A stretch of DNA of 64,000 nucleotides from Isoetes taiwanensis (lineage: Eukaryota > Streptophyta > Lycopodiopsida > Isoetales > Isoetaceae). The notes beneath the pieces are model-generated. The model saw only the letters and a list, made by a program, of their open reading frames with translations. It did no database searches and was not told the DNA's origin. This document shows positions 1 to 64,000 of the stretch, one piece after another. Each line of letters opens with the position of its first letter. The first letter of the stretch is position 1. The translations under genes were made by a program, and so were the position numbers. The stretch covers positions 3,383,622 through 3,447,621 of the forward strand of contig JAJEKV010000054.1 of the NCBI GenBank assembly GCA_021234155.1, given 5' to 3'.

Positions 1-83
1 CATGTGCTACTTCACTGTTCATCATATGCCACATTGCGTGATAAACATGGCATGAAAGCTTATACACTTGCTGAATTTTTTTT

Positions 84-248
84 AACTACCCTGGGGGTGT
101 GATTGGGGCGTATATACTTGATGTTTTGGAGCATAGAGAAAGATGTTTGAAAGCAATGGATGTAAAAGAGGAGGACGAGGAAGAGATTGAGGGGGTTAAT
201 GCATTATTATCCGATGATGCATTAGATGAACTTTTCTATAATTACTAA
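84..248 (+). pseudogene. 3' tail of an unidentified ORF, possibly retroelement
   Basis: An open frame ending at a TAA near 248 encodes an acidic tail (for example LEHRERCLKAMDVKEEDEEE) finishing with DDALDELFYNY. The upstream part runs off the window or is frameshifted in the T-run near 77-85. I do not recognise the family. It lies just upstream of a decayed Ty3-gypsy integrase and could be part of an older element or a separate gene end. Confidence is low. Confidence 0.3.
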
Positions 249-399
249 TGTACTGGTTTGGATGTCTCATAGGCCTGGCGGTCTCACAGACGTAATAATA
301 CAATTTCATTTCATTTCATTTCTCTCTCAGGTCGGCCACATGATCGAAAAAAAATTGTCTCTCGCGCTATATGGCTAGAGACAATTTTTATACCGTATG

Positions 400-1160
400 A
401 CGTGAGAGACTATGAGAGATAATAATCTCTCATCAATCTCTCGTCGCTTAACAGCTGTTAGCCAGAAAAATACCCCTGCGGAGAGATGTCTTGGTTCATA
501 TTCCTCATTATGTCATTTCCCAAAGGATAAAGAAAGCGAACAAGAAACCTCATGGTGTTCCTTTATCCTTACCTATTCTGGAAGCAAAGTGGTAGCAGAT
601 CACTATAGATTTTATTGTTGGTCTTCCCACAAATGCTCGCAAGAATGCTATCATTTGGACGGTTGCTGATTGTTTAACTAAGCACACACATTTCATTCCT
701 TGTTTGGATAAGTCGGCAGCTTATAGTGCGGCTACGCTCTTTATCAAAGAGATATTTAGGCTACATGGGTTGCCTAAGATTGTTGTATCTGATCGTGATA
801 CGAAGTTCACCAGTAAATTCCGAAAGGTATTGTCTATGCAATTGGGAACGGAATTAAGCTTCTTCACTGCTTTTCACCCAGAAACCGATGGACAATATTA
901 GGTGGTAAACAAAGTTATTTGTTCCATCTTAAGGAGGTTTATCAATGAACATCAAGGTAATTGGGAAGACTATTTATGTACAACACTACCTATTAGTCTA
1001 CCATAAAGATGGCTCCATTTCAGGTAGTCTATGATTAGACTATAAGGAAGCCACTCTTTCGAGTGTGTGAGGATGTTCCAGCTGCTAATGATTTAGTTAT
1101 TGAGCATAAGGATCTCATAGACTTGCTTTATGCTTGTATCCGAGATGCTCATGCTTTTTA
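400..1160 (+). mobile_element. Decayed Ty3-gypsy integrase region
   Basis: Translation in shifting frames gives landmarks of a Ty3-gypsy integrase: a stretch after the HHCC zinc module (SQRIKKANKKPHGVPLSLP near 520-580), the core start DFIVGLPTNAR near 608-640, VADCLTKHTHFIP, then LHGLPKIVVSDRDTKFTSKF and TAFHPETDGQ near 758-897. A TAG stop follows at once. Downstream, RKPLFRVCEDVPAANDLV near 1045-1100 matches the segment beyond the catalytic core in plant gypsy polyproteins. Frames change several times and stops interrupt, so this is a dead fragment. No LTRs, reverse transcriptase or protease were seen in the window, so most of the element lies upstream or is lost. Confidence 0.8.
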
Positions 1161-1162
1161 TA

Positions 1163-1193
<31 letters not shown>
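1163..1193. repeat. (CTAT)n microsatellite
   Basis: About 31 bases of uninterrupted tetranucleotide CTAT repeat lie directly after the gypsy integrase relic. It is a simple repeat with no sign of function. Confidence 0.95.
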
Positions 1194-1194
<1 letters not shown>

Positions 1195-1944
1195 GAGGTC
1201 TCTTTGTTTGTCTTCTTTTGTTGTGAAGGATTGCTCATTCAGAGATAGTAGGAGTTTAGTTAGGCAAGTGGTATCTTTGTTGCTCGTTGGTGGCATGAGT
1301 TGATTGTGCAGGTGGCAGTACAACGATATCTCTAAATGTTAGATCAGTTTATATGCTTCATCCATTTATATACGCATACGCGCCAACCTAAGCACCACTC
1401 CAGCAACTCCTGCAAAATCACAACATTTCACCCCTTAATCATGGACATCTCTAGATTAGCACACCTCTGCTTATTTGAGCTTTACTAGCTTAGAGTCTGT
1501 TTGTTGAAGTCTTATGTCTAAAGGTATGTTCTCTTTGGATTACTCTTAAAGATCCATTCATGCATCTCGTGGAAAGGATCTCATAGTTAAAACTTTGACC
1601 GAAGTATTAGTCATGCATTGTAAGTATGCTACTAGTGTAGAGGCCTTGAACCTTATTTGGCTCCCAATTCAAGCTCACCTATGTTCTTCACGCATCAGCT
1701 GGGGGATTGCCATGAGCTGAATAGTGTCATGAACCTACGGGTGGTCGTCACAAATAGAATGCATGGGGCGTGAACTAGTCTGAACTACGAGGTGATTGAC
1801 GCATTTGTTAGGAATGCCATAGAGGGTAAAGATAGAAATTATACTATTAAGAAGGATTAGTGAGTGTTGCTCTTCTTCGTCCGTTAGAAATCATATCTAG
1901 GTTTCAGTCTAAATAGGATCGACCCTTAGTTTTGCTAGTGGACA
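1194..1944. other. Spacer, nothing recognised
   Basis: No open frame with protein-like composition and no structured repeat was recognised between the gypsy relic and the C-rich duplication. Confidence 0.5.
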
Positions 1945-2135
1945 CCTAGGTCATGACTCAGCTAGGTTATTGGAGGTAATACTATGAGCTCTGTGACCTC
2001 CTCCCTCCCTTATCCCCCTCCCCCTCCCTCCCTCCTCCCTAGGTCATGACTCAGCTAGATTTTTGGAGGTAATACTATGAGCTCTGTGGCCTCCCCTCCC
2101 TCCCTTATCCCTCCCCCCCTCCCCGATCCCCTCCC
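1945..2135. repeat. Tandem duplication with C-rich tracts
   Basis: Two copies of a unit beginning CCTAGGTCATGACTCAGCTAG and running through AATACTATGAGCTCTGTG start near 1945 and 2037, about 92 bp apart. Each ends in a C/T-rich tract of CCCTCCC-type runs. The complementary strand carries repeated GGG runs and could form a G-quadruplex. It is probably a local slippage duplication. Confidence 0.85.
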
Positions 2136-2169
2136 CAAACCCCACTCTAAAAAGAGGAGATGGCAGAGC

Positions 2170-2400
2170 TCAATCGTAGAAAGATGACAACGATTGTGCT
2201 AACTGTGTGGTCTGCAAAATAGAGGATGAGGAACATGTATGGAATAGATGTATGACATATGAGCATATAAGAGAGAGGAGCATATAAGAGATAACTGGTA
2301 TAGACTGGTCAGTCAAGGTAGAAAAAGGAACAAGAAGTACCGAAGCGGCAGGAAAAAAAACAAAGGCAATAAAAGAGATATTGTAGAACATGAATCAAAA
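2170..2400 (+). pseudogene. Possible LINE-type C-terminal zinc motif
   Basis: Plus-strand translation contains CANCVVCKIEDEEHVWNRC, a CX2C...HX4C pattern resembling the zinc motif at the C-terminus of plant LINE reverse transcriptases. The frame then holds stops. No reverse transcriptase core was found nearby, so this is a weak family guess based on one motif. Confidence 0.25.
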
Positions 2401-4870
2401 TACAAAGAAAAGAAGACATCAAACAACTTGATCAATGGAACGTGCACCAGTTCTATAAGATCTTCAACGGGTATATAGACATGGAGTGATTGATTTTTTT
2501 TTTCTTTTTATATTTTGGGCCTTCCTTGTCAAGGTCCCCGGTGCTTTAAAATACATCTATGCTAGATGGAAGAGTAAGGAGGTGACCAAGCCCTACAATA
2601 ACCAACAGACAAACATATAAGCAAGAGAATAAGAGGATAGAGTATTTTACCTTCAGAGTGCGCTTATGATGATGCTTTAGCCTACATCATGATCAAATCT
2701 ACGTAAAGTAGGGAGTTGGGTACTAAGCCTCGAGGCCTTTTCCCATCTTTTCTGTATGACAAGAAAGTCACAAACAAGATAAGCAAATTAGATGCAACTT
2801 TGTATGTCCCTTTCCTAAGCTCTCTGATGATAAGATCAGGTTTCAAGACCACATCGCTCACCATAGAGACCATCGTGCTGCTCCAATAGTCCATGGACTT
2901 GCCGACCTCCACCTTGATGATCCAATTGAGCACAGATCTAGGTACCCGAAGTTTGAGACATGGTCTAGTAATCATAGAAGAGATTGAAGATCATTCTTTT
3001 GAAGATGGTTTACAAAGGAAGATCAAAATATATAAGTAGGTTTACAGTATATAATCAAAATACAGTCTTGTTCTTTTATCAAAACGAAGACTAAAGTTCC
3101 AAAAAAGAGAGAGTCAAATGCATATCCATGTTCAAGGATAAGATAAAGGCAATACTATTGGAGGCCAAAATGAATACATCCAATTTAACACTTGCTAGTT
3201 ATTAGACATTTTACAAGTACCCAATATTCAGTATTAAGTACTTTCTTAGGTAAGGTGTAGCATGTGTATACTCTGCTTGTTAGAACTCTTGCAGAGACAT
3301 CAGTCACGTAGAACACCTTCATTGCTTCGTCACCATGTGTGGCCACATGTGCTCTCGTTATAGAGATCTCTCTCACAAAAAACTCGAGTAACATCAGAAC
3401 AACACAACTTTACCATTGGTAAATATCTTAAGCCCGAATCCCTATTTGTCATAAGATACTACATATTTAACCTTGATATTAAGTTCAGAAAACACAAGGA
3501 GCAAGCGTGAGTTGATGTATAGACTTTTTATTGGTAATATACATCATTCAATTGCTTCCCCCTAATATCGGACAACGTGCCCCCTCTGCGACAGATATCT
3601 AGCCTTCATTGCCATGGATATCCAGCCTTTTCAGCTTAGAAGTTTAGCATGCAAAAGAACATGGAAGTTCAGGGCTAGAACTACAAGGGCAACAGAAATT
3701 GGTAGTGGAAAAAAATGAGGAAAAGTGGTCGTGGAGATACTGCTTCAACTGAACTGGATCATAATACTCTGAACCACCAGGCAAAATAAGGGAGTTAACA
3801 GAGGCCATCATACGCCTTGGGTGATGATGCACCCACCTTTGGTAACACTTTTAAGAGAAACATAAGAAGTACCAGTGTTGATATAAATCCATTAGCAATG
3901 GTGAATGCGAATTTGGATGCAATCACGCCAAATGGGTTAGGCAATGGGCAAGTAATGGGCGCACGCTTTAACAATTACTCCCAAGTGCTTTGCCTAGCAC
4001 TTTAACTTCACATTCCATGTCATGAAACATGACAGCTGTGAGAACCCATATTCAAAACTCCATAGTAAGACCGTGGGTGGGTGGGTGGGTGGGTGCTGTT
4101 TTTTACATCATGCCACATTGACAATCCATGAGGACATATGATGGACCCACAGAGACTTGAAGAAAGGTAAAAGCTTATTACTAGAAAGGAGGTTGTTGAA
4201 ATGTCATGTGTTTTGGCCAAGGAGTTTAACAAAATAGTTATGGAAGGTTGTACAATACAAGATTATAACCACCAAGTAATTCAAGGTTTCCTCTTTGGCG
4301 ATTTCTATACTTTAGATGCTAGCTAAAGTGGCGAATTTTCTTTTTTATGCAAGTTGCACCATAATACCAAAGCAAATGTTTGATTAAGGACATAGAAATC
4401 TACAGAAAGACCAATTACAAAAATAATTATATACTTGTTATTGTATATGCAAACACTATATGGAACAATAATTGCTTGTGTTGAATCAATAATTGAGTTG
4501 TTTCAAAAGCCTCAAGATCCATCACTTCATAACTTGATTGGCAACCATGACAGAAAAGGCAGTCACTTTCGCAACAGACATAAATGTAAGCTGGCATTTT
4601 TTTTTACCTCTAAGCCTATGGTGTGTTGCCACGTGGCACACATTCTCTTAGGGAATGCTAGGCTAGATTGATGCTCTTTATTTTTACCTTATCTTCTTAC
4701 ATTTTTACCCTACATTCTATGTTTTACCTGTGACATTTCAGCATAACATACGGTCTGAATACGTAAATTATACTACCACGTCACACATACATGTCACCAT
4801 GACAAGTACTTGAGAGTCGTAAAGAGTTGCGCCTAGGGGGCGACCTCGTATGTTGCACATGTATATTAAA
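2401..4870. other. Spacer, no recognised gene
   Basis: Open frames here are short and lack recognisable motifs. A minus-strand frame at 2682-2975 has fairly protein-like composition but no family that I recognise. Apart from a GGGT repeat at 4073-4095, nothing is called. Confidence 0.5.
4073..4095 (+). repeat. (GGGT)n tract, G-quadruplex candidate
   Basis: Five consecutive GTGGGT-type units give five runs of three G separated by single T bases, a textbook G-quadruplex pattern. No gene is adjacent. Confidence 0.8.
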
Positions 4871-4959
4871 CATATGCAATTAAACCCCCTTGCCAAGTGG
4901 CAAAGCCCCACTGGTCCCTTCTAACCTAAACCTAAAAGTTCATGTAAAAGGAACAAAAG

Positions 4960-5150
4960 GGGAAACCCTAAACCTTTCCCATTTTCGCATTTTGGCTTCC
5001 CTGAGCCATTCCGGTCAAGTCAAGCTGCTATTCTGCATTAATAGGTGCCGCCGAGTCGTGTTTGCACAACAGTTCTCTCAGGAGCAACCGTCTTCAACAA
5101 GAACGAAGGCATGGATGCGATTCGGGGAGTTGGAGCAAGCCAAGGATCAG
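4960..5150 (+). other. Promoter and exon-1-like stretch with telo-box
   Basis: A telo-box AAACCCTAAA (4963-4972), common in plant ribosomal and histone promoters, precedes a possible leader. An ATG at 5111 opens MDAIRGVGASQGS and is followed by a good splice donor (CAG|GTAATC, intron from 5151). I found no convincing downstream exon, so this may be the stranded first exon of a broken gene. No function is assigned. Confidence 0.3.
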
Positions 5151-5373
5151 GTAATCTGCGATTCTGTTGTGCAAAGCCGACTCTTAGCCCGGCAATGAGC
5201 TAGGATAGTATTGTCATGTGCTTATGTTTATTCACGCTTCGATCCATTGCCAAAGGATTGGTATCAGGTGGATGGCCCCTGTCAGCTTGGCTGCAAAGGG
5301 GATGAACTCCGCCTTGCAACACAATGGGAGCATCGTAGAAGAAGTAGGGGACGTCACAGTGGTATCAAAGCAT

Positions 5374-5393
5374 GATCTTGGTAGACCAAGATC
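5374..5393. repeat. Perfect 8-bp hairpin
   Basis: GATCTTGG and CCAAGATC are separated by TAGA. The hairpin lies upstream of the histone-like cassette, just after a sequence resembling a tRNA-Met primer site at 5360-5371. Confidence 0.7.
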
Positions 5394-5577
5394 GGGCACT
5401 GACCATTCCCTGTTAGGACTAACAGTAGACTTTCAGCCTTGGGAATACCAACCCAAGCATGAACCTTGAAAAATTGGGAATTTTTTTTCCAATACTTAGA
5501 GCAGTAAAGTAGGATAATGTTAAGTTAGGAAGAATAGTAGAAAACCCTGAAAAATTCTGGCCATTAGGGAGTGACCC

Positions 5578-5640
5578 CTCACAGAGTGCGCCCCAGGCAT
5601 TTTCAAAAATTTTGAACACGGCTCTCGCGCACTGTGTGAG
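5578..5640. repeat. Cassette hairpin 1 (63 nt)
   Basis: Arms CTCACAGAGTGCGC and GCGCACTGTGTGAG pair over 13 bp around one constant G-G mismatch. A second, inner imperfect stem is centred on TTTTCAAAAATTTTGAA. It is the first of four copies of the same foldback, and with hairpin 2 forms the pair upstream of the H3-like gene. Confidence 0.9.
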
Positions 5641-5790
5641 TGGTTGACCCATTTTGACCTAGATAGATGCATAACTAGAGTAATCTAATAGCTTAGAGTA
5701 GCTTAAAGCTTGAATTTGAGCTAGGAATGTATGTTCTAATACTAAGAAACTGCTTACAAAACTAAAGTTTGAGGAAAAAAAGAGTGACCT

Positions 5791-5853
5791 CTCACAGAGT
5801 GCGCCTTGGGCATTTCCAAAAGTTTTGAGAATGCTTCTTGCGCACTGTGTGAG
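5791..5853. repeat. Cassette hairpin 2 (63 nt)
   Basis: It has the same outer arms and G-G mismatch as hairpin 1, and an inner stem GCATTTCCAAAA / TTTTGAGAATGC. It lies 150 bp after hairpin 1 and about 96 bp before the TATA box of the H3-like gene. Confidence 0.9.
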
Positions 5854-5949
5854 TGATAGGTAATCCAATATATTAATCTAGCAAACACTAATGCTTTACA
5901 TAATGGTATAACATGAAATTGCAGGTCCAAATCCTAAAATTCCCAGACC

Positions 5950-5957
5950 TATAAATA
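5950..5957 (+). promoter_or_regulatory. TATA box of the H3-like gene
   Basis: TATAAATA in the context CCTATAAATAGACC lies 113 nt before the ATG at 6063. Just upstream is TCCTAAAATT, which has a counterpart (CCCTAAAATT) upstream of the TATA box of the second cassette gene. The parallel arrangement supports a real Pol II promoter. Confidence 0.75.
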
Positions 5958-6062
5958 GACCCCTTAGGGTTATTCATTTTCATCTTTCTTCTCCAGCTAG
6001 CTGCCCTCCGGCCAAGAAGGCAAATTTTAGGCGCTCGGAAGGCGTTTGACATATTTCAAAAC

Positions 6063-7143
6063 ATGGCCCGCACCAAACAAACTAGTCGAGTGGTTATGCC
6101 AGACGATTACACCAGCGCCCAAGTTCTTGCAGCTCAACAGAAGGCCAGAGAGGCTCAAGAGCAAGCCAGGAAAGAAGAAAATCCTAACCCTAATCTATAT
6201 GTTGAGGAGGAGGACCAACAGCAACAAGACGAACAAGAACAACCTCAGAACCCTGATGCCCAAGAAAACTCGTAGAATCAGGGAAATGGCCAGGAGAAGG
6301 ACGACGAGGGCGAGCTGATACCAGAGGAACTAGCGCAGCGGCTAAAGAAAATGGCCAAGAGGAAGAAGGCAGCAAAGAGGAAGAGAATTGCAGAGAAGGA
6401 GGAGCGCAGAAGACAAATGAAGGAGCACCAGAAGCAAAGGGGTTACCATAAGGAAGCGGGAGCCCGACAGGCCACCATCCTCTTCCTCAGATATCGAGTC
6501 GGGCGAGGAGGTTACGAGAGTTCCCAGCCCAGCAGAAGGCTCGGGACCTTCAAACCCAGATAACGAGGAGGAAGAATCTGCAATAGCACCTCCATATCTG
6601 AAGTGACTGAAGCCAACAACTGACCACAAGAAGGGCAAACCGGCACGGGAATCCTTCGTACTCAAGCAAGAGCCGGAATACGGGAAGAAGTTGAAGGAGT
6701 ACCAGGAGTACATGAAGATGTACGAGGAGTACTCAAAATACTATGAGGCAAATAAGGTAATGTACGTGGAGGGAGGAAGGCCAACCAAGAAGAATACCCT
6801 AAAGCCGCCCCCAGAGAGACCCGTACCACCTAAGAAACCAATAAAGAGAAAGGCAGACTCCTATTTTGCAAGAGCTGATCGGGAGATTCGACATTTTTAG
6901 AGGAGCTACGGACTGCTAATTCCAAGGGCTGCCTTCGCAAGATTAACCCATGAAATCTTGCAGGAATTTGACAAGACCAAGTGAGTAACAGATGACATGT
7001 TACTTGCATTGCAAGAGGCAGCAGAGCAAAAGTTGGTCCAACACTTCGAAGATTCCCTAGCATGTGCTCTCCATGTGAAGAGAGTCACTTGTATGCCTAG
7101 AGACATGAAGTTAGCTAGGTTCATAAAGAAGGAAGATTGCTAA
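6063..7143 (+). pseudogene. Histone H3-like protein with long insert, degenerate
   Basis: The frame opens MARTKQTSR, matching the histone H3 tail through K4 and R8 apart from Ala7 to Ser; the K9-S10 pair is replaced by VV. A long charged, glutamine- and lysine-rich insert follows (about 260 codons where H3 has about 40). The last 92 codons form an H3 histone fold: REIRHF (alpha N), AFARLTHEILQEF (alpha 1), [17 protein letters not shown] (alpha 2), CALHVKRVT, then [12 protein letters not shown] (alpha 3). The whole spans about 360 codons against about 135 for H3. It is broken by stops at 6273 (TAG), 6604 (TGA), 6898 (TAG) and 6982 (TGA) and by a frameshift between about 6419 and 6441. The histone assignment is from motif order and is strong. 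That the protein entered nucleosomes is inference. The gene has its own TATA box and hairpin pair. Confidence 0.88.
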
Positions 7144-7292
7144 CATGATGTAATTGTGAAAATTTTGTAAATATAAAAAGTCTTTTGATCAAGTTGTGAA
7201 GTGCAAGATTGTAATTAATAGGGTTGTAATAATGGCATGTGCATTTGGAATTAGTTAATTTGGACAAAAATTCACTGTTTTGGGCCCCACCA

Positions 7293-7353
7293 CTCACAGA
7301 GTGCGCCAGGAGCGTTTTCAAAAGTTTTGAGAATGTCTCGCACACTGTGTGAG
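7293..7353. repeat. Cassette hairpin 3 (61 nt)
   Basis: Third copy of the foldback, with arms CTCACAGAGTGCGC and GCACACTGTGTGAG (one extra mismatch) around an inner stem at TTTTCAAAAGTTTTGA. It lies about 150 bp downstream of the H3-like stop and begins the promoter module of the second cassette gene. Confidence 0.9.
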
Positions 7354-7493
7354 TGTTTGGCCACTGATCTTGTCTAGACTTGTCCAAATGTAGAAAGTAA
7401 GGGCATAAACCACCTTAACTCGGCCAGATAAGTAGGATTCTATTTTTAGATTATAATTTTAGAGCCATCTAGGACCCAAACAGGAGCCCACGC

Positions 7494-7556
7494 CTCACAG
7501 AGTGCGCCAGGACCATTTCCAAAAGTTTTGAAAATGCCTCTCGCGCACTGTGTGAG
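7494..7556. repeat. Cassette hairpin 4 (63 nt)
   Basis: Fourth copy, with the same outer arms and G-G mismatch. It lies 140 bp after hairpin 3, nearly the same spacing as hairpins 1 and 2, and about 176 bp before the second TATA box. Confidence 0.9.
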
Positions 7557-7698
7557 CAGTCAGAGTAAGTTAGCCCAAATTCATCCCAATTACCTCCAAA
7601 TTAGATGAAATTTGTTGCAATAGGATCATTAGGATGTACTCTTTAACCTAGATTACCTATCAATTGCATAGCAAGACCTTGAAGTGATAGATATTCTT

Positions 7699-7740
7699 AA
7701 ACCCTAAAATTTTTTCAAATTAGGGTTTTGCCTATAAATA
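7699..7740 (+). promoter_or_regulatory. Telo-box and TATA box of the H2A-like gene
   Basis: A telo-box AAACCCTAA (7699-7707) precedes CCTATAAATA with the TATA box at 7733-7740. The ATG at 7852 is 119 nt downstream, close to the 113 nt of the H3-like gene. Telo-boxes are known in plant histone and ribosomal protein promoters. Confidence 0.75.
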
Positions 7741-7851
7741 TGACCACAACCCTCATTTGCACCCTACTCTATCACTCCTCACTTCAAGGTGATTTTTCAA
7801 CTCCCAGAGGCGCTTCTAGATCTGTTTGATAACCCCATCAGCCTCAACATC

Positions 7852-8005
7852 ATGGCTACCTCTGCATTCAGGCGCACTGCTCATGTGGCTGAGGCTGACA
7901 TCAACTCGGTCTTCATTGTTTTCCAAAAGGAGATCGATGTGGATGCCACCATAAATGCCACAACTTTTTACCAAGAGATCATGATTGAGTTCCATGCCAA
8001 GATTG
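7852..8005 (+). pseudogene. H2A-like histone, N-terminal part, cut by copia
   Basis: ATG at 7852 opens MATSAFRRTAHVAEAD. The segment DINSVFIVFQKEI fits histone alpha 1, and NATTFYQEIMIEFHAKI fits H2A alpha 2 (compare the family pattern of Ala-Thr, Val-Tyr, Ile-Leu-Glu-Tyr). The frame stops being meaningful at 8005, where the Ty1-copia element begins after its GATTG target duplication. The rest of the fold resumes at 13377. The similarity is residue-pattern level and weaker than for the H3-like gene; H2B would be the alternative. Position directly after the H3-like gene with a matching promoter supports a histone identity. Confidence 0.55.
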
Positions 8006-8543
8006 TGTTAGAACTACATGCCTAAGTAATAAATTTGAACAGATGGCAATTAGTTTACATTACACTTGGTTGACATTTATACATGGGTTTTGCATGAAGG
8101 AAAAAGAATAAAAAGAGGGAAGATTAGACGAAAAGGACACAGGAGAAAAACAGAGGAAGAGAACAGGGGTTTTGTTTTTTTTTAAAGCAGGTCGAAAAGG
8201 CTGACGTCGAACTGGCCGGATTTGTCAAGACGTGTTGGGTTGGTGAAGCCGAGTCGTGTATCCGCTCTAAGCTGCCGGATTCCTCGCTCTAAGCTGCCGG
8301 ATTCTTCTTTGTAAGGTGCCGGATTTCTACCGTAGTAAGCTATCAGATTTGGTTATAGATTGCTTTATTTTATATCCCGTGGTGGTTTCGCAAAGAGTCC
8401 GCCTGCGGTAGTATTACGCGGTGGGCATCAATTCGATTTGTGCGGGGAGATCCTTTGTGGATATAAAGAAGGTGTAAGGGAGAAGATTGAACTTGGTTAT
8501 TTTCTGGGTTCAATTCCGGACTCAAAGCTTTTTGATTCTAACA
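8006..8543 (+). repeat. Ty1-copia 5' LTR
   Basis: 538 bp, TGTTAG...CTAACA. It matches the 3' LTR almost perfectly except in about 8215-8520, where nearly every difference falls at a CTG or CAG in the 3' copy that reads as a CG-containing variant here. Confidence 0.97.
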
Positions 8544-8545
8544 TC

Positions 8546-8561
8546 CTGGTATCGAGCTTTT
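8546..8561 (+). promoter_or_regulatory. Ty1-copia primer-binding site
   Basis: TGGTATCGAGCTTTTG begins three bases after the 5' LTR. Plant copia elements usually carry TGGTATCAGAGC, complementary to initiator tRNA-Met; here CAG reads as CG, a one-base loss that may weaken priming. Confidence 0.85.
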
Positions 8562-8576
8562 GAGTCTAAAAGGGAG

Positions 8577-9494
8577 ATGGCATCTAATAAGATTGCCGCT
8601 TCAATACTTCTTTGATGTCAAGGTATATAAAGGAGGTTCTGGTTTCCAAGCATGGAAAATGAAGGTTGAAAAGGCTTTGGAAGCAGAAGGGCTGTGGGAT
8701 TTGGTCCGTCCGGCTCACCGAAAAAGAGAAGCAAAGGCGGGTTTCTATGAAGAATGAAGTGGAGAGTCATCAAAGCCCGAGGTAGCAAATGGAATCGTGA
8801 AAGGCCGCAAAGGATGCCGCAAGAGATTTAGCTCAAGCAAAAGGTATTATCATTTCAAAACTTGGCTATGGTATTATTGCTTCAATTCATAGCATGAATC
8901 CCACGAGATATGTGGCAAAGTATTTGTTGAATGAATATGAGCGACTAAGCGCATCTCGAGAGACATAAATTGGAACAGAATTAAGAATGTTGAAATATGA
9001 AAGTGGTCAAGATTTGATTGAGTTATTTGATAAAATGGATGGAATATTTATGGATTTAGAAGGGGCTGCGCCTCTTTCTGCTCAATCAAAAATACTTTAT
9101 ATTTCAGATGTATTTGCTGCATATGATGAAAATCTTGCATCTTTAATTGCATACTATGTCTAGAACTAAAGAAGAAGCTATAAGTATTGCAAGAACTGAA
9201 ATTACACAAAGAGAGGCTAGAAGGAGTTATGATCAAGGGGGAGATAGTATTTTATATTTTGGGAGAGGAAGAGGTAGAAGTAAGGATGTAATATGCTATG
9301 GTTGTGGAGAGACCGGGCATATTAAGCCCAACTGTACTAAAATCAGAGGACGTTCATGCTATGCTTGTGGAGGAGCTGGCCATCTGGCCAATATGTGTAC
9401 AAAAAGGGGAAGAGGACGTGGAAGTTTTAGGGGATCCTCTACTAGAGGTGCATCCGAAATGTTACTTTTTTCAAAGCCAACCATAGGTCTTTGA
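8577..9494 (+). pseudogene. Ty1-copia gag, frameshifted
   Basis: The ATG at 8577 starts MASNKIAASILL and is cut by a stop near 8613. The typical gag start GSGFQAWKMKVEKALEAEGL follows in another frame near 8638-8697, then MKNEVES and, after more frame changes, SKLGYGIIASIHSMNPTRYV near 8860-8916. The last part (from about 9147) is open and carries two CCHC zinc knuckles, CYGCGETGHIKPNC and CYACGGAGHLANMC, which bind RNA in packaging. At least four frame breaks occur, several at places where a CTG or CAG would be expected. Gag is not translatable from this copy as read. Confidence 0.85.
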
Positions 9495-9573
9495 CGTATC
9501 GAGAAGAAATTTCGAGGAGGAGGTAAAATCATATGCTTTATCAAATTTATGTGATAAAAATGTATCTAACCCC

Positions 9574-11082
9574 GTGGGTTATAGATTTCGAGCTGAAAAA
9601 TCCGTGATGCAAAGTTCAAAGATATTAAGAAATCTTGAGACTAGTAAGCTCAGATGCGTGCGTATGGCTAATGGAGAAAACCAAAATGTAGAAGCTTGTG
9701 GCGTGTTAGAACTCATAGGAGAAAATGGAAAAATTATTACTATTGATAATGTGTTGTGTGTACCAGGGATGATAAAAAACTTAATCTCTGTAGCTGATCT
9801 AGTTGATAAAAATTATAAAGTCTTGTTTGACAAGCATATGTGCATAGTTCATGATAATGGAAAAATAGTATTATATGCAAAAAGAATTGGAAATCGTTTT
9901 GAGCTTTGTCCTAGAAGTATAAACATTCTATTAAGTGAAGTTGGAAAGGAAAACTCAATGGAATTGTGGCATCAAAGATTAGGCCACACAAATTTGAAAA
10001 ATATAATGTTTATGAGAAAACGCAAGCTATTGGATGGTTTAGATTTTGCAGATAATAGTGAAGAAAGCACTCCGTGTCATGGATGCATGTTGGGCAAGCA
10101 AAATAGAAAACCCTTTCCCATGAAGGGTGAACGGGTAAATGAAAAATTAGCCCTAGTCCATTCGGATGTATGTGGGCCTATGAGAGTTAGAAGTGCTAGT
10201 GGAAAATACTATTTTGTGTCTTTTATTGATGACTACACAAGAAAAGCTAAGTGGTACTTCTTAACTCATAAAAGTCAGGTTTTCAACTCATTTAAAGCTT
10301 ATCTTGCAGAAGTAGAACGTGAAACAGGTGCTAAACTAAAATGTTTAAGATCAGATAGAGGGGGAGAGTACTTATCAGATGAATTTAAAAGATTTTGTTT
10401 AGAAACAGGAATCAAAAGACAATTAACTTGTAGAGGTACTCCTCAGCAGAATGGTGTCTCTGAAAGAAAAAATCGAACGGTAATGGAAGCAGCACGAGCT
10501 ATGTTAAAGCATGCAGGTCTTCCAAAGTTTTTGTGGGCAGAAGCTGTAAATACTGCATTCTATGTTCAAAATAAAATTTCAAGCAAAGCCCTAAATGGTC
10601 AGATTCCAGATGAGTTATGGACAGGCAAACGTCAATCAGTAAAACACTTCAAAGTCTTTGGTTGTTTAGCATATTCAAAGGTAATAGCTGACAATATATC
10701 AAAATTGGATGATAGAAGCAGAGAAACATATTTTGTTGGATACGATAAGGAATCAAAAGGGTATAGGCTCTATGATCCAAATAAAAAGGCAGTAATTGTA
10801 AGCCGAGATGTCGTTTTCTTTGAAAATATATTATACAAAGATCGTTTTTTAAGTACTAACAAACAAGATCGAGGTGCAGATAAAGATGCAGATAAAGATG
10901 TTAACTGGGAACCGATAGATTATTTTGATGATGAGGAAGAAAGAACCATTGTCAATCAAGCAGAAGAAGAAGCTGAACAGGAAGGGTTGCGTACGTGCAC
11001 GCGCCTCGTGCACGCTGCGTGCGTGCACTGCGGCTCTGCATACGATAACGGCGGAACCAGCTCCGGAGACAATAAGACGTAG
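9574..11082 (+). CDS. Ty1-copia pol 5' part: protease remnant and integrase
   Basis: The frame is open for 502 codons. The first residues should hold the aspartic protease active site, but the region around 9570-9590 is disrupted by small frame lesions and no intact DSGA-type motif is read. Downstream comes the integrase: zinc module LWHQRLGH...CHGC, then the catalytic triad in HSDVCGP, the aspartate of FIDDYTRK or the later RSDRGGEY, and the glutamate of GVSERKNRT. KVFGCLAYSKV and the following GKQ-type end region are typical of copia integrase. The frame ends in a GC-rich block (10985-11085) with unusual CGTG repeats, where it loses register with the reverse transcriptase frame. In an intact element these would be one polyprotein. 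Confidence 0.93.
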   Translation: MGYRFRAEKSVMQSSKILRNLETSKLRCVRMANGENQNVEACGVLELIGENGKIITIDNVLCVPGMIKNLISVADLVDKNYKVLFDKHMCIVHDNGKIVLYAKRIGNRFELCPRSINILLSEVGKENSMELWHQRLGHTNLKNIMFMRKRKLLDGLDFADNSEESTPCHGCMLGKQNRKPFPMKGERVNEKLALVHSDVCGPMRVRSASGKYYFVSFIDDYTRKAKWYFLTHKSQVFNSFKAYLAEVERETGAKLKCLRSDRGGEYLSDEFKRFCLETGIKRQLTCRGTPQQNGVSERKNRTVMEAARAMLKHAGLPKFLWAEAVNTAFYVQNKISSKALNGQIPDELWTGKRQSVKHFKVFGCLAYSKVIADNISKLDDRSRETYFVGYDKESKGYRLYDPNKKAVIVSRDVVFFENILYKDRFLSTNKQDRGADKDADKDVNWEPIDYFDDEEERTIVNQAEEEAEQEGLRTCTRLVHAACVHCGSAYDNGGTSSGDNKT

Positions 11083-11229
11083 GAGAAGGACTGAAGCTGA
11101 ATTGCTTAGAGAAGGGATATCTTTTGATACTTCACAATATGGAAGGGATGAGACTGGAAGAAGTACTAGGAAAAAGTACTTGTTGAACGCTAAGATACAG
11201 AGGAAAGTGAACAGGTAATTCCTGCTCTT

Positions 11230-12828
11230 ATGTCTGTGTTAGAAATTGATACCCCGAATAACTATAGTGAAGCCGTAGAAAGTCTGGATTCAGATAAATG
11301 GAAAGATGCAATGAATGCAGAATTAAGCTCTTTTGATCGTACAGGAACATATAAACTGGTTGACAGACCTACTAACAGGAATGTTGTTGGGAATAAATGG
11401 ATTTTTAGAATTAAACAGGGGCCAGATGGGCAAACGCAGAAATTTAAAGTCAGACTAGTAGCGAAAGGATTTACTCAAAAGGAAGGTATTGATTATGATG
11501 AAACTTTCTCCCCGATTGTTAAATTAACAAGTGTCAGAGCAATTATGGCTATTGCTAATATGCACAACTTAGAGTTGCATCATATGGATGTTAGCACAGC
11601 ATTTTTAAATGCAGACCTGGATGAAGAAATTTATATGGAGCAGCCTCCTGGATACGAAGTTGATGGAGATAAGGTGTGGAAATTACAGAAGGCAGTGTAT
11701 GGCCTAAGACAAGCTCCACGTCAGTGGTATGTATGTATTGATAATCACTTGAAAACACATGGTTTTGGAAAATTAAATATGGATGGGAATGTCTATATCT
11801 ATAGGGAAAATGAATACTTTTGCATAATTGCAGTATATGTAGATGATTGCGTAATGGCTGCTAACGATATTGATTGTTTAAAGCATTGCAAAGATATTCT
11901 GAATAAAAGGTTTCAAATGACAGACTTGGGGGAACTTAAGCAGTTATTAGGTATGGAAATTCATAGAGATAAAGAGAAGGGATTCATAGCTATTACTCAA
12001 AAAAGAAATATTTTAGGCATGCTTAAAAGATTTGGGATGACAGAATGCAAATCGGCAAATACTCCAGTAGCAACTGGGCAAAGAATCAGCTCTGAGATGT
12101 GTCCCAAAACAAAAGAAGAAGAGCATATCATGATGAATCGACCTTATAGAGAGCTTATTGGATGTCTCCAATACGTATCAGTTTGTACACGTCCTGATAT
12201 TTCATATGGAGTGAATATGTTAAGTCAATTTCTAAATAATCCTGGTGAAGGCCACTGGAAATGTGCGAAACGTATTTTAAGATTTTTGAAAGGCACTCAG
12301 AACTATGGTCTTGTATTCAGATGTAAACATGGTATAAGATTATTACTTGAAGGCTTTGCAGATGCAGATTGGGGAAGTGATCAAGACACTCGTAAGTCAA
12401 GGTCTGGATATGCCTGCTTGCTAGGAGGGTCTGCTATCTCTTGGAAAAGTAAGAAACAAACCTCTATTGCACTTTCTACAGCAGAAGCTGAATATGCAGC
12501 GGTGTCTCTTGCATCTAGAGAAATTGTCTGGCTTAGGCGACTTCTAGCAGAGTTAGGAATTATTCAAGAGGGGCCAACAGCATTATATTGCGATAGTACA
12601 AGTTGTATTGCCATGACTAAGAATCCAGTCTTACATGAAAGAACAAAGCATATTGAGCTACATAATCACTTTGTACGTGATCAAGTAAAGAATGGAGAAA
12701 TAAGTGTCTTGTATAGACCTACTGAGATACAGTGTGCTGACATTCTTACAAAAGCATTAGCAGAATCTAAGTTTAAAGTATTTCAAAAGGATTTAGGAAT
12801 AGAAGAAGTTGGAGCTATTACCACTTAG
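11230..12828 (+). CDS. Ty1-copia pol 3' part: reverse transcriptase and RNase H
   Basis: 532 codons, open throughout. Copia reverse transcriptase landmarks are present in order: NKWIFRIKQGPDG, RLVAKGFTQKEGIDYDETFSP, MDVSTAFLNADLDEEIYMEQ, KAVYGLRQAPRQWY, and the catalytic YVDD in AVYVDDCVMA. RNase H follows with FADADWGSD, ALSTAEAEYAA, LYCDSTSCIAM and the C-terminal ADILTKAL. All expected acidic residues are visible. The start codon is arbitrary because in the intact element this continues from the integrase frame. The stop at 12826-12828 lies just before the polypurine tract. This domain looks enzymatically intact. Confidence 0.96.
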   Translation: MSVLEIDTPNNYSEAVESLDSDKWKDAMNAELSSFDRTGTYKLVDRPTNRNVVGNKWIFRIKQGPDGQTQKFKVRLVAKGFTQKEGIDYDETFSPIVKLTSVRAIMAIANMHNLELHHMDVSTAFLNADLDEEIYMEQPPGYEVDGDKVWKLQKAVYGLRQAPRQWYVCIDNHLKTHGFGKLNMDGNVYIYRENEYFCIIAVYVDDCVMAANDIDCLKHCKDILNKRFQMTDLGELKQLLGMEIHRDKEKGFIAITQKRNILGMLKRFGMTECKSANTPVATGQRISSEMCPKTKEEEHIMMNRPYRELIGCLQYVSVCTRPDISYGVNMLSQFLNNPGEGHWKCAKRILRFLKGTQNYGLVFRCKHGIRLLLEGFADADWGSDQDTRKSRSGYACLLGGSAISWKSKKQTSIALSTAEAEYAAVSLASREIVWLRRLLAELGIIQEGPTALYCDSTSCIAMTKNPVLHERTKHIELHNHFVRDQVKNGEISVLYRPTEIQCADILTKALAESKFKVFQKDLGIEEVGAITT

Positions 12829-12832
12829 GCAT

Positions 12833-12843
12833 GAGGGGGAGAT
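12833..12843 (+). promoter_or_regulatory. Polypurine tract
   Basis: GAGGGGGAGAT directly precedes the TGTTAG start of the 3' LTR and is the expected primer for plus-strand synthesis. Confidence 0.9.
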
Positions 12844-13376
12844 TGTTAGAACTACATGCCTAAGTAATAAATTTGAACAGATGGCAATTAGTTTACATTA
12901 CACTTGGTTGACATTTATACATGGGTTTTGCATGAAGGAAAAAGAATAAAAAGAGGGAAGATTAGACGAAAAGGACACAGGAGAAAAACAGAGGAAGAGA
13001 ACAGGGGTTTTGTTTTTTTTTAAAGCAGGTCGAAAAGGCTGACGTCGAACTGGCCGGATTTGCTGAAGACGTGTTGGGTTGGTGAAGCCGGAGCTGTGTC
13101 TGCTCTAAGCTGCCGGATTCCTGCTCTAAGCTGTCGGATTCTTGCTGTAAGGTGCCGGATTTCTACTGTAAGCTATCAGATTTGATTATAGATTGCTTTA
13201 TTTTATATCCTGTGTGGTTCTGGCAGTAGTCCAGTTCTGTGTAGTATTCTGTGTGGGCATCAATTCGATTTGTGCAGGGAGATCCTTTGTGGATATAAAG
13301 AAGGTGTAAGGGAGAAGATTGAACTTGGTTATTTTCTGGGTTCAATTCCCAGACTCAAAGCTTTTTGATTCTAACA
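12844..13376 (+). repeat. Ty1-copia 3' LTR
   Basis: 533 bp, TGTTAG...CTAACA, followed by the target duplication GATTG. It retains CTG and CAG trinucleotides that are altered in the 5' LTR and so probably shows the less damaged sequence. Confidence 0.97.
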
Positions 13377-14739
13377 GATTGGCCTTCTCTAATAAACTCC
13401 CCCCATGCATAGGTTATTTTGCACCTAGAACAGCCCTCCGTGCAGCTCTGGATGATATCCCAAATATAGACAAGTATCTAGAAAGTAAAGCTGCTCGCAT
13501 GCCAAATTACATGACTATATCCATAAGTAGAAAGAGATATTTCTCCTACACTGTAGCTGTAGCTATCTTTTTGTCCCAAAGAGCCCAAACCCAGATAGGG
13601 GAACCTTCCGTTCGGCCTCTGGAGATTGAACCCATAGCCACAGAAGCAGAAGCAAAAGAGCAAATGCTCCTGGAGTATGAAGAGTCAGAACAGGAGAAAG
13701 AGGTAGAGGAAGGACAGGGTTACGACGTGAAAGACATCATCCACATCGACCCCATACAAGAAAGGCAGCAAGCAGAAGAAGATCTTCCAAGCTTCGAAGA
13801 AGGGTTGAGAGTAACAAGGACAGCTCCTCCACTTGGGTTAGGCATCACCAGTCTAACCCCAGTCATCATCCAAGGAGAGGAGTACCTGACGCTCCATGAT
13901 ATAAAGAACCTCTCAGAGTGCAGAGACAGGGTGGATGAACTCCTGCACCTTCTATGCCAACAGCCCGACCTTGACGACTTCATCGACCGGGAGACTCAAG
14001 ACTTTCCCATCAGCATCAGGGAGGCCCACACGTACTCTAGCCAGTCATCATCGGACATCGAAGCTTAAACCAGCATCCGACAGATGATGACGCAACAATA
14101 GCTACCCTTGGAGGAGAAATTTATAGCACTCCAAGAGTGGATGGGCATCAGAGGAAAAACAACAAGCGCACTCCTGCCCAGCACCTCTGCAGTAGCGCCA
14201 ATTGGATTAGAAAGAAGCGGCATCAACTTGACCTCTTTCAGGTCCATGTTCGGCGACTACAGAGAAATGATAGCAATACCGGTTGATGAGTACTCTGGAA
14301 GACACAGGGCTGGAATAGAACCGGAGAAGAAACAGTGGAGGGAGGACACGACAAAGCCCTCAGAATATACCTGCCACTCCTCACCGACGGAAGGATAGCG
14401 GTTATACACCGCCAGTTTAGCCCACGGGGAGAAGAAGGAGTCTTCATGATGATTGCCCTCTCGGGATTTGGAAGGCATGATCAGATGCCTCCAAACATCG
14501 GCCATATCATCCTGGTCAAAAGGACAATAGATTTGAGCGTTTCCGACTTCGCAGTTCTATATAGCAAGTTGGCCGTCACTGCAGTCTACACGTCGGATAG
14601 AAGGATCGAAGACCTGGTGACGGCACTCCAAGGTGGTACGGCCACCAACATCCTTGTAAACTTGGGGCGAACAGCTGGCACAGCCCAAGTGAAGAAATTC
14701 TTGGAAGACAACCCGACATATAGAAGATTCCAGGACTAG
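13377..14739 (+). pseudogene. H2A-like histone, C-terminal part with long extension
   Basis: Resuming after the copia element, the frame reads LAFSNKLPPC and then APRTALRAALDDIPNIDKYL, which fits the H2A L2 loop and alpha 3 pattern (PRH-QLAVRNDEELNKLL in canonical H2A). A 400-codon extension follows: an acidic, glutamate-rich stretch (about 13620-13800), then a segment with EKFIALQEWMGI and, after a frameshift near 14335, a globular-looking end (YLPLLTDGRIAVIHRQFSP to VKKFLEDNPTYRRFQD). In-frame stops lie at 14066 (TAA) and 14099 (TAG). Left and right parts also differ by a frame at the insertion junction. I do not recognise the extension; it does not look like a macro domain. The histone call is moderate. 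The reading as one gene rests on frame continuity across the two stops. Confidence 0.5.
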
Positions 14740-14899
14740 ATTAAAACTTATCTTGTACTTGTATTACCATGTAGATGATGATGATGGATGGACCACCCAT
14801 CATGGTGATATATTATTTTGAGCATCAGTGCTGTGTGCTAATATGTATGTACGCTTCCGTTGTATAGGACTCCCATAGAGGGCGTGGGACGAATGACAC
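14740..14899. other. 3' region of the cassette
   Basis: AT-rich stretch with a GATGATGATGATGG run, no gene. It probably holds the 3' untranslated region of the second cassette gene. Confidence 0.4.
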
Positions 14900-14955
14900 C
14901 TCCGTGTTCCTCACTCGGACACTTGGCCATCCCAAGTGGTCCGAGTTAGACGGAG
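14900..14955. repeat. Long stable hairpin at the cassette 3' side
   Basis: CTCGGACACTTGG (14914-14926) pairs with CCAAGTGGTCCGAG (14932-14945), and outside it CTCCGT pairs with ACGGAG. A second palindrome, TACGATGGGAGCATCGTA, lies at 14995-15012. These may mark the 3' end or boundary of the cassette; no sequence shared with the 5' hairpins was seen. Confidence 0.8.
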
Positions 14956-15019
14956 GGTATGTAGTTGCCACGGGAGGGGAATTCCCCGTATTTGTACGAT
15001 GGGAGCATCGTATAGATTC

Positions 15020-15800
15020 TGGGAGCATCACAACTTAAAGAAAGACACCTTAGTTGGTACTAGTTTGATAGATATGCATGGTAAATTTGGCTCTATGATA
15101 TATACTGCAAGTCTGATTGATATACATGCAAGATGTGGATTGTTTGCAGAGGCAAAAAATGTTTTTTACAACTGTCATTACCAAAACGTGAATCTTATTA
15201 GGATATGTTGACATAACCAATAGGCACTAAATTATTCTATGCAGATGCAAGTGCAAGAGGTTTTTTTAGATGCTATTACATTGTTTACGGTTTGAAAGTC
15301 TGCAACACCTTATAAATGTAGATCAGGGGTGAAATATACATGAGGAGGATGGGATCACTTCCAAGAAATTTAAAGACAATGCTTTTGCTAACAGTGCACA
15401 GTGAAATGTTGGTTATATGCCCGTATATGTGGATGCACATAAGGTATTTGTCAAGCTTACAAGCTGGAATGGTGTTCATGAGTATACTTATGGGTTATTG
15501 TGGTGATGGACATAGTGAAGAAGCTCTGAGATGTCTTGAAGCTATGCATGTAGAGGCATATCCAAATGTTGTCACTTTTCTTTCCAGCCTAAAAGCTTGC
15601 CGCAACATGAGAAACATAGAAAAAGAACGAGAAGTACACAATGACATTTCACAAAAAGGATATATTTTGATGGTTGTTGGCAGTACATTGATTTATGTAT
15701 GCAAAATGTGCTTCAATAGGAGAGGCACATAAAGTTTTCAATGATATAGCAATTCGAAATATTGTTCCATCAAATGCAATGATAAGAGCATTTAGTATGA
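15020..15800 (+). pseudogene. PPR protein relic
   Basis: Pentatricopeptide landmarks appear in changing frames: KKDTLVGTSLIDMHGKFG and ASLIDIHARCGLFAEAKNVF near 15040-15165, then MGYCGDGHSEEALRCLEAM (about 15490-15550), PNVVTFLSSLKACRNM, EVHNDISQKGY and VVGSTLIYV, and EAHKVFNDIAIRN near 15725-15760. These match plant PLS-type PPR repeats used in organelle RNA editing and processing. Several frame changes and a missing start show that it is a dead copy. It lies directly after the histone-like cassette. Confidence 0.85.
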
Positions 15801-16229
15801 ACTAAGTTCAAATTCCTAGCACGAATCAAATTCTTTACGCAAACAACAGGTCACTATGCTTGCATGGTGGGCATTCTTGCACGCTATTAAAAATAAAATA
15901 AAAGAAGAAACTAGTCAAAAGCACGTTTGATTACTTTGTATAGCAAATTGTAAGATATGGTGTGGGTGGTGCTTTTGAGTTGTTCCAGCAAGTGCCTTAG
16001 CATTTGGCTTCGTTGCACAAATGCCAAAATGTAGCATGTCCTGATAAATGCTGGAGGCAATGGAACTCTTTCCAAAGATATTCTCTTGGAATGTGTTTCC
16101 TTTAAATTGTGAAGACCTAGAGCACATATTATTACAGTTCTTTCACTTGATATGATTTAGATGCCACATCACAAGTCAAAGCTATTTATGCTTATATTCT
16201 ACTAGAAAAAGTGCCCAGCATTGCTGGGC

Positions 16230-18950
16230 TTTTCGTCAGGCATATATTAAAAACTGATAAAACTGATGAATTTAACTTTACAGTATCTAAAGTACCCAAA
16301 ACTGTATAAGTTGGGAACTTATTAGAAATGACATTTTTTAATAAACACAACTAAAGTATAGCATTTACCTTGAAAATAAATGTCTGTAAGTCGGTAACAG
16401 ATGTAAAAGCTTTTGCGTGTGTTATGGCTAGTGCCTCTAATGTCTAAGAGCTGCAATGGTATGTCATTATGAGTGAATATTTATGTGTTGCAAGTGAGGT
16501 TGCCCCTAATTCTTGTTCTTTTGATGTTCTAGCCGAACATGAATTCTATCTCAAAAATATCTAGCAGATACTATTATTATTATGTCGTCCTCATTATTGT
16601 TAGTATGTCTTGAACATATATTGATAAGCCATTCTATAATATTCCATTAGATTAGTGAACATACAAAGAGTATATTAATGTGGAGAAGAAGTTGCACTTA
16701 TGATGCATGATAAGGAACATGTTGAGCAAAAAATTAAATATGAAATGACCTTCAATTAGGCTCATTTAATTGTGGCAATTTCACTCGACGTCATATTTTC
16801 CATCATCCCATATTTTCCACCATTCCAATGTTTAGGCAAAGCTTTTATATGATGAAGATGGTTTACTTATTTTTGAGGTAGGTGTTATCCAATTTGCATG
16901 CAGTGTTTAGACTCGCATTAGTAGTTGACAATCATAGTCAAAAGGCATTTTTTATTTGCAAGCCCAAGCAATGCCCCTTAAACGTGTATGTTATAAGGGA
17001 AATTGTACGTTACAACAAAATCCAACCTACTGCCAATCTTGTTGAACACTTCAGTCTGTAAAAGGTAACAATTTAATTCCACTTCATCACATGAAACATC
17101 CACATAAACTAAACATTTCCTCTTTTATAGATATAACTTACTATTAAAGCTAGCAGACGCCACAGACGAAGTTTGGGCCACCGCGGTCAACGACTTGGCC
17201 GAACAAATACTTGGCCATAATGCCAACGACTTAGCAAAAATCAAATAACAGGTAACATTTAAATCACACAACTAAAATACCAACTAATCCACTAACATTA
17301 AATTCGATTACCTTGCAGAGTACTGACCAAAGAATATACGAGGAAATCTTAAAAAAGCCAACGGGAGTTCCTAAACTATTTCGTCTCTAGATGGATTAAT
17401 AATTTTTCTGGGCTAAATTGGATGCTTGTGACATGATTGTCCAAACATCCACTAGCATGCACCTACATTAGACGAAAAAGCAATATAGCTCAGATGATTA
17501 ACCAAGTAACTGTAACTGCTTAATCTCAAACACAATAGTTGGGAGTGTCAGAGACTAAAAATGCAAGACTTCCTGCCCATGTGATTTAACATGCTTAAAG
17601 GTTAAGGAAGCAACTGAAAGCAAATGTTTCCTGCCCATGTGGTTTAACATTCCCTCTGCTTGTTAGTATACACAAGTCCCCTATTTGCCTCTTCATATAT
17701 GTTCTCCTAGTGATGGAAATCCTCATGCATGTTAAATGTGTGAGCTTTGAATTTGTGTCAAGTATGTTAAGCATTGAGACAGAAATTCATTAGTTGTTTT
17801 TCTTGTTGAGCTCAAATTTTATAAAGCCACATTGATTGCCATTATTGAGACCGTTGTACTTTTGCTTCATGCTCAGATTGTTAATTTAAGAAAAAATACA
17901 CATGCACATCAATAATATCTTGGAGCAAGAGTATGAAACTGGAGTACATCATACTGTCACAGGACTGCCTGCAACTCCTCATCCTCTTCTACTTGCAATC
18001 TGCATCTTTTTTTCTCACTGACCAATAGGGCCCTTCTTCTTTTTGTACCAGGCTTTCTACAATCCACAAAAGGGAACAATTATGTGCCAATCTTCCAACT
18101 ATTAGAAATGTGGTATAAACAAATGCAATATCTTACCAGAGACATGTCTTATGCATGACAGAGAATTAAAACGCATAGATATTAAATTCAGTCTAGATCT
18201 CAATATATTCGTTAGAAGGGACTTCCTATAAATTTGTTCTGATAGTGCAGCCGGTTCTTTATGCACAATTGGCAGGTAGCTAGGTAAGATGCCAGTATCG
18301 TTGGAGCAAAGTTCCTTTCTGGATTAACATTACAGAAGTTACATTTAAAGCAGAACTACAATCTCAAAACCTAGAGGCAGAACTCTACGGCAAAGATTCA
18401 CCAACGGAAATTTGGGAAGTAGTAACCTAGGCTCTTGGCAGACTAAGTTGGGGCTCTCTGGAATAAGTATGTGGCTTTGCAGCAGACAGTGCAGAAGGAA
18501 CACAGCTTACTACATACAGGCATTAGATATAGCATTTGCAGAAAATGCTGGCCCTTGAATTGAGGATCCTAGCAGCAGATGAGTGAAGGAAGCTAGCGTC
18601 ATATTTCAAAAATGACACCTAGCAAAGTGGCAACTGATAAGTCTAATCAGAATTATTTTTACTTGGAACCACATCCTGCATGTAATGAGAATATGTGGCT
18701 TGTACAGAGTCCAAGTGCCTCGAGTAACTTTAAGTCACATTCTAGTGTGGGAGGACAATCTCTAACAATTGCAGAAATTAAGAGTAGAGATGGTTCTGCA
18801 AGTTTGATGGCAGGATGCAGCAAACAGTGCCATGCTACAACTGCTTTATCGAAAATGTCCACGTATATAATGACTTCCAGAAAATGACATGTATAGAATG
18901 TATAATAAGAATAGCAGAGAGAAGAACTTAGAGAGAATAACTTACTCGAG
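16230..18950. other. Stretch with no recognised gene inside the Helitron-like element
   Basis: AT-rich, no coding signal that I recognise. A 23-bp motif TTCCTGCCCATGTG(G/A)TTTAACAT occurs twice (about 17568-17590 and 17627-17650). Confidence 0.5.
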
Positions 18951-18956
18951 AAATAA

Positions 18957-19040
18957 GTTTTCATGTCTAGACGGTTTGTTCCAAAGCTGCACTCCAATGT
19001 CAGATAGAGCTGTGATAAGTTGCCCAACTCCGTAGCTACT
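18957..19040 (-). pseudogene. Unidentified exon-like segment
   Basis: After an acceptor (CTGTAATTGTAG) the minus strand reads YGVGQLITALSDIGVQLWNK, with protein-like composition and no stop over 28 codons. The family is not recognised. A good donor is not visible at its end. It is on the same strand as the captured fragments at 20-22.6 kb. Confidence 0.35.
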
Positions 19041-20476
19041 CTACAATTACAGAAAGAACTCATGCAGCAATGGGCTTGCACGAAGGCATTATCCAGTTTT
19101 TTCCCTCCAGTCCAATCTGCACAAACACGTCTTGCTCATATGTGTAATACTAATACTTAACCAAAAGTTTCTCGCCCATGCCCTAATCACGAAGTCAACT
19201 GGCAGGAGTATAATTCAGGCGAAACAAAACTTGCTGTGGTAGTTCCGGCATTCCTGCCATTCAGACCTGGCGAGTAAGGATCATTGTGCAAGAGCAAACA
19301 ACTCATTTAGCAGCTAGGATGGACAAAGGCACGACCTTTCCTAACAGATTTTTTAACGGCCTACAATGAAATTCTCAGTATGGCGTGCATGATGGCACAA
19401 TGCTGCTTGTACAACGTTTCTGCAAAATTATGCATACATAAGATGAGATTAAAGGAAGATCTCAAATGTCCCTTGCACATCTTAGCATGACAGGACATGG
19501 AAAATTAGATGTGCTGCTGAATGTAGCATAACAATAACATGGCTTCTCTATTCATAGATTGTGAAATGTACACAACGAACATACAATGACCAAACTACCT
19601 GCAGGAATGGCCCATATGTTCAGTCATCAATAAATAATTATCTTTTCATTTAAGGTGTAAAGGAAGATTTCATGCCTCATTCTAGACAGAAAGTAACTAA
19701 AACTAAAAGGAAAATACGGAGGGATTCAACCCATGCCATTATAGTTGCCAAGGTTAACAGAAAATGTAGCGTTTTGCTGGAGTGTTAGGTTTTCATCATT
19801 ATTATTGTTTCTTGCCAACAGAAATATAAGCAGATCCCTGTGAAAGAAAGTATAATATAAACTCAAAATTCAGCATGGACAAGCTAGAAAGGGTTATCTA
19901 GATGTAGCCGCACCTCTAATCCATTGTGAAATTTACCACATTTGGCTTGAAACTATGGATAAGCGGAAGCCATGAGAGTCAGTTATGCATCACAAAACAA
20001 TATGGCAGCATCAACAGACATATTTCACTTTGAATCTGGCTCACTTTAAATACAAATCTGGGATATCAAGCAAAAGCAGTTTTGCCTCAAAATAAGGTCC
20101 GAAGGCCCCCTACTATCAAAGTAGCAGAGATAAAAAATAGTGGAGAGTCTTCCTAAGCCATGCCCGGTTCGAAAGGATCTCACTTAGAGTTACGGTAGAA
20201 ATCCATGCACCCCACATAGCACCCTTCTAAAAAGAAGACAATGCATCTCAACTATCAGATAGAATATCAGATAAAAATACCAGAATACCAGCTGTTGCTT
20301 TCAGTGCTAACTCCGATTCATTTTTCGCATATAATAAGCTACTATTAGATTTTATGTTTTTTCCACTCATTCTTAATTCGCAAATGGTCTGATGCACTCT
20401 AAAATGCATACACATGTTCAACTAACAAATTTTATTGTGCTCAACCGTTACAATATATCCTGGATTTGATATTTAC

Positions 20477-20605
20477 CTGAAAGCCTTTGTATTTTATAAG
20501 CTCCTTAATTCTATCGACAATGTATTATATGCCCGTCCTAGTTCACGTACACAAGATCTCCTGTATGAAGCCATCCTTCACGATCCAATCCAGGATATGC
20601 TCAAC
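20477..20605 (-). pseudogene. 4-coumarate:CoA ligase-like fragment
   Basis: One exon on the minus strand, with acceptor CACCAG and donor CAG|GTAAAT. It reads GLDREGWLHTGDLVYVN, a stop, DGHI and, after a one-base shift, YIVDRIKELIKYKGFQ. These are the hinge and C-terminal-domain motifs of the acyl-activating enzyme family (4CL and peroxisomal 4CL-like enzymes), in which GWLHTGDL and the VDR-KELIKYKGFQ hinge lysine are hallmarks. The TAG stop and frameshift make it non-functional. The other exons are missing, consistent with fragment capture. Confidence 0.85.
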
Positions 20606-20639
20606 CTGGTGATGTAAGGATGTGCAATGATTTAGAAAC

Positions 20640-21112
20640 ATGCAAAATTTTGTAATTGTGGTGGATGACATAACATATAGGTCGATCCCTACAGTATTTA
20701 GCTATGGGATGGCAGATGAGAGCACTTTTGTTTGAAACTCTAAGATAATGGCATAACGTTGGGTATCAATCATGTTACTACCAGAGTAGCTCTTCGCCAT
20801 ACAGGCATTTAAATGAAGCAGAAGATATAAGGATGCAACTCCTCTACAACCGCATGTCTATCTATCTGACATGACAAGTTCACTTTCCTGCCAGTACATA
20901 TACTGCAATGTGAACATTCTTCCATGGCTATTCATGCAAGGCAATCTTCAAAATCCTACATATGTGCTGCAATCGTTGCACTCCATAATCCAATATTCTG
21001 TCCCCCACTGGTAGAAGAGCTAGGTTGGATCCCCGGGCTGCTAGTTACTGTGTTTATTCCAGGAAATTAGAAATGCATTCAAACACTTTGTTTTTGAAAA
21101 GACATACCTGTG
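20640..21112. other. Spacer between captured fragments
   Basis: No recognisable coding segment. A minus-strand stretch reading LALLPVGDRILDYGVQRL near 20970 is protein-like but unassigned. Confidence 0.4.
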
Positions 21113-21541
21113 GAAGGATTGAGATGCGGATCTCTGGAACGCTCCAATTCTATATTTGTTCAAATGGTGAGCAATAACATAAAATAATGTATTCGTACTA
21201 CAAAACAAAGGACGGTATGAACTTACCTGGGCATTTGTTAGGGTTAACAATCATATTACAGGCTTGAGGAAGCTAAAAAGCAAGGGTAAGATTAACACCA
21301 AGAGTAGAGGCTTGATCGCTTTGGGAGCTCACAAGCTTGCAAAGGCAAATGGGGCTTTTGGTATGCACATCTTTTAGCACTTTGCAACAACTTGAATCTG
21401 GCCTTCCACCGCTTCCTTGCACAGGCATGGCTCTAGCTCTGTAAGCTTAGAAATACAATCTAGGTCATCTCCTCTTATCTCTAACACATAACTCCATATC
21501 ATTAAAGCTGCCGCTATAAGCCACATCCTCATCAAAGCCAT
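21113..21541 (-). pseudogene. Lipid-transfer protein (LTPG-like), frameshifted
   Basis: The start at 21541 gives a signal peptide (MALMRMWLIAAALMIWSYVL) and then the eight-cysteine LTP pattern: DCISKLTELEPCL, a one-base shift near 21387, CCKVLKDVHTKSPICLCKLV, a TAG stop, and LPQACNMIVNPNKCP. A donor (CCAG|GTAAGTTC) follows at 21227-21226, and a 43-nt exon lies at 21113-21155. The order C, C, CC, CLC, C, C is diagnostic of non-specific lipid-transfer proteins, which act outside the cell in wax and cutin transport. The shift and the stop argue for a dead copy. It is flanked by fragments of unrelated genes on the same strand. Confidence 0.85.
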
Positions 21542-22022
21542 TTTACCCTCGAAATAAAAATCACAAGCATCCAGGACTTGACTCAAGAAAATACTGCATT
21601 ATAAGCTATAAGATCCAGCATTTTTGCACGTAGATCTGAAGGAAAAAGAAATGAGCATAATGCACAAGAAAATGATCACTTCTTGTCGATCAACAAAGTC
21701 CGAATTCAAAACTCAAGAATCGACATAATACTGCCAAGAACCGAGCAAAAAATAGCGAAAACTGACAAGGTACTTCACTTGCAAAGCATTTGATAAGATG
21801 CAACAAAAAAGAAGTACTATTACGCGAGAACCAGTGCACAGAGACAAAGTAGAGACGGGCTACATGACTAAAAGATTCATACCTGTGTTTTAAGAAATGG
21901 AGAATTGGACATAGCCATAGCCGCAGGCCGTAACAAAGAGGCAGACAGGTGTGATGAAAACCTGCAGTGGTCATTGAGAAACACTTAAAGCACTTAAAGC
22001 ATCTCATATCTGTAATACGTAC

Positions 22023-22637
22023 TTCAGCTGCCACATTATAGATTGTAGGATCAGGCTTTTTCTTATCCACATCATTAAACATATGAGAGATGGTACACCC
22101 TTTGCAATGATGCTGCATGACAAAGATGTTACCTGCAAGAAAACAGTCGAGCTGTTGAAACCTTTCCTGTGCATAAGCAACATCCTTCACGTTAGCTTTG
22201 GTGATATGTTAATTAGTTCTGATAACTAAACTGTCATGATAACCATGCGAGGACCTTGCCAATAAGATTGTTGAGGACAAACACCACAGAACTTTTTGTT
22301 GCTGCCGAACACACAGCAACTTTAACTCCCTAATGTATCAAACTGTTAGCCTACAAAAAGGCAATGGTGCAAGAGGTTATTTGCTTACCTGGCAATTGGC
22401 CTCGTCCATTAAATGAAGAACTCTTGGTCGGGGCAGTACCTGTGTTTATAATATAAATCGACTTAGATGACTTGCCGTTAATCCTACCTGCAGACATGTT
22501 TGATCATTTCTAACATGAGTCACTCCAGAAAATAACTTAAACTTCACAAATAGCAGAAAACAAAGATATATCTACAGAATAATATTGCTTACAGCCCCAG
22601 ATTGAATAATGTCCTTGTATTTCGAGGTTTTCCAGTC
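22023..22637 (-). pseudogene. HAD-like phosphatase fragment (At4g39970 type)
   Basis: Five exons are readable on the minus strand: 22593-22637 (DWKTSKYKDIIQSGA), 22389-22439 (VLPRPRVLHLMDEANCQ), 22255-22329 (GVKVAVCSAATKSSVVFVL, ending NNLIGK), 22133-22166 (ERFQQLDCFLA) and 22023-22077 (DVDKKKPDPTIYNVAAE). Four exons have GT-AG borders and conserved phase. They match the middle of a plant chloroplast HAD-superfamily hydrolase: motif II in CSAATKSS and the motif III lysine in KKKPDP. The last exon lacks an AG acceptor. Both the N-terminal DxD exon and the C-terminal exons are absent. The fragment is therefore truncated on both sides, as in a captured gene piece. Confidence 0.88.
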
Positions 22638-22640
22638 CTG

Positions 22641-23740
22641 TAATTCAGCAACGATGACCCAATTCGATTTGTGCTCTCTAGAAAATCAATTCGATTGCTA
22701 ATTCTCCCAAGGCGAGCATAACTTCCTAACGCGATCCCTGACAGGCTGGAATTTCGATGAATTTTGGAGATCGTAGATCAAATCAAACGACGGAAACAGC
22801 AGCCACCTGCACAAAAGTCTCACCTGGCAGCAACGTGGACACTCTAGAATTGCTTCAAAGTGTCCACTTGTGTTTGTGCAAACGTGCGAAAAAGCTACAA
22901 AGGGAAGATTTTATGTACGGAATTCTGTATATTTTTAAGCAAAATTAAACCATTGAAAGCTACAATCAGCATTATCTTTTATTTCCCAAAAAAATGCCCC
23001 TCTTCAAATACAAGTACATGGAATTCCCATTGAAGGTAGGCAATTTCCTAGTACAAGATTTCAGTGGGTCTACAAGAAAGTTTTAGCTATCTGCAAAAAG
23101 ATCAGTCCACAAAAACTCAATTTCCCAAATTTGCAAGAGACACAAACTTTTTGATGTCTTCACATTGTATACACCCTCACATTTCAGCAACATATCCATC
23201 TACGTAGATCACAAATGTTGCTCATTATCCAAAAGAACGTCTTGGTTTGGTTTCACCAGGGTTCAACTCCCTGACCAGTAGATCTGATGCATTCGGCACT
23301 TAAAAAGGGTTTCTTTCATGTTGCTTCTTCTGGATTGTTGTTCTTTCGGCGTTTCTGGTGTTCCTTCATATGTATAGATTCTACTCTTGCTTCATGATAT
23401 GCAAACCCTATGGCAGATGTTTGGCGAAACAAATTTTCATATTTGGTACTGGCAGCCACGGATTTTTTGTTTCACCCATCTCATTGGATTGTAGCTCTGG
23501 TTTGTCTGCTTGGAGCTCATCAAATTCAAGCTTTGGTTTGAAGCTCTACATATATTTATACATGTTGGATGTATTCATTGTTTTTATATATAACAAATCC
23601 AATGGTTGAACTTAAAAGATTCAAAAGGGTTGCAACCCTTGCGTTTTTTATTATTTTGAAGGAGGAAAAAAGAAAAAGTAAAAAGCCTTAGGGTTCGTCT
23701 CTGAAGCCAGAATTTAGGGTTTAGAGCGAGAGAGCAGAGT
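22641..23740. other. Spacer upstream of RPL9
   Basis: No recognisable gene. The stretch at 23030-23330 is ordinary AT-rich sequence. The RPL9 promoter presumably lies in the last few hundred bases; no clear TATA box was singled out. Confidence 0.5.
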
Positions 23741-23769
23741 CCACTAGTGCGGCCGCTAGCTCCGGCACA

Positions 23770-24518
23770 ATGAAAAGGATTGTAGCATCGCAGGAGCTGG
23801 TCATCCCAGATGGAGTCACGGTTGAAATCAAGGCGAAGAAAGTTCGTGTTAAAGGTCCTAGAGGTCAGCTTACTCGCGATTTCAAGCATTTAAATCTAGA
23901 TTTTGCACTCATAGATGGAGGAAAGAAGCTTAAAGTCGATGCCTGGTTTGGCTCTCGAAAAACTATTGCGGCTATTCGCACTGCGATTAGTCATGTTCAA
24001 AATCTTATAACCGGTGTGACCAAAGGCTTTCGGTATAAGATGCGGTTTGTCTATGCCCATTTTCCCATCAACGCCACCATTGGTGGTGGCAGTGACAACA
24101 TTGAGATTCGTAACTTCCTTGGCGAGAAAAAGGTAAGCTCTAGCATAATCTCATTCTCATGTTCTATCTGTTTGTTTGTTTTCCTGCTTTTTTAAATTTA
24201 TGTGTGCCTTTGGTGTCTGCAAATAGGTTAGGAAAGTCGACATGCTTGGTGGTGTCACAATAACCAGATCAGAAAAAGTTAAAGATGAACTTATACTCGA
24301 GGGAAATGACATTGACCTTGTTTCTCGATCAGCAGCACTTATTAACCAGGTATGTGAACACATCTGCAGTGATTGAACATCATTTGGTGAATTGTTTCTG
24401 ACCTTGTGACTGGATATTCATTATGTTTCAGAAATGCCATGTAAAGAACAAAGATATTAGGAAGTTTTTGGATGGTATTTATGTTAGTGAAAGGGGAACC
24501 ATTGCTGAGGAAGAGTAA
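23770..24518 (+). CDS. RPL9: 60S ribosomal protein L9 (uL6)
   Basis: Three exons, 23770-24132, 24227-24349 and 24432-24518, give 190 codons with all junctions in frame and GT-AG borders. The protein starts [20 protein letters not shown] and carries the uL6 landmarks [86 protein letters not shown] and [13 protein letters not shown]. Length and motifs agree with plant RPL9 (about 190-194 residues), a component of the large cytosolic ribosomal subunit near the factor-binding region. No lesions were seen. An AATGGTAAGCC just after the stop could start a further intron in the 3' untranslated region. The leader contains an odd SpeI-NotI-NheI-like string at 23742-23759. Confidence 0.97.
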
Positions 24519-26100
24519 AATGGTAAGCCAAGCTTTGTTGTGCATTTATTTTTCCGTTTACTGATTAGATCAGTTGCATTTCAGGGCACTATAAATTTTG
24601 ACTGGGGGACTATTAAGAAAGAGAATGCACTTTCACATTTCTGATATAGATGCTTGTCTACTTGAGGAGACTGCTTAATGTTTCTTTGTAGTGAAAATTT
24701 TGAATATTCCTGTTTCTGGTTGCAACATCTTTATATATATGTTTGCAGTTAGATGCAAAATGAGTAGTATTTACTCCCGAGTTAAGTATCAACTTAATGA
24801 TGAGCTCACTGTAGTTGCGATTTTTTTACTTTTTTTTTTCCTGTTGGATAAGTCAGACTAGGTTTCGTTTTTGGATCTAATGCATTGAAAAATCTTGAAA
24901 GATTTACGATTGAGGAAAAAGACAACTGCTATTGAGCATTAACCAGTGATTTAAATACCATAAAAAATTTTCATTTTCTGTTCTTGACTAATAGTCTAAC
25001 GATGAGGAATCATGAAACCTATGAACCCTGTTAGTTTTGCTAAGATTTGATATTGTGAACCATCACCATCATGAAACCTATGAATCCTGTTAGTTTTGCT
25101 AAGATTTGATAGTGGGAACCATCACCGTGTGAACGAAGAGGTGTATTTTGTAGGATACATAAGTACAAGTCCATGTTCCTGTTTTCTAGTCAGATCACCT
25201 AATCTGAAGCACAAAAGAAGGCAGGGCGGTTAAGCAGGGGTCTGCATTGGTTAGGGCAACATAGTTGATTCAGAACCCAAGAGAACCATTAGGAAACTTG
25301 TAAGCACAAACAAATTAAACATGCGCCATCTCCCAAACAGAAAAGGAGTGTTAGAGAATCCATCAATTCTTGAGACTCCCGATACAACTAAGGAGGACCC
25401 AAAAATAGATGACCATTCAGATTATTCTCTTGTTAGAGAATAACCATTGATTGTACTATTTTTTTTCCTTGTTTATCTCCTGAATTAGTTCCATGATTTA
25501 CGGAGCTCAATGTATTTAAACACTTGATCAATATTCAAACGTAATCAGTGTGTTGCATCCTTCTCGTTCTTAGTTTTCTTTTACAAGGAGGAGAGCAGAT
25601 CATGAGAAGCCAGACGTCTGAAATGATAAAAAAGTATATTAAATGCCTGAAAAAGCATGAGGGCTGGCAGAAAAACAGATTGCGCAGTCTAAACATATGG
25701 GTTTCCCTAATTTTATGGAACATAGGCTTCTTAAAACACTGCCAACGAGAAGCAGCAATTCGAAAATCTGAATGAAACATTTGTAAGTGCTTAAAAACAT
25801 TCTAGCAGGATAGGGATTTGAATCTATTATTTGGCGGCTTCACTATTATTTGCAACTGTAAATCTTCAAGTTTACACGGACTGCCATTCATGCAGGATCA
25901 TTTGTCTGGTTATAGCATCACGAAACTATCATAGTAAAAGTTTCTCTTTTCAGGAATCATGGATCTGGACTAGCCGAGTAGTCCTGATTCCTAGTGCCAG
26001 CCCGATTAGGGCGCGCAATTTTTTGGATTCAAACTGGCTTGAACTGCCACGTAGACTCTGAGGTGGCAAAAAGACGCGACTCTTTAGACTATATGCTTTA
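24519..26100. other. Spacer with a short tandem duplication
   Basis: No gene recognised. A 59-bp unit beginning CATGAAACCTATGAA is duplicated at 25011-25069 and 25070-25128. The rest is AT-rich, and the last 150 bp are the presumed promoter of the Dabb gene. Confidence 0.6.
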
Positions 26101-26142
26101 CGTTGTGTAGTTTGCGAACTTGGCTAGCGAGAGTTAGAGAAA

Positions 26143-26736
26143 ATGATGAGCACAAAGGTAGTGGATCAGATTGCATTATTCAAGATATCAGAAAATGCAG
26201 CCGAGAGCGTCGAGAAGGCCTTTGTGAAGCAACTCCAATTGCTTGCCAAACTAGATGGTGTCATAAATTTCGCTGCAGGCAAGGCTCTAGAGAGAACTAG
26301 TGCCTACACACATGGAGTTTATGTTCGACATCGCTCCCAACAAACTCAACGGGCTTACCTAGACTCCGTTGAACACAAACATCTTTTCGATGGCATCATG
26401 AAACCTAATGGTATCGAGGTTGTGCTTGTGGCTTGGGAAACCTTTGCTGACCCAAACCAAACCATTAAGTTTGGGGCATGGCGCGGTGTCCTCATGAAGG
26501 CAAAAAGGAGTAAAGAGGTTCATATCCTTTATGGCATGGAAAAACATGCCCTTCACTGCTTTGGCGGCCCATGCTTGCCCCAGTTTCAACGGGTCAATAA
26601 TGGCTTCGATCATGGTATGGTTGCCCTCTTTGAGCACCCTTCTTCCCTCCATGATAGCAGACCCCAATTCCTGGACGAAATCTCTAATTATGTTGATAGT
26701 TTTGTCATGTTCGACTTTATTGTTAGTACCCATTAA
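26143..26736 (+). CDS. Stress-responsive A/B barrel (Dabb) domain protein
   Basis: A single open frame of 197 codons starts at the first of two reachable ATGs (AAAATGATGAGC). Residues 1-100 fit the Dabb domain: VVDQIALFKISENAAESVEK, LDGVINFAAGKALE, the YTHGVYVRHRS signature, the AYLDSVEHKHL helix and a final VVLVAWE strand. Plant members (HS1/POP3 group) are small, about 110 residues, dimeric and stress-induced. The remaining 95 residues do not resemble a second Dabb domain and are matched on the other strand by an equally long open frame (26359-26754). The true stop or splice structure of the C-terminal half is therefore uncertain. Confidence 0.75.
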   Translation: MMSTKVVDQIALFKISENAAESVEKAFVKQLQLLAKLDGVINFAAGKALERTSAYTHGVYVRHRSQQTQRAYLDSVEHKHLFDGIMKPNGIEVVLVAWETFADPNQTIKFGAWRGVLMKAKRSKEVHILYGMEKHALHCFGGPCLPQFQRVNNGFDHGMVALFEHPSSLHDSRPQFLDEISNYVDSFVMFDFIVSTH

Positions 26737-26754
26737 AGTCATGATCCTACACAT

Positions 26755-27246
26755 CCTCTTATCCGAGGAAAGAAAGTACTTCTATCCTCTTTCGTGAAAG
26801 AAATACACTATTCTCGCAGTGGTCTCTCCTCTACAATTTTCTTTCTTACGCAAATAACAGGTCCGTGAACAATGAAGTCCGATAAAATTCAATTCTGAAA
26901 TATAGCATTGTGCGCCTAGAGCCAATGCACTAGTTTTTTAACTTAACGAAACAATATTCTAGATTCTCTTTCTGAAATATATCCCTTGTCTAGATAGATC
27001 CAATGCACCAATTATTTACCTTAAGGGAACACTAACTTAACTTGGTGAGTGAAAGTAAGAACCGTAAAAACCTAATTAACGGCGGGAAAGCTATCTTAGC
27101 CGTCGATTTAAAAAACGCAAGCATCCAACGGCTTTGGGTTGTGAGACGACGTGGGCAAGAAAGCGGTCCCATGTGGCACCCATAACTGAAGGATAACCGC
27201 GCAAGGTTGGCCAGGTTAGCTTGTTTTAGGTTGATTGAGTGGCGCC
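26755..27246. other. Spacer between Dabb and RS-domain genes
   Basis: No coding signal recognised. The last 200 bp are presumably the promoter and leader of the RS-domain gene. Confidence 0.5.
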
Positions 27247-28786
27247 ATGGAGATCCAAGGAAACCCTTCAACTGTAGAACTTGGTGATGGAGTTTTGAAG
27301 CATCCTTCACCCGGACATGCTGTTCCCAATGCTCCGCAATTTACAGCCATGGTGCAGCAGGCTTCTAGCAATGCAACAATTTCAGGTTCAGCAGGCATGG
27401 TTCATGCAGCAAGTCATGGCCTCTCAACAGGCTGCTACAAGGGCTGCAACCGATCTTGCCACTGCTCGTGCTGCCGAAATTAGTAGACATCTACAAGAAA
27501 GTGATGATAAAGAGACTGTTGCTTCTCCAAATGCCAGTCCAAATAGGTATCTTCTTTCATCACTTAATTATTCCCAGTCCAGTTTGAACTTTCATATTTT
27601 CGATGTTTACCATCTTCAAATTAGCATAAACTTTAAGGCTTAAACATACTCATCTGATAAGACATGTGGTTATCATCATTTGATTTTTGGTAAGAATTGA
27701 TCTTGCTAAGTGCACTTCATTGGTCTCTAATCGATTCAAATGTCAAGCATAGAGTCTGATTTTGTCTTCTTCAATTGCAATTGATTTGGTTTGGCATTTC
27801 AGGTCTCCATATGAAATATGTTTTATGTTGTACTAGTACTTTTTATGTTGCTCGGCTGAATAAACTATAATAGATTGGATAAATGCTGGATATTCAAGAT
27901 TTGAGGTTATCTGAGCATCAAAGTAAGCCTTGAATTTTGTTGCAAGCTTGTCATTGTAGTCAAGGTATAAGAATTGGTTCCTTCTAGCAGCACATCTCTC
28001 TACTTGTATTATGCATGTTGATAGGAAGTGGGAATATGATTTAAAGTATACATCAGGCTTGATACGTTTCTGGATACTCATGCCATGATTGTCTCTGACA
28101 GAAGAAAATCCCCTTCATGGTCACCATCAAGATCTAAGTCAAGATCAAGATCAAGGTCTCCAGTTCATTACCGCCATGCTTCTAGATCACCTGACCATTA
28201 CCGACATGGTAGATTCCATCCCTTCCGATACAGAGGTTACTATGGTGGTCGTGGAAGATATCGCGGTTATTATCGGGGTGGAAGAAGTTGGAATTCTTAC
28301 AGGCGAGATTGGAGTAGAGACAGAGGCAGGCATTATTATCATAACAGGCCATATAGAGGCAGGAGCAGAAGCAGAAGCAGGAGCAGAAGTAGGAGTAGGA
28401 GCAGGAGCAGAAGTAGGAGCAGGAGTGATAGGAGGCATGATCGTAAAATAAGTAAAGCCACAAGTAAATCTCCCTCTGAATCAAAGTCTCCCATATATTA
28501 TAAAAAGACATCACAGTCATCAGACCGTAGAAGAGACACAGCAGATGAACCAGGAAGGCTAAAGTCATCCGAAGCAAAGGGAATACCCTCCCTTGACACG
28601 GAAGCTGCAAATGTAATGCCTGTAAATAATGCCAGTGGTCAGACGATGCTGGAGAAAATAATCGATGAAAATCAAATAGGCCAAAGTCAAATACAAGAGT
28701 TGCCAGAAGAGGAAACACCTGAGGTCATTGTTGAGGAAAATCCATATTTTGAGTTAGATTCTGAAGACTTCAATAAGACAGATTAG
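27247..28786 (+). CDS. RS-domain (SR-related) protein with one frameshift
   Basis: Exon 1 (27247-27546) starts MEIQGNPSTVELGD and reads to PQFTAMVQQ. Near 27357 a one-base shift is needed to continue into the glutamine/alanine-rich AMQQFQVQQAWFMQQVMASQ and ARAAEISRHLQESDDKE. A 555-bp GT-AG intron (27547-28101) joins in phase to exon 2 (28102-28786), which encodes RRKSPSWSPSRSKSRSRS, an RGG/RGYY-rich stretch, a long RS repeat (28340-28430) and an acidic tail ending DSEDFNKTD. RS domains act in pre-mRNA splicing in nuclear speckles. No RNA-recognition motif is visible, so this is an SR-related protein, not a classical SR protein. The frameshift lies in a CAGCAGG run and could be an assembly error or a real defect. 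Confidence 0.7.
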
Positions 28787-31500
28787 CCTTCTTCAAGCTA
28801 AAGCAGATGTAAATTCTATATGTTATTCTTTTTCCTTCTCATATTTGAGCATTGAATTTTCTTACTGCCAGAACTATGCTTATAGTTTATTTGCAGTTAA
28901 TGAAAGTTTTTATGAGGTGATTGCAAAGACATTTTTCAACCAGTTCCATTAAGTAATAAAGTTATAATATATGGCTTTCAATGATTCAGTAAATGTTACA
29001 GATTTTGTATTTTTCTTTTACCTGTCTTCGTTGTTACTGTAAGCAGTTCAGATTCAATACACAGCTATGCCATTCAAATAACAAAAACAAGGCAACTTTT
29101 TATTCTCCACACATTCTGGAAGCAAGAACTTTGTGCAATATTGAGAGCCAATTCATAGTTATATTTCTTGTTTGTAAAACAGGGACTAACAATTTGGTCC
29201 GTTATGTTTGATAAAGTTCTTGAGAACCTAAATGTGATGTTATCCAAGGCCCATATTGCTGAACAATTATATTGTCTCAATGAGGGCAGGATATCAGATG
29301 CAGTGTGTATAGGTCAAATGCTTTCTTGACGTTGTAATTTTCTTTGTACTTTACTTCATTGCCTACATCAATTTTTAGTGTAGTTTTTAGTTTGTTCAGA
29401 GTCTGCACTTCTGAGAAATAACTGTAATCCTAGGGTGCATGCCTGACAAAATCCAGATTAGAGAATAATCATAATTTTTTGGGTTCAAGACACATAGAGG
29501 GCCACGATTTAAGAATCTTGTAGCATATTCCTTGTCCACGGCTGTGGACTTTTGGGATTTGAGGGACCCCTGACTACGATTAGACGGCGTGGATTCCATA
29601 TGAGCCTGGCGGAGGGTGGGGATGCGGTCGCCAGATCTTTGAGGCTCCAAGCCTGTCATCCATTGATGTCTGCTCCAGGGATGGATTTCGGGTAAAGAAT
29701 TTTGCAGAGCTTCCAGGCCCTTTTTTTTGATGGCCGGATTCCAATCCCTTGGCTGCTTTGCACCTTGTAGACAAGCCAACTCTTAGATCGCTAGGTAATT
29801 AGACCAAAGCAACACCAAATGGGCCGGTTTGGACCGGCCAGGGCTTCAGTTTTGGCGTCTCCAGTTTTCCGTCGGGTTCCAACTTCAGAGGGCCCATTAA
29901 TTGGGCTCGAACTGTAAGCCGATCTATAGGGAAGGCGCGAACCTTGAATAATGTATTCTTCCTTTGAGTCTGAAACTTTGTAATGTTGCCATAATCAGTT
30001 ATTTCATGCCAATCTGAACATATCGAAATCCAAGTATCGTGGATACTCGAAGGTCTTTGGAGGAGTCGAAGCAGTTTGCTTATAGTCATAGGATCCTTTA
30101 CTGGATCTGTTGTGCTGTTAATTTATGGATTGGATTCTGGAAGGAGAAGGCAGTACTGGCGCTTGCGCAACTACCGTGGTATGGAACTGGCGAGTGCCAA
30201 AGGTGGTATTTAGTTTAGTCAGAAGTATATTGTATGATGCTATTGTTAAGTGACCTCTGCTCGATGTTTAATCTTCACTTGTACACTTGAAACTGGCATT
30301 GGTTCAATTTCTTGTGCAGAGTGTCAGGAAGTGGGATGTTTCTATCCACCTTTGAAATGAAATTCTTGTGAAGGGACAGTTTCCCAGATGTTAAAGGTAC
30401 TGTGGGAAAAACTTTTATACTCAAAGCTTGTCTTTTAACAAATAGATGTGCCTATGCTTATATCAATGGGCTGATGAGTACACATCTGGATTCCACAATC
30501 CAAGGGCCATTTTTCCAGTGGATCAACATCATGTCACAAATTGCAGAAGCAAAGAAGCAGTTATGGCTACAATTCCTAGCAGTTCCACATCAGAGCCACA
30601 TAGGATATGTTGGGCAAGCAAGTTATTGTAATAGATCGGGAGAGTCTTTCGATGGTCAATGACATGCTGGAGAAAGAAATGCGGTGGATTGTTAGACCTA
30701 CTAACAATTGAGGAAATTTTGCCGCAGTTATTATATGCAATGGCATTACTCCCAATCTTTTCTCTACTACGCGGTTTGGGATGAGTCAATCAAGTGGCAA
30801 CAAAATGAGAGGGAAACGTCACGAATTCATATTGTTCTTGCTGCAAAACAAGAAGAAGTAAGGATAATTTACAATGCATGAGTTTTCTTCCTATATAAGA
30901 TTCCTTTTTATGCCTTCACGCCAGTATTTTACCTTCACAAAATCCAGAATTAATCCTTCCAGACTTTTAATGTTGTTATACTATTAAGAGCTTGTGCAAT
31001 CACATCTGTAGGTTGTTAATATTATCATATTTGAATGATCCAAGTGTATTAATCTTATTGTCACATTATCAATACTTTGTGCAATCACATTTTTATGTCG
31101 TTTTTCTATTGAGAGTTTGTTCAATCATCTGAAGTAATCTGTGTCGTTAAGTAGACAAGGAGTCAATTTTTATTGCAATCCCAAATTGCTTGGAAGATGC
31201 ATATGACATCTTATTTTTAAATAACTCTTAGTACCTGGCAATCAGATTACCAACACCAAGGACGTGAAATCTAAAACCGATGAGTACACTGCAAGCATGC
31301 AAGAACAGACTGGAACTGGTGCAATTCTTAGTCATGCTGGCTTTTGCGAAGTTGTTGCTAGTTTTCTAAACCCGTTATGTTATCAGACTACACGTTTTAC
31401 AACATTCGTCCATTTTTAAAACACCCTCCCCCCCGCCACAATCACGAAGTATCTTCTCCTCTTCCCCACTCAACGTACTCACTCTATTTTTGATACTCCT
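28787..31500. other. Spacer with unassigned exon-like pieces
   Basis: After the RS gene, a stretch at about 29180-29290 reads TIWSVMFDKVLENLNVMLSK with no recognised family. A palindrome GGCCGG-TTTGGA-CCGGCC lies near 29822-29839. Other frames are short or interrupted. No gene is called. Confidence 0.4.
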
Positions 31501-34500
31501 TCACCTCTCCAGGAACTACACGAATCGTTGCCCTATAGTGTAGATTCTGCGGACTGGCCCTTCTTTAACAGAAAGGGCTTCTGAGGAAGACCTTCAAGTT
31601 CTGAAGAGAAAGTCGAGAACATTATTTGCTGACAGACCTGGCACTTCCGTTGAGGGCTTGACAAGGTTGATGACCCCGTGTTTGAAGACGTGAAGTTTTG
31701 TTCTCTCGAAGACCTACCAGGCTATTTAATCGCCGTAATAAAAGTCCCGCAGCATGAAAAACCCATACATCAAAATTTGAAAAGATTTAAGAGGGATTCC
31801 ACAAAGAAAAGCTTTTAGAACTGTTATTGCATCCTTGATGGGGTTATCTTACATGAGAAAGATGGAGGTAGTTGAATTAATTGTATGAAAAAAAATGCTT
31901 ATAGGCCTTCACATTTCGTCTTTAAGGCACATAAGACAATGGTTTTGTCAATGTAAAAGGTGATCAAGAGTTGTACTTGGCAGTTTGTAAGTATGGAAGA
32001 TGGAGACAATTTTTCATACTATGTTTTGAGCAACACAAATGTGCCAACTTTTTTTAAAAGAATACATGCCATTGGAAGTCGCCGTGATGTCAAGAGTGCA
32101 AAAGAGGTTAGACATGGAATAGTTTGCATTGATGACTATTCACAGGATAAGAAAAAAGTTGTTTAGATGTATTGCCTAGAAGCAAAGCTTGGTAGGTTTC
32201 TTTGACTCAAAAAGCGGAGCGACTTCCAAACAATTCTCCAGATATCATGGGACAGACGGTATACTAAGAAGGAAGTCTACAAGCATGTACAAGGATCTTT
32301 TCCGTTGTTCAAGTCTTAAGTTCATATCCTATTCCTACTTCTTGAGGTTGTGGAAGCAAGAATTTAATCTTGTTAGGATTACATGTCAAGAGGCATAGAT
32401 TTTGGTGTGTGTAGTAGCTGCTCCACATTAAAGGAAAACGATCAATGGCAAGGGATATTCTTTAAAAAAAGTCCCTTTCTCTATGTAATCCCTTTTCGAT
32501 AGCATTTGTTAGAGACATTGTCTTATCATGGGCATAAAGACGACTATTTAGTCTTGAGTTTGTCTATGATTACATGATAGCGTGGTCTTTTCAATCTTGT
32601 AGTAATTTGAGATATTTATAGTCTCTTCAATCTTCAAGAATGACAATTCCCCTATATAAAAGTTTTTTATGCGCCAAATAGCACGGCTACAAAAGCTTTA
32701 GGGCAATTCTGTGGAACCTTATTTTGTTTCAAAGGTTTCGACAAGCTTTGCCTATGCGGCGATATAGCACGGCTACAAAAGCTTTCCTTAGGTGTTGCAA
32801 TGGAGCCTTACTATTGCTTCAAGGTACCGACTAATGTCCTTAATTGCAGATCGATAACTCAAGAGTTGCAAGTTCAAGAGAGGCTCAAGCCTTGAGAGAA
32901 AGAAGCTAGCAAAACATAGAAAGAAATCTTTGAGAGGCCACTCGAATATATAAGGAATGGTGGTAGACGGCATGGATTAAAAAGATATGGAGTTAGACAA
33001 TACTCTTTGCGTCATGGTGATGCCAAGTCCCGCTATCCATAAGTTGAATAATTTGACATTTCAACATCATTTAAAGTTTTTCTCAAGGATGGTAAAGCAC
33101 AACTTCAAGGGAAGTACTTTGTCACCTCCCAAACCCCACAATGATAGCAGGCCTACAATATTTAAAATATGTTCTCGAAACTAAAGGTGATGAGAAGGGC
33201 TATTCAAGAGCCACCCGAAAAGTGCCATAGACTAGAAGAAAAGAACAAGGACAAAAATCCCTTCGTCTCAATATGCCAAAGATGGAGAAAAGTATAAGGT
33301 CGGGTTTAAGGGTACTTCGATGAGGAGGACAAAGTTTCGGTGGGAGAATTTCTTTTCAATAATCATGGGATGTAACTAAATCCCTCAACAAAGATCTCTT
33401 CGGAAGTTGCTTTTTGTTGGCAATGTACTCAAGTTCATCCCCTTGTTGAGGTCCAACAAGGAATTGCAAAGGGTTGTGTTCGCAAAGATTAAAGTCAACA
33501 AGGAACACGATCGTGTAATGTACTCATAGTAGGCGTGCCTTGAAAAGAATCAAGGCCAAACAAGTCAGAAAAACTTGCAGATTTGAGTAAGGGGATGCTT
33601 ATAGCCTGTGATTAAAGAATTGATGATGACCTCAAGACTATGCTAACGGATTTAAACGCGGGTTAAAGACATTGTAACTCAAAGACAATCTCCCTTAAGA
33701 ACTAAAAGTTCACCGTGGGTGCGCCACTAAGGATACAGATCCTTTTGTTGGTCGGTATGATCCCCGTGATAATTCCTTTCAAGAAGGGCGAACTCGATGA
33801 ATAAGAATCACATGGACAATCCGACCCTGGAACGAAACTCAAGCAATGGCTTATGATTTTACACTCAAGGTTGATAACGGGCTACGTCGACTTTGGTTAA
33901 TCCCATCAAGTCTTTCCGCGAAGATAGTTGTCAACGAAGCTTACGTGATGAGGACAACCACACCCGATAGTTATATCTCTTCGACCACTTCAAGTGACAA
34001 TGAGGAGAGTGGCAACGAGGACGGGTGGACTTAGTCGAAGGAGTTGACGAAAGTATAACGACATTCCTAATCCCCGCTCTTCTCAAAGAATTGATTAAAC
34101 TTCTTGTATAATCTAAATGTGGGCACATCGTTACCTCCTAGTTTTGGCTAGAGTTTTTTGTACATGTTGAAGGCCTTTGCCAAGCCCGCATAGCTTCTTC
34201 CAAGTTTATCCATGTTTTTCCATGTCTTGTATAAGCGCCAAATGCTATCAGACATGTTAGTTATGTCTTGTATGAAGGACATTTGCCTAAATGCGCCAAG
34301 ATAGCACCTTGTGGTTCTTCTTGAGTAATAACAAATAGATACGCCTAGTTTTGCCAATCTTGCTTTCATTTTTTGTCAAGATTCTAATGGTTCTTTAATT
34401 TTGTTAGTTTTCTTGTATTTCCTAGATTTTCCTAAAAGGTGACTCCAATTTTACAGCTTGTTTGGGTGTCTAGAATTCACAAAACAACAAAAGTTTTCTA
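31501..34500. other. Decayed region with short protein-like pieces
   Basis: Plus-strand pieces such as DPVFEDVKFCSLEDLPGYLI (about 31665-31730) and MEDGDNFSYYVLSNTN (about 31994-32040) look like old exons, but no family is recognised. An 86-bp tandem duplication is visible: ATAGCACGGCTACAAAAGC at about 32676 and again at about 32763. Confidence 0.4.
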
Positions 34501-35045
34501 ATTTTGGACCAAAAAAGGGGTGTCACAAATCAAAATTGAGGGCTATTTTTTCAATTGACCTCCCATAAGTGGCAATTTTTAGATTTTTTTAGGGAATCTT
34601 TGAAAGATTCCTTTTTGTGGTGCAAACGCAGGTCATTAGTGCATTTGCTAGGTCACCTTGTTCTATGCGAGGTGGTGGTGTAGTGGCAAGAAATGTTGCA
34701 GTGAAACATTGCAACAAAACGTATCAAGGCCATCCTTCCTTGTCATTGCCCCACAATGATAGCATTGTCCCCACAAACATTTCAACACACACTTCTTAGA
34801 AAGGCATATACTATTGGCATTCGAAGAATCACCTACTATGGTAGAATTCTAATTAGAGTGTCTACATACTCTTTGTCTCAACATGCCATCAATGGCAAAA
34901 ATAGTCCACTGACTCAAGGGATGGATGGTGAATAGGAAAGTTCCAAGAGTTTCTTAAGAAAAGCTTTTATGCCATTCAATAAAAATATTCCCACCCCAAT
35001 GTGCGTAGTGAGATTAAGAATTGAGATTGAGAGTAGCTGCAATTA

Positions 35046-36230
35046 TCATAGTTCCTTTGTGTACCGTTCATCCCATTTTCCACCCATTTTTGGGTAGAAG
35101 ACTGCATTTAAGAGCCCAAAGTAGCTCAAGAGTAACATCTGGCCACTCTTTTCTATCTCTTTGCTCTCTTCTTGTGTAAAAATAATAGTTATCAGCTGCA
35201 AGGCAGATTCAGGTGAAGAAATACCCAGACCATCTGCATGAAGGATCTCAAGATACCTGAGTTTAATGTTCAAGACCTCTTCTTCGATACTCCCAAGCTG
35301 TTGTTTATACACAAAACGCATGTAGAAGTATTAGTATGTATGTTATGGGCTCAGAATCCTTGAGAGCCATAACTATTTGCGACCATGGGAATGTTTCAGA
35401 ATCATCATGTAGTTTTGCTTCCAGCAAACTCTTGGCAATGAGACCAAGCTTATCAATCACAGAGGTCCAACATTAAATAACACAGGACTATAAATGAGTT
35501 TTATCTTTAAAAAAAAAAGAATCCCACAGACACCTTCTCATACTCATAATACGTCTTCAACCAACAAATCTCATTAAAACAAACTGTAATTACACACAGT
35601 TTCACTACAAAAACCATCCTCACGTTTACTTGATTACAGAATTTCAATGCCTCGTTCAGCAATCGATTCTGAGTTGAGAAAACAACATTCCTTAGATATT
35701 CAACAAAAGCACCATCGTATTTAAAAACGGTAGGAAATGCGCTCTTAGAAGGACTCGCCAAAGGCCTAAACGCTAGAGTTGCACATGTGGTGACAAGGTA
35801 CGAGAATTCGACACAATGCAATGTGTTATGCTCTTGAACAATGCCACTGGCCTTGCTCCAGACAAATACAAAGTCTTTAGGCGCTCGAATAAAGACCTCT
35901 TTCAACGAAAAAAAATATGTGGTCGGATGCATTAGTCCTTGTTTTGAATTGCACCATCTCGCATCACGCAGCAAAGGCTCACTCCTTGTCTCATCCAAGA
36001 AGATAATCTAAGCCATAATACTACCATTGGCAACAAAATGACATGGCGTATCTAACGTTTGCTATATTCAATCCTCGTGTAGGCAACAATTTCAACACTA
36101 TCTGCTCACTTGAAACAAAACAAATTTCTGTCTGAGGCAAAATTTGTATCACACCCTCGTAGTCCCCATACTGAAAGGAACGATCAATAGGCATAATGCC
36201 ATGGTTCTTGATATCTAACTAAGTTCTGGG
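35046..36230 (-). pseudogene. Unidentified gene or pseudogene, several exon-like segments
   Basis: Minus-strand pieces with protein-like composition occur in order: GIMPIDRSFQYGDYEGVIQI and VLKLLPTRGLNIANVRYAM (about 36200-36040), ETRSEPLLRDARWCNSKQGL with KDFVFVWSKASGIVQEHNTL and VEFSYLVTTCATLAF (about 35995-35740), and YKQQLGSIEEEVLNIKLRYL with EILHADGLGISSPESALQLI (about 35320-35170). They read as exons of a large helical protein. I do not recognise the family. Whether it is intact cannot be judged without a transcript or homologue. Confidence 0.4.
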
Positions 36231-37269
36231 CTTAAGGAACCATTGTGCACGGCAGAATCCTGACCACTATGGTTTCACATGCATATTGATCTACCACATC
36301 TGCCATCACAACACATTCCTTGCAGGAGCCCGTCCACTTTGTAGGTCTATATTGCACAAGCATTGGAGACAGATTTCAATCTGGATTCCTCTAAGGAGAT
36401 ACAGGATCAAGAATTTGGGACCAGATTAAGCACAATATCTGTAAGATGGAAGATCCAGTAGCTTACATCTTTGATTGAACATGTGCGGAGCTGGGTGGCA
36501 TTCCTGGAGTTAGCTTGCCATTTTTTGTTTAGCAGTCAACGACTTGCCATTGAGAAGGAAGACGCAATACTTCAAAGGTGAAGACTTAGTCAAGCCTGAG
36601 GTCCAATACTTTTCGATCCCACTGACACTCTATGAGATATGGTGCCTTTCCACTTGGCCAAAACTTTGTATCTCGCATTGCACAACCATAGTTGATGATT
36701 GACCACCAGTAAATATGGTCCTCCCTCTACCATCACCCAATCTTCATCAATTGCTGTTGAATATGGCCACGCATCCTCCACTACCACCACCTATGGCCTC
36801 TTTGCTCCTCTAGTGCCTAAGAAAAAAATTTACCTCCTCTAAAAAAATGTGCTGGAGCTGTTCGGCATAATCATCCAACTCGCTTGTCACTAGGGGGTTA
36901 TTTTTAGAGGGAGGGCTTACGAATATCAATGCCTTCAACTTTCTTGCATTTCCACCTTTCTATCAATTTTAGATTCTCGTCCTCCCCTCCCCTCCCCCTC
37001 CCCCCCCTTCTAATTCCTCCAGTGTTCTCTTCCCTTTGTTCTTTTGTGTTTGGGTCGCCGGTGTTTCGGCAATTTGTTCTTGGGTTATAACTCTTGTACT
37101 TCGGTATGGTGTCGGGGTCTCTTTTCTTTCTTCCGCCTCTTCTTGGCTTCGTTCTGCTCAGCCGTCTGCTTCCGCTTCTTCTTTAGTTCTGTCGAGTCTG
37201 TTGGAGCCTCTATGTTAGGGTAATGTGCCCGAGCCCCACGTAAAGACCTGCAGAGGCACATTTCCCAAT
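36231..37269. other. Spacer with C-rich tract
   Basis: No gene recognised. A C-rich tract of CCCTCCCC units lies at about 36980-37010, with G-quadruplex potential on the minus strand. A minus frame at 36590-36790 is protein-like but unassigned. Confidence 0.4.
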
Positions 37270-37461
37270 GTAAAGTTAGAGGGGGGAGGTAACTTCCTTG
37301 CCAAGTGGGTCCATCGCGACTACAGAAGTCCAAAGATCCCGTTATCAGCCCTGTTGAAACAGAGCAGAGGCAATGCCAGAGGAGAGGAAGCGAGGGGTAG
37401 GACATTGCTTGTTTTAATCTAGACCTGAAATAGGGGAAAAACACCTCCCCCCTAACTTTAC
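37270..37461. repeat. MITE-like element with 20-bp inverted ends
   Basis: GTAAAGTTAGAGGGGGGAGG at 37270 is matched in inverted orientation by CCTCCCCCCTAACTTTAC ending at 37461, differing by a 2-base indel. The unit is 192 bp with no coding content. No clear target duplication was seen, so foldback repeat and MITE both remain possible. Confidence 0.6.
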
Positions 37462-40430
37462 GTTCTGATGCTGGGTCTGTACAAGGGGACTTTGTGTCTG
37501 TTCCTCCTGCGCTGTTTGGTCATTCACGGTCTCCCAAACGGGATCTAGTATCTGCTTGGGATGCTCTGTGTTTCGAGGACTCTCGGCCTGCTCTTCTTCC
37601 CTTCGATTCTAGACCATCCATTCAGCTCGTCTTTGTTGGACGACGGCTTCTTTTGCACTTGCCCGGTTTTGATATCTTCCCATTTGAGCAGTTTGCTTGG
37701 TTCTCGCGTGCTTATTCGTCCCAATTGTCTCTGGATCGTCTAGAAATTGTCTCAGAAGTGGGAGCAGCTTCGCGAAAGGAAAAATCCCATCCATCCCTTG
37801 TTTTTTTGAGGTTATGTATAGATCGGGTTGGAATGTGTGCCCCTTTTATTAAATTCTTTTCGATGCCAATTTTCTTGTTTGATGGTTCTCTTTTGTTCAG
37901 TTGTCGTTGATGTGCATGAGCTTGGAGTCTAGGGTCAGTCTTTGGTCTTGCACGTCAATTCCTTGGATGTCTGGTGCTTGCATAGGTCATGTTAAGATAC
38001 GTTGCTTAGGTTGTTTGTTAGGTTTCTAGTTGGTAGCTAAGAGGTAGGTCTTTTATAACATATGCTTTTTGGTTGCTCTTCTTGTTTTAGGCTCGTAAGT
38101 GTCCCTTAAATTCGTGTTTTTAAACATGTCATCTTGTTTTGTTGGAAAGGAGTTCTTGCTTTCCTTTAAGTTGTATAAAGTTGGAAATCTAAGGTCTTGG
38201 GTCTTATGTTCCTAGATATTAAAAGCTAGCCTAGATGCTTTAGGTGTCCCTTGGATTGTGTTGTTTTGGTTTGGTTTTATAAGGCTTTGTTGGTTTTTTT
38301 AATGCGTTTTGAGTCTAGGGTTTGTTATCATGCTTCCTAAGTTCAGTACAACCTAGCCTAGATGGTTTTTTGTATTTTTTATATGGCCAGTCCTTGTTCT
38401 TATACCATGTTCTCCTGTTTTCCAGTTTGTTGCATAGGTTGGTTTGTTTGGACATGGTTTCGTGAATCTTGTCGGATTGTTAGGCCATAAAGGTTAGGTT
38501 TTTTTTGTTGTGGGGGGCATTTTGGTTTTGCTTGTGTTTCACTTTGAGGCAGGTTTGAGTTGAGGGAATTCCCATGAAGGTTGTTGGTTCTAAGGGTTTT
38601 TTGAATGCCGGTATTCCATCCAATTTTCCATGTTGCATGGATTTCTTAATTGTTTTCTTTGTTATTTTTTGTTGGATATAGTTGTTCCGGCCCTACGAGG
38701 TTGCTTAAGGCCCATGCATTGATAGGCTTGATGTTATTGAAGACCGAGATATGGCTTTTCATTCGTCTTGGATTAGGCAAGTATGGTTTATATAATGTTT
38801 GATGCTTGTATTGTGCAATTTGGGAGCATTATAATACAACGATCTTTTGGATGTTCTACGTGGGGACCTGAACTCATTGTACACAATTTTATCTTACATA
38901 TCGGGTTGTCTAACTCGGGGTTGTGTTTGTTGTTTCACTCATTTGGGGTTCATCATTTTGTTGCCCTCTTCACTCATCTGGGATTCATCAGTTTGTTCCC
39001 CTATGGTTCAGCTCATTTTTTATTCAGCTCAATAGAACACCACTTCGCTGATGATGTTATTATGCATAACGACCTTTCCCTAGAACGTGTTAAGCATGGA
39101 AAACAATAATCTTAGTCCCTAACTAGTTAGGTGCATAATACATTTGTCGACTAAATGCTACAAAACCGATTTTAACATGATGTCTTGCATGATAGGCCAT
39201 TCTGAATGTGCCATCGCAAGAATATTAAGTTGTATAAGAGATGGCTTTAATTATACATCCAACAAAGGATGAAGCCCTTCTGAAACCAAGGATGGAGCCC
39301 ATGTCATTTGCAACCATGTTTTATAAGGCTTTATCTTCTAACTTGGCCTTGCTATGGGATGAACGGATAATGACAAAGCGAATGTAGCAAGTTAGACATG
39401 GTTGGTCTAAAAGGGTCGATTCAAAATATATCTTCTTACATTTTTTTTATAGGGTTGCCTTTGTATTTTCTGATGATTGATAAAATTTTAGAAGTGAGTA
39501 TGAGATTGATTCCACTCAGTCAAAATTATACTGCTTTATTGCATGACACTATACAGACACAACATATGTTGCTTGCCTTTTAATTATTTTTGGAGCATCT
39601 TTTATGCTCCTGTTCATTACATTCATTACAGTAAAGACAAAAAACAAAGAAATTACAACATTTGTCATGCTTAATATATTTGGCCATATGTCCATCCAAT
39701 ATGATGTCAGATAAAAGTCACACCCATAAGTTCTAAACAGAGACGTGGCCCATAGTATGCTAAAACCTTTGTCCTTGCTCATGGCATGCTAGATAGTTGC
39801 CTCCGTTTGATTTTTATTGCTGCTAACACAAATGATACTATGTCTCAAAACATAACTAGGGTTCATCATAATGATATGCAAGAGTCAGGATATGCATAAA
39901 TAAGGGTCAAAGCATAAGACACAGAGATGACGTGCCTCAAGACATCAGTTAAAGCTATGCTTCTCTGACATGGGCTAAAAGTGGCCTTTGGGATGCACGA
40001 AGCAATGAAACCAAGCTAATGACTGCATATATCTAATTTAACATCTGAGAGTACCATTGGTCAGAGAGAGTAGGGCTGATATATACATAATAATGCCGCA
40101 CCAGGAACTCCATCACTAATTGTAAAACAAACTGTCATGAGACCTTTATGATCTCCAAATGCCTGAAGACCTAGTTTATGTGAAAAGAATATAGATTGCA
40201 CATATTCCCATCTGCTTGGAAAGATAATAACTTTCCATTTATTCTGTCAAGATCAAGTTGCAAAGGGTGGTGTCATACCTGTGTTTATCTGCATGACATA
40301 AGCATTGAGGCCACTAGAACCAACTTAGAAAAGCATACAGATAACTGCAGCATAAACGATCTGGAAACAATGGCCGCCAGCTTCTAGCTCATAAGAGCTC
40401 AAAATCATTGGTTCCCGTTCACTTTTCTGT
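37462..40430. other. Spacer, nothing recognised
   Basis: T-rich sequence with short frames only. A small direct repeat of about 34 bp (ACTCATTTGGGGTTCATCA / ACTCATCTGGGATTCATCA) lies at about 38938-39000. Confidence 0.5.
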
Positions 40431-40474
40431 ATTTCGATTTGAACAGTTCCTTACTCATGTTGTGTAACACTGCA

Positions 40475-43400
40475 GGTATGACATTTTTTGTAAAGCTGTC
40501 TATGTTTCATTGAAAAATGTTGAAGCACCATCTGTATCAGCAAATGTAAGTTATAGCGGCTCTTTTTTCTAATTTAACCATCTCATCTACGAGCTTTCCT
40601 CTTGTTAGGTACAACGTATTTTTGCATGTAGGGCTATAAGCTTTGCTGCGATAGTTGGAATTAGCAAATTTTTTTTTTTTTTTTTGGGGGCTTTTGGTTG
40701 TTGAACGATGCTAGATATCCTCCTTCTCTTCCACGTAGTTCTAAGAGGTGCAATTTTCAAATCTTGCAATAAGGCACTATGGACGAATTTTGATATTTGG
40801 GTTCTGTCTTCTATGTTTTCTATCTATTCTAGAGAAACTGGATTCAGGAGGAAGGGAGTGAAAATTTTAGTGGCCCCGGCGGGCCATTTGGCCACAAATT
40901 ATAGGTTCAGGCAAAATGCGAAGGCCGGCTTGAGTAGGATGGCTTATATACGAACTACCTGCAGATTCGCCATTTCATGGCACTTTATTGCCAATTACAA
41001 CACGATGTTTGCTAATTGGAGTGGTATCGACTTTGGGGCCAATTTAGTTTCGAGTGAGAATTAGATATGCTTATGGAATGGCCATTTAGGCCACTTGGCT
41101 AAATCCTGTAATCCGTAAGTTCACCAAATCTTAATTCATTAAGGGGCTCCCTCATAAATTTGTCACTTATGGGTGGCCAACATGACTAGAAATTTTTATT
41201 CCTAAATATATCTACCAACTAAGAATAATCATGTTCTTTTGGAAAATCAAAGGTCGAGGCACTTTTTGATCCTCTTTAGAAAGACTCTGGCATCCGATTT
41301 TTTATTCTCCCTACCAGGAATTCAAATTCATACAATATGTAACTTAAACACATTTATATAGGGTAGCGACTTCTTTATGGGCAAATAGCTCTATATTTGA
41401 TAAGAATCTAGCTAAAAATCGCCATTTGAGCTACACATTATTACATATTTGGTTCAAAAATTGCCAATTGGGTTGCATCCACATTAGAAAAAAATAGGAA
41501 AAATGGCCAGTTCAGGCTACACTTTTGGGGGCATATTTTACAAGGAATGGCCAATTCATTATACTTATACAAAATTATAGGTCCCTTAAAATTTTCCCTG
41601 GAAGGGATCCAGTTCAAGCATTTGTAACAGTTGCAGAAGTAGCCAGGATAGGAGCTGAATTCACAAAGGACATGCAAGCACAGGTGAAATGCAACTTAGT
41701 TTATAAATGCAATTTGACTTGCATTACTTAATCTAATCTTTCGAGTACATCCACAGGCTGGTAGGTCCGGTTATTTAAATGATGTTTCATTAGCCCGTCG
41801 GACAATGACCCATAAAAGCTAGAGTAGAAAGTTTGACCAGTCTTGAAAATCGAAAACATGGTAACATCCTCTAACACTCGCCAAGTTCCAGTTATTAACA
41901 TTGCAAGGCTAAAACTCTTCATAGTTTAGGACATTTTGAAGTGATCCAAGCAATCCGAGAAGCTTGTGGGAAATTGAGTTTTTATCAGGTTGGTACCTTG
42001 CCTTACATCAACCTGGCACATTAGACTCATCAAATGTTATGTATTTGCAGCTTATCAATTACGGTACACCTAGACCTGTATTAGCAAGAATGATGCATGC
42101 AATGCATTAATTTTTTGGTTTGCCTTCTGAAAAGAAACTACTACTATTCGAATGATCCATCTAGGATGATAAGTTTTGGAACCAGCTTTTATCCAAATAC
42201 GAGCCGGTCTTAGAATGTCCACTTTATCTGAGACATCCTCCCACCAGCTTCAGAGGAATTGCTACCTCACCAGCCAGCCTGTTATACAAGTAAGTCTTTT
42301 CTTAGTAATGTTTCTATATAGGGGCTGTCAATTTTGTTCTTCACAATTGTTAGGGAGGCTGCATTAGAATATACTCATCACTTGAATAAAGTATCCTCTT
42401 CTCTCTTGGCTGCTATCTCAGTAAGGCAGAAACTTGAGTCAGGTATATAGCCAAGGTTGTTCTGCTTTCAAATCATTATCCTCCTTATCCAAATCCAGAG
42501 CTCACCATTGGAGTGAAGAACCATTAAGATCCAAGAGGTATCACCATTTTGCTCCAGAACCATGTCTTTACTTACAAATCAACCATAAAGAAAAATGGAT
42601 TCCCATAAAACCAAACCAATATCGAATGCTCTATCTATATTTGTGGCTGACCAATTTGAGGTGTGCATTATGTACAGGAGCCTGTGGAAATAATGGACAC
42701 AGAAGCACAAGCAAGATAAGGCCTATGAGATTTGTAAGGGAACCAATGCATGCCTGGGTCTAAAAGTCAAATTGCAGATATTGAGCTATGGCACCACAGA
42801 TACAGAAATGGACATAAATGGACATGAGGTGATTATCAGCTATAATTTGAAGTTTATGGAAATTTTCAAGATGCTGACATGTGAAGATCCAGTTGCTTCA
42901 TCTTGCAACAGTTTAACTACCTTGCCTTTCACTTGGCTCCTATTGATTAACGTAAGAGCTATTCTCCAGTCTGCATCTAGTGAAAAGACTAATGAAGACC
43001 GCCTTATCTAGCTTCGTGTATTTCACATGAGGCTACACAAATGTGGGCGTGTTGGAAGGAATGTTTGAAGCAAGAATAATGCTCCATCCGGTTTTCAGTG
43101 CCATATACAAAATTAGAGCTTAATAATCTTCCATGGTTGGTACTTACCAAGCCTCTGGGCAACCCTGAATCTCTATAGCCTAATTCGGGCTGCAATTTCT
43201 ATGAGCTTTTCTAATTTTCTCCACTGTAGATGGAAAAAATTCTAGATGTAATGGCAGGAATTGATTTTCGCTGAGCTGGGTTGTTATGTAGATAGGTTAG
43301 AATTGCTAGAATTGTTGTAGAGGTGATTAGGTAAGCTGCTAACCACTTTAATCATTGAATCCAGCTTGTGGCACGACAAAAAAAAGAATTTATGCCCTTA

Positions 43401-43615
43401 AAAGAGTGCTTAACACAAAGAAAGAGAAGAAGGGGGTGAGACGCAATATAGGGAAGCTTGTGAAAACTATTGCAATAAAGGAAGAACTTCTCTCTATGTT
43501 GAATAATCCAGCAAATATTACTTTACGAAGAATTGTCATAGAAATGGTTCTAAATGAAGTCTTTGCTAAGCTGGACGCAAACGAAGTCCAAACTAATTGT
43601 GATACATATAGTTGA
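40475..43615 (+). pseudogene. Unidentified multi-exon gene or relic
   Basis: Several plus-strand exon-like pieces occur: after acceptor ACTGCAG at about 40475, YDIFCKAVYVSLKNVEAPSV; at about 41611-41682, DPVQAFVTVAEVARIGAEFT then KDMQAQ and a GT donor; at about 42355-42430, REAALEYTHHLNKVSSSLLA and AAISVRQKLES; and at 43355-43615 a basic 86-codon frame with LVKTIAIKEELLSMLNNPAN and RRIVIEMVLNEVFAKLDA. Splice-like borders and composition suggest a gene, but no family is recognised and continuity is unproven. The pieces may come from more than one gene. Confidence 0.35.
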
Positions 43616-46600
43616 GCTATAGAGCTGGGTATAGAGCTTTGTTCAGGTCGTTTCGAGATGCTCTGAAATGTTTGGGAACAAAAAGGGTCATTGTGCCTCG
43701 TCCTTACACCGTAAAGTGTATTAAAAGGAGAAGAAATTTGATAGCTAACATTCTCGGTGGAATGCATTCAATTGAATCAAGTATCCCAATATGCCAGAAA
43801 GCAAAGGCTAAGAACAACAAATGCAATATCATTGGCATAGAGGCTTTGCTGAAATTCATGGTAGTCTTTTATCAGGTATGCAACACAACCAACCTCTTTG
43901 GAGCTTCTTTTACTTCTTGACATCTGCATCGTAATCAGATAATTGACTATTTGATGGCTATGATTCAGTTTAGAAGTTCCATATTGGTGCTTCTTAAATA
44001 TATCATATGGAAATCGTCCTTTATTGTGTATTAGTTGTTCATGCAACAGATATTATAAGCTTTATGGTCATGAGTCTTTACCTTCTATTTCAGAATATTA
44101 TGTTGCAGGCTACTTCAAAGCATATCTCAGCTACAAATGTAGCGAAAAATAGCAATAATTGTACTTTTCATAGTTTTGTTCACATCTTTTAGAAAGTTTA
44201 GACTCTTGCTCTATATGTTGTGTTGGCAAACCCAAAAGGATGCAAGACCCCCTTGCTCAAAAACAAACAACAATGAGGCTGGTCTTATCTTTCTACGAGT
44301 TTGTAAACAAGCACAAAAAACGTTGTCCAGGATATCACGTTATCACCATGTCTAACCAATACTCAAAGCCTCAGGCAATATCCAAGCTGCCAACCATAAT
44401 GACCTATGTTGCTGCAATATGCTAACTATCATTATGATCAACTATTTTTATTGTTGCATGAAATAGGATGTAGAAAATGATTGGCGTATTTACTAGAATT
44501 GGCATAAATTATGCTATTGTTGGAAGTCGAGCAAACGTTTATGCAGTATCATACAAGCTTTCTATTCGATGTTTGGTTCACCTTCACATTGGCTTTTACA
44601 ATATTGCATTGGATCTTACCCAATTCTAAAGGCATGATTCCTTTGAGTGGCATCATAACTAAGGTCAACATAACCGAGTGTTGTGAGGTTGGACCTAACA
44701 AAGAATTGAATGAGAGGATGGGTTTGCAACGTTAAAAAAATGGATGCCGCAAGAGTATATATAGATGAACTATAGCAGATGATAATAATTTAGTCTAGGA
44801 GTTCTAAACTGTATCTTGCATCTTGTCCTTTTGATGCCAATATTTTTCATGCTTGACTAAGTTTCAAGTCTTTGCTAGTTGCATATGCAGTTTTGTTTTA
44901 TCTAGCTACTGGCTTTTTCTAAAATGGCTTCTAGTTATGGTAGTTGCTACATCTCATCTTTTAACTTCTATGATTGAGTGGTTTAGGCTACTAGCTCATA
45001 ACTTGCTTGGTAAGGCTACTGATATGAACAAGATATAGAGGAAGGTAGGCTATTAATATGAACAGGATATCATTCATGCATCCTAACGTTCTCACTATTC
45101 ATGCAACTTGGGCTAAATGTATAAAATTATGCCAATAGTCTTCTTTATCCTATTGGCATAATTTTGTACATTATTAACATGGCTTCATTATTTATTGAAT
45201 TAGATTTATGAAGCAGATGTGCAGGGCAAGTTGGAAGTATGTCTTAAGCTTGATTTGATGGAATTGACGAGTAAACATAAGTTTAAGAGAGTGTCATTAG
45301 TTTTAATAAATGATGCTCTTCATCTGCATTATTTCAAAAAAGGACAAGTTAAGAAAAAAAAGAGGGAAGAACTTATGTGGTGGCTAGGGATGTTTCAAGT
45401 GAAAAAAAAAAGAATTACACAGTATTAAAATGGGTGTTTGACCAAACAGAGTTGCCTAGACTTATTGCCTAGATATCATGAAGATAATTTGAGGGGCAGG
45501 TGATCAGTTTTATGTAAAAAACATCATTGCCTGCATATCTAAGTCTCAGTTTTATAACATCATTGCTTGCATATCTAAGTCTGCTGGTGATGGATGGTAG
45601 CCGAATTTGATAGAATGATTGTGCAAGAAACACTGAAATTTCCCTATATTGTATCATTCCTGTGAGTTAGGCTGGGATCTCTGATGTCCAAATTCCATTT
45701 GCAGCCCGAAGATTTATTAAGGAAAACCTGTGGCAGATCGTAAATCCAATATATCCAGTTTATGCAAGGCAAACCCCACAGGGAAAAACTATATGTATTA
45801 TGTGGAACATATTATTTGGTTCTAAAATGACCGCTCTATTGCTGCAACTTTGATATTTCCAATTCTCTATTAAAGCTTTCAAATGCAACAACGAATCTTA
45901 GCTTTCCTACATTCTCCCTTTAAAGAATGGCATTTTCAATCTAGCATGCCCAATTCCTGCCAGAGGTCGCAAAGTGAAGCCCAGGAGAAAATTTGGCAAA
46001 TGCGATTCTTGCAATTTATAGCTTTTCGTGTTCAAATATCGATGTATTAGGAGCTTGGAAGTTCGAACCATCCATGGCTAGATGTTAGTTAATTAGGACT
46101 GGGAATGAGCACCCATCTTTGGTCATGTGAGACCATTGAAGCCTATGCTTCTTGGCCTTCCCGATTTTGCTTTCTTATGGCCAGGACTGCATTCTAAATT
46201 GTGCAATTGACACACTCAGATCCATTATTTAATTTATCACCAATGCTTCTAATGCATTGATTGTGCATAGATTGCTATCGACAATATGATTTCTGTAACA
46301 GGCTCCAAGCTCACTAACTCCACAGCTAGAACCCCCTGATAAAGAGTTCTTTGAGAGATTGCTGGTGCAAAGTTGAGAATACTTGCCAATCTATGAAGAT
46401 ATGGGACCCCCAATGCCATTTTCAAATAAATCGAGCAATTGTAAGAGTGGATAATCCCCATCGCAAATAAATAGTCAGAAACTCTATGAAATCCAGCTTT
46501 TTCCAGTTTAGGCCCACGAATCTTAGTTGGAATGCCTCCAGTGAGGTTGTTATTTATTAGCTTTCTATCTTTATTTTGTTAAATAATGTTGATAAGGTGC

Positions 46601-48025
46601 ATCCGTTCCTCACAAAGCAGTGACGACGCTCTATGACCGAGCTACACAACAACATCCATCTTCCAATGTAAAAACTACTTATATTTTATGTGTTGCATTT
46701 TTTGCCCTAGAGTCACAAACGTCGTCATATATAAAATGTGGCATTCATATTTTAGGATGCAGTGTAAAAAGATCTAAATTAGGGTTGTAAATCTTATATA
46801 TTTGAATATGCACAATGTTCTCATCGAAACATCATAATTATAAAACGAGAGTGATTCATACACTATTTCTTTAGCTTCATCTGCATCAGCTTCTTCACAC
46901 AACAATGCTCCATATTTTCCTCCTCCTGGGCACAAAAAACAGATCAGAGGTTTTCAAGGAGTTACTCTCATTTCTATGCTAACAAAACATGTATTTCCAT
47001 TCTCTGCTCTATTAGACTTGTCCTTATGCTTCTGCAATACTTGTTCCATGTCGAGCACGAAAGATTTCTTCAGGCCAATTCCTATAAAATCATGGTATCA
47101 AGTATTCTATTGTTTTGAAGTAGCAATTTTGATTGATTGTGAAAACATGAGTTTGAAGTATGACTTAAGCCACTTCACCCTCCGGCCATGGAGGGCAACT
47201 CTTTGTGCGCAGCAGCTTGTTTCCTTTCTCTACAATTATAGAAATACATGTATAAAATTAACATCCTTAAGTACATCTATTTAAACATTGTAGTATTCCA
47301 CTAATCTAGCTATACAGTATATCTCAACTTATGTCACCCCACAAAAGAAGATTGCTATCTCTGGCCTAATGCGAGACATAACTTGTAAATATGCCCATCC
47401 AATAACTCTTGATGCTCAAAGACACCCTTTTATATAAGAAAATGCACTAAAGCAATGGGGTTTTAGAGGGAATTTATAATGATGTAAGGGGTAATGGTTT
47501 GTATTGTTTAGTGCGCCACAGTGTTGTGCAAAGTCCGGGGAACACTAGAAAGCAATCGGTTGGAATTGAATATTTTCCAGTTAAGTTAGTGTATTGTAGG
47601 AATTTCTGGGGCAAGTTTTCTTGAGGTTTTCTATCAAGACAAAGTTTGTAGACGCAGGGTATTGGACTCGCCAAAGTAACCATAGGAAATTTTTCATGGG
47701 ACATCTAATTTAAGCCGGATTTTTTTCGTTCAATCCGGGGATTTTATTACACACATACAAGCAACATATTTGTTACTATAGCCTACATGCTGCATGCCCT
47801 AAAAGGGACATGATCAGCATATGCCCTAAATTAAATCAGACTTTTTCGTTGATTGGATCATCCGCTTCTTGGCATCCATCCATCCAACATTAGTTTTTTT
47901 CCGTGTCGGATTCTGCAGTTAGAATGGGTCGGATCTTTTTTGGTGCGGATTGAGGTTAGATGAAAATGGGATGCGAGAAAATGCATGACAAATATTAGAG
48001 CCATTACTCTGCTTCGTAATTCGAA
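43616..48025. other. Spacer upstream of the SWIB gene
   Basis: Mostly AT-rich with short frames. A 26-bp unit ACATCATTGC(C/T)TGCATATCTAAGTCT is repeated at about 45520 and 45557. No gene is called. Confidence 0.5.
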
Positions 48026-50667
48026 ATGGCATCAGATGAGGAAATTTCTGCAAGACTGATTACTATCCTCCAGAATGCAGATTTGGAGACAACAACCATA
48101 ACCATCATAAGGAAGCAGTTGGAGAAGGAGCTTGATGTAGATTTGACAAGCAAAAAAAAATTCATCAGAGAGCAAATAGACAAGTTTATTAGTCAGAAAG
48201 AAGAAGACGAGGCAGAAGAAAAAAGGCTGCAATTCAGGTGAAGTCTAATGATGTGAACGGTAGTGAACAGGAAGGAGGGACAAAAGCAAAAGGGAAAAAG
48301 AAGGTCAAAGCTGAAGGTGAGGAAGAGGACAGAGGTAGAGAGGCAGATACAGAAGATGTACATGAGTCAGAGGATGCCTATGAGTCCAAGGACGAAGAAG
48401 AGGCTGATAATGAAGTGGAATCTGAGGAGGAGGATGCTCCTAAGAAGGATAATTCTGTGCGCCGCCCTAATAAGCAGCAATATGTTTCAAGACGCGAGAA
48501 GGCAAAAATGGACAGGGCAATCAAGGAGAGGTTAGATTAATTTCTTTATTTCTTTATAATTATCAAGTTAGTGTCATTTCTTTATTTCTGTTAGCAAAAG
48601 GTATCTTCATCTTTTTTTTTTTATGATCAACAAAGGGTTGTTTCTTTATAATTAGCAAACGGTATCCTACTTTTTTTTCTCAAAATTAATTTTAGCATCT
48701 TTGTGTATAAGTAATGTCTGCATGTTGGCAGATCATGTTAAAATTGAAGTAAACAATTGGCTTATGTATATAATGACATTGAATTTTGCAGCATGCCAAA
48801 AGAGAAGAAAAAGCAGGGAGGTGGATTTCAGAAACCTTATGCTCTTTCTCCCGAACTTCAGGTTGTCACAGGAGAAGAGCAAATGCCAAGGCCACAGGTA
48901 GTCTTTATAACATTGCAGGGATAATTTTCCTTTTCCTATTAACCTGTGCATAATATGTTAGGGTAGGCTTTTCCTCTATTTATCAGATTATATGATGATG
49001 AATATAAGAAAGTCCATACAATGAATATTAGAAAATCTGGTAGACATCATTATTTATGGATGTTATATTTAATAACAAAATTCTTAATACCTTTGTATGT
49101 TCATGAGGTATCCTCATATATTCTGCTAAAGAGGATTAAGATCTTACAGACAGATCTAATACAGGAGGTATTTCTACGCTTTGACATCTTGCTTTTCATG
49201 TCTCAGGTGGTTAAAGCAATATGGAACTACATACGCCAGCATAGTTTACAAAAGCCATCTGATAAAAGAGTTATTCTATGTGATGAAGCATTGCAGAAAG
49301 TATTTGGAGTTAAGGAAATGGGTATGTTTCGTATGAATAAGCTGTTGACGAAGCATCTTTGGCCAATTGGTGATGGTAAGTAGTGTTCCTGATATTTGTA
49401 TATGCCTTTATCTACTTGGGAAGTAAAAAGCTAGGCAAAGACCTATTTGTAGTAACTTTAGCATACCATAAAAAGTGGAAAATTTGGACGAGACTTTGAA
49501 TTACTATAAAGAAATATTACGCTTTTGGAAAACACATTGGAATGAAAGCTATTTGAAAATAAGCTAGAAATTAAATAACTTCACTGAAATGACATCACTG
49601 CTCATAAAATTAGAGTCGGGGATTATTTCATTATCAACAGCTCTTCTTTAGCTCCATCATCTTCATTATAGTTCATCCCCATCTGCGAAGCTCATCGCTT
49701 TGGTCGTGTGTCTTGTTATCCTACAAGTCAAACTGGCATGACTTCAAAAGCATCACTTCCGCCACCCATGCGAATTCTGACCCCATTTTCTCTTATTTGC
49801 TCCTTTTGCTGTTTCAGCGAAGTACTAACAATTGCATTTGTTAAGCTTGCAAAACAATGCAAGCAGTTTGTTATGGTTCTTGATGACTGTGATCACATCC
49901 CGTGCTTTCTAGATTGTTTCTTTTACCGTAGGGATTTTTCCAACATCTTGGAGCATGATGAATTCATGCAGTGAGCTGCACAAAATGTCCAACAAATGTT
50001 TGGATACTGGTCCATGCTAGTGTCTCCTTCTGATTTTGCAATTGGCAGCATTAGCAGTGACAACCTGAACCACATGCTCTGGCCCTAATGTATGCACCTG
50101 TTTTTTCTTGACTAAAGAAATCTTAGTTGAATGGAAGGCATTTCCTGCAGGTCTACAAACCAGAAGGTTAAGCAATGGCCTCTCTCTCCTGTAGTGCAGC
50201 CTTCACTAATAGCTGTGCAGTCCATGCACATCTAACATCAACAAGTTCAACATCTACGCTTCTTTTTTTTCTCTTCAAGATGTACAGTCCTTAAGGTTTC
50301 AGAATTTGGTGCTCTGTAACCTGCAATTGATGATACCAAATCAGCAAAGGAAGGTGGCCATGCCTTGTTGAAAGGCTTCCCTAGCATAAAAATATTGGCT
50401 ACTGTTCTGTCCACCATATTTATCGAAAGGATGTTTTAATGCATGTCATGGAAACTTCAAAGGCTGTGACTTATTCTAGCTTTTTTTTTTCTCACATAAG
50501 CTTGAAACTTTTGTACGTTGTTGATAGGTGATGGGTTACAACGAAAAACAGTAGAGGATGAGGATTTGTCCGACACTGAAGCAAGTGAGGCAGCATCGTC
50601 ACCAAAGAAGCGTAAAGTAGACAAAAAGGAGGGAACCAAACCTCAGTCCAGTAAAGCAAAAGTATGA
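48026..50667 (+). CDS. DEK-C and SWIB/MDM2 domain chromatin protein, one frameshift
   Basis: Exons 48026-48530, 48792-48897, 49207-49375 and 50528-50667, with GT-AG borders and consistent phases, end at TGA 50665-50667. The start MASDEEISARLITILQNADL opens a DEK-C domain (ETTTITIIRKQLEKELDVDL, KKFIREQIDKFI). Near 48225-48238 the frame must shift by one base to enter the acidic linker (KAEGEEEDRGREADTEDVHE). The SWIB domain spans exons 2-4: KPYALSPELQVVTGEEQ, VVKAIWNYIRQHSLQKPSDK, ILCDEALQKVFGV, MFRMNKLLTKHLWPI. The last exon carries a basic signal PKKRKVDKK, a likely nuclear localisation sequence. Plant SWIB proteins of this layout are chromatin or transcription cofactors. The shift sits in a GGCTGCAATTCAGG string and may be an assembly error. 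Confidence 0.88.
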
Positions 50668-51250
50668 AACCATAAGGAGGAAGTCTTTACAGGCAAGGTT
50701 GCAGTTTTTCTTGTTTTTAATTTCTTTCCCATTTTGTTTTATGTGGAAGCTCTTATGAATATGGTGTCACTTCATTTGCATCTGCTAAACAATTTTCAAA
50801 TTTTCAGGGTAATCTCAATTTTGAAGAATGATGCGATGGTGCTTGCAAAACGTGTAACATCCTATTGAACTTTGTTGTTTATCTTCAGAAGCCAAAGTTA
50901 TCTGTGGCTGTTTGTAAAGTGAACATTCCATAGAATTGCCTTAAAAGGAGACTTCCACTTCTCTGAAGACTGGTTGTCTATGGCATGTGATACTTCCCTT
51001 CTGTAGAATGGTGCAATGGTGTTTGCAAATTTGTAACATCCTCTTAAACTTTGTTATTTACCTTCAGAAGCCAAAGTTCAATATACTTGAAGAATGATTT
51101 GATAGAGGCTGGTTGTACAGTGATAGTTGTAGAACTTCCATAGAACTGCCCATGTGGGTACCTTCCAGAATGACTGCCGTAAAGGGGACTTCCACTTCTG
51201 TGAAGACCGGTTGCCTCTGTGGTTTGTGACAGTGGAATTCTCATAGAATT
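50668..51250. repeat. Duplicated 3' region of the SWIB gene
   Basis: A unit containing TTGCAAA, GTAACATCCT(A/C)TT(G/A)AACTTTG and CTTCAGAAGCCAAAG occurs at about 50832-50900 and again at about 51010-51080. Each is followed by related text with GACTTCCACTTCT(C/G)TGAAGAC (about 50950 and 51187). It looks like a tandem duplication of about 180-240 bp within the trailer. Confidence 0.75.
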
Positions 51251-52555
51251 ACTTGAAGGGGGCTTCTTGTTTAAAATCTTGCTTCAGTACCAAATTATTC
51301 AGAAATTGGTGTCAATGTTATAGATATCTTTGATGAATGGGTTATCTGGTTCCAGCATCTGATTAATGTATTAAAAAGTATAAAATGAAATGCTGCCTTT
51401 GCCTGCTCTTTGAATCAAATAGCCAGACTCTTTACTTTATATAGTGTTATTATGACAGGGCATATGTTTATATGTCTAAGGTGCTTTTATTACAGTTTTT
51501 GAAATGCTGTTTGAGCCGCAGACTACTGCTGTCCTAGAGGATTCACTAGGTTGAGTGCATTTGGATCCTATTTATAATATATGCACTGTACAGTCTTCCA
51601 TGCCTTAAAGAAAATTATGCAGTTTTACAAAATATGGTATTCATTGCTGCATATCCATTTGTCTAATGGTTCGGCAAATGTTAGATAAACTGGCCATGAG
51701 TATGGTCCTATCTGGCCTAAACCAGTTGATTTGAATCATATAATGGAACTTTGTGTTTGACTTTATATGATGCTGAACAGATTCCTTTTAAAGCAGCGGA
51801 TAGATACCTGTTGCATGAGCAAAATAGATTGGCTGAATTTGGCCCCTTAGAACTTAGATTGACAAATTCTGAACACATGGAGGCCATGATTCCCTTTTAT
51901 CGATTCTGGCATTTATGTCTTCTTTCATGACAATTCAATGTGATATCAGCTTTGCAGTAGGCAATAACAATAAGACATCGTAGCAGTTACACAATAGATC
52001 TAATACACAATAAATCTAATGATTATAATATAGTAGTTAGCTTGCATCAGTTTGATTCTCAATTCTTTGTTTACACACTTTGGACTGTGGTTCATCATTT
52101 AATCTCTATACCTCAAAAGAATCTAAGTAGAATATATTGTTTCTAAAACTTGAATCCAACGGGTTGTTTTGATTTCTAGCACATCTTAGCTCCAATTATT
52201 TTGCATCACTATAAAGAATGTTGCACAAAAGCATGATTTGTAATATTTTTAAAGCATAAAATATGTTAAAAGTGTAGCAAAGTGAGCACTTATTTTTCGG
52301 AAGACGATGAAAACCACCTAGCAGCAAATAAAACATGCCATGGAGATTAGAAATTATCTTCGTAAGCTAAATCGTGCCATGGAGACTAGAAATTATCTTC
52401 ATATGCTAAACAAGACGTTCAAGTGTCAAGGGGTTGCCCTTTGAAAACCAGTACTGATAACTAGTTATTAGCATGCACCAATAGTGATAACAAAAAAACA
52501 AGGACTTTTCCACATGAGTCTGATAAGATAGCGAAGTTATTAACTTGAATGCTTG
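51251..52555. other. Spacer, nothing recognised
   Basis: AT-rich, with no coding or structured feature recognised. Confidence 0.5.
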
Positions 52556-52559
52556 TTGT

Positions 52560-53205
52560 GAGTTATGTAGGTTTAGGGTTTTCTCTATTCTTTGTATGCA
52601 CTATTATAGGATGTTAATCTTGTTATTATATTCATATAAACTTTGATTCAGCAGATAATTTGTTTTTATGTAGCTGTAATAGCCCATGTGATAACACGAG
52701 GTTAATTTTTGGAATTTTGAAAGCGAGAAGTTTGGTAATGTTCAAAAATATCAAAGATCTCACCATTATCATACAAAACATAAGCTTCTCATCATATACC
52801 ATGCTATGCTTCCTAATCACCTCAAGGCAAGTGGGTCTGCCTTCCGGAAGATTTTCCATCCATTCATATCAAGAATAGCAAATGCTTGTTATGCAAAATC
52901 TAGGTTTAGAGAATCGGGCGAATTATTTGCCTTGAATGCGTCATGGAGTTAAGAAGGTTTAGGGTCACCTATTCTTTGTATGCACTATTATAGGATGTTA
53001 ATCTTGTTATTACATTCATATAAACTTTGATTCAACAAATAATTTGTTTTTATGTAGTTGTAATAGCCCATGTGATAACATGAGGTTAATTTTTGGAATT
53101 TTGAAAGCGAGAAGTTTGGTAATGTTCAAAAATATCAAAGATGTCACCATTATCATACAAAACATAAGCTTCTCATTATATACCATGCTATGCTTCCTTA
53201 TCGAG
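52560..53205. repeat. Tandem duplication of about 255 bp
   Basis: 52560-52815 and 52945-53200 are near-identical, sharing ATTCTTTGTATGCACTATTA through CATGCTATGCTTCCT. They are separated by about 130 bp that are not shared. On the minus strand both copies carry the same open segment (KLMFCMIMVRSLIFLNI or a close variant), without recognised family. Confidence 0.85.
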
Positions 53206-53861
53206 GCCTCATCCGTAACACCTATTTAGGATTCTAATTTTGATTTGGTTGTTATATCTTAAAAACCTTGCTATTATTGACCTTCGACCCATTTTCCAAG
53301 GGAAGAGATCTACAATGATCATTTCCTATCTCAAAGAACTGGAAGGGAATTGTGTTCAAACACAATAATGCTTACTTCAAAAATGAAAGAAGATAAATAA
53401 GAGCACACTTTTTTAAACCATTTTCGTAAGCACATGCATTGAGTCGTTGGCTTGTAAACCATTTTCATAAGCATACGGGTTATAAAATGCATTGAGTTTA
53501 TGTCATCGTCCGTTGAGCCATCCATACTAGTTAATCTTACACGTCAAACATAGATGTGCACGAACAGCAAGTTTATTAGATCATGTATACGCAATTGATA
53601 GAACAAAACTTCTCATCATCCGTGGCTGTCAGGTTCCTTTGTGACCGTCTTCCTCATTTCCACTCCTTTTGTTATGATAGTTGAAAAACATAACAAATGA
53701 TTTGGGGCAAATGTCTGGCAAATGCCCATTTGCTAATATTTGCTTTTAAAATGCCAATGAGCTTGCACCCAAATTACGTGTGAAAGCAAGTTAGTGTATT
53801 TGGGTGCTCTCAAAGCCATCTAATGAGGAAAGTACTTAGCTCAATATTTTACAATGTCACA
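53206..53861. other. Spacer downstream of USP39
   Basis: No gene recognised. It contains the presumed 3' untranslated region of the minus-strand USP39 gene. Confidence 0.5.
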
Positions 53862-56173
53862 TCATTTTGCAGATGGTCGCTGTTGCTCATATATCTGCAT
53901 ATATGCTTCAGAAAGAGCAACCATCTGAGGTAAAGTTTCTGCCACGTGAAGATCTTGCATTTCATACCTGCCACAGCACCACGAGAATGTTGACAAGTGT
54001 TATTTTATTCTCTACGAAATATCCCTGCGAAAGCTTACCAAATCTCTTCCGATTTACGCTGAACAAACACTCTATATGACCCTTCCCCAGGTTTCCCATC
54101 ATGGACAAGGTTAGCAATTAAATCATATTTTGATCTTGTCTTCTGGTCTCCTTGTGACTTTGTTAAAGGGATATAATCCTTCAGCTCCAAGTTCTTCACA
54201 GGAAATGTTACTGCATAGGGAATGTCCGTCTAAGAGTTATTTGGCCTACTTGATATAAATCTTGACTAAAGTCCATTTGTGAAAACCACCTTACCCAAGG
54301 TTGGATTCTTCTCAATAAAGAAGTTGTTCTTAGTAAACCGCCTCATGTGTAGAATTAGGTATTGTGGAAGTCTAGTCACGTGGTATCGCATCCGAGCTAG
54401 TTGTGGTCTAACAACCTCAGTTACAGATTCACCATCGAACTTCTTCAAGATGTTAAACAATGGAACCTAGAATAGCAATAAATAGTTGCAGTCACGTAAG
54501 TGAAAATAAAAGGATGTTTATTATGAATTCATTACCTGAGGAATGATATTTTTCTCCATAGCATCCTTGAAAAGCGGAGGTGGTGGAAGGTCAAGACCAA
54601 GCATTAGAAACGGCATTCTGCTAGTTTCCCTTTCCACTTCATACGATTCAGCTCTTTCATCTTCTCCATTCATTGCCTCGTCCCTTTTATCCATTATACT
54701 TCTTTTCTGCACTTCCTTCACTACTTCTAATTCACCCTGCAATGGAAGATTTCAACCTCAAATTTTAACACCAAGGAGCATAAAATTGTATCAAATATAA
54801 GAAAAAGATCTTACCTGAAAACATCTGTATATGATGCTGCTTTTGGCCTTCTTTGTTCCTCCAAGATCAGTATGCAGCGTATTTAAAAACCATGACATAA
54901 ACTCCACTGGATCTGATTGAGCACCTATCCGGAACCGCTTCTTGCTTGCCATCATTACTGCCTGCAAAAATTCATGTGGACTAACCTGCCCTTTAAAATT
55001 TCGTGGATGCCAAATTTTTCTGGTCAATTCTCCAAATCGGTGGACAAGTGGAGACTTGCAGTTCCCATAGTTCTCTGGAATCAAAAAAAAGTCTCGAAGT
55101 GGAGTGACCCGCATAAGTGACTGGATGATCACGTTTACAAAGTCTGTCTCCTTTATGTTATTCAGGCCCACCTAAAGTACAAAACAAAGATTAAACTGGA
55201 ACACACACGCATAATATCGCATAAGAAAGGGTATACTCACCATACCAGGAAGATAGTCAGAACCATCTAATGCTCTTGCCCACTGTTTGTTTTTATCCAC
55301 CTGCTCCACTTGTGCCCTGGTGAACCTGGAGGTTTCAGAAATAAATGCATTATTATGTCCATAAATTAGTCAGCTCCAGAAGTCCTTATCATTAATTTAG
55401 TACCTTCTAATAGAAGTTCATGCAATAGAAACGAAGGGGGTAAAAAATTACAACATACCTAGGATTAAGAACATGCCGAATGTCATCTAAGGAGGGATCG
55501 TTGACCTCATAACCATCAGGAAGACAATACACCTTCTCGGTGTGCAAATTAATGAAAACATGGTGGCCTGCTTCAAGGCTATGAGTATATGCATGAGATT
55601 TGCGGCCTCTTCCTTGAAAATATTTCCCACACACTAAACAAGCATACACGTTCAAGTTTGACAGGGAGACCGAACAAAACTTTTCAAAGTCGAAATCCAA
55701 CACCTGCAAAGGGATCTTTCTCAGACAATAACAAAGCAGGAAAATGGATTCTTTCATTTAAACACAAATATAGCTGAAATAATAGTGTGTCCAGAACATT
55801 CAGCTAACTGACTAATTTGCAATCTACTAGCTTTCTTTGTATCTGAAAGAGCTAGCAGTTATTGTACCTGGCGGTTAACAGTATCCAGATATGGGCAATC
55901 TCTTCTGACTTCGATCTCCTGCCTTTTGGCAGCATAGTACTCCTCGTCTTCTTCATCTTCACTCTCATGCTCGACACGCTCCTCCTCATCATCCACATCT
56001 CCATAAGCAAAATCAGGAAGTAAAGGATTTACTGCTGCATTGTCTCCATTCTGAGAAGCAGGGCCGGAAGGCAATCCATTTGAAGCTGCGCCACTAGCAT
56101 CAGTATTCCCATTGTCTTGTTCTTCTTCTCTTACCCGCTTCATCACAGATGTGGAAAACCTAATTTTTTCCAA
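53862..56173 (-). CDS. USP39: USP39/SAD1 tri-snRNP assembly factor (inactive ubiquitin protease)
   Basis: Eight exons on the minus strand, in transcript order 55868-56173, 55459-55703, 55241-55325, 54815-55171, 54536-54736, 54295-54466, 54039-54210 and 53862-53967, all with GT-AG borders, sum to 1644 nt or 547 codons plus stop. An acidic N-terminus (DVDDEEERVEHESEDEEDEE) precedes a zinc-finger UBP domain (CLVCGKYFQGRGRKSHAYTH, AGHHVFINLHTEKVYCLPDG). The peptidase-like domain follows: VGLNNIKETDFVNVIIQSL, where the catalytic Cys of active UBPs is Asp; then RFGELTRKIWHPRNFKGQVS, DPVEFMSWFLNTLH, LILHMRRFTKNNFFIEKNP, YDLIANLVHDGKP and YEMQDLHVAETLPQMVALSE. Family members support the U4/U6.U5 tri-snRNP in splicing and are catalytically dead. 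No lesions were seen. MKR at 56143 could be an alternative start. Confidence 0.97.
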
Positions 56174-57740
56174 TATGAAACTCGCCTGTTCTTCTTTTGG
56201 ACGTTCGAAATTTGCAACTCATTTTTTCCAAGCGAATAGATAATACTTTATTGGTAAATTGTTTGATTACCAGCATTGCCTAACCCGAAGTGACAGATTT
56301 GCTGTGATTCTAGCTATGACGCTATGCCATGTGTCATGCCACATATGCCAAATTGATTCCATGCCGTTACATCTGTCTAATTACGCATCTACGGTTAGGA
56401 AAAAAAGAAAGTAAAGAAAATTCCACTTCGCATGGTCTTCCGGAGATCCCCGCGATGGGAGGCACATGGCAGAAATCTTCTTGTTCATGTTTCTCCTTGG
56501 GATTTGGGTGCTGGTTTTTTTTGTTGCTGATATATTTCAGATTCGCCTTCGCTTTGGAGCATCTTATCATTTTTTAGCTCTGGTGATTGTTCTATATAGT
56601 GTTTGGCTTGTGCCGACTTCTGGCAAGAAGAGTTTTGGTGTGATTTTGAGATGGAGACCTGTGCCTTCGATTGTTTTCAACCTCAGCTAGAAAAAATGGG
56701 AGTTGAGAATTAATTATAGCCTGGTATTTTACTGCATTCCATGATTGCACCCATGATTGCATCATATGTACTGAATGCTCTTCCAAGGCATAAAACATGA
56801 AGTGTTAAACGTATATGGGATGAGCAAAAGAACTTTAGAGAGCTGGCCAATACCTTGCTTTCTCAGGGGCATTCTGGTTATACATATATGGACTTAGCAA
56901 CAATTTATGAGAGAGCTGGCCAATTCCAGTTGTATATATGCCTAATGATGGTATCTACTGTTAAATGGTCTCCTACATAAGAATTGCATGCATTGTAGCA
57001 CCCCCCAGTTAAAGAGCTTTAGATCACTTTTAGGTTAGCTCTTGATTTATTATTTGTTCGAATCACAGACAAACATCATAGCCATAGCTTCAAAGCATCA
57101 TCATATTTATAAATTGCTTGCAACTAAAGATATACACTATGCAACTAGTTAGTATATAAGTATTCAAGTATTTCTAACACTTGTGTTGTCAACTATAGTC
57201 TGTACACTGGAATTTGTAACCCCAATTTTATGACTTCTGCGATCTACGTCATAGAAGGTACCCACTCTGGAGTTGCATATAGGTCAGTATTTTGTATTTG
57301 CATTTAGAAGGAATATGGAAGAAAAGAGCCTGTATGCATTTTCTTAGAGAATTTGCCACAGTGGGCACAATTGAGGATAAAATTTATTTTTTTGGAAGTT
57401 GTTTTTCCTAGTTTGGGCTGAGATTTATAATCCTAGGACAGATTGCTAGAGTTGTAGTTGCCAGCCTCCCGGAGTAGCGGTGGTGCTGAATGCATGGAAG
57501 TGCCATGGTTGATGGAAGACCTTTGTTGTGGTGGACATCGGCGACATCGACTTCAGTCCAACTTCTGATTTTGGGATTCGTATGTCTGTTAGTATGGAAT
57601 CTGGCTAGAGAAAACACTGCTATTATGGCACTTTAGCCAAGTTTGAGGATGGCATTCTTGCTGCCCTTGGATCTTTCAATTCTTACATCCACGGATGAGG
57701 AAAACCTATCGCATCAATTTTCTACACTATTTCTTTCTCA
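56174..57740. other. Spacer upstream of USP39
   Basis: The first few hundred bases are the presumed USP39 promoter and leader. No other gene is recognised. A plus frame at 56466-56690 encodes a hydrophobic stretch (LGIWVLVFFVADIFQI) without a family. Confidence 0.5.
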
Positions 57741-57743
57741 GAT

Positions 57744-57900
57744 ATGGTGGTTGTAAGTACGAGTAATGGCTTGCTAGCTATATTGCAGGAGCAGCATCCA
57801 GTGCTCAAGCTTCATGCCCGAAATTTCCACCAACATATGCATATACGCAGTAGAAGGTTGTTGGAGAGAGTTTTTTCCTTCTGGAGCCACCAGGTACACT
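57744..57900 (+). pseudogene. 26S proteasome subunit RPN2 N-terminal fragment
   Basis: ATG at 57744 reads MVVVSTSNGLLAILQEQHPV then LKLHA, matching the start of plant RPN2 (PSMD1), a scaffold of the proteasome base. It continues, after a lost block of roughly a dozen codons and a frame change, as PEISTNI, again as in RPN2. The rest of this gene of about 1000 codons is absent. A truncated piece among fragments of other genes on the same strand suggests capture by a mobile element. Confidence 0.75.
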
Positions 57901-58549
57901 TTGTTAATCAATAGCAAAATAGATCATTACTTTGCATGTTCTGCAATCATTGCTTTAAGCGCGTGCACTCATTACTTATAATTTGTCTTAAGGAGAATGG
58001 AATATGATTATCCCTTGCAACAGTTGTAAGATAGTAACAAAGCTTCTATTTCTATCATTATAATTTGTTAAGTTAAAATATATCTTATCTATGGTTTTTG
58101 CAGTCTCATTCCTAGGGTGTTTGCATCTTCTATCAGAAGCGAGAAGCTAACCTTCATAGTTAAGGAAGGCATGGAAGATTGTTTAGAGGATATTACGAAG
58201 TCCAGTAGCCATCTACATGATCATGCCCATGCTTAGAGTGAAGAAAAAGTACCCGCACTGGACTGTGTAGAGGCCCATATAGTGCATAATGATAAACGTG
58301 AGCATTTGTTTACTAACAAGTATGATTGAAGGAGCTGTAAATTGTATGTTATATTGGCCATAATAGTATGTTATATTGTTAAGAATAAAAGATAGCTTGC
58401 ATACTCCAGCTCAGGTGTGTGCCTTCCTTTAGACATGGGTAGACATGCTTTGGTTCGAACTTTTCATAAAGGCCTTGGCAATATCCTGTACAGCCTGGAA
58501 CATTCTGCACAGAGCATGTTTGATAAGTTGGTACAGTACGATTTGGTCT

Positions 58550-58990
58550 TGTGAAATGCTATGATTGCAACATATATAGATTACGGTCATAACATGGAAG
58601 CACTTAATTTATCTGAAATAATGTGCTTGGAATTCGTGGTACCTACTAATGTCACGTTTGCCATCATTTTTAGCTCTTATAGAAGTTTAGAAAACTTAGT
58701 CCCATTTTGTTCATAACAAACTTGACCTGGATACGGATACTAGTGTTGCACTTGTAAATATGTATGTCAAATGCTGGAGCAAGGTGTGATGCAAGGAATT
58801 TATTTGTGAGTTTCTCTCAACAGACTGTTGTATTGCAGACTGCCATTATTGCAACATATTTCCAGAATGTGATGGATGTTTTCGAAGTATATGAAGAAAT
58901 ATGAGATGACAACATAGCCATATTACGTGATGCTTGTGGAGTTGTTGGAAAACTGGCAAAGTCTAAGAATAACATGCCTATTTATCTACA
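58550..58990 (+). pseudogene. PPR protein relic
   Basis: AMIATYIDYGHNMEALNLSE, PTNVTFAIIFSSYRSLENLV and, in another frame, DTDTSVALVNMYVKCWSK and VVLQTAIIATYFQNVMDVFE are PPR repeat motifs. Stops and shifts abound. The end (ILRDACGVVGKLAKSKN) is repeated at 61783-61830. Confidence 0.8.
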
Positions 58991-59529
58991 CATATATAAT
59001 TGAGAATGTCCGATAGGGACGTCCAGGTGGCAAAAAATCTGAAGCTCTAAAGCTTAACGCATTTATGGCGGAGGAGGAGCGCGCATCTTGGCTTGGCCAG
59101 CAGTTGGACCGATCTATGCATATAGTCGGATTGTGCAGATCTAACTGCGGATTTGTGAAGAAATTATTTCTGTGAAGACCCAACTGCGGAATCTCATTTT
59201 CTTAAGGATTTCGAAGACCCAGCGGCTGTTTTCTCCAACTCTGTTGATGGATTGTTTTGCTTTGCAGACTCTACATGCAGGTGTGTTTCTTTTAGGTTCA
59301 AAAGAAGTTTAGGGAACTTTGGGGAAGAATGTGCCAAAAAATGCAGATCCAGTATTCTCTAAAGATAGGAACAAGAAAGGCTATAGGCATTTATGGGCGT
59401 AGCATGTGATACACTGATATTGTCAAAGAAACTGGCCGAGAGGACTTGATCCGGCAGGAAAGAGCTCTTAGCGCCGGATTTACAGGTATGGCTATAGATC
59501 AAACAAAGTAAATCTTTAAGTAACCAGTC

Positions 59530-59770
59530 ATGGCACCCCTGTCTAAGGGAGAGTTGGCAGCGTATCTCCATAGCCCAGTTCATCTGGCCATAGCTAGAGG
59601 GGATCATGGAATGCTTCGCAGGATTCCCACTAAACTGCCTAACTTGCCTAAAGCAGGGGAAGTATGCACAGAGGCAATCAATCAAGGCCCTAGGTGCCCG
59701 TCATCCTTAACTTCTGCTTCATCAATTTCTGATTTGTTTATTGGTATAGATATGATTTTCTCAACATAAA
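59530..59770 (+). pseudogene. Ankyrin/GPCR-chaperone family N-terminal fragment
   Basis: MAPLSKGELAAYLHSPVHLA continues IARGDHGMLRRI, LPNLPKAGEVCTEA. This matches the conserved start of plant ankyrin-repeat proteins with a GPCR_chaperone domain (SPVH-AI-RGD, PRL, EV-TEA pattern). After CTEA the frame loses similarity, and no ankyrin repeats follow. It appears to be a truncated first exon. Confidence 0.7.
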
Positions 59771-60235
59771 TAGGAAGTTAATTTGGTGGTATTCTGATAT
59801 ACAGATGTGGCTACAAATTTGCAAAATAATGTGAGCAACCTTTAGGCGATGCTTCGTGCAATTTACATAAGTAAGTTTGTCTACTGGAGTTCTCAAATAT
59901 AGAAGAGAAGAAAGAGACGTGATTCTAAGCACCAAGAAGTTCTTCTATTATGCCCATAGCTGACGCTAGACATTATCAAGCCAATGATCCTCATGCCTAG
60001 TCTAATCTGATGCAGAACATGGCTCTATTTCTTGCCATTTTCAAACTTTGGTCTCAAACAACATTAACAGGCATTTGAATTTGTCAACCTAGGCTCTAAT
60101 CACATAATATCTGCATATCAAAGTTGTGTAGTCTTGATACATTAATTCTAGATGGTGGGCTAGCTTTTTATGTGATTATAGTATATTGTATGGCTGGTTG
60201 GTTGTGCTTTCTGTGGGTCAGAGGGGGTGCCATAG

Positions 60236-60810
60236 ATGCGGCTGGATTCTAGGGAAGTGCTTGCTGTCATGTCCTTTCATGTAGAAAAAGTAGATCCTGA
60301 TTTTGAGGCAGCAGGAAGAAATCTTTTCAAGTGGTATGCTCGTCATCCAGTAGATACATCATAGCTACTGAATTTATTGCACACACACCCGAGAACATAG
60401 CAACAATGCTGAAGCATGACAAAAGTGATTTTTCTGCAGGTATCATGGATGCTTTATTACGAGCTGGCAATGTGACAATCTGGACTGATGTGGATGGTAT
60501 TTATAATGCGGATCCAAGGAAAGGTTGTCTTACCTAGATGTTAACAGTCCTGTTCAAAACTAAAAGCATCTGAGATGCTAAGTAATCATATCCTATGCAT
60601 TTTCATTGTTTCAGTACGTGAAGCAGTGGTTCAGGAAAATGACATGTCAAGAAGCATGGCAGATGATAAGTATCTGGAGGTATTGACTGCTTTACCTTGC
60701 CATTTGGGTTATCTTAAATCTCTATTGCTTCACCAGTCATACTTCGGAGTAAATGTGCTGTACCCTTGGACAACACTAACTATCATGAAATCTGGACCTT
60801 TATACCTGAG
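60236..60810 (+). pseudogene. Aspartokinase-homoserine dehydrogenase fragment
   Basis: Pieces in order match the aspartokinase half of the plant bifunctional enzyme, the entry to threonine and methionine synthesis: DSREVLAVMSFHVEKVDPDF (about 60245-60310); after a frameshift YIIATEFIAHTPENIATMLK, HDKSDFSAGIMDALLRAGNV and TIWTDVDGIYNADPRK (60350-60523); a donor; VREAVV and, in another frame, QEAWQM (about 60613-60665); and, after an acceptor, YFGVNVLYPWTTLTIMKSG (60739-60800). Exon borders persist, so it is not retrocopied. The ATP-binding N-terminus and the dehydrogenase half are missing, and frames are broken. Confidence 0.85.
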
Positions 60811-61719
60811 AATGTTTGAAGTTATATGCTGCGTAATGCTTGCAAAATATACGTTCACCTGTTGTCTCAGTTCAAACTATTGAACAATTCTTACTGTTAC
60901 TACATTTGATTTATGCAGATACGGTGGAGCGCTTTCATATCTTGACATGTTTATTTTTTGTGTTGCCCTTGACCTCTTGTTGTGAGAGTAGCATAAATAA
61001 ACATATGGCTATGTGCATGCCAAATTGTTTTGCAAAGTTTTTCTTATCAGATATTAAGTCCTGTGTTTGTGGTGTACAATGCCTATTAATTAAGAAACAA
61101 GATGCAATCCAAACCATGTTCTCTTCTGTAAGTTAAGGAACCAGAGAAAGAGCTGCCTCTAAAATGCATGCAAGTTTAATTCTTTTAATCCATGTAGCCT
61201 TCAACAGTTTTTCATGTTGATATTGCACCAGAACATTGTTAATTTGTGGTCACATCAGTGATTAATGATAAAATTGCCACCTAATCTTTTTGCATGTGTT
61301 ATTGTTGATCACAAATATATTCCTTGTGTGACAATTTTTATAACATAGGAGGCTAAGGTATAATTTTGCCAGTCCTGTTCTTCACATTGAACACATTGAA
61401 ACTGAGTTATTATATCTAGGAGCCTTTTTGCTCGCAGGAAGTGCCTCAGATCATGCCTACAAACTTGGAGCCCTCTGTTCCAATGGTAAGGAAGCACCCA
61501 TAGCTTGCAAAACCACTATCTTCTTCAATGGAGTTCGTTCGCTCCAGAGATTTCACTTAGCATATTGTGCAGCATTTTAGCAATGTTATACAAGGGTTAG
61601 ACCCGATTTGAAGATTAGAGTTCTCCAACTTAAACACATTTAGTTCGATTTTGCAAGCCCATAACTGAGATCCTTCCTTTTTGACTTTGATACAAAAATT
61701 TACCTTGCTGCGAGTTGGG
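60811..61719. other. Spacer, nothing recognised
   Basis: AT-rich with short frames only. It lies between the aspartokinase fragment and the GC-rich palindrome. Confidence 0.5.
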
Positions 61720-61770
61720 CAAGAGAAATGTTCGCGGCGGCCTTGGCCGCCGCGATAAATTTCTTGTAGT
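61720..61770 (+). repeat. GC-rich palindrome, possible Helitron 3' end
   Basis: CGCGGCGGCC (61733-61742) and GGCCGCCGCG (61745-61754) form a perfect 10-bp stem around TT. Outer arms CAAGAGAAATGTT and AATTTCTTG extend it imperfectly. Eleven bases after the stem comes GTAG then T, one base from the CTAG-T expected at a Helitron 3' end. The tract stands out sharply in AT-rich surroundings. Confidence 0.55.
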
Positions 61771-61990
61771 TATAAACTAGACAGATGCTTGTGGAGTTGT
61801 TGGGAAACTGGCAAAGTCTAAGAATAGCATGCTTATTTATAGTTATAAACTAGACAGCTTATGTCAAATATGAGATGAAAAGGTGGCAGTGAAGCTATTT
61901 CAGTCAATGCAAAAACAAGGAATAATTTAAGATGTATTAGCACTTACAAATATTGGAATTACTTACTGCAAGCCTCATCATTCAATCTTT
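61767..61990 (+). pseudogene. PPR relic with 73-bp tandem duplication
   Basis: TAGTTATAAACTAGACAG occurs at 61767-61784 and 61840-61857, bracketing a copy of the 58.93 kb PPR end (DACGVVGKLAKSKN). Beyond it KVAVKLFQSMQKQGI near 61885-61930 is again PPR-like. The frame is broken. Confidence 0.65.
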
Positions 61991-64000
61991 TCTAGCCCTC
62001 TTGTTGTTCAAGCATATGCCATTCCTCTGGTCTGTGCCCATTTTTTGATATGTTGTTCAATCATCAGTTTTATTTGTTAAGTGATTTCAGTCTGCCGTGA
62101 TTGTATCTTTTCCCTTCATACCCATTGTAATTTGGTTGCGTTCTATGTATTTTTGGAAGAATATTACTCGGTGGTTAATTTGTGACCGTAGAATTAGCAA
62201 TGAGCTATAAATTACAAGACATAAATTAGTACATTCTGGATGTGGATGGGTTGAAACATCAAATTGTCTCTAATGGTGGAGCTTCTTCAGAACACCGCCT
62301 CGACTCGGATTCTTCCTATCGGCGACCCAATAAGGGATGCACAATGTAACATTCGTATATTAATACATATTCTCTTAGCATGCCGCCGAAATTCAAATTA
62401 TTACGATTAAAATTTCAACACAAACCCATCTGCCTAGCCTTCTTCCCAACCCTGCAGTTCTGCTAGTTTCTATATTTTTGGGTTGCCCCTAAAGGGGCAA
62501 ACTCTCCTTGATGTGGGTTTTTGGCATATTCTAGGTATATGCCAGTATATACCTGGAACATCCCGAAAACTGCTCCAAACTTGGTATTGCAGGTATTTTT
62601 CCGGTCACCCCTGTTGCTGCCTGAGCCTGTCACCCGCTATTAAAACCATTTAACCAGCAAGTTCTTATCTTTGAGTGGTATGTATATTTATGAGAAGCTA
62701 AAAGACTACATTACCGAGATAGAGTGAAAAGAGTTGGTGTAGCGACTTGAAGAAATGAAATATCAACTCTATAAGGAATGGTGCGAAATCTTCCGACATG
62801 GTCGGGGACTTCTTTGGGATGGGACTGTTCGCACAAGCAAAACGGCATACCGACATATTCAATCAAACAAGACCATAGAGTTGCGCCCAACATGGGCCAA
62901 GGATTATTTTCAAAAAGGGTTAGCCATCATCTCACTAACAATTGTAGGATTGATGTGCAACTTTGTGATATGAACTAGGATCTCTAGAATTTCTTTCTGT
63001 GACATGTAGCTTTATTTTCTCGCGTTAGTTCCTTTTCATGTATCAGACATTCTTATTTTCTTATTTCAAGCAAAATGCCTCAACTTGGCAGGCGTGACTA
63101 TACCAAAGTAGCGCTATGGTGACTATTAACATATATTCAAAGGGAGGCCAAGAAGATAATGTTAAGTGTTGACTTCGGGGAGACCCCTGGTTGCTTCTTG
63201 TTATTTGCACAATGTTGCTTTGCTTCAGCGCATAGGAGTTCCCAATGGAAGGATGCGAGCCAGAAACATACAGGGAAGGAGTATGTCAGACATGGATGTC
63301 TACCTTAACCTCATGAGCTAGGGTCAGAGAGCATAATCCTTTGTCGAAAGGAGAATCCATAGCAACACATGAGCGCATAGAAATCGGAGGGAAGACCACC
63401 ACGGTCTTGCAGCCTAGCAGCTCAAGCAGATGTCAAACAACATCAACAAAGTGAGCAACCAAGCTAGACAACTACACAAAGCACCCAAGGCCAACCATGA
63501 CGAGCTTCCAAAACTCTTATACCAGTATGAATACTTTAATGACTTCATCCGTTACAAAAATAGGAAATCATAATGGAGGAAGGAGAGGAGACACATATTA
63601 GCGGAAGACCATCTCCGACTTGGAGGCCTATGTCAGCATCGGGGCAAGTTCAAGGAGGAGGATATTCTGATATTCTGTTCGAACAAGAGTTCCAGATCTA
63701 GAAATGCCTCGGAACCAAAGGAAAAATGACTTCAGTGCTTCAGCCAAGTAGTTAGAGACTCGAGTGGACCGAACCCAAAGGTCGGAGGAGTCGACCTAGC
63801 CAGCAGCTATAGATCACTCAAACGCAACCAGGATGAGTTATGGCATGTACAATTGTGATGACCACACTTCCAGGCATCTGAGAGGCATCTCGCCACAAAA
63901 TAAAGTCCAAGAAACAGGAATCACACTCACAAATTTAGCTTGCGGAGAAATGACACCATCTACCTACTGCACATCATTCACATGATTTTTTCAGTTATTG
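61991..64000. other. Spacer, no recognised gene
   Basis: A plus frame at 62778-62978 (MVRNLPTWSGTSLGWDCSH) and broken plus-strand text near 63430-63570 (NNINKVSNQARQLHKAPKAN) have protein-like composition but no family that I recognise. They may be old transposon coding pieces. Confidence 0.4.

Follow-up and report, generated by a model that had tools for sequence, protein, structure and literature searches.

A gene that starts as histone H3 and ends as histone H3, with a long unrelated stretch between, could be a variant of the host's own H3, a histone that a mobile or viral element has taken up, or a match arising by chance. One such gene lies in the window analysed here, a 64-kb stretch of plant DNA, and raises the question of whether it was ever a single protein and to what it belonged.

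The chimeric H3 gene

An initial annotation had placed at 6063..7143 an H3 gene with a long charged insert between tail and fold, and these coordinates proved right. Reading begins in frame 0 with the ATG at 6063, passes into frame 1 at about 6440-6441 and stops at the TAA of 7141-7143. The following parts can be distinguished.

6063..7143, + strand: ORF1, decayed chimeric histone H3 gene, with four in-frame stops (TAG 6273, TGA 6604, TAG 6898 and TGA 6982) and one frame switch near 6441
6063..6089, + strand: H3 N-terminal tail MARTKQTSR, 8/9 identical to H3, with K4 kept; the likeness stops before K9
6090..6831, + strand: insert of ~247 residues, or 264 when everything before REIR is included, in acidic/Gln-rich, basic, acidic and Tyr-rich blocks
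6832..7140, + strand: KKP stretch, then the histone fold; the REIR of the fold starts at 6880 and the Pfam match at PPKKP

The product, of ~360 residues, is a single protein across the frame switch and the four stops. The gene is broken, and we recognised no intron in it. The tail, read as that of H3 in the initial annotation, sits at a start codon and is the sole 9-residue window with 8/9 matches to the H3 N-terminus when all such windows are scanned in a six-frame translation of the 64-kb stretch, where the next best has 7. We also observed HARTKQTAQ at 37684-37710 on the minus strand, with 7/9 matches and without a start codon; no histone fold was noticed by eye in the translations nearby, and this is probably a chance match.

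The H3 assignment of the C-terminal part held equally well. It matches the Pfam Histone family (PF00125) with 68 bits, where the cut-off is 26.4 (E 1.1e-18), and an attempted refutation by profile over 6868-7143 failed, as this region gave a significant Histone score. In a PDB search with the fold, the best of the matches listed (60 of 180 distinct sequences with E up to 1) are H3 chains, from E 1.1e-18. The alignment to a plant H3.1 sequence is ungapped over H3 residues 49-134, with 42/84 residues identical (50%) once the two of 86 columns that are stops had been set aside. By segment, identity is 5/8 in the αN part, 6/15 in α1, 1/6 in loop 1, 15/30 in α2, 5/6 in loop 2 and 6/12 in α3. Seven of ten positions of the H3-H3' bundle are identical and one changes from K to R. 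A similar comparison at DNA-contacting K/R positions, 11 of them readable, gave five identical, three K/R swaps and three lost. The chaperone site at H3 87-90 is altered and reads DMLL. AlphaFold without an alignment produced a poor model of 6784-7140 (mean pLDDT 57.5); the top 14 rows of a Foldseek search with it were nucleosome entries, and with E values of 0.011-0.23, none below 0.001, and a TM score of ~0.3 this adds little.

Allowing at most one frame switch, the ORF1 path contains 4 stops, where dinucleotide shuffles contain 10.3 ± 2.0 and 0/300 have as few as 4. The insert taken alone (6090-6867) contains 2 stops compared to 5.8 in shuffles, with 5/300 reaching 2. This scarcity of stops identifies ORF1 as a decayed gene, in which the insert was most likely translated together with the tail and fold. 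A chance match was rejected on the combination of tail, fold and open path. A processed H3 retrocopy, with unrelated DNA inserted between tail and fold and a long path left open by chance, is highly improbable. H3 retrocopies are common, and a broken gene with no recognised intron would fit such an origin, but the insert is poor in stops and open with the tail and fold across one frame switch, and a fold this far from H3.1 is too divergent for a recent retrocopy.

The 264 residues between the tail and REIR contain 20% K/R and 19% D/E in alternating blocks, in agreement with the charged insert first described; they are mixed in charge and probably disordered. In a Pfam profile search the insert gave no family above cut-off; weak matches to CDC45 and Nop53 fell below their cut-offs, look compositional and were rejected. 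The H3 tail segment with K9, K14, K18, K23 and K27 is missing, and ~247 unrelated residues stand instead. KKP at 6832-6840 resembles H3 K36-P38, at 13 residues from REIR compared to 10 in H3. If the two correspond, a register that is not certain, the insert would take the place of H3 residues 9 to ~35.

A long variable tail on a divergent fold is also found in plant CENH3, and Arabidopsis CENH3 (HTR12) shares with ORF1 the MARTK start and REIRHF- and LLIP-like motifs. CENH3 is distinguished by a longer loop 1 and a tryptophan at the start of α2. In ORF1, loop 1 has the H3 length, the α2 tryptophan is absent, gaps are needed against CENH3 and the N-terminus reads ARTKQT as in H3, rather than the ARTKH of CENH3. 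BLOSUM62 scores of the fold were 185 ungapped to H3.1, 165 gapped to CENH3 (HTR12) and 146 gapped to human CENP-A. We rejected a CENH3 identity on the loop-1 length and the missing tryptophan; the CENH3 sequence itself matched H3-type chains. Judged by its residues, the ORF1 fold is H3-type and diverged in its own way.

Palindromes, TATA boxes and a second gene

ORF1 is followed by a second broken gene, ORF2, and the two have a common upstream series, in which two similar palindromes are followed by a TATAAATA box and then the ATG.

5569..5855, no strand assigned: the two palindromes that precede ORF1 (5569-5642, 5782-5855), with arms CTCACAGAGTGCGC / GCGCACTGTGTGAG
5950..5957, + strand: TATA box TATAAATA, 113 bp upstream of the start codon of ORF1 (6063)
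7284..7558, no strand assigned: the two palindromes that precede ORF2 (7284-7357, 7485-7558)
7733..7740, + strand: TATA box TATAAATA, 119 bp upstream of the start codon of ORF2 (7852)
7852..8005, + strand: first piece of ORF2 (MATSAFRRTAHVAEADINSVF...), interrupted by a Copia element
13379..14739, + strand: remaining pieces of ORF2, with stops at 14066 and 14099 and a frame switch near 14336; ~450 residues, no Pfam family
63499..63919, + strand: decayed ORF2 relative, corresponding to ORF2 residues 238-375; 45/138 identical, 7 frame changes, 2 stops

The hairpins reported in the cassette are thus real and form four copies of one repeat. The 14-nt left arm is identical in 4/4 palindromes, with one change in one right arm, and mean column identity among the four is 85%; similarity is much lower in the spacers that separate the palindromes. 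None of the 22 predicted pairs is changed on both sides among the four copies, and the outer arms hardly vary. These results do not support an RNA hairpin under structural selection and fit a protein-binding DNA site better; a DNA-binding protein of the element or of the host probably recognised the palindromes. An Rfam gathering search found no match within the window. A third TATA-like match lies at 7172, just behind ORF1, with no palindrome pair before it and no ORF directly after. Downstream of ORF2, at 14899-14956, is a strong imperfect inverted repeat (CCTCCGT...CTCGGACACTTGG / CCAAGTGGTCCGAG...ACGGAGG) that is unlike the four palindromes.

The Copia element that cuts ORF2 occupies 8006-13376, with the 5-bp duplication GATTG on both sides, pol in two long ORFs and a broken gag region. 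Its LTRs share 219 identical bases; in total, 15 mismatches and 30 gap columns occur over 556. The differences form a dense patch at ~8225-8435 and often fall on a CTG of the right LTR, and this looks like a local base-calling or assembly error. So odd a difference between left and right LTR makes local assembly errors possible, and some of the breaks in ORF1 might be of this kind.

The long right part of ORF2 contains 2 stops against 12.9 in shuffles, with 0/300 reaching 2. ORF2 has no Pfam family and no PHROGs family, the latter searched with two ORF2 pieces only in a collection that covers viruses of prokaryotes. With the C-terminal piece, a PDB search returned one match only (E 0.91), a GTDB scan returned nothing, and AlphaFold without an alignment gave a poor model (mean pLDDT 39.5). 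The relative at 63499-63919 has a frameshift-tolerant protein score of 107 to ORF2, compared to 37.7 ± 4.6 in 200 shuffles (maximum 55). When 66 stretches per strand were scanned in this way, the overlapping stretch at 62300 (+) scored 101 and all others at most 51 (+) or 47 (-). Plain tblastn gave E 0.17-0.81, and at the DNA level the relative was indistinguishable from background, with a score of 46 where shuffles reached up to 48 and another window stretch 46. Of these comparisons, the frameshift-tolerant one of proteins is the sole one to bring it out clearly. With this more decayed relative, 49 kb away, ORF2 is a repeat family. The second relic lies at the right edge of the window, within 62690-63919, where an upstream coding-like stretch (...KEWCEIFRHGRGLLWDGTVRTSKTAYRHIQSNKTIELRPTWAKDYFQKG...) gave no Pfam match. 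We saw no second copy of ORF1 outside the cassette (stretches scanned: best 57, means 36-37), and none near the second ORF2. Elsewhere the window contains a PPR-like repeat (below the Pfam cut-off), a ribosomal L6-family protein and a UCH + zf-UBP gene, which together with the Copia element point to a land plant as host; at 1-1320, decayed remains of a Ty3/Gypsy-like integrase can be read from the sequence.

The gene could instead be a divergent host H3 variant, for example a long-tailed histone that is lineage-specific or CENH3-derived; it would have decayed among repeats, with the palindromes and ORF2 as unrelated neighbours. Host H3 variants with altered tails are known, the REIRHF and LLIP..AF motifs resemble those of Arabidopsis CENH3, and a single ORF1 copy was seen. 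Against this stand the palindrome-TATA series common to ORF1 and ORF2 and the repetition of ORF2, and against its CENH3 form the H3-length loop 1 and the higher, ungapped score to H3.1. We consider a host variant rather unlikely.

The description of a divergent H3 with tail, insert and fold in that order, lying in a cassette, is supported. The initial annotation had left two origins side by side, capture by a mobile or viral element and a new divergent H3 family. Capture is the better supported, because the palindrome module precedes two ORFs and a second ORF2 copy is present in the window. In its appearance the two-gene cassette resembles a mobile element more than a normal locus for histone genes.

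Class of element and known captured histones

Three features bear on an LTR origin.

5154..5358, + strand: possible 5' terminal repeat, weak, ending one base before the primer-site-like motif
5360..5371, + strand: primer-binding-site-like TGGTATCAAAGC (initiator tRNA-Met type)
14847..15032, + strand: possible 3' terminal repeat, weak; the end of its 5' counterpart (5358) aligns with 15032

The motif and the flanking repeats, which are weak, are no more than suggestive of an LTR element. The repeats score 45 (5190-5359 against 14740-15100), a value reached by 5/500 shuffles, and by hand estimate up to ~0.5 near-matches of the TGGTATCAAAGC type are expected per window by chance. Directly after the motif, at 5374-5391, is a short perfect hairpin, ATCTTGGTAGACCAAGAT. 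No target-site duplication was seen around the ORF1-ORF2 cassette and no inverted left-right match at its flanks. Within 1-16000 we found no inverted pairs of at least 30 nt except the palindromes, in a search that would miss repeats of 10-20 nt. ORF1 and ORF2 contain no reverse transcriptase, integrase, transposase, capsid, gag or pol family in Pfam, so that an LTR retrotransposon would here have to be non-autonomous.

A separate TATA box for each ORF is unusual for an LTR element and more virus-like, and leaves a virus-like cassette open. We considered an endogenised DNA virus, small or fragmentary, whose only histone would have been a long-tailed H3 comparable to the single viral H3s already described. 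Single H3s occur in Manila clam xenomavirus, Dishui Lake phycodnavirus and NCLDV genomes (PMC9145170). As in ORF1, they lack the other core histones, and they are thought to pair with host histones; of six described, three have extended tails, with gains of 35, 53 and 68 residues (PMC9145170). In ORF1, by contrast, ~247 residues are changed within the tail, after an end that retains K4, and identity of the fold to H3.1 is 50%, compared to 73-87% between the folds of the three lengthened viral H3s and the H3 of a possible host (PMC9145170). No viral family was recognised in ORF1 or ORF2, and no viral hallmark genes beside the H3, but ORF2 has no family of any kind. Scans of IMG/VR with the ORF1 fold, the ORF2 C-terminal piece and the palindrome returned nothing, which says little as canonical H3 also returned none. 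Such an endogenised virus seems to us distinctly unlikely.

With moderate confidence we favour a dead multigene mobile element, LTR-type or virus-like, in the plant genome, which carried its own chimeric H3 behind a TATA box. This explanation draws on a single coding path that holds both the tail and the fold of H3, on the positions kept in the H3-H3' bundle, on the palindrome pairs and near-equal TATA-to-ATG distances shared by ORF1 and ORF2, on the ORF2 relative at a distance, and on the primer-site-like motif directly after a weak terminal repeat. It is weakened by the single ORF1 copy seen, by the weakness of the terminal repeats and by the lack of a mobile-element family in ORF1 and ORF2.

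Histone capture is already known, both by transposons in fungi and by DNA viruses whose hosts are animals, algae or protists. A hAT DNA transposon captured H3 in fungi of the genera Pseudocercospora, Cercospora and Sphaerulina, and in P. fijiensis an H3-like sequence is found in 471 repeat elements of the hAT family with inverted repeats and a transposase (PMC6710886). The likeness to our cassette is an H3 sequence on a mobile element that was later broken by mutation. The differences are that one copy is seen here, with a highly diverged H3, a long in-frame tail insert and its own TATA box, and that hAT has a transposase whereas none was recognised in ORF1 or ORF2. None of the captured and viral histones described in the passages drawn on from PMC6710886 and PMC9145170 has the ORF1 layout. 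A plant mobile-element H3 with K4 kept and K9-K27 swapped out was absent among the matches listed in our literature searches.

A possible role for the chimeric H3

The gene would derive from a host H3. Its product consisted of the first eight H3 residues with K4, ~247 residues in place of the K9-K27 segment, and a complete H3 fold. Judging from the interface residues that the fold retains, an intact product may have been able to pair with H4, presumably that of the host, and to become part of nucleosomes. Ordinary deposition and DNA wrapping appear doubtful, because of DMLL at 87-90, the poorly kept loop 1 (1/6) and the changes to some DNA contacts. A bracovirus H4 with an extended tail enters host nucleosomes and alters host expression (PMC9145170).

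What the element might have gained would lie in the exposed end, which keeps A1-T6 including K4 while K9 and K27 are absent. K9 and K27 are the sites of the main silencing marks in plants, and the K4 end is read and written by enzymes of active chromatin. An H3 able to bear the K4 mark but offering neither silencing site may have benefited the element, if it served to pack or mark the element's own chromatin. The simplest use would be silencing-resistant chromatin on the element's own DNA; alternatively, the long insert may have carried a tether. That this H3 was built for escape from silencing, with the K4 end and fold kept, K9-K27 swapped for a long disordered domain and the element's DNA marked or coated as active, is a tentative idea that we regard as improbable at present. 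If intact copies exist, they would allow a direct test of whether selfish DNA fights plant chromatin silencing with a nucleosome part of its own.
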